Source: Limonium bicolor (Eukaryota > Streptophyta > Magnoliopsida > Caryophyllales > Plumbaginaceae). From it: a stretch of DNA of 64,000 nt. Shown piece by piece: positions 1 to 64,000 of this stretch (positions are counted from its first letter, which is position 1; every line of letters begins with the position of its first letter). A program made the translations under genes and the position numbers. The stretch is from positions 37,959,030 through 38,023,029 of the forward strand of contig CM041780.1 in NCBI GenBank assembly GCA_023374045.1. Reading direction: 5' to 3'. A model generated the notes under the pieces. That model had not been told where the DNA came from. It made no database searches and saw nothing but the letters and a program-made list of their open reading frames with translations.

Positions 1-984
1 TTTGGATCCTGTGTCACTCTGGACCATTTGCGGATCACTTTGTCATGCTGACAGCCGCGTTGCTTCTTTGGACTGACGAGAACGTTATCTGAGAGCCAGA
101 CTCCTCGCGTCCTTTGGTCACCGGGTCGGACATTCATCGTTGGCTGGGTTATTTTGTGGAGTTCATAATATCGAAAAGGAATATATGAAAGGCTCAGCGG
201 GGGTGCCTAGGGTTTAATGTCAGGGTTCACAAGCTTTTGGCTACGTGGTGTTGTACCTAGGTGCTTCGTCATTCTTGATAGTTGTGTATCCGCTCTTTGT
301 TACTTTTCGCAGGTCTAAGAGTAAATTTACAAATTATCTCCTTCGGTCGGAGTTATGCCGTTTATTTTACCTTTGAATGTGGTCTCACCGGAGTCGTGTA
401 AAAATGACACGCTCATTCACTCATGGTTTTTCCACTCAAGACACTCTCGTGAATTTCACTTAGAGACTAGTTCACACGCTTAAACGAAAGATGAAAGATG
501 ACGTACCTAAACTCAGATTGCCCCCAGTATTGATTTGGGGTTTATGACAACACTTAAATAGATGCGGATTTTGGAATGCTTCGTGGATATTATGGGATAG
601 TCTATGGTGTGAGGACGGACATGTTCACCCTTTTAGAAACAAAAGACAAGTCATTTTGTTCCATAGTCGGGAAATGATTACTCTGTGATCCCTTAAAAAG
701 AAAACAAATTTTTGTGTTTTTGTTTTGTTGAATGAATGCACAAAAAAAAAATTTACGAAAATCGAACTATGCTTTTATTCACGAATGGAAAGATAACATC
801 AAAAGTTGTAATCTAAAATGATAAAGGAAACTAACTACCATAAAAGTTAGAAGAATGATTGAGAAAAGAAAACTACTAAATCGAGAAAACTTCTGAAATA
901 GTGATGTTGAACAGTCTGATGCCAACGTGTTGAAGACTGGAGCTGTTGACCGTCGGGGCGCCATTGACCATGATTGTCTTCCTT

Positions 985-1885
985 CCAAGCTTCGAGTGGG
1001 CCCTGTAAAATGCCCATGGGTTGTGTAGGAAGTAACTGGGCCTGAGTCTTCGCCAAACTGAGAGTGAAGTGCATAGATTAGAGTGATTCCTAGACTAGAA
1101 CGGACATGTAGGCCTGAATCCAGAAATTGAGCAAACAAGCTGAAAGAAATCACATGGACCGTGAATGGGCCACTGGGCTGAGGGATAAGCCTTGAAGTCT
1201 AGATTTTTTGATGCTCTTGTTGGGCCTTGAAGCTGGAAACTGGAATGAATTATGCAAACTATCTTGGATTCAAATGTTTTATGGGCCGAAATTCTGATTG
1301 AGAGCGAAGCTCATGGGCCAAAACTATGAATTGGTCTATGGGCTCAAATGGAATGAGTTATGAGTGTGGTACTTGGGCCAGAATGATTGCTCTATATGTG
1401 AACTGGAATTTGGGCCGAGTGATTTTGGTTTGGCCTAACAGATGACACCTAGATCTAAGGTTTTGGGTTAGGGTCATGATAAGAAGTCTACCTAGACTAG
1501 AATGAGCCCTTGGGCCGGAATGTGTTTGGGCCTGAAGTAAAGCACATGAGCTGGAATGGTCCCTAAATCACAAATGGGCCTAACTTTCTTCGGGCCAGAG
1601 AAGATGGTTGCTAAGCCGAAAAAGATTTTGTTTTCAGGACTTGTGAGTTATTTCAAGTTCAGATGGATTTCTTTTTTATGGGCCTAGAACTAATTGGATA
1701 ATTCAAAATGGGCCAGAAGAGAAATCACCTAAGTCTAGGCTTTTGGGCCGGGACCCAAACGACTCACATGTTAAACCAAACAGGGCTTCTGGGCCGCAAA
1801 CAAATAGAGCTGTCAATTCGTGTTGGGCTAGGTTGATGTAGGAGAAGTTCCTATCAATCTCTAGGCTGGGTAGTGGGCCGATCAC
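985..1885. repeat. Cluster of about 20 TGGGCC/TGGGCT motifs in the leader of element G
   Basis: The 5' leader of G contains roughly twenty TGGGCY motifs on the plus strand, spaced about 20-90 bases apart, with otherwise unique sequence between them. TGGGCY matches the plant site II element recognised by TCP transcription factors. The motifs lie downstream of the LTR with respect to the element's own transcription. Whether they are regulatory or a sequence bias of this leader is not known. Confidence 0.6.
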
Positions 1886-2403
1886 ACAAGCAAACAAGGC
1901 CCACACAAATTCAACATGTCCTCACCTGTCGCTTATCCAATTCGGGTAAGGATCGATCCGGAGAGGTGCTTGGGGCGCGGGCCCAGGTCACCACAAAGGA
2001 ACAAGGCTTGCACGCTATTCTCTTTGGGCTTCCCCACTTTTTTCACATCACCTGAAGGTGTGCGTCTACGGTTGGGTCTTTGACTGACCAAACAAAGGGT
2101 TAGGTAAGGGCACTGCCAGGAAAACGCTTGGGGCTAAAGCCCAGGTATTAAGGGGGTGTGGACACCCTCCTCTTTTCCCTCGCTTATTCACATCACCTAA
2201 AAAGTGTGAGTCCCTGACAGGGGACCCTCAAACGGGTCCCGGGGTGAAATCGGTTTTGTGGACCCTCGCTCTCATATGATGCAAAGGTGCAGAAAATTAA
2301 AGTGCGCATGAAAGTAAACAAACAGAGTAATAAAGCCATAAATAAACATTTTCGAGTTAAGCCCTCTTTCTTAAAATTAAAACAAGTTAAAATTAAGAAG
2401 TTT

Positions 2404-2422
2404 GTCCCCAGCAGAATCGCCA
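2404..2422 (-). other. Primer-binding site of element G
   Basis: Read on the minus strand, TGGCGATTCTGCTGGGGAC starts three bases inside the LTR end at 2426. It begins with TGG, as needed to pair with the CCA end of a tRNA. It resembles the tRNA-Arg type sites described for plant Tat/Ogre elements. It proves that the LTR at 2426-4136 is the 5' LTR of a minus-strand element. Confidence 0.85.
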
Positions 2423-2425
2423 GTC

Positions 2426-4136
2426 TGTGAGCCTCGATTTTAAACCCTATCCTATATTGATTAAAGTTGATTAGGATCTAACCGGGTTTTAGGTCCACTT
2501 ATAGCCTAAGATTAATAACTATGTCATATAACAATAGTTATTAAAACCTAAGCTAGCTCACTGGAACCTATTATGAGTCGCCACCTAATTTTAACCTAGA
2601 TCAAATTAGGAAAGGAGAGTTCGGGTTCGGGGGCTCGATATTCGACTCAATTAGGGTTCAATTACTTTCATTACCCCTCCTAGGTCGTTTTTCCTCTACT
2701 TGGTTTAATTACGGCTTTCTACAAAGTTGCTTTTTAACCTAGGTGCGCGCTTCTGTTTTTTGTGTTTTTTAGCATTTTTTGACAGAAAATTAAAGTGGAA
2801 ATTAAAATACCTAAACTAGGGTTTCGGAGGCAGAATTAGGTCAAATTTTGTTTCCGTCCGTAGCCACGGACCTAATGTCCGAAGCCACGGACCCCAGTTA
2901 ACCTACATAACAATAAAGTCGAATTAAACAGAAAACAGAAAATTGTAAAGTCCGGGGCCTCGGACAGGCTGTCCGTGGGCCCGGACATTAAAAAACCTAA
3001 TTTTTAAATTTTAAAAATCCCGCCGCCGTCCGTGGGTGTCCGAGCTTACGGACAGGGAGTCCGGGACCCCGGACACGACGTCCGTGGGTGCGGATAGCCC
3101 TCGGACGGCGGCTTTGAGGATGTTCCAGAAGGTGTTTTCGGCTCAAATTTTATGGGTGTGTAGCCTGAAAGATTTACAATACGTTAGTAGTCGAAAGTTC
3201 TCAATTTGAATTCGGATTATGCACGAAACTTGGTAAACAAGTTATTGGACAGAAGCTTGAATAAACAGCAATACAGAAGCGTACGAAGGTTAGTTCGAGC
3301 CCAAATTTGAGGCAAGACAGATAATACCGTGGAGAATTAGGGGAGTGGAGTTTCTACCTGTTTTACCTTCGGATTCACAACGTTTCTTCACACCGGGATT
3401 CGTCGAGTGCTCTGTTGATGGCAGACCCGAGAGGATTTCGACCCAAGCTTCTGGTTGTTGGTTGTTCTTGCTGTTCTTCACGTTTTGGTGGTGTTTTTGT
3501 GGGGTTTTGATGACTATTGATGCTTTGGGGATTGGAAAACGTGTTTAGATGGTGATTTCGGGGGATTTTCGGTATGATTTGGGTGGCCGGGTGTTGGAAA
3601 ACGTGAGAGAGTGAGGAGGCTGTGTTTTCTGACTCTCTAGGGTTCTTGAGCATATGAGGTTCTTCTTTGATCATGGGATAAGGTTCCTTATATAGGCCTC
3701 TTTAAAGATAGAAAAATCCGGTAAAAACCGAGATTTACCGACGTTTTAGCTCAAGGGCTTCCAAAAAAAATTTGATTATGAAATTTCACACATGGGTAAA
3801 GGATGATATTTCTGATTTTTCTAAAGTGGAATCGAATTTTTTGGATATTGGAATATTTTTAAATTCAATTTCTCGTCAGATTCAATCAGAAATTACTAGA
3901 AAATTATTGGAAATTTGAAAAATCAAAATTCCAACGCCATTATGCTTAAAATGTCATGCTCTATCATGGGTTAAAATTTCACAGCATTTTGAATTGATTT
4001 GACCCTTATTTGGAGGAGAGAGAAAGCCTATAGGGGGCTTAGGAGCCTTGAAAAATTACGAAAATGCCCCTGGAGATGACTAAGCTGTCCCTAGTAGAGG
4101 CTCTCTTCTGGGGGGGTTGAAATTTTGGGTATAACA
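2426..4136 (-). repeat. 5' LTR of Tat-type element G
   Basis: The 1,711-bp LTR runs, on the minus strand, from TGTTATACCC (4136) to GGCTCACA (2426). A TATA box (TATATAA on the minus strand) lies near 3690-3703. Downstream of it in the direction of transcription, at 3110-2850, is a run of short inverted repeats of the form GTCCG-spacer-CGGAC. The plus-orientation copy at 12976-14755 has the same order of features. The five bases to the right (ATTCC, 4137-4141) would be the target duplication; the partner lies outside the window. Confidence 0.9.
2850..3110. repeat. GTCCG...CGGAC inverted-repeat cluster in Tat LTR
   Basis: At least six short dyads with GTCCG left arms and CGGAC right arms occur in about 260 bp, in two groups separated by AT-rich DNA. 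The same cluster appears at 14058-14330 and 63687-63955 with changed bases, including changes in the arms. It lies downstream of the TATA box, so it would be in the transcript. Confidence 0.75.
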
Positions 4137-6885
4137 ATTCCTTATCACATAGTATCAAGTACTGGCTTGTTGCCCAGTCTGTATGTCATCACTTATCTTA
4201 CATGTTCATTGTGTCTAACTCATAACTGTGCTTGTTGGCCATTTTATTATTTAACAATACCCCTGCAACGGCCGCTTACTGCGCACCATGCGGTTACTCA
4301 TTGTATAACATCAATTCACACTGCATCAGCTATTATATTAGCTTCCGCCATTACACTGTGTTTCGCCATTTATTTGGCTGATTACTGGGTATTCTATTCT
4401 TCGGGTCTATATGCTCCTTGAGCGTTGCTCATTACACATTTAGCATCACACACCTCTGGTGGTTGCTATTAGATTTATTACCCTTCGGTCTCCACAACTG
4501 GTACGAACACTCCTTTTCGTACTTTTCCTACTCACATCATTCCTGGGTAATAACGATATGGTCAACCCTTAACATATTCTCTAGACATATTCCCACTCAT
4601 TACTACCGTTCTGGCGGTTTCACAATACTAAGAGGTGTCCCCACTCTTTAGGTAGTGGTTCGTTATCCGCTTCTATTACTTATATACCATAAACTTTCAT
4701 AGTCGACAAAATTCACTTATGACATTTTACTTGTGGCTTATAAGCCCTATTGCCTCGAGCTCTGCTCATTGTAGGCTGTTCACATTCATTTACTTCTTCG
4801 AACAATATTACACGGTTTGCAGGTTGTACTGGGCTCCATGACAAGGTCGTTATGCCTTTCATGGGGTGTCCCTTCAAGGATGTCAGACTTCCTCCTGACG
4901 CCTTAAGATTAAACTGGGTGGTAGTTTCAACCCTTGCGTTTCTGTCACGTTATTCCGTTCAACACTGTTGATCCAAACACCCCTTTAAGGACAACTCCTG
5001 GGTGGTACCAGGTTATGCCATTACATCTGGCTTTCACTTATGAGTACATTCAATTAACTGCATTTCCTTGCATTCTTGCCTGGGTTAAATATTCTCTCAG
5101 TGGGATTGATATCCCTAGTGATCATCTCGGGAGTCTCATCCCGATCATTGCACATTAACATATCCATAATAGGCATCTGCCTCACCATCTGTAGGCTGGG
5201 TGCTTACTCCAGCTATTACATTCATCCCTTAGGATTCTTAAGACATATTCCATGTTCTTATTTACCAACTAGTGCACTTCGCACTTGTTCACCTTTAAAC
5301 GTTTCCTTAAAATGAATTCACTGATTCTTTTAGTTTTATTGACCTTACTGGTTCCATTACTTCTACCATTCTTGGTAATTTTTACTTTGTCTGACTTTTA
5401 CTTCGGTCCGTAGTATGGAGTCGACTACTTCCCGTGTTTCAGACTCCACTCGTATACATATGTGGGGTATCCTGTTGATACATTGCTACTTACCCGGTTA
5501 ACCTATAAGAAGGTCTGCCAGGCCCACAAGCTCCTATCGGAGTGCGGTCGTCCCACAATTCAGTTGGTACACTCGTAGTGTCCGTCACGCGCCTAGGTGA
5601 AGTATTCTGTTGTCAACTCCCTTATATTATCCTGTGATAATATGCATTCCGTGCTTCCCGATCTTAATCAAGGGAAGGTTTATCCATTATTGTATTTTTT
5701 TATGGTCTCCATCCATTCCCTCGGGTTGCTACCCTTGGGTTCACCGGTTTCCATCCGGTTATTTAAAGGTCACTGGGTATAATTTACCTACCACGTGGCA
5801 CTGAGGCCGGTGTAGGTCTTCTGGTTTGGTTTAGAAGAAAGTTAGAAGGAAGTATTAGTCTGAAAGAAAATCTGGTTTTGGAAGGAAAAGGGGTTTGAGT
5901 AAATCTGAGTTTGAAAGAAAATTTTCATGGTTTCACAACGTCTTCTTACCTTAACCAAGTCTAGCTTCTTGCTGACTGGTGTACTTACAATTGCAGAGGT
6001 CGGGCTGCTAAGCCCTTCCACAACTATGTTGGTCTTACTTAACTTCACGGTACTTTACTAAGTACCTGTAGTTGTTTAAAGTTTCCCGTACAGCTTGTTA
6101 TAGCAGCACTTGCCATGGCAAGTCGCCATGCTAACTGGCTACTGGTCCAATAAACATTGGTTGCGGTATTGTTTCCGCTTACTCTGTCATTAGTGGCCTT
6201 GCTGGCCCTTACTTGATCTCACAGTCTTAACAATAAATCCTCTGGGTTTTTCTCACTATTTTCACATGGTAATCATTAACTAGGGTGTTTCCCATTCTGG
6301 GAGACCCCTTTTACTTAGTATTACATCCTCCTCATACTACGTTGTAGTTCCTTTAATCGGTTGGTATACCGTTGGTGTGTTAGTTAACATTGTAGTCCCG
6401 TGGACACTTGTCTCGGGTTTCATTACCTCACTTCTTGCCTGTTGCACGCTTGGGGCGTTGCAAGCTGGTTTTTTCTCGACTGCTTGGCATGTCGATCCAG
6501 GTTGCTGGAAATTCTATTCTCTTATGCGCATGATTCTTCACTTTTCGCTACCTTATGCGGCAGACATTGTTAAAATGGGAACCGTCTTCGGGATTCACAC
6601 CTTTCGGAATCTACCGTATGACAGGCTCTCCGTACTTATAAGGACATTTAAATGCAGCCAGGTCGGGTATTCCCGAGTAAGAGGGGGCTTCCATCTCTCT
6701 GGTGTTCTTTCCCAGTTATAATCAGGGATTGTGGAGGGTGGGATGTATATGGTAGGTTTCCAATATTCACCGGTCCTCCTAACTAGCGTATCTCTCACGC
6801 TATCACTCATCCCCTAACCCACATATACTGAAATCCTAACTCGGTACTTCCTAAGCTCGGTAATTCAGTCATCAGAGCGATACTT
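4137..6885 (-). mobile_element. Internal region of Tekay-like element F, non-coding as seen
   Basis: This 2.75-kb stretch lies between the primer-binding site of F and the inserted element G. In the direction of F it should hold the leader and gag. I see no gag capsid, zinc knuckle or pol motif in any frame. The longest minus-strand frame after the primer site (6595-6810, 71 codons) has no family I recognise. F may be non-autonomous, or its gag may lie left of the window beyond G. The plus-strand frames at 4125-5315 are short, overlapping and feature-free. Confidence 0.6.
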
Positions 6886-6898
6886 CGCTCTGATACCA
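6886..6898 (-). other. Primer-binding site of element F, within a hairpin
   Basis: The minus strand reads TGGTATCAGAGCG, the standard initiator-tRNA-Met type site of chromoviruses. It overlaps a perfect inverted repeat, ATCAGAGCGA (6871-6880) and TCGCTCTGAT (6885-6894), with a four-base loop. Element A has a similar but shorter stem at its primer site (28364-28370 with 28381-28387). Confidence 0.9.
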
Positions 6899-6903
6899 CT
6901 TTT

Positions 6904-9900
6904 TGTAACACCCCAACATACAACAACATACTTAACATTAAACTGCAGCGGAAAATACACATCATCACATAACTTAACTCATCGGTGTTACACGCCGTTA
7001 ACCACCCACGTGGCTAACAAGGCTAACATTTACACATTTGTATCGGTCTGACGGACTAGATCCCCGAGCAACTATACAATACCGTCTCCTTTATCACTAC
7101 CAACATTCATTATACAAATACCTTCCAACTGTACCGAGTATTTACAATTAATGCCGAGAACAATTTCGGTCTTACTACACCTACAAATTACAAGTAATTA
7201 CATCAATTACCCGTACGCAACAACTACCCCGTCCTACTCTCGAACGGCTCCAGCTCCTTGTACCTGAAATAGAAAAGGAAAGAAAGGGTGGCCCCCCAGG
7301 GGCTCAGCACCTTTGCTGGTATGGTAATCCCGCAGCCCACATGCTACCGGGCCACGCACAACTATTTGTCGTCTTAGCATGCGGTTGATTACATTTAAAT
7401 CAAGCATGTGAAACATAAACTCACGACACAATACATTTCACCCCAATGGGCTTAAAAAATAACTCATCCGTACTTAACCAATCACTCTTTGAGTTCTTCC
7501 ACCCTATAGTATTTCTCCTCTAACGGAGCTATTTCCTCAAAAGACGACACTTACCCACTATCGGGTTTCCACAAACGTCTTTTTACATACTAGGAATCAT
7601 ATCCATGATCCTCATATTTCACTTCTAAGCGACATATAACATCACATCACAATAACTTTGCAACATACAAATAACACATACATAACGGGTACGGATCTCT
7701 TAGGAACCGGCCCAAACATAGTTAATACACTGGTGAGCCTAGGGAATGATATCACCCCCATGTTAAGCTCGTTATAACAAAACTCATTACCGCCCTAATA
7801 GTCGGACGAGTAACTTACCTAAAGATGGATCGGATTTAGTGACCCGAACTCACCCACAAACACATGTTCCCCCTAAACCGATCATAAGTCAGAATAGCTA
7901 AGCTTTGGGATAAGCTAATGGGAGATCATAACCCGTGAGGGAAACAACCATAACAGAGAGAAGGGTAAAGCTAAAAAGGATACCCACTCCCAAACAACGC
8001 GCGACCGGCCAAACCGGATTCCTCACTACTGTTAGTACATACTTATTTTTAATTTTTCGTTAGAACTCCACTACGGAGTCTATCGTACCTACACACCATA
8101 CAGTATTACTCTTGGGTTAAACATACAAGGGAAATGAGTCACATCTCAACAACATAATAATACGAACAACTGTAAACTCATTACATGACTTAAGTCTTAC
8201 AAGGTCATAAACACACAGAAAACAAACAACACACAAGCCGGTGTAAACCGGTAGGCAACAGACTGCAAGAAAATCATACCTGTCACCAACGTCCACTCTA
8301 ATGTGTCGTCTTAAGTTCCTTGAACAGTTCTCGAACAACTGGCAACATTACATTTACTTTTATCAACATCGGGGTAACATGTTTGTTTAAAGTCCAACGC
8401 TCATAACTTACCCTCGTTAACTAGTTAAACAACTTGACACTTTTAACTTGTTTTACTTACACATTTTATTACAACTTTTCACCCACTTGGTTGTCTTTAT
8501 AACACACCTAACATGTCCTCAACACCTTTATAACATCATTACTTATCAATCCCCATCATTACACATCATTTTTATACCTTTAACAACATTTTTTAGAGTG
8601 GTCCGGGACTTGGTCCTTACCTTAAGTCCCGGATCAACACTCACACAAACTCACGGTATGTTTTGATAGGGTGGTCCGGGACCTTGTACTCACCCTAAGT
8701 CCCGGACCAAGACAGTCTTGTACTCTCGGCTACATTTAACAGGGTGGTCCGGGACTTCATACAGGTCCTAAGTCCCGGACCATTCTAGGCAAAAACTCTC
8801 GGGTAATTTAAGGGGGGTGGTCCGGGTCCTTGTACAAGACCCAAGTCCCGGACCACATTGTCTTAGAAACTCACGGCCCGTTTTTCATACTGGTCCGGAA
8901 CATGACCCATAACCTAGGTCCCGGACCCAAGCTACAGAATTGACGTACTTGCATTTTTCAAGTCCTGCTGCCTAAGTTCTTTACACCCATCATATGTATA
9001 AGCTTCCCAAATGATCTTAGGTACACTCTTATACTCAAAAATTCACCAAATATACACCACATTACAACATAGTGCACAATTTAAATTGCATAGCACTTAG
9101 GCTCTTAAAATGCATAAATCTTAAACACCGAATTTCCCACAATATATTTGCCTTTGACCTGCAAATACACACAACAATACATATGTCCTTTACTAGTCTC
9201 TTTGAGAACATTTTTCTAAGTCATTTACCATTGGCTCTTTAGGTAGTTTCAATAGACAACGTAAGTTCATTTTCCAAAGGAATTATAAGCTATTTTTGGT
9301 TAGCATAATTACCTCCTTTCCTCACAAGTTCTTTCTTGTTTCAGAAATCTTAGATCTTGGAGAGAGTTTGGATACTTGTCAAGAGAGGACTCCACCCAGT
9401 CCTTGAATGGTTGGAATGAAGCTAGAACAAGGCAACATAAGGACACCATTTAAGGTAATTTTCGGACAGCACAAAACATGGAGGAACATCATTTTTCTTT
9501 GAGTTTCCTTACCTTGAAGCAAAGGAGAACTAATACGTGAAAAGATGAGCTCAAGCTCCTTCCATGGAGATTCCCCTTGGCACCAAAATGGAGCTCTTGA
9601 AGATTTGAAAGGACCAAGTTGAAGAGCTTGATGAGACTAAGAGATTGGTGGTCTTAGTTTTTAATTTGGCCAAGTGAGCTAGAAGTTACAAGGATTTGAA
9701 GGTGGTGTCTGGTGCTGTGCTGCTTCAACCGTGAAAGAGAGCAGGAAGAAGATGGGATACGCGAGAATGAGGGAGATGAAGGGAATGATTGATTGCAAAA
9801 GCCTTGAGTGGGTAATCGTTAAATAAAGCAAATAGTGCTTAATAAAGTAGTATAGTATTTTATTTATGTCTTCCTTCACTTATTTGATTGCAGGTGGTGG

Positions 9901-10458
9901 TGACTCACCTTCCAAAAACCGGCCCCCATATATTACTTAGGGGTGTTTTGGTCTTTGTTAACTCATTTAATTACTTAATATAACATATGTTACAAACTAG
10001 CTTATAAAAGTCACTATTCATAAAAACAAGGCACATAACTGTGAAATTTTTGGTTTCCCTTTGATTTAGGATTCCTAATGTGATACTAAGTAGTACACAT
10101 GTTAATTAAAGAGTAATGATGGACATCTAGCCATTCAAAACCCATTTACAAGACAATTTTTCAAAAATGTGCTTTAAGGCTCCTTTAAGCACATTTTGTG
10201 TTTAACTTGTTTTCAAGCTTGGTTTTCTTTGGTAATTGGTTTAATATGTCTATTAACATATAAATACGGTCTGGGTAAGCTCATTAGGTCTTAACCAAGA
10301 TTATCCCAAGCTTAGAGCACACTTTGGCCCTTATCGACTTTAAGGTAATTAATGTTTAATATGGTTAAAATCGTTCACTAATATTTCTAAAGCATTTTTT
10401 TGCCTTATTATACCATATCTTAACATTTAAACAACATATCAAGGTATGGGGTATTTCA
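6904..10458 (-). repeat. 5' LTR of Tekay-like element F
   Basis: This 3,555-bp LTR reads on the minus strand from TGAAATACCCC (10458) to GGGGTGTTACA (6904). Its ends and several blocks are shared with the LTRs of A, D and E: the start block, the AAGCACATTTT stretch near 10170-10200, and the GGGGGCCGGTTTTT motif near 9925. It contains a hairpin array at 8600-8930. It lies inside element C, whose sequence resumes at 10459. The other LTR of F is outside the window. Confidence 0.88.
8600..8930. repeat. Five-unit hairpin array in LTR F
   Basis: Five units about 72 bp apart each pair a left arm like GGTCCGGGACTT with a right arm like AAGTCCCGGACC across 10-15 bases. Units start near 8600, 8673, 8744, 8818 and 8889. 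The stems are strongly GC-rich against an AT-rich background. Confidence 0.9.
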
Positions 10459-11389
10459 AAAAACAGCTCTCAAAGTTCAAAACCGGGAAACACAAGAACC
10501 CCAAGGAAAAGAGATTCAAAGAAAGGCAAATCTGGAAAGCCTCGAGGTAATCCAAAATCAGAAGAAAGAGAAAAGGTGCAAGGAACAATTCAAAAGTCCC
10601 AAGTTCCAAGCTCACAAGCGAAGTCATCACGAAGTAGCCAAACGACTTCAAGACAGAGAAGGCAAGTCAAAGAGAATGTGCAAGTTGCAGCTTTGGTCAC
10701 CCTTATAGCTCCACATATCCTAAACATTCCTCCATCGTCCCATTGTCTTTCATCACACCCCATGGCCACGTTATAAGCCTCAAATACTTCTGACTTGGTA
10801 GTTGTGTACCCAATCACGTGAAAGTAACAGATCGAATGCATAAATTCATCAAATATCAAATTCAATGGTCTAGAAGTTGTGACCGTAAGTGAGAAATGAG
10901 TGTAAACACCAAACACGTCGAGTGTAGGTTAGGAAGCACCACATCAAAGAATAAGCCTTGACCCTGTGAGGATAAGACTGTTCGCACGTTTAATCAAAGA
11001 TTATTGGGGCAAAATCGGCAATCATCGTTCTGATCGATTACCATGAACTCTAGCTCAGACTGTCTTAAGGAAAATACTGAGGGCAATTGTTGGTTCCACC
11101 AATTGCCATAACAACACCATCGAAACCCAAAGCTGAGCACTACCATCCCACCACGGCCCACCTAAGCCCTTACCTCACATCATATACCACGGGCACCTCA
11201 TAAGCCTTCACCTCCACATAAATTTCATGCCCGTCATAAGCCTGATCACCACTCAAGAGATCTCCACATCAAACATAGCACCACACCAGTGGATGTTCAT
11301 CTCCTAGGAGATAAATTACGAGTCTGAAATTCTTAGTCAGGAAACGATGATTTCACTTTCCTTTTCAGTAGATAGAATTTCTTTAAATA

Positions 11390-11700
11390 TTGCCACGTTT
11401 CCACCTTTTCAGTAATTTCTTGTCCTGGACCAATTTTCCTTCAAACACTCGATTTCACAAATCTGCATTATCGCTATGTTGGCATATTCCTAGCAATTTC
11501 TTGCTTTGGACAAATATGCATCATCGCCATGTTTGGCATATTTCTAGCAATTTCTTGCTTTGACAAATCTTGCATCATCGCCATGTTGGGCACAATTTCC
11601 AGCAATTTTCTTGTTGAACAAATTTTAATTCATATTACCATGTGTGGCACATTCTTCAACAGTTTCTTGCTTTGAACCAGTATTTTACATGCACCAGATT
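11390..11700. repeat. Degenerate tandem repeat, about 58-bp unit, 5 copies
   Basis: Units share the blocks GCATCATCGCCATGTT, GGCACAT and AGCAATTTCTTGCTTTG, with drift in length and sequence. They lie in the 3' region of element C. Confidence 0.7.
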
Positions 11701-11935
11701 GCATTTTACAAATTTTGGATACATCTCATCATCACCAGGTTTGGCCCTTTTACAATTGGTTTTCACCACATGCATTTGCACGAGACATTATCTTTCAACT
11801 TATTTGTAGTTCGAGACCCAGAATCAGTGCGAGATCCAGCTTCTTCATTCAGTGCGAGACCAGTGTGAGACAAGTACGAGACCAAGTATCAACATTAGTG
11901 CAAGACAAGTACGAGACAGTGCGTGATCCAAGTTG

Positions 11936-12440
11936 ACGGGGGCAGAGGCAATAAGTCCCCTTTTCATGTCGACTTTAAGGGAGAAACAACTAGAGGACGG
12001 TGGCAATAAGTCCCCATGGTGATCTAGAAGTTATCCCAGCACCCCAGTTGGTGGGCAGAGGCAATAAGTCCCCATAGTATACCAGCAAGGAGCATTGGAA
12101 CGGGTTTTGTTCCCAGAAGCATACGAACATCATTTTCATATCATCTATATCATTCGCATCATTTCATCATCTACATTTGCATCATCTTCATATCATCCAT
12201 CTGCATTATCCAGGCGCGTCACAAGACCTGGCGACAGAAAAGTTGGCGAGGTGATGCAATAAATCCTCCTGTGCGATGTCAACTTATTTTGGGATCAACG
12301 AATGGTGGGTGATGGCAATAAGTCCCCAGGGTTTTTACCAGGAGTTATCCCTGCACACTGGATTGGGGGGCGATGGCAATAAGTCCACATTGGGTCCAGC
12401 CAGGAGCATTGGCACGGGTTTCGGTCCCCAGAAGCATCCG
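11936..12440. repeat. Dispersed AGGCAATAAGTCCCC-type repeats
   Basis: The motif GAGGCAATAAGTCCCC or a close variant recurs at least five times (near 11945, 12006, 12065, 12313 and 12370). It is set in larger imperfect units that include CCAGCAAGGAGCATTGG and CCAGAAGCAT. This is a higher-order repeat within element C. Confidence 0.7.
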
Positions 12441-12486
12441 AGCATCATCAGCATTCCTACATCTACACATTATTTCATTTATTATA

Positions 12487-12870
12487 GGTAGTCAACGCCT
12501 TTGAATCACTTGACATTACTTTATTTTCAGGTAGTCAACGCCTTAGAATCGCTTGACATTACTTTATCTTTTAGGTTGTCAACGTCTTAGAATCGCTTGA
12601 CATTACTTCATCTTTTAGGTTGTCAACGCCTTAGAATCGCTTGACATTACTTCATCTTTTAGGTTGTCAACGCCTTATAATCTCTTGACATTACTTCATC
12701 TTTTAGGTTGTCAATGTCCTAGAATCGCTTGACATTACTTTATCTTTTAGGTTGTCAACGCCTTAGAATCGCTTGACATTACTTTATTTTTAGGTAGTCA
12801 ACGTCTTAGAATCGCTTGACATCTTTTCATTCTCACTCATAGGTAGTCAGCGCCTTAGAATAGCTCGACA
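12487..12870. repeat. Nine-copy 44-bp tandem repeat with GTCAA/TTGAC arms
   Basis: About nine units of 43-46 bp have the form AGGTAGTCAACGCCTTAG, then AATCGCTTGACATTAC and a T-rich tail. Each unit pairs GTCAA with TTGAC about 15 bases later. The array lies about 100 bp upstream of the 3' LTR of C. Confidence 0.9.
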
Positions 12871-12975
12871 CAATCTGCATATATGGTCAATTAAGATCTA
12901 TAATTTTGGGGTATCACTCAGGCATCAACTAGACTTTTCATCTTCATTACAAAGCCTAGTTGACTGGGGGTAATC

Positions 12976-14755
12976 TGTTATACCCAAAATTTTAACCCCC
13001 GGAAGAGATTCTCTAATAATAGGCTAGTTTGGTCAAGTAGTGAGGGTTCCTAGTTCGATCGGCACATTTTAAAGTACTAGGGACAGCTTAGTCATCTCCA
13101 GGGGCATTTTCGTAAATTTTCAAGGCTCCTAAGCCCCCTATGAGCTTTCTCTCTCCTCAAAAGAAGGTTCAAATCAATTCAAAATGCTTTAAAATTTTAA
13201 CCTATGATAGAGGATGACATTTTGGGCATGATGGCATTGGAATTGTGAATTTTCGAACTTCCAATAATTTTCTAGCAATTTCTGATTGAATCTGACGAGA
13301 AATTGAATTTAAAAATATTTCAATATCCAAAAAATTAGATTCCTCTTTAGAAAAATCATAAATACCATCCTTTATCCATGTTTAAAATTTCATAGTCAAA
13401 TTCCTTTTGGAAGCCCTTAACCTAAAACGTCGATAAATCTCGATTTTTACCGGATTTTTCAATCTTTAAAGAAGCCTATATAAGGGGCCTTATCCCTTGA
13501 TCAAATCAGAACTTGAAGAGCCCTAGAAAGTTAGAAAACCTAGCCGTCTTAAGTCCCCCACGTTTTTGCACATCTGAGCCCCAAAATTCCATCGAAATCT
13601 CACAAAATCACCACAAAAATACTTTTTCCAATTTCCATAACACCATCCATCATCAAATCTTCACCAAAACAGCACCAAAACGTGAAGAACATCACCAATA
13701 ACCAATAGTTAGAAGCTGGGTTCGAACTCAATCTAGAACCGAGATCAACGAAGCTCCCGAAGAATCCGAACATGAAGAAGCACCTCAAATCCAAAGGTAA
13801 AACAGGTAGGAATCTTAGTTTTCTAACCCTCCACGACCTTTCTGACTCTCTATTGAAATTTAGGTTCGAACCGACTCTTTTCGGCTTCTGTATAGTTGTT
13901 CATTTTCGTTCTGCCCTTTAACTTGTTTGCTAAGTTTCATCATTATCCTGACTTCAAATTAAAATCTTTCGATTACTAACATATTGGAAATCTTTCAGGC
14001 TACACACCCATAATTTTTTAGCCGAAAACACCATCAGGAACCATCAAAAACCCACTGTCCGTGGGTGGTTCGTGACCTCGGACGCATGGTCCGGGACCAC
14101 AGACGGGTTGTCCGTGACCACGGACACCCACAGACGGTGGCGGGATTTCTTATTTTCCAATTTTTCAAATTTTAGGGTTTTTAACAGTACATGTCCGAGC
14201 CCATGGACACCCTGTCCGTGGCCCCGGACTTTTCAAGTTTACGTTTTTATTTTAGTTCTGTTTTCGTAATCAAGTAATTCAATTGGGGTCCGTGGTCTCA
14301 GACATTAGGTCCGTGACTACGGACATAAATAAAATTTGACCTAATTCAGCCTCCGAAACCCTAGTTTAGGTATTTTCAATTTCCACTTTTATTTCATGTC
14401 ATAAAATGCTAATAAACATAAAAAAACAGAAGCTCGCGCACTTAGGTTAAAACGACTTCGTAATAAGTCGTAAATAAATTAAGTAGAGGAAAAACGATTT
14501 AAAGGGGTAATGAAAGTAATTGAACCCTAAATAAGTCGTATGCCAAGCCCCCGAACCCGAACTCTCCTTTCCTAATTTGACCTAGGTGAAAATTAGGTGG
14601 CAACTCATAATAGGTTCCAGTGAGCTAGCTTAGGTTTTAATAATTAATGTTATATGACATAGTTATTAATCTTAGGTTATAAGTGGACCTAAAACCCGAC
14701 TAGATCCTAATCAACTTAATCAACATAGGGTAGGGTTTAAAAATCTAGGCTCACA
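12976..14755 (+). repeat. 3' LTR of Tat-type element C
   Basis: This 1,780-bp LTR runs from TGTTATACCC to GGCTCACA. It is the plus-orientation match of 2426-4136. A TATATAA box lies near 13478-13486, followed by A/C-rich leader. A GTCCG/CGGAC inverted-repeat cluster is at 14058-14330. No primer-binding site follows (14756 onward is unrelated), and a G-rich tract precedes it, so it is a 3' LTR. Confidence 0.9.
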
Positions 14756-15896
14756 AATGCGATTGCAGGATTTGAAATATTGAAGTAGATGAATGACTTG
14801 GAATTGGTGAATTATGGGTGAGGATGAAATACATCAATGCGGCGCTAGGAAAGGGTAAAAAAATCTAAATTTGACTTAGTTAACGAAGAGAAGTAAAAAA
14901 AGAGTTACCGATGAGGAATCACGGTTGGAACTGAAATGTTGACAAAGATGCAACCATTTTTCTTGGCATTGCAATTGCAGTTGTTGAAGAATTGAACAGA
15001 TGAATGTTTGAAACTAGAAAATGAAGGAAGAAGATAAAACCAGAATGACATGAAAAATAGAGCGGAGTGGAATGCGAGGTATTAAAGAGGGGCAACTGAA
15101 TTTAGGTAATTAAATTTTAGGGAAATTGAAAAGGTGACGTGAATTACAAGCTATTTAGTAAATGATATTTTTATATTTATTTAAAAAACAAATAAAAAAA
15201 GTAATTAAATTGTAACCATTACATTACTATTTACTTCCCACTTTTTATCTAAGGGATTATCAAATGAATCAAAGACCTGAGAGAGTCGTATCTCCAAACC
15301 CAACCCGATATATACTCATCCTCGCTAGATCTAGACCCTGCAATATTTTGGGTCAATGGGTTGGGTTGATATCAACCATAACTCAACCCATTTAAAATAT
15401 CATCAACCATAACCCAACCCTTGTAAAATATCATCAACCCAACCCAACCCAAAAATGGATGGATAAAAAAATCATGACCCTAACCCATCCCGTTTAAAAT
15501 CCTTCAATCCTAACCTAACCCACACAACCCATTTTTTTAAACATGCAATAATTTGAATGGATTAAGTGTAGAAATTAATAAAAAAATCCAAAAACATATA
15601 GTGCTAATTGGCGCACTAATTAGGATGAAACAAAAGGAAGAGATGTAGTATTTGCTTGATTGACCCAACTTTAAACGAATTTCATGTTATTGGAAGAATC
15701 TAAAGTATTGCACCAATTTCCCATGAATAGAATAACTCGTACTCTTTCCATAAGTTTATTTTAATCAATTTGAGCCTAGAGCTATACCTATGTTGGGGAG
15801 AAATCCTATCTAGACATGCACAAGATCTTAGTGTCGTTAATAAAAAAAGGAACAAAAAAGAAATCTTCATTATGCATTTCTCTACAAATCTTTTAC
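14756..15896. other. Non-LTR DNA between elements C and E; possible interrupted 5' end of a gene
   Basis: This is the only stretch left of 54 kb that I cannot assign to an LTR element. Read on the minus strand, 15050-14770 looks like a promoter-proximal region: AT-rich DNA, then CT-rich DNA, then ATG at 14972 opening a 16-codon frame. C inserted just beyond it, which would have cut off any gene body. 15290-15540 is a degenerate run of AACCCAACCC-like motifs, also seen at 55055-55140. The gene idea is weak, as no conserved product is visible. Confidence 0.35.
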
Positions 15897-16886
15897 TGAA
15901 ATACCCCAAACCTAAATATGTTATTTAAATGATAAAATATGGTGCTATAAGGCCAATAAGTGCCTTAGAAGTGTTATTAAGCAATTTAAACCATAGTAAA
16001 CACAATAAAGTACCAATAAGGCAATTTGAGCAAAAACATGCTCTAAGCTTGTGATAACCTTGGTTAAGACTCAAAGAGCTTACCAAGACTTTATTAAAAT
16101 ACTAATGTGCATGTTAAACCAATTACTAAAGAAATCCAAGCTTAAAAACAAGTTAAAACACAAATTGTGCTTTAAGGAGTCTTAAAGCACATTTTTGAAA
16201 AAATTGTCTTAGAAATGGGTTTTGAGTGGCTAGATGCCCATCATTACACCTTAATCAATATGTGTACTACTTGTATCACATTAGGAAGTCTAAATCAATG
16301 GGAAATCAAAAATTTCACAAATATGTGCACTAATTTATGAATAATGCTCAAATAGTACCTAGTTTAGACTTAACTCAACTTAGCTTAATTAAATGGTCAA
16401 CAAAGACCATAAATATCCTAAGTGCTATAAGGGGGCCGGTTTTTAAGGTGTGAGTCATCACACTTGGCTAGTTTATTAAGGAATGAAGAATACATAAGTA
16501 AGATGACTATTTGCTTTATAAGTAAATATCTTGCAAAGTTAAAACCTCTCACCTCATTCTCTTCTTTCCCTCCATTCCCACCGTCACCTTCCTTCATCCT
16601 CCCAAGCAAAACGATTTTGCTACAGCACCTCTACCATCTTCATCTTCATTTCCTTGTAACTTCCAACTCCATGATCCAAATTTAATTCCAAGACCACCTT
16701 TGTCTTAGTTAGAGTAAGCTCTACATTCCTATCTTTTCAAATCTTCAAGAACTCCAATTCGGTGCCATGGAGAATCTCCATTGAAGGAGGAAAAAACTCA
16801 TCTTTTTACACCTTGTCATTCTCCTTTGCTCCAAGGTACAAAAAGCCAAAGAAAATTCACTTTTCCTCTCATTTTTACATATGGCC
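15897..16886 (+). repeat. Solo LTR E, left segment
   Basis: This is the first 990 bp of a Tekay-type LTR beginning TGAAATACCCC. It is homologous to the starts of LTR A (17124) and LTR F (10458, minus). It stops where LTR D begins (16887). The rest of E resumes near 49900 and ends at 54441. The bases before it (TTTAC, 15892-15896) nearly match those after 54441 (TTTAT), as expected for a target duplication around a solo LTR. Confidence 0.8.
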
Positions 16887-17123
16887 TGTAACACCCCAGC
16901 TGCTAAGCTCGTCATTACCTCTTAAACTGTCACAATTTACCATAAAACTCGCAGCGGAACTCTAATTATAACAGAGGGTGATACAACGCCGTTAGCCACC
17001 CATATGGCTAACCAAGCCTATCTCACATACAGTAACGGTCTGATGGACTGGAACAACTGAGTACACAATACAAATACAATACTCAATTCATTTCTTTACT
17101 ATACCGAGTCTACAATATACGGA
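16887..17123 (-). repeat. LTR D (minus), left segment
   Basis: This 237-bp segment starts TGTAACACCCC, the reverse of a Tekay-type LTR end, and matches F around 6904-7140. It is interrupted at 17124 by element A and continues at 45893. Alignment with F shows the sequence is continuous across A once A and one target copy are removed. Confidence 0.85.
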
Positions 17124-19465
17124 TGAAATACCCCAAACTTAGATATGGTGTTTAAATGATAAACTAAGTTTAAGGAGGCTAAATAATGCCTTAGAAACAT
17201 TAAGAAACATTTCTAATCAAAGAAAACATAAGGAAACACCAAAAGAGCAGTTTAAGCAAAAACGTGCTCTAAGCTTGGAGAGATTGGGTGAGTACCCAAA
17301 TATGTTCTAAGACCTTAGTAATATCCTAATGGTCATTTTAAATCTATTTCCAAAGAAAACCAAGCTTGAAAACAAGTTAAAACACAAAATGTGCTTTAAG
17401 GAGTCTTAAAGCACATTTTTGAAAAATTGTCTTGTAAATGGGTTTTGAATGGCTAAATGTCCATCATTACTCTTTACTTAACATTGGTACTAATTAGTAT
17501 CACATTAGGAAGTCTAAATCAATGGGAAATCAACAATTTCACAACAATGTGCCTTGTTTGTGAATAGTAATTTAATTAAGCTAGTTTATAACATAAGTCA
17601 ATATAAGTGAGATATTTGGTCAACAAAGACTTAAGTACCCCTTGTTACTTAATGGGGGCCAGTTTTTACAAGGTGAGTCACCACCTTTATTAGTTATTAA
17701 GTAAACAAATAATTATAAAGCAAAACTACTATTTACTTTACAAGATAAATATCTTACCTTTAATCACCTCTATCCTCATCTCTTCATTCTCTCTTGTTCC
17801 ACGGTTTCTCTTGCTCTCTCCCTTCTCCATTGACGTGAAGAGCAGCCCCATGCTAGCTTCAACTTCCCTTGCACACATCTTGCTCATTTTAGCTCCAAAA
17901 CCAAAACAAATTACATATTCCTCTTAGTTAGCTCAAGCTCTCTCTTTCTATCTTTTCAAAACTTCAAGAGCTTTGATTTGGTGCCAAGCCAAACCACCAT
18001 TAGAGGAGGAAACTCAAGTTGGAGACTCCATTGGCTTCTCCATTCTCTTGAGGTAAAGAAAGTGTAAGAAAATCTAGGTTTCCATCATTTTTCTTCATAA
18101 CCGAAAATACATGCTCATGAGGCTTCATTTTAATGCCTTGTTCTAGCTTGTTTTGTACTCTCCAAAGGATAGAGGAGGTCCTTCTTGCTTCATATCCAAG
18201 CTTGTCTTGAGAAACCAAGGTAAAACAATCACCTTAATACCTTAAAGCACATTTTAACCTAGGGTTTATTCCTTAGGGTTAATGTATTATCTAGTACTCA
18301 TTGGAGTCATTGGATATTGGTTAGAACATTGGCAAGGAGAGTTTAAGTGGTGACCGAGATTGGGCAAGAAAAATCTAAGGAAGAAAGTTAGTAAAGCTTG
18401 GGAAATAACAAGGTAAATTACTTACCTTAAGGTGTTTTATTGTTTAAGGGAATGGGATTTAGATATGTGATGAGTTTAGTGTAGAGTTTACATTAGAAAA
18501 GGGCTATATATGGCCTAGGATAAACAATGACTATACTTGTGAACTTGTGACAAAGGAGCAAATGAGAAAAAGGAGATAGTTAAGAATATCAAGGTGAATT
18601 ACAAGAAGCATTTTATTTCAATGGGAGCTTTGTTGTGTGTATTCGCAGGTTAAAGGCAAATATATGTGGAAATTCGGTGGATAAGATTATTGTCATTTAA
18701 GGGCCTAAGTGCCAAGCATTTAAGTTTATACACTATGTAATGATGTGGTGTTGTTTTGGTGTAAATTGTGTGTTAAGGTGTTGTGATGAGAATTTGAGTG
18801 ATCTTGGTTGTTTGATGGTGAAAAACCAAGTGTTTGGATGTAACTATATACTAGAGAACCCATGGAAAAATTTAGAGGAGAACCTAAGTGTTTGAGATGT
18901 TCTAAGGAGATTTCATGACTAAGGAAGTACTAGGAAGTTCTAAAGGTTGTCTTAATGAAAAAGGGTGAGAATAAGGTGTTTTAATGACTTATAATGACTT
19001 AGGTATCACTATGAAGGATTTAGGAATCAAAAGTATGTACTTGGGTATTTAGGACTTAGGTAAATGTGGATAAAAGAAGCTAGGAAACTTTAGTAAGTTT
19101 GATGTAAAAGAGCATAAAACTTTTAGGTGGTTTAGGTAGAAACTAGAGTTTAGAATTTAAGGAAGCGTTGGAAAATGTAATAGGGGTGCAAGTGGTGTAT
19201 ATGGTGTGGTCAAGTTCTTAAGGAGGGAACTTTTGGCTAGTAGAAGTTCTAGGTGAAAGGGATGTTGAAATGTAGGAAAGAGATAAGTGTTAGTAGTTGT
19301 TGTAAGAATGGAGTAAAGGATTGGAATGATCTTTGAAGGTTGTTTTAATGAGTTTGGAAGATGGTTTAAGGTGGGTTTAAGGGTCTAAATGATGTTAGAA
19401 CACATTGGAAGGCTTGAGGAAAAGTTTAGTGAAGATTTGACAATGTTTGGGCATGTTCTGGTGGC

Positions 19466-19561
19466 GTCCGACCCAAGTTTGGGTCGGACGGCCTCTGTTA
19501 GACACCAGTGAATGGTTCTGGAACGGTCCGACCCAGAGGATTTGGGTCGGACATGGGTTGG
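19466..19561. repeat. Hairpin array of LTR A, left part
   Basis: Two dyads of GTCCGACCC with GGGTCGGAC (19466-19489 and about 19528-19553), plus an extra half site, end where B1 inserted. The matching stretch in the 3' LTR (36991-37104) has an additional half unit. Confidence 0.88.
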
Positions 19562-19566
19562 ACGGG

Positions 19567-21036
19567 TGATAAGTGTCCAAATGAGCATGTTTTATAGGTG
19601 TATTTCATATATTATATTAGCACTTTTCTTGCTCATTTCTCCACTTTGGTTAGTTTTCCTCTAGTTATGTTTTATTGATTATCTCACAAATTTATTGGTT
19701 AAACATGAGGAAAATCAAGCTAGGAGCAAAGTACACGAAGAGGCGAACGCATAGGCGCAGACGGGGATCAAATCGGAGCTAAAACGAACATTTTAGAAGC
19801 AAAACACCCTTGGTCCGGACCAGTGTCCGGATCAGCTGGTCCGGACCAACATGCCAGCGCGCCAGAAGAAGGAAATCGACATGGTCCGGACCACACTGGT
19901 TCGGACAGTGGTCCGGACATGTCGACTATGCCAGCATACAGAGCGCAACAACAGCCGTGTGAAGAGATAAAATCCTTATCTCTTCACACGCAAATACCAC
20001 CGCCTTACCTTCCCCTTTACCCTATATTTCTCTATAAATACACCTCCAAACCTCCAAAATATCTCATTCCACCCTAAACTTATGCCATTTTCCTTCCATA
20101 AAAATACCATAAAACTCTCCAAAAATCATACATCTCATCCACATATTATCCACATAAATTCCATACAACACCTCATTCCATAAAAACATTCCATTTCCAT
20201 ACCGTTGTTCTGTCCAACCTCTGCCCAAATATTAGCAGTCAAGATAATGGAGCTGAATTAATTATCTTTCCCAGATGATTTCTTTTACTTCTCATTCTGT
20301 CTTTTTAATTATGTTGGGCTAAGAGGATTTACTCTGGGCGAAGGTTTGGCCGTAATTTGTTTAATTATGTAATCTATATTACTACCGGTTAAAATAAATA
20401 CAGTTTGTTACGATTAAAGTTTATCTCTCACCTTTTTAATAAATTTCATGAATTTATTAAAATGCTTTACTAAGTCTATTTTGATCAGACCAGTGATAAA
20501 TAGACAGGTTAATTAAGCCGTAAATCTGGAGAAAGCTTATTATGATTTAATAAGTTAGTATTTTCAGATGCAAATATAATTCCTCGCACTTAACCGCCGT
20601 TTACATATGTTTTGCTCGAACCTGGATTAGACCGAGCATTTTCTGGTAAACGAGTTCTTATGAGTCTATGACTTAGTCCTTAAGATAATAATAGGAATTT
20701 TGCCAAACTATTTTAATAAACCGGTAGAGATAGCATAATTAATCAGATTATATAAACCTGAACCCGGAGTTCCGTTTAATTTGTTTTCAACTCAGTTAAT
20801 TTAATTTGTTGCTTTACTTTACAAAAAAACAAGTCAATTAATTCCCCCCTTTTGTGACAAGCTTAGGTACTATATTATTTCGCTATAGGTCCCACGGTTT
20901 GACCCCGGCCACTTCTGTCTTACTATGCTACTGCGACCGGGTTTTATTTGCAGCCCGACGGATATTTTGAGTATTAATTTCTTTCTCAATTGTATTAATT
21001 ACACCAGTTCTAACCACTCACAATATACAGTCTGCA
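19567..21036 (+). repeat. 5' LTR of B1
   Basis: This LTR starts TGATAAGTGTCC and ends ACAGTCTGCA. It contains GGTCCGGACC palindromes (19811-19920), a perfect hairpin (19956-19990) and a TATAAATA box (20033-20040). The 84-codon frame from 19823 runs through the palindromes and recurs in every copy, but looks non-coding. Confidence 0.95.
19811..20040 (+). promoter_or_regulatory. LTR B promoter: palindromes, hairpin and TATA box
   Basis: Two compound dyads built from GGTCCGGACC and related half sites occupy 19811-19849 and 19882-19920. A perfect 15-bp stem with a five-base loop follows at 19956-19990. The box TATAAATA is at 20033-20040. The order suggests an upstream regulatory block next to the core promoter. 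It is repeated in all four LTR copies of B here. Confidence 0.75.
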
Positions 21037-21039
21037 AAA

Positions 21040-21057
21040 TGGCGCCGTTGCCGGGGA
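21040..21057 (+). other. Primer-binding site of B1
   Basis: TGGCGCCGTTGCCGGGGA lies three bases after the LTR. This is the tRNA-Asp type site found in Athila and related elements. The B2 copy is at 38589-38606. Confidence 0.9.
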
Positions 21058-21483
21058 CTTGATTTATTCTAGTCCCTAAGCCCCGGATAATTCACCTGTT
21101 ATACTATAATAATCTGTTACTATTAATTGGACACCTGACTTTGGACATCTGACTACGGACATCTGACTTCTGACATCTAATTACTAACTCTTTATTTTAT
21201 TGTCATTTAATTTTATGTCATTTAATTTCCATTGTCCTTCAAATTTCCAGTATACTAACTACTAACTTATAATTTCCAGTATACTAACTACTAACTTATA
21301 ATTTCTGTCATTTAAATTTCTGTCATTTAATTTTCTGTCATTTTAATTTCCATTGTCTCTAACTACTAACTTATAATTTCTGTACCTAACTACTAACTTA
21401 TAATTTTTGTCAACTAATTCCTAACATTTTATTTATTCTAACACATCACGAGTTTCTTTTTTTTGGTTTGTTTTGAGTGGTGA

Positions 21484-22668
21484 ATGCCTTTTACCAGGTC
21501 ACACAGCAACCCAGAAAATATTAATAATCACACGGTTGGTTACAATCCAGAGATCGAGAGAACCTTTCTGCGCACTCTAAGGCAGAGACGAACTCAACAA
21601 TACAATACTACCACAGTGATAGAATCTGACCGGGAAGCTGACATGGCATCTACACCAGCGACAGTTCGAAATATCAACAGGCCGTCTAATCAAGGACAAC
21701 AGTCTGCCATCATCCTTCCTCACCTTAGCCCATCCGAATACGATGAGTGGCAGAAGCTGAAGCCATATCATCAAATCCGGTGTGTAAAGGAGTTGGGCAT
21801 GTTTGATGGTTCCAGTCCAGACGAAGCCCTGTTACATGTTACTAAGTTCTTGCAGCATGCCAACAGTTTAACTGCGACCGACGCAGTACTCCAGTACGCA
21901 AGACTGTCATTATTTCCTCACAGCCTGACGGGAAACGCGAGCAAATGGTATCATAGCCTGACACCAAGTACCATTGGTACTTGGGATGACATGGCCACCA
22001 AGTTCTACGACAAATTTCTACCCCCGAGCCGAACGTTGGAGATGATTGCTGAAATCTATAATTTCAAGCAACCAGGGTCGGAGAATATTTGTGAAACTTG
22101 GGACCGTTTCAAAGGACTACTACTTACTTGTCCTCACCATGGTCTGACGAAAGAACAAGTATCACAATTGTTCTACAAATGCTTGATCGGTCCATGCAGA
22201 ACAATGGTACTGTCCTCGTTAGGGGCTGACATTCTGAAAAAGCCAGGAGCACAATTTCTGAATAGCATGGAGTCTCTCTGTGAAGAAATCAGAGACTGGG
22301 CCTCCGGTGGATCAAGGAGCGGTACTCCAGGTTTATACCATGTTGGGGAAAGTGATAACAAGTTTGACCAGCTGATGAAAAGCCATGAGCAACTCATGGA
22401 GAGCAATGCTCAGCAGGCAACAAAAGTAAGTACTCTGCAGAAAGTGGTTGAGCAGATGGCTATGAACTCCTACCCTCAGCAAGCTAAGTCGATGATTTCC
22501 CGATCATCTACAATCCCTCCAGGCTATGCACCTCTGTCCCAATCATCTCCTGCTAATTCTTGTACGCAATGTGGTGGGCCTCATGACTATGAACAATGCC
22601 CCCAACTACAAGAATTAAAAGCAGTAGAGGAGGCAAACTATCTCACCAACAATTCAGGGTACAGATAA
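21484..22668 (+). CDS. Gag, N-terminal part (matrix/capsid and zinc knuckle), element B1
   Basis: This 394-residue frame encodes the structural protein that would build the virus-like particle. The retrotransposon Gag capsid fold is recognisable at about residues 95-250, with the W-Y and W-D-D-M-A-x-K-F-Y-D-K-F signatures. A C-x2-C-x3-H-x4-C knuckle lies near residue 360 (CTQCGGPHDYEQC). The start ATG at 21484 follows a non-coding leader after the primer site. The frame ends at TAA (22666-22668), but the same frame reopens six codons on (22684), so the stop splits one longer Gag. A CAA-to-TAA change would explain this; B2 shares it, so it predates the copying. Best matched to Athila-type Gag. 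Confidence 0.92.
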   Translation: MPFTRSHSNPENINNHTVGYNPEIERTFLRTLRQRRTQQYNTTTVIESDREADMASTPATVRNINRPSNQGQQSAIILPHLSPSEYDEWQKLKPYHQIRCVKELGMFDGSSPDEALLHVTKFLQHANSLTATDAVLQYARLSLFPHSLTGNASKWYHSLTPSTIGTWDDMATKFYDKFLPPSRTLEMIAEIYNFKQPGSENICETWDRFKGLLLTCPHHGLTKEQVSQLFYKCLIGPCRTMVLSSLGADILKKPGAQFLNSMESLCEEIRDWASGGSRSGTPGLYHVGESDNKFDQLMKSHEQLMESNAQQATKVSTLQKVVEQMAMNSYPQQAKSMISRSSTIPPGYAPLSQSSPANSCTQCGGPHDYEQCPQLQELKAVEEANYLTNNSGYR

Positions 22669-22683
22669 CCTTGGCAACATAAC

Positions 22684-23958
22684 ATGCAATCCAACCTTCG
22701 CTACTCAAACACCGACAATATTCTAAACCCACATACACTACAACCATCTCAAAATTACAGACCTCAGTCCAATTTTCAAGGAGGCCAAAGGCAGTATCAG
22801 CAACAGCCTTATGGCAATGAAACTTCTTCGAGTCGACCAACTCAACCTCCTTCGAATCCTGAGTCTGAAATGTCTCAAATGCAAGAGATGTTTAAAGCAA
22901 TGATGGGTAAGTCCCGAGACACGCAAGAGGAGGTCACATCCCTTCGCAAAGACCAAAGAGCCTTGCAGTCCCAAATACAACAGCTTCTAACTCAACAAAG
23001 ACCTCCTGGTCAAATCCCTTCACAAACCAATCCAAATCCAAAAGAGTATGCAAAAGCAATTTACGTAGTGGACCAGCCCATCACATTAGCTCAAAAGGAG
23101 CAACAACCCGAGAGTGAAATGGTCCATGAAGTGGAGCAGCAGGCTGAGGAAGAGTACCTCGACATGAACCAACTGAAGCTCTATGCCAAATTAGTTGTGA
23201 TAAACGAAATGATGGAAGGTCCACTAGACCTTACATCACAGCAACCGGAGAGCAAACTGGTTCATATAGTGGACAACTTACCTGAGGATTTGAGTTACTC
23301 TATATCACCACCCCCGTTCGAACCTGAGCAAACGGTATCAAACCTTCTACTTGAGCTTGAAGACAAGCCATCACAGGACAACTTCTACCTCAACTTCATG
23401 GAGTCTCCTCCCTCTAAAGTCAATTACCGTTATTTTCCCTCCTTCTCTGTGCTATATCCAGAAAATGAGGATAGTTACATCCTCAAAAATGAAGAGGAGG
23501 AAATGCTCGCTCCCGCCAGAACATCCAAACAAAACACCAATATCACCTTCAAGGAGCCATCTCCCTCTGAAGTTGAAATCAATCAAGGCTCTTCCTATGA
23601 GCCTCTTCAAAAAGATGAGGATATATATGTCCTCAAATTTGAGGAGGAGGAGCCATCCAACTTTGATCCTCATACCAAGGGACATCCATTGAAAAATCTG
23701 GGCCTTTCTCCAAAGAAAAATAATGACCACCCAACCCACCCATTGAAGCCCACTTCCACCTTCATTTTCGTTCCAGGGGAGGAAATTTACATCCTCGACT
23801 CTGAACAAGCACCACCACTACCATCTTATATCCATACGGCTAAACAACAGAGGGAGAATGTTTACATTCTCCAGTTTGAGGAAGCACTACAACCATCACC
23901 CGGTTTTCAATACAATATTGATGGGAGCAAACACCTCCTTCAAAACCAGGTTTTGTGA
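22684..23958 (+). CDS. Gag C-terminal part with acidic repeat tail, element B1
   Basis: This 424-residue frame is in phase with the preceding Gag frame and separated from it by one stop and five codons. Residues 1-60 are Q/N/P-rich. Residues about 60-105 are a predicted coiled coil of M/Q/L heptads. A segment near 115-130 (NPNPKEYAKAIYV) matches the end of Athila-type Gag. The tail is unusual: four motifs of form [E/D]-[D/E/N]-x-Y-[I/V]-L-x-x-E at residues about 263, 313, 367 and 392, set in an acidic, proline-rich background. I know no family with this tail. There is no protease active site. An internal start at 22684 or stop readthrough would be needed for translation. Confidence 0.75.
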   Translation: MQSNLRYSNTDNILNPHTLQPSQNYRPQSNFQGGQRQYQQQPYGNETSSSRPTQPPSNPESEMSQMQEMFKAMMGKSRDTQEEVTSLRKDQRALQSQIQQLLTQQRPPGQIPSQTNPNPKEYAKAIYVVDQPITLAQKEQQPESEMVHEVEQQAEEEYLDMNQLKLYAKLVVINEMMEGPLDLTSQQPESKLVHIVDNLPEDLSYSISPPPFEPEQTVSNLLLELEDKPSQDNFYLNFMESPPSKVNYRYFPSFSVLYPENEDSYILKNEEEEMLAPARTSKQNTNITFKEPSPSEVEINQGSSYEPLQKDEDIYVLKFEEEEPSNFDPHTKGHPLKNLGLSPKKNNDHPTHPLKPTSTFIFVPGEEIYILDSEQAPPLPSYIHTAKQQRENVYILQFEEALQPSPGFQYNIDGSKHLLQNQVL

Positions 23959-25185
23959 AGTTTGTCTTTTACTACTGTAATTGTTGCCGTAATACTTTGT
24001 TTTGATCCAGGTGGTTCGGTCCTACATATTGCCAATCTCCTGTTCCCGGTACTACCATTGTCAACTTTCATTTATGATCCGGGATAATGAAGAACATGCG
24101 TCTAGCTAGAGACGTTAAACCCGGGCAGCTTGGTGGGAGGCAACCCACTATCTATCTTTTGTCTTTCCTTTAATTTAATGTTGTTTTCTTTTTTGTACTA
24201 TATTTCCCTTTTATATGTTATAATAAAATGCAGGTTTTACTTGAGTTCTTCTGGCTGTGTAGAATATTCCTTACAGGTACATTTCATGACATTCCACAGC
24301 TGCACTCAAGTGTGGGGGAGCTCTACACACTCTACGGAATTTGGGGAGTACACTCTTTCCTTTATTTATTGCATGCCCTGTTAATTTAATTCCATCTACG
24401 GAATGAGGGCATTGCTTGAGCTTAAGTGTGGGGGAAGAGCCCTTTTTCAGGGCATTTTGTGCTTAAAATGTTTTAATCTCTCTACTTATCTTGCATTTGT
24501 TCAAAAATTAAAATTATGGACCCTGCTAATATAGGTTGTTCTCTTTATGAATAAATACTATTATGAATTGTGGGATAAATGGTACAAATTTAAAAATTTT
24601 CATTTGATTACTTTTGAGGAGCATTTTTATGGGTGTGACCAAATGATCTGCAATGGTTGGATTTTTATTGCTCAGGGGTTCTTTCTGTCTTCTTTCTTAG
24701 GGATTGCTAAGGGGTGCTTCTCTGTTAAAAAATAAATGTAATAAAGCAAGGGACTTGCGAGACACCATTGGTAACCAACAAAGAGAGTTGAGTGTTCTTA
24801 AAAACAAAAGCTTGATGCTTAAATATGATCTTCTCATCTCTTATGCAAAAGTGAAACAAATGCATGAATCTATTTTTCCTTTTGTTTTCTCCTCAATGCC
24901 CATTCTTGAGAGAAGTTGGCCGTGGTAAAAGTTCTCAAAGTCACCTTAACAAAGAAGCATTGAAGTACCTTGGATCATACCCCGAAACTCTATTTTATTT
25001 TTACCCTGAGCACACCTATGCCACCAGCAGTTGATTCTTCACACTCCTCAAAAAGTTTAAAGATCGTGTATTGTTCACCTCCTTATCCTACCCTTCATAA
25101 TAATATTTGTTAGTATTGAGCATTCCCTACTTACTTGGGTACATGGTTTTGCTTGAGGACAAGCAAAAAGATAAGTGTGGGGGTG
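23959..25185 (+). other. 3' untranslated region of B1 with three polypurine-like tracts
   Basis: No coding sequence is recognised. AAGTGTGGGGG occurs three times (24308-24318, 24424-24434, 25173-25183). The last copy abuts the 3' LTR and is the expected polypurine tract. The others are identical in core and lie about 750-870 bp upstream. Confidence 0.7.
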
Positions 25186-26658
25186 TGATAAGTGTCCAAA
25201 TGAGCATGTTTTATAGGTGTATTTCATATATTATTAGCACTTTTCTTGCTCATTTCTCCACTTTGGTTAGTTTTCCTCTAGTTATGTTTTATTGATTATC
25301 TCACAAATTTATTGGTTAAATATGAGGAAAACCAAGCTAGGAGCAAAGTACACGAAGAGACGAACGCATAGGCGCAGACGGGGATCAAATCGGAGCTAAA
25401 ACGAACATTTTAGAAGCAAAAGACCCTTGGTCCGGACCAGTGTCCGGATCAGCTGGTCCGGACCAACATGCCAGCGCGCCAGAAGAAGGAAATCGACATG
25501 GTCCGGACCACACTGGTTCGGACAGTGGTCCGGACATGTCGACTATGCCAGCATACAGAGCGCAACAGCAGCCGTGTGAAGAGATAAAATCCTTATCTCT
25601 TCACACGCAAATACCACCGCCTTACCTTCCCCTTTACCCTATATTTCTCTATAAATACACCTCCAAACCTCCATTAAATCATATCTCATTCCACCCTAAA
25701 CTTATGCCATTTTCCTTCCATAAAAATACCATAAAACTCTCCAAAAATCATACATCTCATCCACATATTATCCACATAAATTCCATACAACACCTCATTC
25801 CATAAAAACATTCCATTTCCATACTGTTGTTCTGTCCAACCTCTGCCCAAATATTAGCAGTCAAGATAGTGGAGCTGAATTAATTATCTTTCCCAGATGA
25901 TTTCTTTTACTTCTCATTCTGTCTTTTTAATTATGTTGGGCTAAGAGGATTTACTCCGGGCGAAGGTTTGGCCGTAATTTGTTTAATTATGTAATCTATA
26001 TTACTACCGGTTAAAATAAATACAGTTTGTTACGATTAAAGTTTATCTCTCACCTCTTTAATAAATTTCATGAATTTATTAAAATGCTTTACTAAGTCTA
26101 TTTTGATCAGACCGGTGATAAATAGACAGGTTAATTAAGCCGTAAATCTGGAGAAAGCTTATTATGATTTAATAAGTTAGTATTTTCAGATGCAAATATA
26201 ATTCCTCGCACTTAACCGTCGTTTACATATGTTTTGCTCGAACCTGGATTAGACCAAGCATTTTCTGGTAAACGAGTTCTTATGAGTCTATGACTTAGTC
26301 CTTAAGATAATAACAGGAATTTTGCCAAACTATTTTAATAAACCGGTAGAGATAGCATAATTAATCAGATTATATAAACCTGAACCCGGAGTTCCGTTTA
26401 ATTTGTTTTCAACTCAGTTAATTTAATCTGTTGCTTTACTTTACAAAAAAACAAGTCAATTAATTCCCCCCTTCTGTGACAAGCTTAGGTACTATATTAT
26501 TTCGCTATAGGTCCCACGGTTTGACCCCGGCCGCTTCTGTCTTACTATGCTACTACGACCGGGTTTTATTTGCAGCCCGACGGATATTTTGAGTTTTAAT
26601 TTCTTTCTCAATTGTATTAATTACACCAGTTCTAACCACTCACAATATACAGTCTGCA
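25186..26658 (+). repeat. 3' LTR of B1
   Basis: This LTR is nearly identical to 19567-21036 over 1,473 bp, with a handful of substitutions and small indels. It is followed by the target duplication ACGGG. The near identity of the two LTRs indicates recent insertion of B into the ancestral A LTR. Confidence 0.95.
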
Positions 26659-26689
26659 ACGGGTGTGTTTTAAAGGATGAGAAAATTTC

Positions 26690-26878
26690 TGGAATGGTCC
26701 GACCCAGTTGGTTGGGTCGGACAGATGAGGTTTAGAAGACGGAAAATTTCTGGAATGGTCCGACCCAGTTGGTTGGGTCGGACATGGGTCGGACAAGTGA
26801 AGTTTTTGCAAACCCGAAAGTTACTGGAAGGGTCGGACCCAGTTGGTGGGTCGGACGGTGGGTCGGACGACCCTTAAC
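26690..26878. repeat. Hairpin array of LTR A, right part
   Basis: Three units of about 65 bp each carry GGTCCGACCCAGTTGG paired with GGGTCGGAC, plus extra ATGGGTCGGAC half sites. The 3' LTR copy (44218-44404) has one more half site. Together with 19466-19561 this makes about five hairpins once B1 is removed. Confidence 0.88.
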
Positions 26879-28359
26879 ACTTAAAAAAAAAGAAATTTTG
26901 AATTCTAAGGATGATAATTGGTAATAAGGTATACCATGGGTAGGTAAGTAATGATGAGGACCCAAGAACTTAAGGGATTAAGTTAAGTTAAGTAAAAACC
27001 TTAATGTTTAAAGGTTGAGTTTATAAGGTTAAGTGGTAAGGATTTAAGAGGATATCCAATGGGAATCTTTAGGGACTAAGTGAGTTAAGTAAGGTGCAAA
27101 TAACTAATGGCCTAAGAATGAATCAATGTTTTAGGTTTGTGAATTGGGACCCTGGAGAAGGTTAAAGAACGACGATCGACGGTGAACGGTACAATCTTTC
27201 TTGTGACCTGCTTGCTAACGAGGTGTCCCTCGGCTTGTGTGCTATCTGTTTACTTGCTATGACTAAGACAAGATAAAGCATGCAACCGGTTATATTTGTT
27301 CTCGTTGTGTATGTGTTTCCTTTACACTAACCCACGAGACTTGAGAATGCTACTAACCGAGTTTAGTACTTACTGAGTTAAGAATAAGAGTTAAGTATTG
27401 GTGATTGTTGGTTAATACCCGTTAAGGTTTAACTAACACATGGTGTTTAAGATTTCTACTAACTGGAACTTGAGTGAGGAAACCCGGGACTGACTCCGGT
27501 CATGCATTCTAAGGAAAGGGGGACGGTATCTGAATCAGATCCGCCCTCCGCTTAAGGACTTGTCTTCGGACTTGTAGCCTAGGGCCGGTTGCCGGCTCAG
27601 CTACGCTGGACTCCCGTCCAGGGTAGGTGGCATTAAGATGGTGCGGTGGTATCACCTAAATCCCAGGTTTGAAATTAAGCTACAACCATTCCCTTCCAGG
27701 AACGGTTTGTATACTGAGAATAAGTTGAGGTTAAGATTAAGGTAAGGTAAGGAACTGAGGTTAAGGAATTCAGGACTAAGGAGGGGGTTACTAACCCACT
27801 TGATAAGGGAACGCTTGTGTCGTTCATTGTTTGTGAACTAAGTATGTTCATTTGTGGATTGTTGTTTATTGCACTTCATATCATGCTTGTGTATGTAATC
27901 AATTTCCATGCTATCGACAATTAGTCGTCGTAGCCCCGTTAGCTTGGGGGCCATGAGAGGGAGTACCAGCATTCGTGCTGACCCCCTTTGGGGGCTGTTT
28001 TTACACTTGCAGGCAAGAGACCCATGAAGTCGCACCACGAGAGTAGGAGCGGTTAGACTTAGGATGGGTTGTTTATTTTGAGCACGGGTTGCGCTTGTGC
28101 TCCCGTCTGTTTATATTGAAACTGAAGTAAGTTTGTAAATATGACTTGGATACTTAAACTCGGATGGTTGGTGGTATTTTGGATGGTGATGTTTGGGTTG
28201 GTTGTTATTTTGGATAAGTGTTGTAATTGATAAGGCCGGTATAATCTAACGATCAGACCGTGGCAAGGTCCAGGTGTTGTTATTTCCACTGCGACGAATT
28301 CGATTAAGTGTTCAGTTTTGCGATAACCACGATTGGCTTTGGATGGGGTGTTACAAAAG

Positions 28360-28372
28360 TGGTATCAGAGCG
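28360..28372 (+). other. Primer-binding site of element A
   Basis: TGGTATCAGAGCG begins four bases after the 5' LTR. It is the initiator-tRNA-Met type site typical of chromoviruses. A seven-base inverted repeat (28364-28370 with 28381-28387) overlaps it. Confidence 0.93.
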
Positions 28373-28589
28373 TAGTTACACTCTGATCAAGAAATACCAG
28401 ACATAAGAAACCACCGAGTTAGGATATAAGTTAAGGAATAAGTGATGGGTGAAGGGTGTGAGAAGTTAGAGTGAGTAGAGTCAGATGACCACTAATAAGT
28501 GTGGATCGTCTTTACCGTCTACGGACGTTATAAATTCGTTAACCGAACCAGTGGTGGATACGAATCTAATGTGAGTTATGCTTGTTCAG

Positions 28590-29991
28590 ATGGCAGGACG
28601 TCCTAGAGGAGGCCGAGGTCGTGGCCAGGGCGATGATGCTTCAGGGATACCGGGAGGGCAGACGATCGCCGAGATCGTAGCTGCCGCATTAGGGCACATG
28701 GGCTATCAGCCTGGTGTTGGTGCACCACCTCCACCGCCACAACCCAGGGAACCAAATTGGGTGAAGAGTCTTGCAGACCTTCGACCCGCACACTTTAAGG
28801 GGGAGACCGATCCCGCCAAGCTTGAGGCGTACATCTCCGAGCTGGAGACCGCCTTTGAGACCCTTGATGTCCCTGCTGGGATCAAGGTGCGTCTGACTGC
28901 TTTCTATCTGAAGGGGGCGGCAGGCGATTGGTGGAAGCTGGTGAGGGCCGAGCATGTGGCCAATCCAGAGTTCGGCTGGGAGCAGTACACCGCCTTGCTA
29001 CGAGCGAAGTACTACCCCGCCCATGTCCAGACGAAGAAGCGCTTGCAGTTGGATGCGCTTAAGCAGACCGACAAGATGACGGTGGACGAGTATTACTTAG
29101 AGTTCACCGCCTTGCTCCGTCTTTTGCCAGGTCTTGGATATTCAGACCAGATCCTGGAGGACCGCTTCTATGGCGGGCTTAGCCATCGACTCCGCTACGG
29201 CATGGGGCCGACGAGTTACACTACCTTGCAGGTAATAAGAATGATTGAGATTTGGGTAAGTAAATGAGTAAGATTTAGATTATGAGAAATAAGAGTGACT
29301 AATACTGTGGAAAGCAGGAGTGCTATCATGCCGCTGCTAAGGTTGAGATAACCGTCCAGCTGAGGGACGAGGAGAATGCTAAGAGGAAGAATGCTGGTAA
29401 GAGCTCGGAGAGTCAAGGGCAAGGAGGGTACAAGAAACAAAAGTACCAACCTCAGGCCCAGAAAAATCAGAACCCAAAAGGAAAGGAGGAAAAGGAGAAG
29501 GCTCCGGAGGAGCCATTGAAGTTGACGTATGCTTACGCAACTACACCCCTGCGCTCTAGGGCGCCAAAGGGTAAGGAATTGGTATTGAGTGAGTTAAGAA
29601 ACAATTAGTAACCGTTTGAGATATGAGTATTGATATTGTGAATGATCAGGAACTGAGACTGAGAAGGGAGCCGGTGGTGGCTACCAGCGACGCTACATCT
29701 GTAGGTGGTGTCACAGGGACCACCCCGGGCTCGATTGCAAGGGGAATAAGGTGGAGTGCAACTACTGTGGGGTATACGGACACCGGGCATATGAGTGCTA
29801 CCGGAACCCTGCTAGCAGAGCCTATAGGCCCGATACCAGGGGCAAGGGCAAGACCGATCAGGGAGCTGGATCTGACGGTCAGAGGAAGGGGCAGCAAGCC
29901 GCAGACAAGAACCCACGGGTGACCCAGAAGTCGGGACCCACACTACACTTGGTGGACCGGGACGATGAGCCTGAACCCTCATCGAGGCCAG
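28590..29991 (+). CDS. Gag of element A, three exons
   Basis: Structural particle protein assembled from exons 28590-29231, 29318-29570 and 29650-29991. Exon 1 holds a G/R-rich N-terminus and a retrotransposon Gag capsid domain (about residues 60-210; the signature GAAGDWW is visible). Exon 2 is a K/E/Q-rich linker. Exon 3 holds two zinc knuckles, CRWCHRDHPGLDC and CNYCGVYGHRAYEC. The knuckle frame is reached only if both introns are removed, and the phases (0, then 1) fit exactly. Start 28590 is preferred over the upstream in-frame ATG 28578 because the M-A-G-R-P-R-G start resembles other chromovirus Gags. Read without splicing, exon 1 runs into a stop at 29265-29267, giving a Gag without knuckles. 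Exon 3 ends in phase 1 at a GT donor. Confidence 0.85.
29232..29317 (+). other. Predicted gag intron 1
   Basis: The 86-bp intron has donor CAG|GTAATAAG and acceptor GCAG|GAG, and is AT-rich. A branch-like CTAAT (near 29300) lies about 15 bases from the acceptor. Removal joins phase-0 codons and continues the capsid reading. Confidence 0.8.
29571..29649 (+). other. Predicted gag intron 2
   Basis: The 79-bp intron has donor AAGG|GTAAGG and acceptor ATCAG|GAAC. Removal joins phase 1 and opens exactly the zinc-knuckle frame, which the unspliced frame misses. Confidence 0.8.
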
Positions 29992-30123
29992 GTACCGCTA
30001 TAACCACTTAGTAATAAAATTGCCTGCTTACCGCATTATCATGCATGTTTGGTGAATAATTGAGTTAAGTAAGAATGAGATGAGATTAGAACTTAAGTAA
30101 GATATAACCTACTACCACTTTAG
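29992..30123 (+). other. Predicted intron 3, between zinc knuckles and AlkB exon
   Basis: The 132-bp intron has donor CCAG|GTACCG and acceptor TTTAG|GAAGC. Removal is in phase 1 and places the AlkB frame directly behind Gag. The same donor also fits an acceptor at 31013-31014, giving protease in frame. Confidence 0.78.
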
Positions 30124-30859
30124 GAAGCTTCAACATTTGCTACCCAATACCATTTACACCTAACCCGGAGCACACCAACATCGAAACCATAGACTTTCCA
30201 ACCGAACAATGTCAGGTTATCCGCCCAGGTATGATCTTATTAAGGGGATACCTGACACCCGAAGCGCAAATAGCCATCATCAGGAAATGCAGTCAACTAG
30301 GAATGGGACCGGGAGGTTTTTACACATCGGAGTACCTAGGGGGAGCAAAGATGAAATTAAAAATGATGAGCTTAGGCAAGGATTGGAATCCGTATGCCAA
30401 GAACTACCAAACCACGAGGATGCAAGATGGAGTCTCACCACCGGGAATACCCGAAGAGTTCCATCCAGTTATTACACAAGTCGTGGAAATCGCTCAGCAA
30501 TTGGAAGCTGAACCGATTCCAGACATTCAAGCAGACATTTGCATTGTGAACTTCTACGAGAAGGATGGGCAACTTGGACTACACCAGGATAGGACGAGAC
30601 GGAGTCTCTCGAAAGAGGGATACCCGTAGTATCTTGGTCCATTGGGGATGATGCAGAGTTTTTATACGGAGAGCAGAAGCGTGCGGACCGTGCGAATAAG
30701 TTGGTACTTAAGTCTGGAGATGTATTAGTTATGGGAGGAGAATCAAGAATGTTATACCATGGGATTAAGAGAATCAAGTTGAATACAGCACCGTCAGCAG
30801 TAATGAACGCGACGCATATGAGACCTGGGAGATTAAACCTAACCTTTAGACAATATTAG
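30124..30859 (+). CDS. AlkB-type 2-oxoglutarate/Fe(II) dioxygenase domain inside retrotransposon A
   Basis: About 245 residues form a nearly complete AlkB-family oxygenase, a family that removes methyl groups from DNA or RNA bases oxidatively. Visible are the R-P-G-M-x-L-L entry, a substrate-side segment LKMMSLGKDWNP, V-N-F-Y, and the iron ligands H-x-D (HQD, 30582-30590) and distal H (30758-30760). The 2-oxoglutarate-binding motif RLNLTFR is at 30830-30850. Spacing and motifs most resemble plant ALKBH1-type proteins, not viral AlkB domains. One base is missing near 30591-30595 relative to a continuous reading; otherwise the two halves fit. The stop at 30857 comes right after the domain's natural end. 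It lies between the zinc knuckles and the protease, where no such domain is usual. A host gene capture is inferred. Substrate is unknown; element RNA or DNA is the obvious candidate. Confidence 0.93.
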
Positions 30860-31014
30860 TCATGTAATGTTAGAATGAGATGAGGGATGAGATGTAAGAT
30901 TGAAGCACATGTTGTAAACAAGATGGTTATGAATAAAATAACAGTGTTGTTCATATAAATTGTTACGACTCTTGTTATACCATCAATACTCATGAAGCTT
31001 GTGAACACAATTAG
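30860..31014 (+). other. AlkB exon 3' flank with polyadenylation signal and pol acceptor
   Basis: AATAAA lies at 30932-30937, 73 bp after the AlkB stop, so the Gag-AlkB message could end here. The segment ends in ACAATTAG (acceptor at 31013-31014). From 31015 the protease frame is open in the phase needed by the gag exon 3 donor. Confidence 0.6.
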
Positions 31015-31445
31015 GTTATGGACTCGGTACGGAAGGTGCATTAAGCATACTTACAGAGGCACAGGCCGACGCTAGCGGTACTATCCTCACCGGCACCTTT
31101 CCGATTAATGGGATTGAGGCATCAGTTCTCTTCGACTCAGGGGCCTCGCATACCTTTGTCTCGGCATCTTTCGCGAGCAGGTTGGGGCTAGACGCTGATG
31201 AGCTACCCGACTTCATGGTTACGCTCCCGTCTAAGGAGAAGGTTCGTTGCACTCGTTACTACCGAGGAGCCACTGTCAGAATTAAAGGAGAAGACTATCC
31301 AGTCAGTTTTATTGAGTTCAGTGAGATAGGATTTGATGTTATCTTCGGGATGAACTGGTTGGAGCGGCACAAGGGACGTATCCTCTGCGCCGAGCATAGA
31401 TTGCTGCTCAGGAGTCTGTCTGGGGTAACAATATCATACCGCTAG
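31015..31445 (+). pseudogene. Protease domain, start of pol exon, element A
   Basis: Retropepsin-type aspartic protease that would cut the polyprotein. The active-site motif F-D-S-G-A-S-H-T-F lies at 31131-31157 (Asp 31134-31136). The frame is open from 31015, with no plausible initiator before the conserved part, consistent with entry by splicing from gag exon 3. A TAG at 31443-31445 interrupts it, but the same frame continues beyond into reverse transcriptase, so this is a single nonsense change. Confidence 0.85.
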
Positions 31446-32440
31446 AGGCCTAGAGAGCCTTCGACTAAGATCATCACCACCATGGCAATGTATAAGGAAT
31501 TAAGGAGAAAAGAAGAAGTGTACCTCTGCTATGTACAGGACATAGAGAGAGACCCCGAGTTTGACCCCAACTTACCGGTAGTGTCGGAGTTCCCCAAATT
31601 ATTTCCACGGGAACTGCCCGGCATGCCACCCACTCGGGAGGTAGAGTTCACCATTGAGCTGCTACCTGGTACCGGACCGATAGCCAAGGCACCATACCGC
31701 ATGGCTCCGGCAGAAATGAATGAATTGAAAGAACAGTTGAAAGATTTGTTGGATAAGGGATTTATTAGACCAAGTGTGTCACCATGGGGAGCGTCAGTCC
31801 TCTTTGTGAAGAAGAAGGATGGTAGTCTCCGCCTCTGCATCGACTACAGAGAGCTGAATGCAGTAACAGTGAAGAATAAGTACCCACTACCCCGCATTGA
31901 CGATCTGTTCGATCAGTTGAAGGGAGCATCTGTGTTTCCAAGATTGATCTCAGATCGGGGTATCATCAGATAGCCATTAAGGAGGGAACATTGAGAAGAC
32001 GACATTCCGGACACGATACGGCCACTATGAGTTTACAGTGATGTCGTTCGGTTTGTCGAACGCACCGGCGAAGTTTATGGATCTGATGAACCGCTTGTTC
32101 CGGGAGCAGCTGGACAAGTTGGTTGTGGTGTTTATTGATGATATTTTGATATACTCGAAATCTAAGGCTGAACATGAGAAACATCTGAGGAGGTATTGGA
32201 ATATTGAGGGAGAACCAGCTATATGCTAAGTTCTCCAAAAGAGTTTTGGCTTGACCAGGTCTCTTTCCTAGGTCATGTCATCTCAGATGCTGGGATCTCA
32301 GTGGATCCAGCAAAGATTGATGCCGTATGTACTTGGCCAAGGCCGAAGACTGTTACCCGACATCCGGAGCTTCTCGGTCTGGCAGGTTACTACAGGAGAT
32401 TTGTTAGGGATTTCAGCAAGGTCGCGAAACCGATGACCAT
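31446..32440 (+). pseudogene. Reverse transcriptase of element A, frameshifted
   Basis: Ty3-type reverse transcriptase. Visible motifs in order are the P-Y-R-M-A-P-x-E block (31690-31715), the [15 protein letters not shown] block (about 31777-31820), and the catalytic F-I-D-D (32131-32142). The S-F-L-G-H-V-I-type block lies around 32262-32285 and the A-G-Y-Y-R-R-F block near 32380-32405. Frame breaks occur near 31935-31940, 31988-31994, 32190-32215 and 32350-32375. Those I can place are losses of single bases, often in short runs. The gene is full-length in content but not readable as given. Confidence 0.88.
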
Positions 32441-33080
32441 CTGATGAAAGATGCACCGTTCTTGTGGACGACTGTGAAAAATCATTTCAGAGTTTGAAGG
32501 ACTCACTGACCACTGCACCGGTTCTGACCATTCCGACGTAGAGGCTTTGAGGTTTATTATGATACATCCGGCAGAGGGCTGGGTTGCGTGCTCATGCAAT
32601 GGCAATTGGTGGCATATGCCTCACGACAGTTGAAGAAACATGATGAGAACTACCCCACACATGATTTAGAGCTGGAGCTGTAGTCTTTGCTGGATATGGC
32701 GCCATTACTTATACGGGGTTAGTGTGACGATCTACAACACACCTATCATAAGAGTTTGAGATACATATTCACTCAGAAGGAGTTAATCTCGACAGAGGAG
32801 ATGGTTAGAGTTTCTGAAAGACTATGACATTGACCTCTAGTACAAAGAGGAAAGGCCAATGTTGTAGCAGACGCCCTGAGCCGTCGAGCACACTCACTCC
32901 ATTCGCTAGTTTCTTTCTCCAGCTTGGTTGATGAGGTGCGAGAGGCTCAGAGGATAGATGAGTATATGAGAGAGGTCAGACAGAAGCTGACAGATGGTAC
33001 CTTTGAGAGTCAGAAATATGACTTCAACTTCACGACGATGATCTGATCAGACTTAAGGGCCGGTTATGCATACCACGGGG
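32441..33080 (+). pseudogene. RNase H and linker of element A, frameshifted
   Basis: Remains of the Ty3-type RNase H. Visible are a [15 protein letters not shown] block (about 32555-32600), the A-Y-A-S-R-Q-L block near 32613-32635 and the V-A-D-A-L-S-R-R end block (32863-32886). Several one-base losses and stop codons separate them. A linker with D/E/R-rich sequence leads to the integrase. Confidence 0.75.
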
Positions 33081-34245
33081 CAACACGGATCTGAAAGACC
33101 GTATACTTAGAGAATCACACTGTTCTTCAGTTTCCATCCATCCGGGAGCCTCTAAGATGTATAAAGACATGAAGAGATACTTCTAGTGGTCGGGGATGAA
33201 GACAGATGTTGCCGAGTTCGTCTTGAGGTGTCTCACATGCCAGAAGGTAAAATTCGAGCACCGACCACCGGGCGAAATGGTACAATCGATGCCAGTTCCG
33301 GAATGGAAGTTCCATGATATCTCCATGGACTTTGTAGTTGGACTCCCACCTGCTAGGGGAGGTCTCAACATGATATGGGTGGTGGTGGATCGCCTTACCA
33401 AAGTAGCCCGATTCATACCGATGAAGGATACTTGGAAGGTGACCAAATTAGCTGAGTTACTTGAGAAAGAAATAATGAGACATCACGGGATACCGAAGAC
33501 CATAGTGTCAGATAGAGATACCAGATTCCTTTCGAGGTACTGAAGAGCTACCAGAGAAGCGTTGGGTACATAACTCAAGCTGAGTACCACGTGCCATCCT
33601 CAGACAGATGGTCAGACTGAGCGTACTATTCAGACACTCGAGGACATGCTGAGAGCATGTGCCTTAGACTTCCAGGGCAGTTGGATTGACAAATTGCATC
33701 TGATCGAGTTTTCATATAACAACAGCTATCACGTTTCGATCAAGATGGCACCTTTTCAAGCGTTGTACGGTAAACCATGTCGTACACCGCTCTGCTGGGA
33801 TGAGTCGAGTGGGACGGTCATTATAGGACCAGAGTACTTAGAGCAAGTTAAGGCTGAAGTTCAGCAAATCAGGAGAACATAAAGCTGCCAAGATAGGCAA
33901 AGTCGTATGCTGTATGTTCGACGCGGGACCTTGAGTTTCGCAGTGGGCGACCAGGTATTTCTGCGAGTTTTCACCGATGAAGGGTGTATTCAGTTTGGGC
34001 AGAAGGGCAAATTAAGCCCGAAGTTTGTTGGTCCTTATGAGATTAAGGAGCGGGTGGGCCCGGTTGCTTATAGGTTGAATCTACCTGCTGAACTGGGTAA
34101 AGTGCATGATGTTTTTTCATGTTCACAGCTAAAGAATACATGCACCACCCCTCCCATGGTTAAGAACCTGAGAGTTGGCTTTAGAAAACCGAATATGAGA
34201 TCCGTGGAGACTCCTCAGAGAATCTTGGACAGTAAGACTAGGGAC
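33081..34245 (+). pseudogene. Integrase of element A, broken
   Basis: An N-terminal H-H-C-C zinc region is visible, ending C-L-T-C-Q (33228-33243). The catalytic D is at 33328-33330 (M-D-F), the second D at 33511-33513 (V-S-D-R-D) and the E at about 33619-33621 (Q-T-E-R). A TAG at 33184-33186 and frame breaks near 33541, 33590 and 33880 disrupt it. The C-terminal part (33907-34257) is an open 116-codon frame with the K-F-V-G-P-Y-E-I block typical of Ty3 integrase tails. Confidence 0.88.
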
Positions 34246-34363
34246 ACCTCGCCATAAGTCAGTGCGACTGGTGAAGGTTCTCTGGTCTAACCAGATGTCG
34301 AAGAGGCCACGTGGAATTAGAGGATAGATGAGGGCGAAGTACCCTTCTTTGTTTACTGACTAG
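34246..34363 (+). pseudogene. Chromodomain at integrase C-terminus, element A
   Basis: The blocks V-R-L-V-K-V-L-W-S-N and E-E-A-T-W, followed by Y-P-S-L-F, are typical of the chromodomain of plant chromoviruses, which guides integration to chromatin. At least two one-base losses (near 34306 and 34330) break the frame. This supports the Tekay/Del-type assignment. Confidence 0.8.
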
Positions 34364-34664
34364 ATTGTCTGTATAGGTACGGGGGCGTACCCCTTTTTAA
34401 GGGGGTAGAGCTTCCTCGCTTTTGTGTTAGGAAACAACTTGTTGTCGTTTGTTTTGTTGTTTAAGATGTGATTTGTTAAGTTGCTACACTTTGGTGTTAA
34501 GTTTGAGTTTATGTATATACTTATGTATTGTATTTGAGGTTGACCTTTGAGTCTTGAGATGTGGAAGGTGAAAAATAAGATGTGGTGTTAAGATTAGGGA
34601 ATTGAGTACCTGAATGGTTAGCATAATGTGAACTTTGGGGACAAAGTTCTTTTAAGGGGTAGAT
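34364..34664 (+). other. 3' untranslated region and polypurine tract of element A
   Basis: This short non-coding stretch ends in TTTAAGGGGTAGAT (34651-34664), the likely primer for plus-strand DNA synthesis. The LTR starts at 34665. Confidence 0.75.
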
Positions 34665-37600
34665 TGAAATGCCCAAACTTAGATATGGTGTTTAATGATA
34701 AAATTAGTTATAAGGAGGCTAAATAATGCCTTAGAAACATTAAGAAACCTTTCTAATCAAAGAAAACATAGGAAACACCAAAAGAGCAGTTTAAGCAAAA
34801 CGTGCTCTAAGCTTGGAGAGATTTGGGTGAGTACCCAAATATTGTCTAAGACCTTAGTAATATCCTAATGGTCATTTTAAATCATTACCAAAGAAAACCA
34901 AGCTTGAAAACAAGTTAAACACAAAATGTGCTTTAAGGAGTCTTAAAGCACATTTTTGAAAAATTGTCTTGTAAATGGGTTTTGAATGGCTAAATGTCCA
35001 TCATTACTCTTTCTTAACATGGTACTAATTAGTATCACATTAGGAAGTCTAAATCAATGGGAAATCAAAATTTCACAACAATGTGCCTTGTTTTGTGAAT
35101 AGTAATTTAATTAAGCTAGTTTATAACATAAGTCAATATAAGTGAGATATTTGGTCAACAAAGACTTAAGTACCCCTTGTTACTTAATGGGGGCCGGTTT
35201 TTACAAGGTGAGTCACCACCTTTATTAGTTATTAAGTAAACAAATAATTATAAGCAAACTACTATTTACTTTACAAGATAAATATCTTACCTTAATCACC
35301 TCTCCTCATCTCTTCATTCTCTCTTGTTCCCACGGTTTCTCTTGCTCTCTCCCTTCTCCATTGACGTGAAGAGCAGCCCCATGCTAGCTTCAACTTCTCT
35401 TGCACACATCTTGCTCATTTTAGCTCCAAAACCAAACAAATTACATATTCCTCTTAGTTAGCTCAAGCTCTCTCTTTCTATCTTTTCAAAACTTCAAGAG
35501 CTTTGATTTGGTGCCAAGCCAAACCACCATTAGATGAGGAAACTCAAGTTTGGAGACTCCATTGGCTTCTCCATTCTCTTAGGTAAAGAAAGTGTAAGAA
35601 AATCTAGGTTTCCATCATTTTTCTTCATAACCGAAAATACATGCTCATGAGGCTTCATTTTAATGCCTTTTATAGCTTGTTTTTACTCTCCAAAGGATAG
35701 AGGAGGTCCTTCTTGCTTCATATCCAAGCTTGTCTTGAGAAACCAAGGTAAAACAATCACCTTAATACCTTAAAGCACATTTTAACCTAGGGTTTGTTCC
35801 TTAGGGTTAATGTATTATCTAGTCTCATTGGAGTCATTGGATATTGGTTAGAACATTGGCAAGGAGTTTAAGTGGTGACCGAGATTGGGCAAGAAAATCT
35901 AAGGAAGAAAGTTAGTAAAGCTTGGGAAAGAACAAGGTAAATTACTTACCTTAAGGTGTTTTATTGTTTAAGGGATGGGATTTAGATATGTGATGAGTTT
36001 AGTGTAGAGTTTACATTAGAAAAGGGCTATATATGACCTAGGAGAAACAATGACTATACTTGTGAACTTGTGACTAAGGAGCAAATGAGAAAAAGGAGAT
36101 AGTTAAGAATATCAAGGTGAATTACAAGAAGCATTTTATTTAAATGGGAGCTTTGTTGTGTGTATTCGCAGGTTAAAGGCAAATATATGTGGAAATTTGG
36201 TGGATAAGATTATTGTCATTTAAGGGCCTAAGTGCCAAGCATTTAAGTTTATACACTATGTAATGATGTGGTGTAGTTTTGGTGTAAATTGTGTGTTAAG
36301 GTGTTGTGATGAGAATTTGAGTGATCTTGGTTGTTTGATGGTGAAAAACCAAGTGTTTGGATGTAACAATATACTAGAGAACCCATGGCAAAATTTAGAG
36401 GAGAACCTAAGTGTTTGAGATGTTCTAAGGAGATTTCATGACTAAGGAAGTACTAGGAAGTTCTAAAGGTTGTCTTGATGAAAAAGGGTGAGAATAAGGT
36501 GTTTTAATGACTTATAATGACTTAGGTATCACTATGAAGGATTTAGGAATCAAAGTATGTACTTGGGTATTTAGGACTTAGGTAAATGTGGATAAAAGAA
36601 GCTAGGACACTTTAGTAAGTTTGATGTAAAAGAGCATAAAACTTTTAGGTGGTTTAGGTAGAAACTAGAGTTTAGAATTTAAGGAAGCGTTGGAAAATGT
36701 AATAGGGGTGCAAGTGGTGTATATGGTTGGTCAAGTTCTTAAGGAGGTAACTTTTGGCTAGTAGAAGTTCTAGGTGAAAGGGATGTTGAAATGTAGGAAA
36801 GAGATAAGTGTTAAGTGTTAGTAGTTGTTGTAAGAATGAGTAAAGGATTGGAATGATCTTTGAAGGTTGTTTTAATGAGTTTGGAATGGTTTAAGGTGGG
36901 TTTAAGGGTCTAAATGATGTTAGAACACATTGGAAGGCTTGAGGAAAAGTTTAGTGAAGATTTGACAATGTTTGGGCATGTTCTGGTGGCGTCCGACCCA
37001 GGAGTCCGACCCAAGTTTGGGTCGGACGGCCTCTGTTAGACACCAGTGAATGGTTCTGGAACGGTCCGACCCAGAGGATTTGGGTCGGACATGGGTCGGA
37101 CGGGTGATAAGTGTCCAAATGAGCATGTTTTATAGGTGTATTTCATATATTATATTAGCACTTTTCTTGCTCATTTCTCCACTTTGGTTAGTTTTCCTCT
37201 AGTTATGTTTTATTGATTATCTCACAAATTTATTGGTTAAACATGAGGAAAATCAAGCTAGGAGCAAAGTACACGAAGAGACGAACGCATAGGCGCAGAC
37301 GGGGATCAAATCGGAGCTAAAACGAACATTTTAGAAGCAAACACCCTTGGTCCGGACCAGTGTCCGGATCAGCTGGTCCGGACCAACATGCCAGCGCGCC
37401 AGAAGAAGGAAATCGACATGGTCCGGACCACACTGGTTCGGACAGTGGTCCGGACATGTCGACTATGCCAGCATACAGAGCGCAACAGCAGCCGTGTGAA
37501 GAGATAAAATCCTTATCTCTTCACACGCAAATACCACCACCCCCTACCACCCACCGCCTTACCTCCCCTTTACCCTATATTTCTCTATAAATACACCTTC

Positions 37601-39017
37601 AAACCTCCATTAAATCATATCTCATTCCACCCCAAACTTATGCCATTTTCCTTCCATAAAATACCATAAAACTCTCCAAAAATCATACATCTCATCCACA
37701 TATTATCCACATAAATTCCATACAACACCTCATTCCATAAAAACATTCCATTTCCATACCGTTGTTCTGTCCAACCTCTGCCCAAATATTAGCAGTCAAG
37801 ATAGTGGAGCTGAATTAATTATCTTTCCAAGATGATTTCTTTTACTTCTCATTCTGTCTTTTTAATTATGTTGGGCTAAGAGGATTTACTCCGGGCGAAG
37901 GTTTGGCCGTAATTTGTTTAATTATGTAATCTATATTTCTACCGGTTAAAATAAATACAGTTTGTTACGATTAAAGTTTATCTCTCACCTTTTTAATAAA
38001 TTTCATGAATTTATTAAAATGCTTTACTAAGTCTATTTTGATCAGACCGGTGATAAATAGACAGGTTAATTAAGCCGTAAATCTGGAGAAAGCTTATTAT
38101 GATTTAATAAGTTAGTATTTTCAGATGCAAATATAATTCCTCGCACTTAACCGCCGTTTACATATGTTTTGCTCGAACCTGGATTAGACCGAGCATTTTC
38201 TGGTAAACGAGTTCTTATGAGTCTATGACTTAGTCCTTAAGATAATAACAGGAATTTTGCCAAACTATTTAATAAACCGGTAGAGATAGCATAATTAATC
38301 AGATTATATAAACCTGAACCCGGAGTTCCGTTTAATTTGTTTCAACTCAGTTAATTTAATTGTTGTTTACTTTACAAAAACAAGTCAATTAATTCCCCCC
38401 TTTGTGACAAGCTTAGGTACTATATTATTTCGCTATAGTCCCACGGTTTGACCCCGGCCGCTTCTGTCTTACTATACTACTGCGACCGGGTTTTATTTGC
38501 AGCCCGACGGATATTTTGAGTATTAATTTCTTTCTCAATTGTATTAATTACACCAGTTCTAACCACTCACAATATACAGTCTGCAAAATGGCGCCGTTGC
38601 CGGGGACTTGATTTATTCTAGTCCCTAAGCCCCGGATAATTCACCTGTTATATATAATAATCTGTTACTATTAATTGGACACCTGACTTTGGACATCTGA
38701 CTACGGACATCTGACTTCTGACATCTAAATACTAACTCTTTATTTTATTGTCATTTAATTTCCATTGTCCTTCAAATTTCCAGTATACTAACTACTAACT
38801 TATAATTTCCAGTATACTAACTACTAACTTATAATTTCTGTCATTTAAATTTCTGCCATTTAATTTTCTGTCATTTTAATTTCCATTGTCTCTAACTACT
38901 AACTTATAATTTCTGTACCTAACTACTAACTTATAATTTCTGTCAACTAATTCCTAACATTTTTATTTATTCTAACACATCACGAGTTTCTTTTTTTTGG
39001 TTTGTTTTGAGTGGTGA

Positions 39018-40195
39018 ATGCCTTTTACCAGGTCACACAGCTACCCAGAAAATATTAATAATCACACGGTTGGTTACAATCCAGAGATCGAGAGAACCTT
39101 TCTGCGCACTCTAAGGCAGAGACGAACTCAACAATACAATACCACCACAGTGATAGAATCTGACCGGAAGCTGACATGGCATCTACACCAGCGACAGTTC
39201 GAAATATCAGGCCGTCTAATCAAGGACAACAGCCTGCCATCATCCTTCCTCACCTTAGCCCATCCGAATACGATGAGTGGCAGAAGCTGAAGCCATATCA
39301 TCAAATCCGGTGTGTAAAGGAGTTGGGCATGTTTGATGGTTCCAGTCCAGACGAAGCCCTGTTACATGTTACTAAGTTCTTGCAGCATGCCAACAGTTTA
39401 ACTGCGACCGACGCAGTACTCCAGTACGCAAGACTGTCATTATTCCCTCACAGCCTGACGGGAAACGCGAGCAAATGGTATCATAGCCTGACACCAAGTA
39501 CCATTGGTACTTGGGATGACATGGCCACCAAGTTCTACGACAAATTCTACCCCCGAGACGAACGTTGGAGATGATTGCTGAAATCTATAATTTCAAGCAA
39601 CCAGGGTCGGAGAATATTTGTGAAACTTGGGACCGTTTCAAAGGACTACTACTTACTTGTCCTCACCATGGTCTGACGAAAGAACAAGTATCACAATTGT
39701 TCTACAAAGGCTTGATCGGTCCATGCAGAACAATGGTACTGTCCTCGTTAGGGGCTGACATTCTGAAAAAGCCAGGAGACAATTTCTGAATAGCATGGAG
39801 TCTCTCTGTGAAGAAATCAGAGACTGGGCCTCCGGTGGATCAAGGAGCGGTACTCCAGGTTTATACCATGTTGGGGAAAGTGATAACAAGTTTGACCAGC
39901 TGATGAAAAGCCATGAGCAACTCATGGAGAGCAATGCTCAGCAGGCAACAAAAGTAAGTACTCTGCAGAAAGTGGTTGAGCAGATGGCTATGAACTCCTA
40001 CCCTCAGCAAGCTAAGTCGATGATTTCCCGATCATCTACAATCCCTCCAGGCTATGCACCTCTGTCCCAATCATCTCCTGCTATTCTTGTACGCAATGTG
40101 GTGGGCCTCATGACTATGAACAATGCCCCCAACTACAAGAATTAAAAGCAGTAGAGGAGGCAAACTATCTCACCAACAATTCAGGGTACAGATAA
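39018..40195 (+). pseudogene. Gag N-terminal part of B2, frameshifted
   Basis: This is the same protein as 21484-22668 but broken. Relative to B1 it lacks one base near 39165, three near 39211 (in frame), one near 39546, one near 39778 and one near 40083. Every change in length is a loss. Capsid and knuckle segments are all present in pieces. Function as given is unlikely unless the losses are sequencing errors. Confidence 0.9.
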
Positions 40196-40210
40196 CCTTG
40201 GCAACATAAC

Positions 40211-41481
40211 ATGCAATCCAACCTTCGCTACTCAAACACCGACAATATTCTAAACCCACATACACTACAACCATCTCAAAATTACAGACCTCAGTCCAAT
40301 TTTCAAGGAGGCCAAAGGCAGTATCAGCAACAGCCTTATGGCAATGAAACTTCTTCGAGTCGACCAACTCAACCTCCTTCGAATCCTGAGTCTGAAATGT
40401 CTCAAATGCAAGAGATGTTTAAAGCAATGATGGGTAAGTCCCGAGACACGCAAGAGGAGGTCACAGCCCTTCGCAAAGACCAAAGAGCCTTGCAGTCCCA
40501 AATACAACAGCTTCTAACTCAACAAAGACCTCCTGGTCAAATCCCTTCACAAACCAATCCAAATCCAAAAGAGTATGCAAAAGCAATTTACGTAGTGGAC
40601 CAGCCCATCACATTAGCTCAAAGGGAGCACCAACCCGAGAGTGAAATGGTCCCTGAAGTGGAGCAGCAGGCTGAGGAAGAATACCTCGACATGAACCAAC
40701 TGAAGCTCTATGCCAAATTAGTTGCGATAAACGAAATGATGGAAGGTCCACTAGACCTTACATCACAGCAACCGGAGAGCAAACTGGTTCATATAGTGGA
40801 CAACTTACCTGAGGATTTGAGTTACTCTATATCACCACCCCCGTTCGAACCTGAGCAAACGGTATCAAACCTTCTGCTTGAGCTTGAAGACAAGCCATCA
40901 CAGGACAACTTCTACCTCAACTTCATGGAGTCTCCTCCCTCTAAGTCAATTACCGTTATTTTCCCTCCTTCTCTGTGCTATATCCAGAAAATGAGGATAG
41001 TTACATCCTCAAAAATGAAGAGGAGGAAATGCTCGCTCCCGCCAGAACATCCAAACAAAACACCAATATCACCTTCAAGGAGCCATCTCCCTCTGAAGTT
41101 GAAATCAATCAGGGCTCTTCCTATGAGCCTCTTCAAAAAGATGAGGATATATACGTCCTCAAATTTGAGGAGGAGGAGCCATCCAACTTTGATCCTCATA
41201 CCAAGGGACATCCATTGAAAAATCTGGGCCTTTCTCCAAAGAAAAATAATGACCCCCAACCCACCCATTGAAGCCCACTTCCACCTTCATTTTCGTTCCA
41301 GGGGAGGAAATTTACATCCTCGACTCTGAACAAGCACCACCACTACCATCTTATCCATACGGCTAAACAACAGAGGGAGAATGTTTACATTCTCCAGTTT
41401 GAGGAAGCACTACAACCATCACCCGGTTTTCAATACAATATTGATGGCAGCAAACACCTCCTTCAAAACCAGGTTTTGTGA
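40211..41481 (+). pseudogene. Gag C-terminal part of B2, frameshifted
   Basis: Matches 22684-23958. One base is missing near 40945 and two near 41355. The first shift puts the acidic tail out of frame after about 245 residues. The four Y-[I/V]-L motifs are still encoded in the alternative frame. Confidence 0.88.
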
Positions 41482-44400
41482 GTTTGTCTTTTACTACTGT
41501 AATTGTTGCCGTAATACTTTGTTTTGATCCAGGTGGTTCGGTCCTACATATTGCCAATCTCCTGTTCCCGGTACTACCATTGTCAACTTTCATTTATGAT
41601 CCGGGATAATGAAGAACATGCGTCTAGCTAGAGACGTTAAACCCGGGCAGCTTGGTGGGAGGCAACCCACTATCTATCTTTTGTCTTTCCTTTAATTTAA
41701 TGTTGTTTTCTTTTTTGTACTATATTTCCCTTTTATATGTTATAATAAAATGCAGGTTTTACTTGAGTTCTTCTGGCTGTGTAGAATATTCCTTACAGGT
41801 ACATTTCATGACATTCCACAACTGCACTCAAGTGTGGGGGAGCTCTACACACTCTACGGAATTTGGGGAGTACACTCTTTCCTTTATTTATTGCATGCCC
41901 TGTTAATTTAATTCCATCTACGGAATGAGGGCATTGCTTGAGCTTAAGTGTGGGGGAAGAGCCCTTTTCAGGGCATTTTGTGCTTAAAATGTTTTAATCT
42001 CTCTGCCTATCTTGCATTTGTTCAAAAATTAAAATTATGGACCCTGCTAATATAGGTTGTTCTCTTTATGAATAAATACTATTATGAATTGTGGGATAAA
42101 TGGTACAAATTTAAAAATTTTCATTTGATTACTTTTGAGGAGCATTTTTATGTGGTGTGACCAAATGATCTGCAATGGTTGGATTTTTATTGCTCAGGGG
42201 TTCTTTCTGTCTTCTTTCTTTAGGGATTGCTAAGGGGTGCTTCTCTGTTAAAAAATAAATGTAATAAAGCAAGGGACTTGCGAGACACCATTGGTAACCA
42301 ACAAAGAGAGTTGAGTGTTCTTAAAAACAAAAGCTTGATGCTTAAATATGATCTTCTCATCTCTTATGCAAAAGTGAAACAAATGCATGAATCTATTTTT
42401 CCTTTTGTTTTCTCCTCAATGCCCATTCTTGAGAGAAGTTGGCCGTGGTAAAAGTTCTCAAAGTCACCTTAACAAAGAAGCATTGAAGTACCTTGGATCA
42501 TACCCCGAAACTCTAATTTTATTTTACCTTGAGCACACCTATGCCACCAGCAGTTGATTCTTCACACTCCTCAAAAAGTTTAAAGATCGTGTATTGTTCA
42601 CCTCCTTATCCTACCCTTCATAATAATATTTGTTAGTATTGAGCATTCCCTACTTACTTGGGTACATGGTTTTGCTTGAGGACAAGCAAAAAGATAAGTG
42701 TGGGGGTGTGATAAGTGTCCAAATGAGCATGTTTTATAGGTGTATTTCATATATTATATTAGCACTTTTCTTGCTCATTTCTCCACTTTGGTTAGTTTTC
42801 CTCTAGTTATGTTTTATTGATTATCTCACAAATTTATTGGTTAAATATGAGGAAAACCAAGCTAGGAGCAAAGTACACGAAGAGACGAACGCATAGGCGC
42901 AGACGGGGATCAAATCGGAGCTAAAACGAACATTTTAGAAGCAAAAGACCCTTGGTCCGGACCAGTGTCCGGATCAGCTGGTCCGGACCAACATGCCAGC
43001 GCGCCAGAAGAAGGAAATCGACATGGTCCGGACCACACTGGTTCGGACAGTGGTCCGGACATGTCGACTATGCCAGCATACAGAGCGCAACAGCAGCCGT
43101 GTGAAGAGATAAAATCCTTATCTCTTCACACGCAAATACCACCACCGCCTTACCTCCCCTTTACCCTATATTTCTCTATAAATACACCTCCAAACCTCCA
43201 TTAAATCATATCTCATTCCACCCCAAACTTATGCCATTTTCCTTCCATAAAAATACCATAAAACTCTCCAAAAATCATACATCTCATCCACATATTATCC
43301 ACATAAATTCCATACAACACCTCATTCCATAAAAACATTCCATTTCCATACTGTTGTTCTGTCCAACCTCTGCCCAAATATTAGCAGTCAAGATAGTGGA
43401 GCTGAATTAATTATCTTTCCCAGATGATTTCTTTTACTTCTCATTCTGTCTTTTTAATTATGTTGGGCTAAGAGGATTTACTCCGGGCGAAGGTTTGGCC
43501 GTAATTTGTTTAATTATGTAATCTATATTACTACCGGTTAAAATAAATACAGTTTGTTACGATTAAAGTTTATCTCTCACCTTTTTAATAAATTTCATGA
43601 ATTTATTAAAATGCTTTACTAAGTCTATTTTGATCAGACCGGTGATAAATACAGGTTAATTAAGCCGTAAATCTGGAGAAAGCTTATTATGATTTAATAA
43701 GTTAGTATTTTCAGATGCAAATATAATTCCTCACACTTAACCGCCGTTTACATACGTTTTGCTCGAACCTGGATTAGACCGAGCATTTTCTGGTAAACGA
43801 GTTCTTATGAGTCTATGACTTAGTCCTTAAGATAATAACAGGAATTTTGCCAAACTATTTTAATAAACCGGTAGAGATAGCATAATTAATCAGATTATAT
43901 AAACCTGAACCCGGAGTTCCGTTAATTTGTTTTCAACTCAGTTAATTTAATCTGTTGCTTTACTTTACAAAAACAAGTCAATTAATTCCCCCCTTTTGTG
44001 ACAAGCTTAGGTACTATATTATTTCGCTATAGGTCCCACGGTTTGACCCCGGCCGCTTCTGTCTTACTATGCTACTGCGACCGGGTTTTATTTGCAGCCC
44101 GACGGATATTTTGAGTATTAATTTCTTTCTCAATTGTATTAATTACACCAGTTCTAACCACTCACAATATACAGTCTGCAACGGGTGTGTTTTAAAGGAT
44201 GAGAAAATTTCTGGAATGGTCCGACCCAGTTGGTTGGGTCGGACATGGGTCGGACAGATGAGGTTTAGAAGACGGAAAATTTCTGGAATGGTCCGACCCA
44301 GTTGGTTGGGTCGGACATGGGTCGGACAAGTGAAGTTTTTGCAAACCCGAAAGTTACTGGAAGGGTCCGACCCAATTGGTGGGTCGGACGGTGGGTCGGA

Positions 44401-46289
44401 CGACCCTTAACACTTAAAAAAAAGAAATTTTGAATTCTAAGGATGATAATTGGTAATAAGGTAAACCATGGGTAGGTAAGTAATGATGAGGACCCAAGAA
44501 CTTAAGGGATTAAGTTAAGTTAAGTAAAAACCTTAATGTTTAAAGGTTGAGTTTATAAGGTTAAGTGGTAAGGATTTAAGAGGATATCCAATGGGAATCT
44601 TTAGGGACTAAGTGAGTTAAGTAAGGTGCAAATAACTAATGGCCTAAGAATGAATCAATGTTTTAGGTTTGTGAATTGGGACCCCGGAGAAGGTTAACGA
44701 ACGACGATCGACGGTGAATGGTACAATCTTTCTTGTGACCTGCTTGCTAACGAGGTGTCCCTCGGCTTGTGTGCTATCTATTTACTTGCTATGACTAAGA
44801 CAAGATAAAGCATGCAACCGGTTATATTTGTTCTCGTTGTGTATGTGTTTCCTTTACACTAACCCACGAGACTTGAGAATGTTACTAACCGAGTTTAGTA
44901 CTTACTGAGTTAAGAATAAGAGTTAAGTATTGGTGATTGTTGGTTAATACCCGTTAAGGTTTAACTAACACATGGTGTTTAATATTTCTACTAACTGGAA
45001 CTTGAGTGAGGAAACCCGGGACTGACTCCGGTCATGCATGCTAAGGAAAGGGGGACGGTATCTGAATCAGATCCGCCCTCCGCTTAAGGACTTGTCTTCG
45101 GACTTGTAGCCTAGGGCCGGTTGCCGGCTCAGCTACGCTGGACTCCCGTCCAGGGTGGGTGGCATTAAGATGGTGCGGTGGTATCACCTAAATCCCAGGT
45201 TTGAAATTAAGCTACAACCATTCCCTTCCAGGAACGGTTTGTATACTGAGAATAAGTTGAGGTTAAGATTAAGGTAAGGTAAGGAACTGAGGTTAAGGAA
45301 TTCAGGACTAAGGAGGGGGTTACTAACCCACTTGATAAGGGAACGCTTGTGTCGTTCATTGTTTGTGAACTAAGTATGTTCATCTGTGGATTGTTGTTTA
45401 TTGCACTTCATATCATGCTTGTGTATGTAATCAATTTCCATGCTATCGACAATTAGTCGTCGTAGCCCCGTTAGCTTGGGGGCTATGAGAGGGAGTACCA
45501 GCATTTGTGCTGACCCCCTTTGGGGGCTGTTTTTACACTTGCAGGTAAGAGACCCATGAAGTCGCACTACGAGAGTAGGAGCGGTTAGACTTAGGATGGG
45601 TTGTTTATTTTGAGCACGGGTTGCGCTTGTGCTCCCGTCTGTTTATATTGAAACTGAAGTAAGTTTGTAAATATGACTTGGATACTTAAACTCGGATGGT
45701 TGGTGGTATTTTGGATGGTGATGTTTGGGTCGGTTGTTATTTTGGATAAGTGTTGCAATTGATAAGGCTGGTATATTCTAACGATCAGACCGTGGCAAGG
45801 TCCAGGTGTTGTTATTTCCGCTGTGACGAATTCGATTAAGTGTTCAGTTTTACGATAACCACGATTGGCTTTGGATGGGGTGTTACAACGAATGCCGATA
45901 ACATGTTTGGTCTTACACCTCGTTCAAATGCATAAGTAATTAAAACCTAACTACCCCTGCTAACCACCGACCCCGTCCTACTCTCGAACGGTATTGTCTT
46001 CGGTGTACCTGCGAATAAAAACGATGCCCTTAGGGGCTCAGCTTAAAGCTGCATATGAAATTCGCATACCCCGAGTGCTAATCGGGGTACGCCGACTACT
46101 TTTGTCGAGAGCATGAGATTCATTTAATTCAATCAACATGCAACATAGCAATACATTACATATGTACACTACACAAGGATTCACATTCACCCATGGAATA
46201 CAATCCTTAACTAACATAACAAGGTTGTTAGTTGTATTAAGTTGCTCTTAGGCCTTGAGGGTTCCTACCTCACTATGCCTTGGTTACTT

Positions 46290-46460
46290 ACTCAATAACT
46301 CACCCATGCACTCGGGTCGCTTATTCTTATTCTCACCCATTCTCTTGGGTTGCGTACTCTTATTCTCACCCATTCTCTCGGGTTACTCATTCTTATACTC
46401 ACCCACACTCTTGGGTTATTACTCTTTATCTCACCCACTCTCTTGGGTTACTAATACTCA
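46290..46460. repeat. Tandem CTCACCCA...TTGGGTTACT repeat, about 38-bp unit, 5 copies
   Basis: Units of the form CTCACCCATTCTCTTGGGTT plus ACTCTTATT drift slightly. CACCCA and TGGGTT arms can pair within a unit. Two overlapping frames here are artefacts of the repeat. Confidence 0.8.
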
Positions 46461-47654
46461 AGCTCACGTAGTTCTCGAGACACTACAGGTCTCCTACGCT
46501 ATTCTCGCTTGTTTCTCTTAATACATACTTAAGCCAAAACTCATGGCTCTTGAGCTTAGTTTTACTAGCTCCCGGAACTCACTCTTAGTTCCTACTACTT
46601 TCGCATAGGTCCGACTACTCTCGGACTTCTCACATCCCCATCCACTCCTCTCTCGGAGTTATAATATATTTAGGTATATTAGTCTAGGAGCATCTCCATT
46701 GATGTTCCTAATGATTAGGGAGCATTACATAGATTCAGGTAATCTTAGGTTCAAGGGTTATCTATACATTTCATATACTTATCTTTTCAGTTATTTTCTT
46801 ATACCGGGTAAAATCCTCTTATAGGAGGTTGACCATGTCTCAAGGGAGTTAAATGGTCCCTTAGGTCTCTTTTACCTTTCTTAAGAGTTCACATCTTTGA
46901 ACTATCTTCACTCCTCTCGACGGAGGTTCATTTATCTCTCCACTCTTATTTATTTTGTGGATTGTTTCAATATGGTTTTCTAACCGTTATCGGGTATTTA
47001 CTCAAACCTGTACATCTCCTCACATTCTAGGGAGTTCATATGTTTGCGTTATCACTATACTTTATTCGATGGCTTGCGTGTGTTTGCATATTTCCAATGA
47101 CAATGAAACTACCTGATCTACGGGTTTCTAGTCAATTGATACTCACTATGAGTCGGTCTATGCACTACGTTAGACCACACCGGCATACAAGTATGTTAGC
47201 TCATACAACATACAACAAAACATACATAACCAAACAAGGGATTATTTTCATGCTTTAGTCTTGATTAAGCCGGCACACAAACACACAAATCAGAGTAACT
47301 CGGTTAGCATACGGGGCATGAGAAAATCATACCTTATTTCAGGGTTTTTTACTTTTACCGTGTCATCTCACCATGCTCGGCTCACACACGATCCTCTGAT
47401 AATGTTCCAAACATTATTATTATTACTAAACTCATACGGTACATAATTAAATGCTACTCCCGTACTTACCCCGTTACCCCGTTATCTCGGTTTTACTCTT
47501 GTTAATTTGAGTTCTCACTTCTCAATCACTTCTAGCACTTTCTTACACTTCTTAGGGCCTTTACAAGTCACCAAACAAGGCCTTAACATCATCTAAAACC
47601 ATTACACATCATTCCCCCATCTTCTAGTCACTTTAAAACACATACGGTGAAATT

Positions 47655-47850
47655 TTGGGGGTGGTCCAGGACTTGGTCCGGACCCAAAGTCCCGGACCAA
47701 TACTTTTGTGTACTTTCGGCTCATTTTTTCTACCTGGTCCTGGACTTGGTCCTAGACTAAAGTCCCAGACCAATTCCTGCATTCACTATCAGGCCTTTTT
47801 TTGATGCGGTTCGGGACTTGGTACATATCCTAAGTCCCAAACCTTACTAA
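47655..47850. repeat. Three-unit hairpin array in LTR D
   Basis: Units near 47660, 47734 and 47808 pair GGTCC-GGACTTGG-like left arms with AAGTCCCGGACC-like right arms. They correspond in position and form to 8600-8930 of F but have diverged, with some paired changes. Confidence 0.8.
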
Positions 47851-49294
47851 AAACTGCTATTAAGGTCATTTTTCAACCCTAAATCAACCCCTAATCCACA
47901 CCTAATCATTCCCTAATCTTTTACAAGTTTCCAACATGTTTAAACACCTTAAAACATGCTCTAAACCTCTTCAAATCATAGGTTTAATCCTTACTCAAAT
48001 TCTTGCTCAATCTCACAAAATTTTCCATTCTCATTTGCATTAATGCACACTTGTGCATTTTCTAACTTCTCTTGGCACTTGCATTATTGTTCTCACCCTA
48101 TTTGACCATTCCAAATATTCTAAGACAATGCACTTCTCATGCCAAGGTTCATGCCTCAATCTTAAAGCCTTAAATTCTCATTCTTGCTAAAAAAATTCCC
48201 AAGGCACCTAAGCCATCTCTTTTGCTACAGATTTTTACACAAATCTCCTCTCCTTGAACAAGAATTCCCCAAGGGGTTTACTAACCCAATTCAATCTCCA
48301 TTCATACCTAGCTAACCCTAGGTTATACTTCACTCAAAACATCACTAAAATCACTTAGATTTCTTCCGGAATTTTGCCATAGTCCGGCTACTTTTCTAAC
48401 ATTGCCCAAAACTCATACTACCATTTTAAATCATCCTAAAACTAGCCAACCCACAAGGGTTCTACCAGCACACAAATAAAACCATCAATACTCATCAAAT
48501 TCTCCAAATGCAACACAATACACAAATCATAAAGTGCATAGCTCTTAGGCTCTTAAATCAAACATTAATTTCACAAATGCTTTCTCACTTGCATTATTTC
48601 TATAAAAGCACATTATTACCACACTCATGTGGGGTTCATTCATTTTATTAGCCCATCCCAAATTCTAATACATATAGAATATTCATTAGGGTTGGTTTCT
48701 TACCTTAATCCATAAGTCTCTCCTTAATCCTCCTTTTGCTCCTTCTCTTCTCAAATTTGGTCAAGTGGGAATGGAGTTGCCAAACTCCATCCCAACATCC
48801 AAGAAACACAAAAATGCATTCAATTAATCCTCTAAACCCTGAAGAACTCTAATTCAATTAAAGGGCTTAAAACACCATAGTTAGGGCTTACCTTTTTTAG
48901 CTTTTTAAGAGGGGTTCTCACCCTTGGATCAAAAGGGAAATTCCACCACCATTGGAGGGTTGAATTGAAGCTCAAAATCAAGAGGAAAACAAGGTAAGAG
49001 AGAGAGAGCAAAATCGGCTAAGAGAGGGAGGTGGAGAAAAATGAGTTTTTCTTGAGTATTTTTACTTTAGGAGAGAGAGAAGACTCCAAGCTATCCATTG
49101 ATGCCATTTTCTCTTCAAATGAAGAAAAACCATATGGATGAAGTTCAACCTTTTCAAATTTTGAAAAGAGAGAATGATAGAGGGTGATGAGAGGAAGAAG
49201 AATAGGTGATTATTTTTGAGTTTGGAGCTTTAACAAAGCTTGGGCATGAAGAGGAAGGTGGAGGAGCCATGGAGGGAGCTCCATTGTTGCCCAA

Positions 49295-49395
49295 CACACA
49301 GAGAGAGAGAGAGAGAGAGGAGAAAATCGGTGGAAGAGGGGAAGAAGGAAGAATAAAGGAAATGGAGGAGAGAGAGGGAGGGAAATGCTTTTCAC
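49295..49395. repeat. (GA)n simple sequence
   Basis: An uninterrupted GA run is followed by purine-rich sequence. Low complexity explains the long frames on both strands. Confidence 0.9.
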
Positions 49396-49900
49396 CTTTT
49401 CACTTTTTACTTTTTCCCTCTCTTTTCTTTTTCTTTCTTTTCTTTTATTTACTAGCTTAGTGTGTGAGTGAAGGGGATGACTCACCAATAAAACCGCCCC
49501 CACTTACTACTTAAACTAGAGCATTTTTCGTCCCTTACAGAAAATGCTCGTTAATTTACCCGGTTTGGCACTATTCACTAACCGGGCCCGTTTTTTAGAT
49601 TTTTCTCATTTCTTTGTTTTTAATGGTTATTAAGCTTCCATTAATTCTTAATTATAGTTATATAGTCAACCATAATTTTTACGGGTCTATTTGACCAGTT
49701 AAAGTCACGTTTTCGGGTTTTCTCGAAAAACGTGCTTTAAAACTCCGTTAGCGTTTTAATCCATTATTTGGATCCGTTTTATTCAGGAATCATTCCCGAA
49801 CACTAATTAGGCCTAACTAAGCCTTAGGAATCCATCTCGGACGCTAACCGATGTCTTATCCCTCCTATACTCGTTTAATGCGCGTTTTAGCATTTTTTGC

Positions 49901-50105
49901 GTTTTACGCATTTTCTCTTTTAGTAGCTTGATTCAATCTTCAAGGGACTAGGAGGAGTCCTATCTTGCTTCTTAATCAAGCTCTCTTTCAATTCCAAGGT
50001 AAACATTCATTTTAGTGTTTTAAAACACTTATTGTAATCTAGGGTTTATTCATGAGTTTAAGTATAATGCTTAATGCTCATTACCCTTATATGTATGTTG
50101 GTGAG
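49901..50105 (+). repeat. Solo LTR E, middle segment
   Basis: Sequence homologous to LTR A around 18160-18300 (GAGGAGTCCTATCTTGCTTC, CTAGGGTTTATTC) resumes here after D. It ends at the solo LTR of the B family (50106). The left boundary is approximate. Confidence 0.7.
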
Positions 50106-51239
50106 TGCAGACGTTATAATCTGAGTGGTTAGAACAGGTGTAATTAACATAAAAGAAAGAAATTAAAACCCAAAAATAACGTCGGGCTGCAAATAAATCC
50201 CGGTCGCAGTAGTATAGTGAAAATGTAAGCAACCGGATGTCGAACCGTGGGACTAATTTACATATAATAGTTCCTAAGCGTGTCACAAGAGGGGGGTGGA
50301 TTAATTGACTTGTAAATAAAAAGAAAGAATAAAATAAACTAAGTTGACAGATAAATAAAATGGAACTCTGGGTCAGGTTAATAATCTGCATAATTAAGCT
50401 ATCTCTACTGGTTTAATAATTTGGCAAGGTTCCTGTAAATATCTTAAGGACTAAGTCATAGCCTCATAAGAACTCGTTCACCTGTAATGCAAGGTTCTAA
50501 TCAAGGTTCAAGCAAAAGCCTGCGAACGGCAGAGGAGTAATTGAGGAATTACATTTGCAACTGAATACTAACTTATTAAATCATAACAAGTTTCCTCCAG
50601 TTATACGCCTTAATTAACCTGTCTATTATCACCGGTCTGATCAAAATAGACTTAGGAAAGCAATTTAATAAATTCGCGAGATCTATTAAAAAGGTGCATG
50701 ATAACCTTTAAGCATAACAAACTGTATATAAATAAACCAGTAGAAATATTGCATAATTAGTACAGATACATAATAACTATTCCCAGAGTAAACGTAAACT
50801 AGCCTAACATATTAAATAGATAGATAGAGACGAGAGTAATAGAAATCATCCGTAATCACTCCGTCTCACTCTGCTATTTTGTGTACGTAGGGCTAGAGGT
50901 GAATTTGGTGGACTGTAAAATAAATAAAATGGAGAAGGCGGGAGGAGAGAAATGAGATGGTGGTGAAGTGGTCGTGGATCGATTGGTGAATTCGTGTGTG
51001 ATTTATTGGGTGAAGCTCGTGGGTTTATATAGAAAAAGGAAGAAGAAAGCAGAGAAGATAGACAGACGCGTGAGCGAGCAAATGATTGAGGCGGTGGAAG
51101 ATTGAGCTCATTGATTGCTCACTGATTGAAGGGGACAGACAGAGAGGCGTGAATTAAGGTAGGCGCAGACAGTGGACGAGTTGCAGACAGTCGGCGCGAG
51201 TTGGAGACGAAGACGGAAGACGGGCGAAGAAGATACTGG

Positions 51240-51455
51240 TCGCGAGGCACAACCGCCTCCAAAGGAGGCGGTCTCCTCCTCTCCTGTCCGCCAGTAAACC
51301 AGCGGTTCCATGTGTCTCGTCCGCCTAATAAGGAGGCGGTCTCCTCTGTCTTGACCGCCTCGCGGTCTTATGTGTGTTGTCCGCCTCTTTGTAGGCGGTA
51401 CTCTCTGTTCCCGTCCGCCTCGCGGTCGTGTGTGAGAGGTCCGCTAGTTATTGGG
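51240..51455. repeat. CCGCCT/AGGCGG inverted-repeat array in solo LTR B-prime
   Basis: About five blocks of CCGCC(T) with AGGCGG or GCGGTC arms recur every 45-60 bp, each followed by a T/G-rich spacer with TGTGT or CTCTGT. They lie upstream of this LTR's TATA box on the minus strand. The 137-codon frame here is repeat-driven. Confidence 0.8.
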
Positions 51456-51461
51456 CGGCAT

Positions 51462-51492
51462 ATTATATATATTATACATATATATATATATA
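51462..51492. repeat. (TA)n microsatellite
   Basis: About 30 bases of nearly pure AT dinucleotides. Confidence 0.9.
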
Positions 51493-51741
51493 ACAATCTT
51501 CAACCGGCTCTACATTCTTCGTTATATGTCCGTTTTCTGAGCCGTTTGCGTCTATGTGTTCGTCTCTTTGTCTACTTCACTCCCGACTTGGTTTTCCTCA
51601 TGTTAAACCAATAATTTTGTGAGATAAATAATAAAACAATAACTAGAGGAAAACTAACCGAAGTGGAGAAATGAGCGAGCAAAGTGCTAATATTATATAT
51701 GAAATACACCTAATAAAACATGCTCATTTGGACACTTATCA

Positions 51742-54441
51742 GTGAGAAGGTTGACAAGTGAACAAGTCCTTGCTGATTTTCAATCAAAAGAAAACAAGAA
51801 AGAAATCTTGAAGAGGAAGAGGTAAATAACCTAACCTAATGGAGTTTTGTGCCTTAGGAAATTGAGCTTTAATTGCTTAATAAATAACCTAAAGAGCCAA
51901 TGGCAAATGAGTTAGTAAATATCCACAAGGTGGACTATAAGGACATGGGAGCATTGTTGTGTGTATTTGCAGGTTGAAGGCATTTAAATGTGGAAATTCA
52001 GTGTTTAAGGTTATTGCAATTTAAGGGCCTAAGTGCCAAGCAATTTAAGTTATGCACTATATTGTGATGTAGTGTAGTTTAAGGTGTAGTTGTGTGTAAA
52101 GAACATTCCTTATGAAGATGAATGTATTTGTGTGTAAGGATGTGTCGTGGAGTATGTCAAAATTTGGTTAGTAAACAAGGAGTTCTAAGTGTTAAAAGAA
52201 GTTTGGTGACCTAGGTGTACTAGGAATTATTAAGGGTTAACTTGGTGAAAGAAAGTGAAATAAGGTGTTCTTGAGTGCTAAAATGACTTAGGAATTGTCT
52301 GGAGATTTAGAGTTCAAATGAGTGATTAGATACACCAAGTCATGGGGGAGTGTGGTTGTCTTGTGCAAGTTTTGGTAACAAGAGAGGTATAATGCCTTGT
52401 GGAGGATTAAATATGAACTTGTGGAAAAATCTTAAGGAGTTTGTGTAAAGGAGGTGTTGGTGAGAAATAATGCTTTTGGAGTAGTTGTAATGGTGGTGAC
52501 AACACTTTGGTTAGTTGAAGTCTTAGGCAAAATTACAAGTTGAAGTGTAAGGAATTAAGTTCTAAGTGTTTGAGAATTTAGTAAGAATTTGACTAAATGA
52601 CTAAGGAGGTTGATGGTGGGTGAATAAATAGTTTGGTGGATGTTTTAGGTGCGGTTAAAGTGCTAAAATGATGTTAGAACATACTATGACACTTAGGGTA
52701 CGGTTTGGAGTGAAATAAGCACCTAGAAACAAGGTTCTGACTTCGACCTACCTTAGGACCGACCTTGGCAAGGTCGGCGGGGCTTAATTACCATCCAAGA
52801 AGCTCTCTGACTTAGACCGACCTTAGCAAGGTCGGTCGAGCTTAAATTTTGCAAACGGGAATGTTTCTGACTTGGACCGACCTTAGCAAGGTCGGTTGGG
52901 GTGAAATTTTCAGACGGGAAAGTGCTCTGTTTCCGACCGACCTTGGGACCTACCCTGCAAGTCGGTCGGCCTTGTAATGAAAAAAAAGAAAAAAAAAAAA
53001 AGAAATGTGGCTTAAGTAGTAAACCCTAGGGGTATAATGAGGTAAATAAGTGGAAGTTTAAATGTGGAAGCATGTCATATAAGCATGTAAAATACTTAGT
53101 TAATCGGGAATCGAATACGATAATTAACCGACGTTACTAATTATATATAGGAGCTGCATTCGTGGTCAATGAACGCAACAGGGACCAAGGTATGGTTTTC
53201 TTGCAGTCTGTTTGCTACCGGTTTACACCGGCTATGTGTTTGTTTGTTTCTGGATGTTTATGACTTTATAAGACTTAAATCATGAAATGAGTTTATAGTC
53301 ATTGTTATTATTGTGATTGTGACCGGCACCATTAACCTCAAATACGTGCTAACCGGTAGTTAATCAAGCTAGGATACGTAAGAGAGCGGTACTCGGTTTT
53401 AATGTTTCAACTAAGAGAACGTTCTAACTACGACTATCGTGTGTTAGTTGTGGTTTGGGGTTAACCTATATCTCATCTCCCATGTATGTCTAACTGGACT
53501 TAAACACTTATGGTGTGATTTAATGTGTAAAGTTCCAACAGTGGAACTTTAACAAGTGAATAACCGGGGTGGGGAATCCGGAAGTTCCGGTCGCGCGTGT
53601 ATGGTGGGGGCGATATCTGAATCAGATTCGACTCTCCTTATGGTATGATTGTCTCTCCTTCTGGATTACAATCACCGCAAGCCTAATTAAAGGCTTTTAC
53701 CTGACTTTTGTTCAGGCTAGGGGGATTATGGTAAGTGTGTTTAGATCACTATATCGACACATCTTTGGGGAAGGGTTAACGTTCGACAAGTAGAACGATA
53801 ACCTGTTTTGTTTAAGCTTAACATGAGATTGAATTCATTCTCTAGGCTTACCAGGTTAATAATGTTTGGTTCGTTTCCTAAAGTGAAACGTTTCCTATTA
53901 TGGTATGTGTATGTGGTTGCTATGCAATGTTTATTGCTATGCTTTTGTATGTTGAATGTTAAAAATTAATTCCATCTCATTATGAGAATTAGTTGCGTGT
54001 ATCCCGGTAGCCGACGGGCTTCACGTTAATCATACCAGCCAAGGGTTGCTGAGCCCCTCCGGGGCACCATATTTATTTGTAGGATGAGGAATGAAGATGC
54101 GGAGTGGCTGTAGATTTAAGTCTAATAAGTACTCTGTTATTTGGATATGGGGCCCGGGATGCGCCTGTGCTCCCGTGGTATATTTTGGTAGCAGAGGATT
54201 AGTGGTGTTGGTTTGTATATGTATATACTTGCACTCGGTATGGTTGGTTGTAAATTGTGGATATTAGTAACTATGCTTGGGAGTCTATGTCCATCACACC
54301 GATACGAATGTACGGATTTAGCCTTGTTAGCCATGTGGGTGGCTGACGGCGTGTAACACCGTTTGTTTTGGTTAAGGTTAAGTCATGTATTTTTCCGCAG
54401 CGTTAGTCGTTTATTGTTAGGTTAGCAGTTGGGGTGTTACA
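51742..54441 (+). repeat. Solo LTR E, right segment
   Basis: Continues E from 50105 to its end GGGGTGTTACA. It shares the GCAGGTTGAAGGC and GGGCCTAAGTGCCAAGC blocks with LTR A (18648-18720). It contains a hairpin array (52735-52975). E in total is about 3.9 kb once D, A and B-prime are removed. No primer site follows 54441, so E is a solo LTR. Confidence 0.85.
52735..52975. repeat. Four-unit hairpin array in LTR E
   Basis: Four units of about 62 bp share a TCTGACTT-like lead and a GACCGACCTT...AAGGTCGGTC stem. The stem sequence differs from those of A, D and F, but position in the LTR and unit design are alike. ACCGAC, the core of the plant DRE/CRT element, occurs in the arms. Confidence 0.88.
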
Positions 54442-55885
54442 TTTATAGTTAGAAATAATTTATAAACTAAGTGCTCTGCTCAAAGCCTTAAACTATGACT
54501 GCTAGTTTTAGAATACACCCATTCAAACTGAGTGCTCATGCCTGAGAAAACTACAATCACAATCACTTAATCATTACTAACAGTTGAGGAACTTTTATGC
54601 AGCTCGCTATCCACATTACTGGTTTCAGAACTCACTAACATGTCTATAATCAAGATCTTACAAATATATATATATTTCACCCTTCTAGATAATCTAAACA
54701 TACCTATGTTCTCAAGAACGTAATGACGGTGAGAATAAGAAAAATAAACCTTGGGTGAACAACAACATAAAGAATAAAGATGGGTGTGATTCTGCAAGAC
54801 GAGCGTTAGGGTTTTCAACATTATGTTAAGGTCTGGTTGGGTCTTTTGTTTGATATGGAGCTGGTTGGGTCGTTTGCATAGTTAAAATTGTGTGATATTA
54901 TTAAAGGTTGGATAGTCTAACTGCATTTGGGCTTAAGGTTAGGTATAGTTTGATCTGAAAATGATATATATATATAAATGAATATTTTTTATTTTTATTA
55001 TTATTAAATATATTTCGTGTTTCGGCTTAGGTCATAGAGATCGGGTTTAAATCTCTAGTCTAACCCAACCCATAAAATTAACTTATTACCATAACCCAAC
55101 CTAAAAAATAAATGGATCAATAATCAACACCTTAACCCACAAAAATATGAGTAGGATTGGGGTTGAGTTTAAGATTGGATCAAAATTGCCAAATCTAACT
55201 AGATCGCATGTACAAGCACTTGGGGTCACGAGTCACGCCCCGAATACGAAAAGATTTGGACTCCAAAATTCCCACAAAAGAATTTCTGTATTATCAGATA
55301 AAGAGAGTATGATATTTCTATTTTACTGACGGGGCAAGCTTTGACGTAAGTCCTACGATTGCTCCTCTAGTAATCAACGGTAAGGATTCAGTCTCACTCT
55401 CGCTATCTTCCAACCGAGAAAGATAACGGGGGAGGTAGCGCACACCCGAAGCCAAGCAATCGCAGGCAGGATAAAAGTAGACTCCGTCAAATTCTCTTTT
55501 TATTCGCCTTTTTGGTTCGTATCTGATTGACTGCTCATGTTCTCAATGCTCTGAATCCTGGATGAGCTCTCTATCTACGTGATACGTCTGCTTCTTTTCT
55601 TCTACTAGCTCATCACTTTTGGCCGTACTCGGCTGCCGTCTACTTCAACTGTTAAGTTGAGCTCTCGACTCTTCTTGACCTTATGGTGGGTGTGCTGAAT
55701 TAAATCTTCAGCCTGCAGCGTAGCTCAGTTGAATCGAAGTGACTTCCCTTACTGTTCTGACTCGAGCGAGGTGGAATTGTCGTGAAACCGTCGGTGATTT
55801 GCGGATCTCGAAAAAGAAAAGATAATTTTAGGGTTGGTTCTCGTTGTGCTGTCAAAGATTTTTGGGGAAGAAAGTGCATAAAAAA
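54442..55885 (+). other. Upstream region of the CBP60 gene
   Basis: No transposon ends are recognised after LTR E, which lies 1.4 kb from the start codon. 55055-55140 has AACCCAACC-like repeats as at 15290-15540. 55480-55680 is CT-rich, as in plant core promoters and 5' untranslated regions. An in-frame ATG at 55844 precedes the chosen start. I cannot place the transcription start. Confidence 0.6.
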
Positions 55886-58800
55886 ATGCAGAGGTGGACT
55901 AGGTCTATGGAAAGATCTAATAGTATGCGGGGAAAAAGGAGCTTCGATGGTAGCGGTAATGATGATGATGAAGAGGGGCATGAAAGAAAGAGGCCTGCTT
56001 TGGCTAGGTATTTTTTGCTTCTAGCTGATTCTGCTGCTTTACTTGTTCTCTCGCTTGTGTACGGTAAATTTGAGCTCAACTTCTACTACTGTTGCTCTAT
56101 TATAATGCCCTTTTGCGTTTTTCCCCTTGTATATGCTGCAGCGATCGCCCGGTATGTTAAAATTCAACTGTTCTGAATGGTTAAGGTCTTATGCTGTTAA
56201 ATTTAGTTGCTATCTTAAAAAGGTCTGATTGTTAGGATGAACTAAGAATGGTGATTACCCCAGAAAGTAGGCGGATCCATAGGGAGCGCCGGGGAGCACC
56301 CCGAAAAATTTGAAACTTTGTTAAATGTTATTATAAATTTTTGAAAAAGTATAAAATGACATAATTTTTTGAAGAATGATATTGTCAAAAAAAATTTTGC
56401 CCCCTGAACCAAATCCCTGGGTCCGCCAAGTGGTATCTGCACGCAGATAGATAAATCGCGGGTGGTGGTAGCTTTTGAATCCTTGTTTGACTTGGGTTTC
56501 ATTACTGACTTCACTCTCTGTTTTAAATTTAGAGAATATGATTTTCAACTGCTAATTAATACCTTGTCAACTCAGGAACCTTATCACTTTGCACCTATGC
56601 AATTTCCATTTTGTGCCCTCTTGTTTACTAATGATTGCTTGCAGTGTGATTGTGGAAGCCCTTAAAGTGGACAGCTTGCAGAGACTTTGTTCGTCCTTGG
56701 AGCCTATCCTTCGTAGAGTTGTAAGATGAATTACTTATCCTGTTGAAGTATTATAGTCATGAGTTGCTATAAATGCCAGCTAAGGAACATAAACGTACAA
56801 GATTATAGATATGCTTTCACTTCACTGAGTGATTCTCCAGTCTCATTGGCTTTTTTTACTCATGACTCAGGTCAGTGAAGAAGTGGAGCGTGCATTGGCC
56901 AAATTAGGTCCCGCTAGAATTTCCGGAAGGTATCTGGTTAAGTTCTTTTTAAGAGTTGTTATATCTTGAACTCATGTGTCTGTATCATTGGAAGCAATCT
57001 CGTATCGTCACCTGACATATCAGTTGGAATTTAAATCTCCTTGACCTATGAATTCTCTGCTCCTTGTTTGATTGCCTTTGTGCCGTTTCTCGTGGTATGT
57101 TCTCAAACTTCAATGTTCCCCAGGTCTCAACCTAGACAAATTGAGGGCTCAGATGGTAGGAGTTTACAGTTGCAGTTTAGGTCTCGTTTATCACTTCCTC
57201 TCTTCACAGGAGGAAAGGTAGAAGGAGAGCAGGGGGCTACTATTCACGTAGTGCTTATAGATGCCAATACTGGCCGCGTGGTGACATCTGGTCCCGAGTC
57301 CTCTGCTAAGCTCGATGTTGTTGTTCTTGAGGGTGATTTTAACAATGAAGATGATGAAGGATGGTCTCAAGAAGAATTTGAAAGCCATGTGGTGAAGGAG
57401 CGTGAAGGAAAAAGACCTCTTCTGACTGGAGACTTGCAAGTGACACTTAAGGAGGGAGTGGGCACATTGGGGGATCTAACTTTTACTGATAACTCAAGCT
57501 GGATAAGAAGTAGAAAATTTAGGCTTGGATTGAAGGTTTCCCCTGGCTTTTGTGAAGGCCTTCGAGTCCGTGAAGCAAAAACAGAAGCCTTTAATGTTAA
57601 GGATCATAGAGGAGAATGTAGGTTCTAGATGTCGCTTAGATTTTATTCTTCCTTTTCTTTCAGCTTTCTGTATGACTTTTCTTTATATGTTCTTTTTTTT
57701 TTCTCAGTATACAAGAAGCCTATCCTCTGCTCTGAATGATGATGTTTGGAGATTGGAGAAAATTGGGAAAGATGGGTCTTTCCACAAACGGCTGACTGCT
57801 GCAGGGATTTTCACAGTAGAGGATTTTCTTAGGGTCGCAGTGAGGGACTCTCAAAGACTACGAAGTGTGAGCATTTTAACACGAATACAATGCATCTTAT
57901 GCTCTGATCCTGAAGCTTGAATTTTAAAAATCTGTCTATTCTGATTCCTGTAGATTCTGGGAAGTGGTATGTCTAATAGGATGTGGGAAGCTCTTATGGA
58001 CCATGCGAAGACTTGTGTTTTGAGCGGAAAACTCTATGTCTATTATGCTGATGATAATAGAAATGTCGGGGTGATTTTCAACAATATTTATGAGCTCAGT
58101 GGCCTCATTACTGGAGAGCAGTATATACCTGCTGATTCTCTCAATGAGGACCAGAAGGTTGGTCTGCTTTTTGAATGTTTCACTCCCGTTAACTTTTTCT
58201 GTGGAGGCAATTATCTATGATCCTACACACTTTGTTCACCTATGGTTTGTCACTGCTGAGTGGAGCTTGCCTAAATTGATAGTTGCTTCGTTGTCATTTC
58301 AATCTGTCTTCAGCAGCTTGTGGTCAGATAATTAATTAGGATGTGATGCCCTTATACATCACATGCTAATCTTAGAATATTAATAAACTTAACCATCATC
58401 CAAGTTAATGTAGCTGTTCCTCAATCTTAAATTTGTTATTATTATTATCTGAATTCATCAGGTTTATGTTGACACACTCTTGAAGAAAGCATACGACAAT
58501 TGGCATCAGGTTGTAGAGTATGATGGCAAATCTCTCCTGAACTCCAAGCAAACCCTTAATTCAATTGCTTCCAGGATTGAACTCCCTCAAGCTCCTGTCA
58601 ACTACTTGAATACAGCCAACGCTGCTCTTTCCTCTTTGGCCTGTACAATTCCTTCTGAGCACTCCAACATGGGTTCTAGCTTACCTTTTGAAGGTCCGTA
58701 TTTGACATACTGATCTTTTCATACCTGTTCATTTTTTTAGACAATATCTGTGCTTTAGTTATGATAAATGAGGGATAGAATAATGATTCACTTAGAAGCC

Positions 58801-59527
58801 AAAATTTTCTTCTGTTTCCCTTTAATTATATTGCTAAATCTGTCTAGTAAGTCTATATTCTTTCCTTGCAAACTTCTTCTCTGGTGAAATGGCAGCTGAT
58901 GAGCATATTATTTTTTTGCCTCGTGGTGCAGGGTATAACAATAACCTGGCAAACTCTAGATACCTGGATCATTCTAAGTTGCTCAATTCCAACACTCATA
59001 ATCAGTTTGACAGTACTGCTTTCACCCCGCAAGAACTACTGGGAAGTTCCCTTCAAACCCACATCCCAAGGACTGATAATGGTGAAGACGGATCTGGTCT
59101 TACATCCAACCATTCATCATCATCATCTGTGTCTGCATCGTCAGGATTCCAGGCTGCTGTAAACCCATCTTTCCAAACGTCGAATGTCAACCCCTTTAAT
59201 GAAAACTATGTACTTACTGAGGAAGAGATTCGGATGAGAAGCCATGAAATGCTTGAGAATGAAGATATGCAACAGCTTTTGAGACTCTTCAGTCTGGGGG
59301 GCCATCATATCAACAATGCCCCGATCAACATGCAAGACGATCTAGGATATAATTTTCCTGCGTTTTCACCTGCTCCGAACTTTGGGCTTGATGGAGTTCG
59401 GACCCGCCAAGGTGGTGGAAGAGCAGTTGCTGGATGGCTAAAAATAAAGGCAGCTATGAGGTGGGGATTCTTCATTCGCAAAAAGGCTGCTGAGAGGCGG
59501 GCCCAGCTGATTGAACTAGATGATTGA
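55886..59527 (+). CDS. CBP60: CBP60-family calmodulin-binding transcription regulator
   Basis: Plant-specific DNA-binding protein linking calcium/calmodulin to defence and growth genes in the nucleus. Eight coding exons: 55886-56007, 56645-56720, 56871-56929, 57124-57617, 57708-57866, 57954-58157, 58462-58693, 58932-59527, all with GT-AG ends. Exons 1-3 hold the basic KRKRPALA-like start and a helical segment. Exons 4-7 hold the conserved central domain ([32 protein letters not shown]). Exon 8 has the C-terminal calmodulin-binding helix ([19 protein letters not shown]), as in the CBP60a-f type rather than CBP60g/SARD1. Start 55886 ([13 protein letters not shown]) fits the family better than 55844. 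The summed length is 1,942 nt, two short of a 647-residue frame. The shortage lies in exon 5 at 57717-57730, where the family's Y-K-K-x-Y-P-P-A-L-N segment is shifted. Closest to the CBP60B/C/D group. Confidence 0.95.
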
Positions 59528-60242
59528 ACTTGCCGTTTCTGCTACACTAGTTGGAACCCTTCTGATTGGAAGGCCCGCTTGTCCTTCAAGTTGTGTAGCC
59601 CTACGAACAAGTTCAACGTAGAACTTTCTTACATTGATACCGCATTGGCAATGGTAATTGAGTCATGTAGTTGGGGTTTCTCTGGTTCGTCATCTTAGCG
59701 GGTGAGGAGGAAAGACCCCCTTTCTTGTACAGTCTTCGGTACAGTAAGTTGTCTCTTTTAGTTGCTTTCTAATTCCCTAGGGATTTGCCTGTTGGATCTT
59801 CAGGATATATATGTGTGTTGATATATCTACTCAACCTGTAATTTATTCAGCTATGGGTGGTGACTGTCCACACCACCGCTTTGAACAATCTCAGAAACAG
59901 GCACTGCCGAATGGTTCATCTTTTGTCAGTTTGTTATTGATACCCTTGTTTTTATTGCCATTCTCTTTGGCAGCGGTGTAATGGGATTTCTGCTGTAGTT
60001 GTAAGTTGTAACTAGGTATATTTGCTTGGAAACTTCTGCTAGGTGCTTCATTGGGGTGGGTGCATTTTTTATAGACAATTCTAGGTGCTTCATTAGAGAT
60101 AGGGGTGAGCAGGTTAGTATGACTAAATCTTTACTGTTTTTCGGTTTTTGATCAAAATTTGATCAATTTTAAATATTTCGGTTAATTTGATTAACGGGGA
60201 TAATTATATTATTACTAGCTTCGATCGGTTTTATAAATTTAA
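59528..60242 (+). other. 3' untranslated region and downstream flank of CBP60
   Basis: T-rich sequence typical of a plant 3' untranslated region extends to about 60050. No AATAAA is obvious; near-matches are present. From 60100 to 60242 the DNA is AT-rich spacer up to the MITE. Confidence 0.5.
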
Positions 60243-61387
60243 GGGAAATTTCATGATATACCCCTAGCGAATTTTATGAGATACCTCTGAGGTTTCATTT
60301 TCTCTACGAGATACCCCTAAGGTTTCATTTTCTTTACGAGATACCCCTGAAGTTTCATTTTCATTACGAGATACCCCTGAGGTTTTCATTTTATTACGGG
60401 ATGCCCCTCCATTCAAATTCTGATATATATTACTTTTTATATCCCTATTTTACCCCGCACTATAACCTCAGGGGTGTATGGTCAATTTTTTTTATAAAAT
60501 TTTAAAATAAACAATATACAACAAAAAATAATTAAATATCATATAAATTTTGAAATTAATTTTTTAAAATGAATTTAATTAAATAAATGAAAAATAAAAA
60601 GATATAAATAAATGAAAATGACGAAATAATAAAAAAATATTTTGAAAAATTAAACAGAAATTGTTAAAGTGTTATGTAGCGATGACTTAAAATCTTAAAA
60701 ATGTTATAACAATAATATGAAGAATATTAAAAGTAACAATTATATAATACATAGAAAAACTCATTATTTAAAATTGAAATTAAAGTATAAAAACCATAAA
60801 ATATGATTATTTTTCTTGTGATTGTTGATATGAAATAATACATTTTTTTAATAATTTTTTATAATTTATAAAATTATTTAATATATTTAACGTAATTGCT
60901 GTAACTTTTTTATTTTAAGTCACCGCTATAATAGTTTTTAAATCATGTAACAATATATGTTTTCCAAATAAACTAAATTTTTATTGTTTAGTCATTTTTA
61001 TTTATTTTTGAAAATTTTTTGTATTAATTCTTTTTGTTTTTATAATTTTTATTCATTTTTAAAACTAAATTCAAAATTTATGTGATCTTTAATTAAATTT
61101 GAAAATTTTGTTTATTTTTTATATTTATAAAAAAATTTGCCATAAACCCTTGAGGTTACGGTGCGAGGATAAAATAGGGATATGAAAATTTTAATATATC
61201 AAAAGTTGAATGGAGGGGCATCCCGCAGTAAAATTGAAACTTCAGGGGCATCTCGTAATGAAAATGAAACCTCAGGGGTATTTCGTTAAGAAAATGAAAC
61301 CTTAGGGGTATTTTGTAGTGAAAATGAAACCTCAGGGGTATCTCGTAAAATTCGCTCAAACCTCGGGGGTATATGGTGAAATTTTCC
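60243..61387. mobile_element. Fold-back Mutator-like MITE
   Basis: This 1,145-bp element has terminal inverted repeats of about 190 bp. The left end reads GGGAAATTTCATGATATACC and the right end is its imperfect reverse complement. It is flanked by a 9-bp duplication TAAATTTAA (60234-60242, 61388-61396), as in Mutator-like elements. Each arm is made of about five 30-bp units of the type TACGAGATACCCCTGAGG. The middle (60440-61190) is very AT-rich and non-coding. Confidence 0.9.
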
Positions 61388-61396
61388 TAAATTTAA

Positions 61397-63254
61397 TCAT
61401 AAGTAGAATTCCAAATATCAATCAAAGGGTAGTATACAACTAATCACTCGAACCCGCACTTCAATGTCTTTCTATGTATATCTGAAAAATGGTTAGCTCA
61501 TAATGGGGTCAGTATAACTTGTTGAATATGATAACATGCAATTCATGAGTTATCGGGCTACATACGATTAATTGGTCAAATGAACATGTGATTCATTTGA
61601 ATGTCCAATAGAGAACTAACACTTATGAATCATGCAAGGTAAACATTCCACATATATGGTGAAATAGTAAGCCTAAATAATTTACAACAATATTAACACA
61701 GAAACAATAAGTTCCTATTAGGAAACCTCTACTTTAAGAAGTGTTTAGATTTATAAGAACTATCAAGCCTTAAGGGCATTTCCAACATCACCTATTTTAT
61801 TTATGTATCTGAATAATTATTATATGGTATCTATAATCGTACTTATGCCTTTAGAGCAATTCTTTCTTTTCTTGAGAGATTGTAAATCACGTTAAAATTC
61901 TTTTTGTATATAAGTGTACTTTAAGGATATTATTGATCCTGTCTCATACTTTTCTTACTGTTATTATGTTTTGTATAATAGAAGTCAATCTATTTTATTG
62001 TATGGAGCACCTAAAGCACAAAGGTGGGAAATTAAGGTAAAAGACTTTATTGAGTTCACAAACATCCAGAAAATATCTGTGGGCACACCGGTCTTACGAC
62101 AAAGGACCCTAAGGTCCACGGCCCCTTGGGCAACAACCAAATAATCTTCACAAACACCCGCGAGCACACTAGTCTAATGACAAAGGACTCTAAGGTCCAC
62201 GACCCCTTGGGTACCATCACATAATCTGCACAACACCCGCAGGCACACCGGTCTTATGACAAAGAACTCTAAGGTCCACAACCCCTTGGGTACCATCCAC
62301 ATCAATAAGCTCAAGTAAAGCATATAATTCTTAGGTGATATTTATAGCTTATGATATTATTTAAGCCTTCAGGAATATCACCTTTCTTAAGATCCATTCA
62401 TATCATATTTGTACAATATATAATTCATGTATTAAGTATATATAAATATACTTGTATCATTTGCATATGCATACATATAATTATTGTGTGCATCTAAATC
62501 TCTATGGTCCTCTAACCATTAATCACGTGTTCCTTATGTGAGTTTTATCTACTATGTTGTTGTTAGTACACATCACACAGAGGTCAAGAGTATATAGATA
62601 CAAACATATAGAACAACACAATAAACCATATTTCTTGCATTTATCTTATTGGTCGTTCAAACAACTCATAACACACAAGCTAAGGTAGACCTCGGTAACA
62701 CATAGGTTACAAGAAGCCATACCGTACATCGACGAAAGAGACAAACGTGTAGTCTCGCGCCCGTCCTATAATCTCTTAGATCTAGAATATGATGCAAAGT
62801 ATTAATACTCTATAATCTATTTCACTATCTTTTGAAATGACTAATCCCTTGTAATCAACCTCGATATTTGTCACTCGTAATTGTTCGGGTTTTTACTTAA
62901 AGTATACGGATCCGGAATTAGCTAGATTATCTTCTAACGTTGTTAGTAATTAACTTGTTGTACAACTAATTCATCCTCAGTGTTATACTCTTGTCATTTA
63001 CCTCCTTTAATCATATGTACATATATACACTCATATAGATTTCATTTACTATATGGTGTTAATTTATTTGACCTTAACTATTAATGGGCTTTGGACTTAT
63101 AATTCCCATGTAATTAATAAGTTGGTCAACTTGACCCCATTGGTCAACTTAGTTAATTAGGTCAGCGTGGTCAACACACTAATTGGTCAACATAGTCGAC
63201 ACTTATAAGTTCCTTACAAATTCTTAGGTTTAATAACCTCTCTACTTGACAACC
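61397..63254. other. Unassigned repeat-like DNA
   Basis: No gene or element ends are recognised. It contains a tandem repeat (62057-62312) and a cluster of GGTCAA motifs (63124-63190). The sequence style, with many short direct repeats and AT-rich runs, suggests an old LTR. Confidence 0.4.
62057..62312. repeat. Three-copy tandem repeat, 80-92-bp unit
   Basis: Units start near 62057, 62149 and 62229. Each contains GGCACACCGGTCTTA, GACAAAG, CTAAGGTCCAC and CCCCTTGGGTACCATC in order. GGTCCAC and CCCCTTGGG blocks are best conserved. Confidence 0.85.
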
Positions 63255-64000
63255 TGTGAGCCTCGATTTTAGACCATATCCTATGTTGATTAAAGTTGAT
63301 TGGGATCTAATCGGGTTTTAGGTCCGCTTATAACCTAAGATTAATAACTATGTCATAAAACAATAATTATTAAAACCTAAGCTAGCTCACTGGAACCTAT
63401 TATGAGTCGCCACCTAATTTTAACCTAGATTAAATTAGGAAAAGAGAGTTCGGGTTCGGGGGCTTGGTATTCGACTTATTTAGGGTTCAAATTACTTTCA
63501 TTACCCCTCCTAGGTTGTTTTTCCTCTACTTAGTTTATTTACGGCTTTCTACAAAGTTGTTTTTAACCTAGGGGCGCGCTTCTGTTTTTTTTTTGTTTTT
63601 TAGTGTTTTTTGACAGAAAATTAAAGTGAAATTAAAAGCTACCTAAACTAGGGTTTCGGAGGCAGAATTAGGTCAAATTTTTATTATGTCCGTAGCCACG
63701 AACCTAATGTCCGAGACCACGGACCCCAATTGAATTAAATGATTTCGAAAACAGAACAAAAATAAAAACGCAAACTTGAAAGGTCCGGGGCCACGGACAG
63801 GGTGTCCGTGGGCCCGAACATGTATTGACAGAAACCCTAACATTTGAAAAATTGAAAAATATAAAATCCCGCCACCGTCTGTGGGTGTCCGTGGTCACAG
63901 ACAACCCGTCCGTGGTCCCGGACAATGAGTTCGAGGTCACGGACAACCCACTGACAGTGGGTTTTTGATGGTTACCGAAGGTGTTTTGAGCTCAAAATTT
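63255..64000 (-). repeat. Tat-type LTR, partial (element H)
   Basis: Starts TGTGAGCCTCG and matches 2426 onward for the 746 bases visible, then is cut by the window edge. No primer site lies on its left, so it is the 3' LTR of a minus-strand element or a solo LTR. It includes the GTCCG/CGGAC cluster at 63687-63955. The 80-codon minus frame at 63704-63946 reads through that cluster and is not a gene. Confidence 0.88.

What the first reader, a model, noticed from the sequence alone, without database searches (positions are those of the whole stretch)
30124..30859. A retrotransposon that encodes an AlkB-type demethylase between Gag and protease
Seen: a nearly full-length AlkB-family domain with the H-x-D...H iron triad and the RLNLTFR motif lies in the internal region of chromovirus A, after two zinc knuckles and before the D-S-G-A protease. 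Known: AlkB domains occur in some plant RNA viruses, and a host AlkB-type m6A demethylase has been reported to help mobilise an Arabidopsis LTR retrotransposon. Inference: A captured a host ALKBH1-like coding sequence and may use it to strip methyl marks from its own RNA or DNA. I do not recall a described chromovirus with this domain in this position.
Basis: partly seen in the sequence, partly recalled or inferred. Interest (0 to 1): 0.95.

Follow-up and report, generated by a model that had tools for sequence, protein, structure and literature searches.

The report
Plant retrotransposon with spliced Gag-AlkB demethylase
A very abundant family of plant jumping genes carries its own copy of a DNA/RNA demethylase-type gene, kept intact by natural selection and, judging from spliced copies left in the genome, made fused to the particle-forming Gag protein by alternative splicing.

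Summary
An AlkB (2OG-Fe(II) oxygenase) coding exon lies at 30124-30859, between the Gag zinc knuckles and the protease of a Ty3 element with a chromodomain. The window copy is frameshifted, but the exon is no private insertion: the intron-3 boundary of this subfamily occurs unspliced at 3,652 sites in the 2.9 Gb genome, and five strongly diverged copies carry the same exon in the same place. It is under purifying selection (pN/pS 0.23 within the subfamily; dN/dS 0.06-0.12 between diverged copies).

The main new result is its expression. Gag is split by introns, and the AlkB exon sits inside the last one with its own stop codon. Retro-copies show precise splicing at the predicted sites: exon 1-exon 2 (459 sites), exon 3-AlkB (7) and exon 3-protease (12), control 0 each. 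One donor thus gives either Gag-AlkB or Gag-Pol.

The domain is ALKBH1-type (50% identical to rice ALKBH1, rmsd 1.6). One precedent was found in print: orchid Ogre-type elements with an ALKBH5/9-type domain in a separate ORF. This looks like a second, separate capture. The substrate is inferred, not shown.

The parts
17124..28355 (+). 5' LTR of element A, interrupted by a nested element (19566-26659)
   Evidence: direct repeat with 34665-45888 at 98%; starts TGAAATACCCC, ends GGGGTGTTACA; flanks ACGGA / ACGAA as a 4-of-5 target-site duplication
28360..28371 (+). primer binding site TGGTATCAGAGC
   Evidence: read from sequence just after the 5' LTR; tRNA-Met assignment is recalled, not tested
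28590..29231 (+). Gag exon 1 (capsid)
   Evidence: Retrotrans_gag E 1.3e-16; codon signal peaks in the predicted frame; start codon chosen by eye
29232..29317 (+). intron 1, phase 0
   Evidence: absent in L037 and in L050-L053; 459 exon1-exon2 junction sites, control 0
29318..29570 (+). Gag exon 2
   Evidence: open in the frame phase-matched to exon 1; codon signal in that frame
29571..29649 (+). intron 2, phase 1
   Evidence: absent at the predicted sites in L037 and L050 and in L057, L058
29650..29991 (+). Gag exon 3, two CCHC zinc knuckles; phase-1 donor used by both alternative splices
   Evidence: weak zf-CCHC hits; donor phase 1 in 5 of 5 diverged copies and in L022
29992..31014 (+). intron 3 (for Gag-Pol); it contains the AlkB exon
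   Evidence: removed at the predicted sites in L057, L058, L059 (the 3 read of 12 junction sites); its donor is unspliced at 3,652 sites
29992..30123 (+). intron 3a (for Gag-AlkB)
   Evidence: removed at the predicted sites in L054, L055, L056 (the 3 read of 7 junction sites)
30124..30859 (+). AlkB exon with its own stop; ALKBH1-type 2OG-Fe(II) oxygenase; frameshifted in this copy
   Evidence: PF13532; fold match to OsALKBH1; selection
31015..31445 (+). start of the Pol exon: protease
   Evidence: RVP_2 E 2e-27; phase-1 acceptor
31446..34363 (+). rest of Pol: RT, RNase H, integrase, chromodomain; decayed in this copy
   Evidence: domains read in L027, L032, L022, L041, L044; window pieces show rve, H2C2 and SH3_Tf2-1; end estimated
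34665..45887 (+). 3' LTR of element A, with the same nested element (37104-44181)
   Evidence: K2P 0.014 between each pair of LTR parts

Best explanation
An ancestor of this chromovirus lineage captured a plant ALKBH1-type coding sequence, which now sits as an alternative exon in an intron between Gag and Pol. The full-length unspliced RNA is the genome that is copied, so introns and AlkB are kept (supported: more than 99% of the intron-3 boundaries counted are unspliced). The same exon-3 donor is joined either to the AlkB acceptor, giving a Gag(-NC)-AlkB fusion that ends at AlkB's own stop, or to the protease acceptor, giving Gag-Pol (both splices shown by retro-copies). With intron 3 retained, translation would stop a few codons into the intron and yield Gag alone (inferred). 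The fusion is held by selection as an active enzyme (shown: constraint and catalytic residues; activity inferred). I think it is carried into virus-like particles through Gag and removes methyl groups from packaged RNA and/or the single-stranded cDNA (inferred).
For: Domain: PF13532 E 1.7e-46 in a full-length copy; H159, D161, H219, N148, Y150, R243, R249 invariant in the 22 proteins aligned (residue roles from PMC9289625, and general knowledge); AlphaFold pLDDT 88, OsALKBH1 5xoi TM 0.84/0.92, rmsd 1.6. Selection: variants shared by 3 or more copies are 23 synonymous to 11 not, against 28% synonymous expected (p 2.2e-6); wrong frames 5:29 and 8:26; pN/pS 0.23 over 17 full-length copies; dN/dS 0.06-0.12 in the 7 of 18 diverged pairs where dS could be estimated. 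Same position in 5 of 5 diverged copies read. Splicing: 459, 7 and 12 junction sites against 0 each in the reversed-pattern control, 3,652 unspliced intron-3 sites; L054 reads ...SSRPG|SFNICYP...NLTFRQY in one frame, and L057 is open over 779 codons with gag, PR and RT matches. Phase 1 at the donor (6 of 6 determined), AlkB acceptor (6 of 6) and PR acceptor (6 of 6 determined).
Against: No RNA or protein data: splicing is seen only in retro-copies, and some of the 459 exon1-exon2 sites may descend from a few processed founders; I have no count of unspliced intron-1 sites (asked once, unanswered). The 40 copies were ranked by AlkB similarity and the diverged copies were found by an AlkB query, so neither is a random sample, and AlkB-free relatives were not searched for. 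dS between families is near saturation (11 of 18 pairs not estimable). Nothing here identifies the substrate or shows packaging. Gag alone from intron retention is read from the sequence only.
Confidence: 0.75

Rival explanations
1. The AlkB fusion acts mainly outside the particle, on host RNA or on DNA 6mA at the integrated element (R-loops), to dampen silencing.
For: Rice ALKBH1, the nearest solved relative, lowers 6mA in R-loops and affects chromatin (PMC10469495, abstract and passages).
Against: The domain is joined to the Gag zinc-knuckle exon in retro-copies, which favours particle or element-RNA targeting; only 1 of the 6 AlkB exons examined (L049) has an ATG between acceptor and domain, by eye.
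Confidence: 0.25
2. It is a repair enzyme for alkylated (1meA/3meC) RNA or cDNA, as proposed for AlkB of plant RNA viruses, not an eraser of regulatory m6A/6mA.
For: E. coli AlkB, solved with such substrates, is the next fold match (TM about 0.7); a repair role of viral AlkB is discussed in PMC9289625.
Against: Rice ALKBH1 is closer (TM 0.84, 50% identity).
Confidence: 0.2
3. AlkB is a passenger exon kept only as spacer or splice regulator; no enzyme is needed.
For: It lies in an intron and ends in a stop, so Gag-Pol output depends on skipping it; the window copy is broken, as are about half of the 40 copies read.
Against: Codon-level constraint at least as strong as in the Gag exons in the same test (synonymous share 0.68 against 0.44-0.63); catalytic residues kept.
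Confidence: 0.04
4. Chance insertion of a host pseudogene into one retrotransposon copy.
For: None beyond the frameshift in this copy.
Against: Thousands of copies, and diverged copies with the same layout.
Confidence: 0.01

Closest known systems
Phalaenopsis Gypsy_Pa_2799 (Ogre/Tat Ty3) with paALKBH5-like ORF2, PMC9289625
   Same: Plant Ty3 LTR element with an extra, conserved AlkB-family domain; shown there to bind RNA and remove m6A in vitro
   Different: That one is ALKBH5/9/10-type, in a separate ORF2, in a Tat/Ogre element of 25 kb; ours is ALKBH1-type, in a chromodomain element, with splice junctions to Gag. The 121-genome screen there found 2-ODD domains only in two Phalaenopsis species
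Plant ALKBH1 family (rice OsALKBH1, 5XEG/5XOI)
   Same: Fold, catalytic residues, 50% identity
   Different: TE-type proteins form their own clade with the GDDAEF motif and the exon lacks the long N-terminus seen in host proteins such as P0033; spliced to Gag instead
EVADE shGAG and Ogre introns (PMC12786077, passages)
   Same: Functional introns and alternative splicing that set apart Gag and Pol products
   Different: In EVADE splicing removes the protease part and makes a short Gag; here it chooses between an enzyme fusion and Gag-Pol, in a chromodomain element
AlkB domains of flexiviruses and closteroviruses (named in PMC9289625)
   Same: AlkB captured by a plant-infecting genetic element
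   Different: RNA viruses, not retroelements; placement in the viral replicase is recalled
Betaretrovirus NC-dUTPase (recalled, no call)
   Same: Accessory enzyme fused to nucleocapsid, placed between NC and PR
   Different: dUTPase by ribosomal frameshift, not AlkB by splicing

Membership tests
Ty3/gypsy chromovirus | Gag, PR-RT-RNase H-integrase order, LTRs, PBS | tested here: met
   domains read on several copies
Ty3/gypsy chromovirus | chromodomain at the integrase C-terminus | tested here: met
   PF00385 E 3.4e-5 in L044 and 1.1e-4 in L041 (24.1 and 22.5 bits, under Pfam's cut-off of 25.1, so not a curated-level hit); 4 copies fetched for this, 2 gave an open stretch over it
Ty3/gypsy chromovirus | RT groups with chromoviruses in a tree | not tested
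   no reference RT set was at hand; subgroup (Tekay/Del-like) is recalled resemblance only
AlkB / ALKBH1 dioxygenase | whole 2OG-FeII_Oxy_2 domain with HxD...H and RxxxxxR | tested here: met
   in the window copy split by a frameshift
AlkB / ALKBH1 dioxygenase | ALKBH1 fold and phylogenetic place | tested here: met
   5xoi TM 0.84/0.92; TE clade 100/99 among plant ALKBH1 proteins; its exact sister is unresolved and differs between the trees
AlkB / ALKBH1 dioxygenase | demethylase activity | not testable with these tools
   needs purified protein
Orchid Ogre-type AlkB elements | ALKBH5/9/10-type domain | tested here: not met
   nearest fold OsALKBH1; ALKBH5 far down the list, TM about 0.44
Orchid Ogre-type AlkB elements | domain in separate ORF2 | tested here: not met
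   exon found spliced in frame to Gag exon 3
Orchid Ogre-type AlkB elements | Tat lineage, dual RNase H | tested here: inconclusive
   a chromodomain is present and Pfam shows one RNase H block in L027 and L032, no second, but no RT tree was made
Alternatively spliced LTR elements (EVADE, Ogre) | spliceosomal intron with retro-copy or RNA evidence | tested here: met
   retro-copies; RNA not available

The most novel reading that the evidence does not exclude
An old chromovirus lineage evolved a splice switch that makes a Gag-AlkB fusion which is packaged in particles and demethylates the element's own RNA or single-stranded cDNA; long conservation across diverged families would make epitranscriptomic or 6mA control a lasting arms race between plants and some of their most abundant retrotransposons.
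Probability: 0.45. Interest if true: 0.9.

Novelty: new variant of a known kind. Interest (0 to 1): 0.82.

Why it matters
It suggests that AlkB capture by plant retrotransposons happened at least twice, from different ALKBH subfamilies and in different element lineages, which turns the single orchid case into a pattern. It adds a concrete expression mechanism (one donor, two acceptors: Gag-AlkB or Gag-Pol) that is legible in the genome through retro-copies. The high copy number and the diverged families make the question whether retrotransposons erase nucleic-acid methylation directly testable.

Tried and rejected
Chance match: rejected (Pfam, fold, thousands of copies). Single pseudogene insertion: rejected. 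AlkB as part of one Gag-AlkB-Pol polyprotein: rejected, since the AlkB stop is kept in 20 of 20 copies aligned (lost in L027) and retro-copies join exon 3 either to AlkB or to PR; L048 looks like such a fusion but is a plain deletion, not a splice. Poly(A) signal after AlkB (AATAAA near 30936): not kept in all diverged copies, so not used in the argument. Comparing regional identity across the 40 copies: dropped, because the copies were ranked by AlkB similarity. Viral contigs (IMG/VR) with P0003: 5 stretches matched a pattern, none confirmed. Rfam on 17000-46500: no match at gathering scores. Bacterial promoter/terminator scan of 28300-28700: irrelevant, nothing. AlkB-free sister families: not searched for. 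First RT regex too strict, redone (only L045, L048, L012, L027 gave RT, so the RT-AlkB comparison rests on four copies). In one search the phase for L047's PR came out as 2 because an extra intron follows; with the right exon frame it is 1. A count of unspliced intron-1 sites was asked once, got no answer and was not repeated.

Full report
What is there. The window lies in a 2.92 Gb genome and is full of nested repeats and LTR elements. Element A runs from 17124 to 45887. Its LTRs, each interrupted by the same nested element, are 98% alike; the LTR parts outside the nested element differ by K2P 0.014. The internal region carries Gag (Retrotrans_gag), weak zinc-knuckle hits, PF13532 AlkB and RVP_2 protease. 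Other copies show RT, RNase H and integrase and a chromodomain at E 3.4e-5, one bit under Pfam's cut-off. So the element is a Ty3 element of chromovirus type; its RT was not placed in a tree.

The AlkB domain. In the window it is split by a frameshift, and Pol is broken by stops and frame changes too, so this copy is dead. In full-length copies the domain is complete: PF13532 E 1.7e-46 in L022. The nearest solved structure by sequence is rice 5xeg (E 3.5e-36 and 1.5e-28 for the two window pieces), titled OsALKBH1. The predicted structure (pLDDT 88.4) matches OsALKBH1 5xoi with TM 0.84/0.92 and rmsd 1.6; ALKBH5 structures score TM about 0.44. Catalytic residues are invariant across the 22 proteins aligned.

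It belongs to the element. A DNA search scored 40 of 5,376 first-look candidates; one is the window itself and the other 39 match at 96-97%. A protein search with P0003 scored 141 of 52,095 candidates, all with E of 4.6e-124 or less, many open over about 252 codons. The exon3-intron3 boundary of the window's own subfamily occurs 3,652 times with up to 2 mismatches, control 0. Five diverged copies, picked from the P0003 hits (L045-L049; AlkB 55-61% identical to the window type for L046-L049, and 61-63% for L045), have the same order: Gag exons, zinc-knuckle exon, AlkB, protease/RT. Four of the five have AlkB's own stop; in L048 a deletion removes the stop and the start of PR. L045 also has an in-frame stop near the start of the exon.

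It is selected. Among the 40 copies, variants shared by three or more copies are synonymous in 23 of 34 cases, against 28% expected from the mutation spectrum of the flanking intron pieces (p 2.2e-6); the two wrong frames give 5 of 34 and 8 of 34. Singletons, which should be mostly post-insertion decay, are 52 of 137 synonymous. The same test peaks in the predicted frame of each Gag exon and of PR; the intron pieces stay near the neutral value, with 6 of 10 in one frame of intron 3a as the highest. Pairwise pN/pS is 0.23 over 17 full-length copies. Between diverged copies dN/dS is 0.06-0.12 in the 7 of 18 pairs where dS could be estimated; the other 11 are saturated. Caveat: the 40 copies are those most similar to the window's AlkB, not a random draw, and copies are related, so p-values are optimistic.

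It is spliced. Gag is interrupted by two introns, 29232-29317 and 29571-29649, and a third, 29992-31014, contains AlkB. Among the first 40 copies, 39 keep introns 1 and 2 and one, L037, lacks both at the predicted sites while keeping intron 3 and AlkB. Genome-wide, the exon1-exon2 junction occurs at 459 sites with up to 2 mismatches, control 0; of the four read (the first four listed), L050 lacks introns 1 and 2 and L051-L053 lack intron 1 only; all four keep intron 3a and AlkB as far as the loci reach. The exon3-AlkB junction occurs at 7 sites, control 0; the three read lack 29992-30123 and keep introns 1 and 2, and in L054 the last Gag codons run in frame into the whole AlkB domain. The exon3-PR junction occurs at 12 sites, control 0; of the three read, L057 and L058 have lost all three introns and L059 only the third, and L057 is open over 779 codons with gag, protease and RT matches. 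The exon-3 donor, the AlkB acceptor and the PR acceptor are phase 1 in every copy where they could be determined (6, 6 and 6 copies). Three diverged copies (L045-L047) have a fourth intron in PR (72-80 nt), absent from the window type and from L049.

Reading of the mechanism. Unspliced RNA is the genome that is copied: 19 of the 3,671 intron-3 boundaries counted, about 0.5%, are spliced; the patterns differ, so the share is rough. One donor and two acceptors give Gag-AlkB or Gag-Pol; retention of intron 3 would give Gag alone, since an in-frame stop follows a few codons into the intron (sequence). AlkB has no upstream ATG of its own in the window type, so the spliced fusion is its likely route of expression. 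Packaging by Gag and action on packaged RNA or cDNA are inference. Published rice ALKBH1 work reports 6mA demethylation on single-stranded or unpaired DNA (PMC10469495, abstract and passages), a form that reverse-transcribed cDNA also takes.

Origin. In two trees of 44 proteins each the TE-type domains form one clade (100/100 and 100/99; it holds the window type L022, L046-L049, and P0002, P0003, P0145, P0146) on a long stem among plant ALKBH1 proteins. In one search, drawn from the midpoint, it falls in a node (99/95) with the two conifers, the named angiosperms and two unnamed proteins, outside the main angiosperm group (88/72, weak), with bryophytes, fern, lycophyte and algae outside the node. 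In one search it falls in a weakly supported group (84/57) that also holds conifers, two angiosperms, bryophytes and algae. So the capture looks old, but its donor is unresolved. The motif GDDAEF occurs in 6 of 259 proteins held: P0025 and P0026, derived from L022, and P0002, P0003, P0145, P0146. These last four come from unnamed contigs (sources 'ena' and 'lgn'), so the type may occur in other plants, but neither their species nor their genomic context was seen. Between the two TE clades RT is 82-88% and AlkB 60-63% identical (four copies).

What is in print. The papers listed (20 of 222 listed) and 88 include one AlkB-bearing LTR element, in Phalaenopsis (PMC9289625; abstract, methods, parts of results and discussion read); a December 2025 review names the orchid case in the passages I saw (PMC12786077). 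The library lacks most subscription journals. Relative to that precedent, this looks like a separate capture: different ALKBH subfamily, a chromodomain element, another position, and expression by alternative splicing.

Verdict. Real, element-owned and selected; a new variant of a known kind, with the splice switch as the most surprising part.

Noticed in passing
19566-26659 and 37104-44181: The same nested LTR element sits at the same place in both LTRs of element A. Its two copies differ by K2P 0.0086, its own LTR pairs by 0.012-0.014, and A's LTR flanks by 0.014, which suggests recombination or conversion between LTRs after the nested insertion.
   Followed up: partly
21484-23958: The nested element has a Retrotrans_gag ORF (E 6.3e-22) and a second ORF of 429 codons without a Pfam match; no pol ORF of 170 codons or more appears in it, so perhaps a Gag-only, non-autonomous element.
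   Followed up: partly
57035-57625 and 58838-59524: Likely exons of a host gene: Calmodulin_bind N-terminal domain (E 2.5e-64) on the first, no hit on the second; CBP60-like by recall.
   Followed up: partly
12467-12870: Tandem array with a 44-base unit.
   Followed up: no
2415-4096, 13075-14764, 63254-64000: Related repeats, partly inverted, 81-89% alike, flanking much of the window.
   Followed up: no
L012, L027: AlkB 95% but RT 89% identical, and Gag introns of L012 differ from most other copies: copies look mosaic, as from template switching.
   Followed up: partly
L045-L047: A fourth intron inside PR (72-80 nt) missing from the window type and L049: intron turnover within one retrotransposon lineage.
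   Followed up: partly
P0102 (Cinnamomum micranthum): Annotated host ALKBH1-like protein with a gag-like N-terminal part (PF03732 E 2.6e-6): gag joined to a host AlkB gene, or a misannotation.
   Followed up: no
P0027 (Smallanthus sonchifolius): One predicted protein with four AlkB stretches, probably a tandem gene cluster fused in annotation.
   Followed up: no
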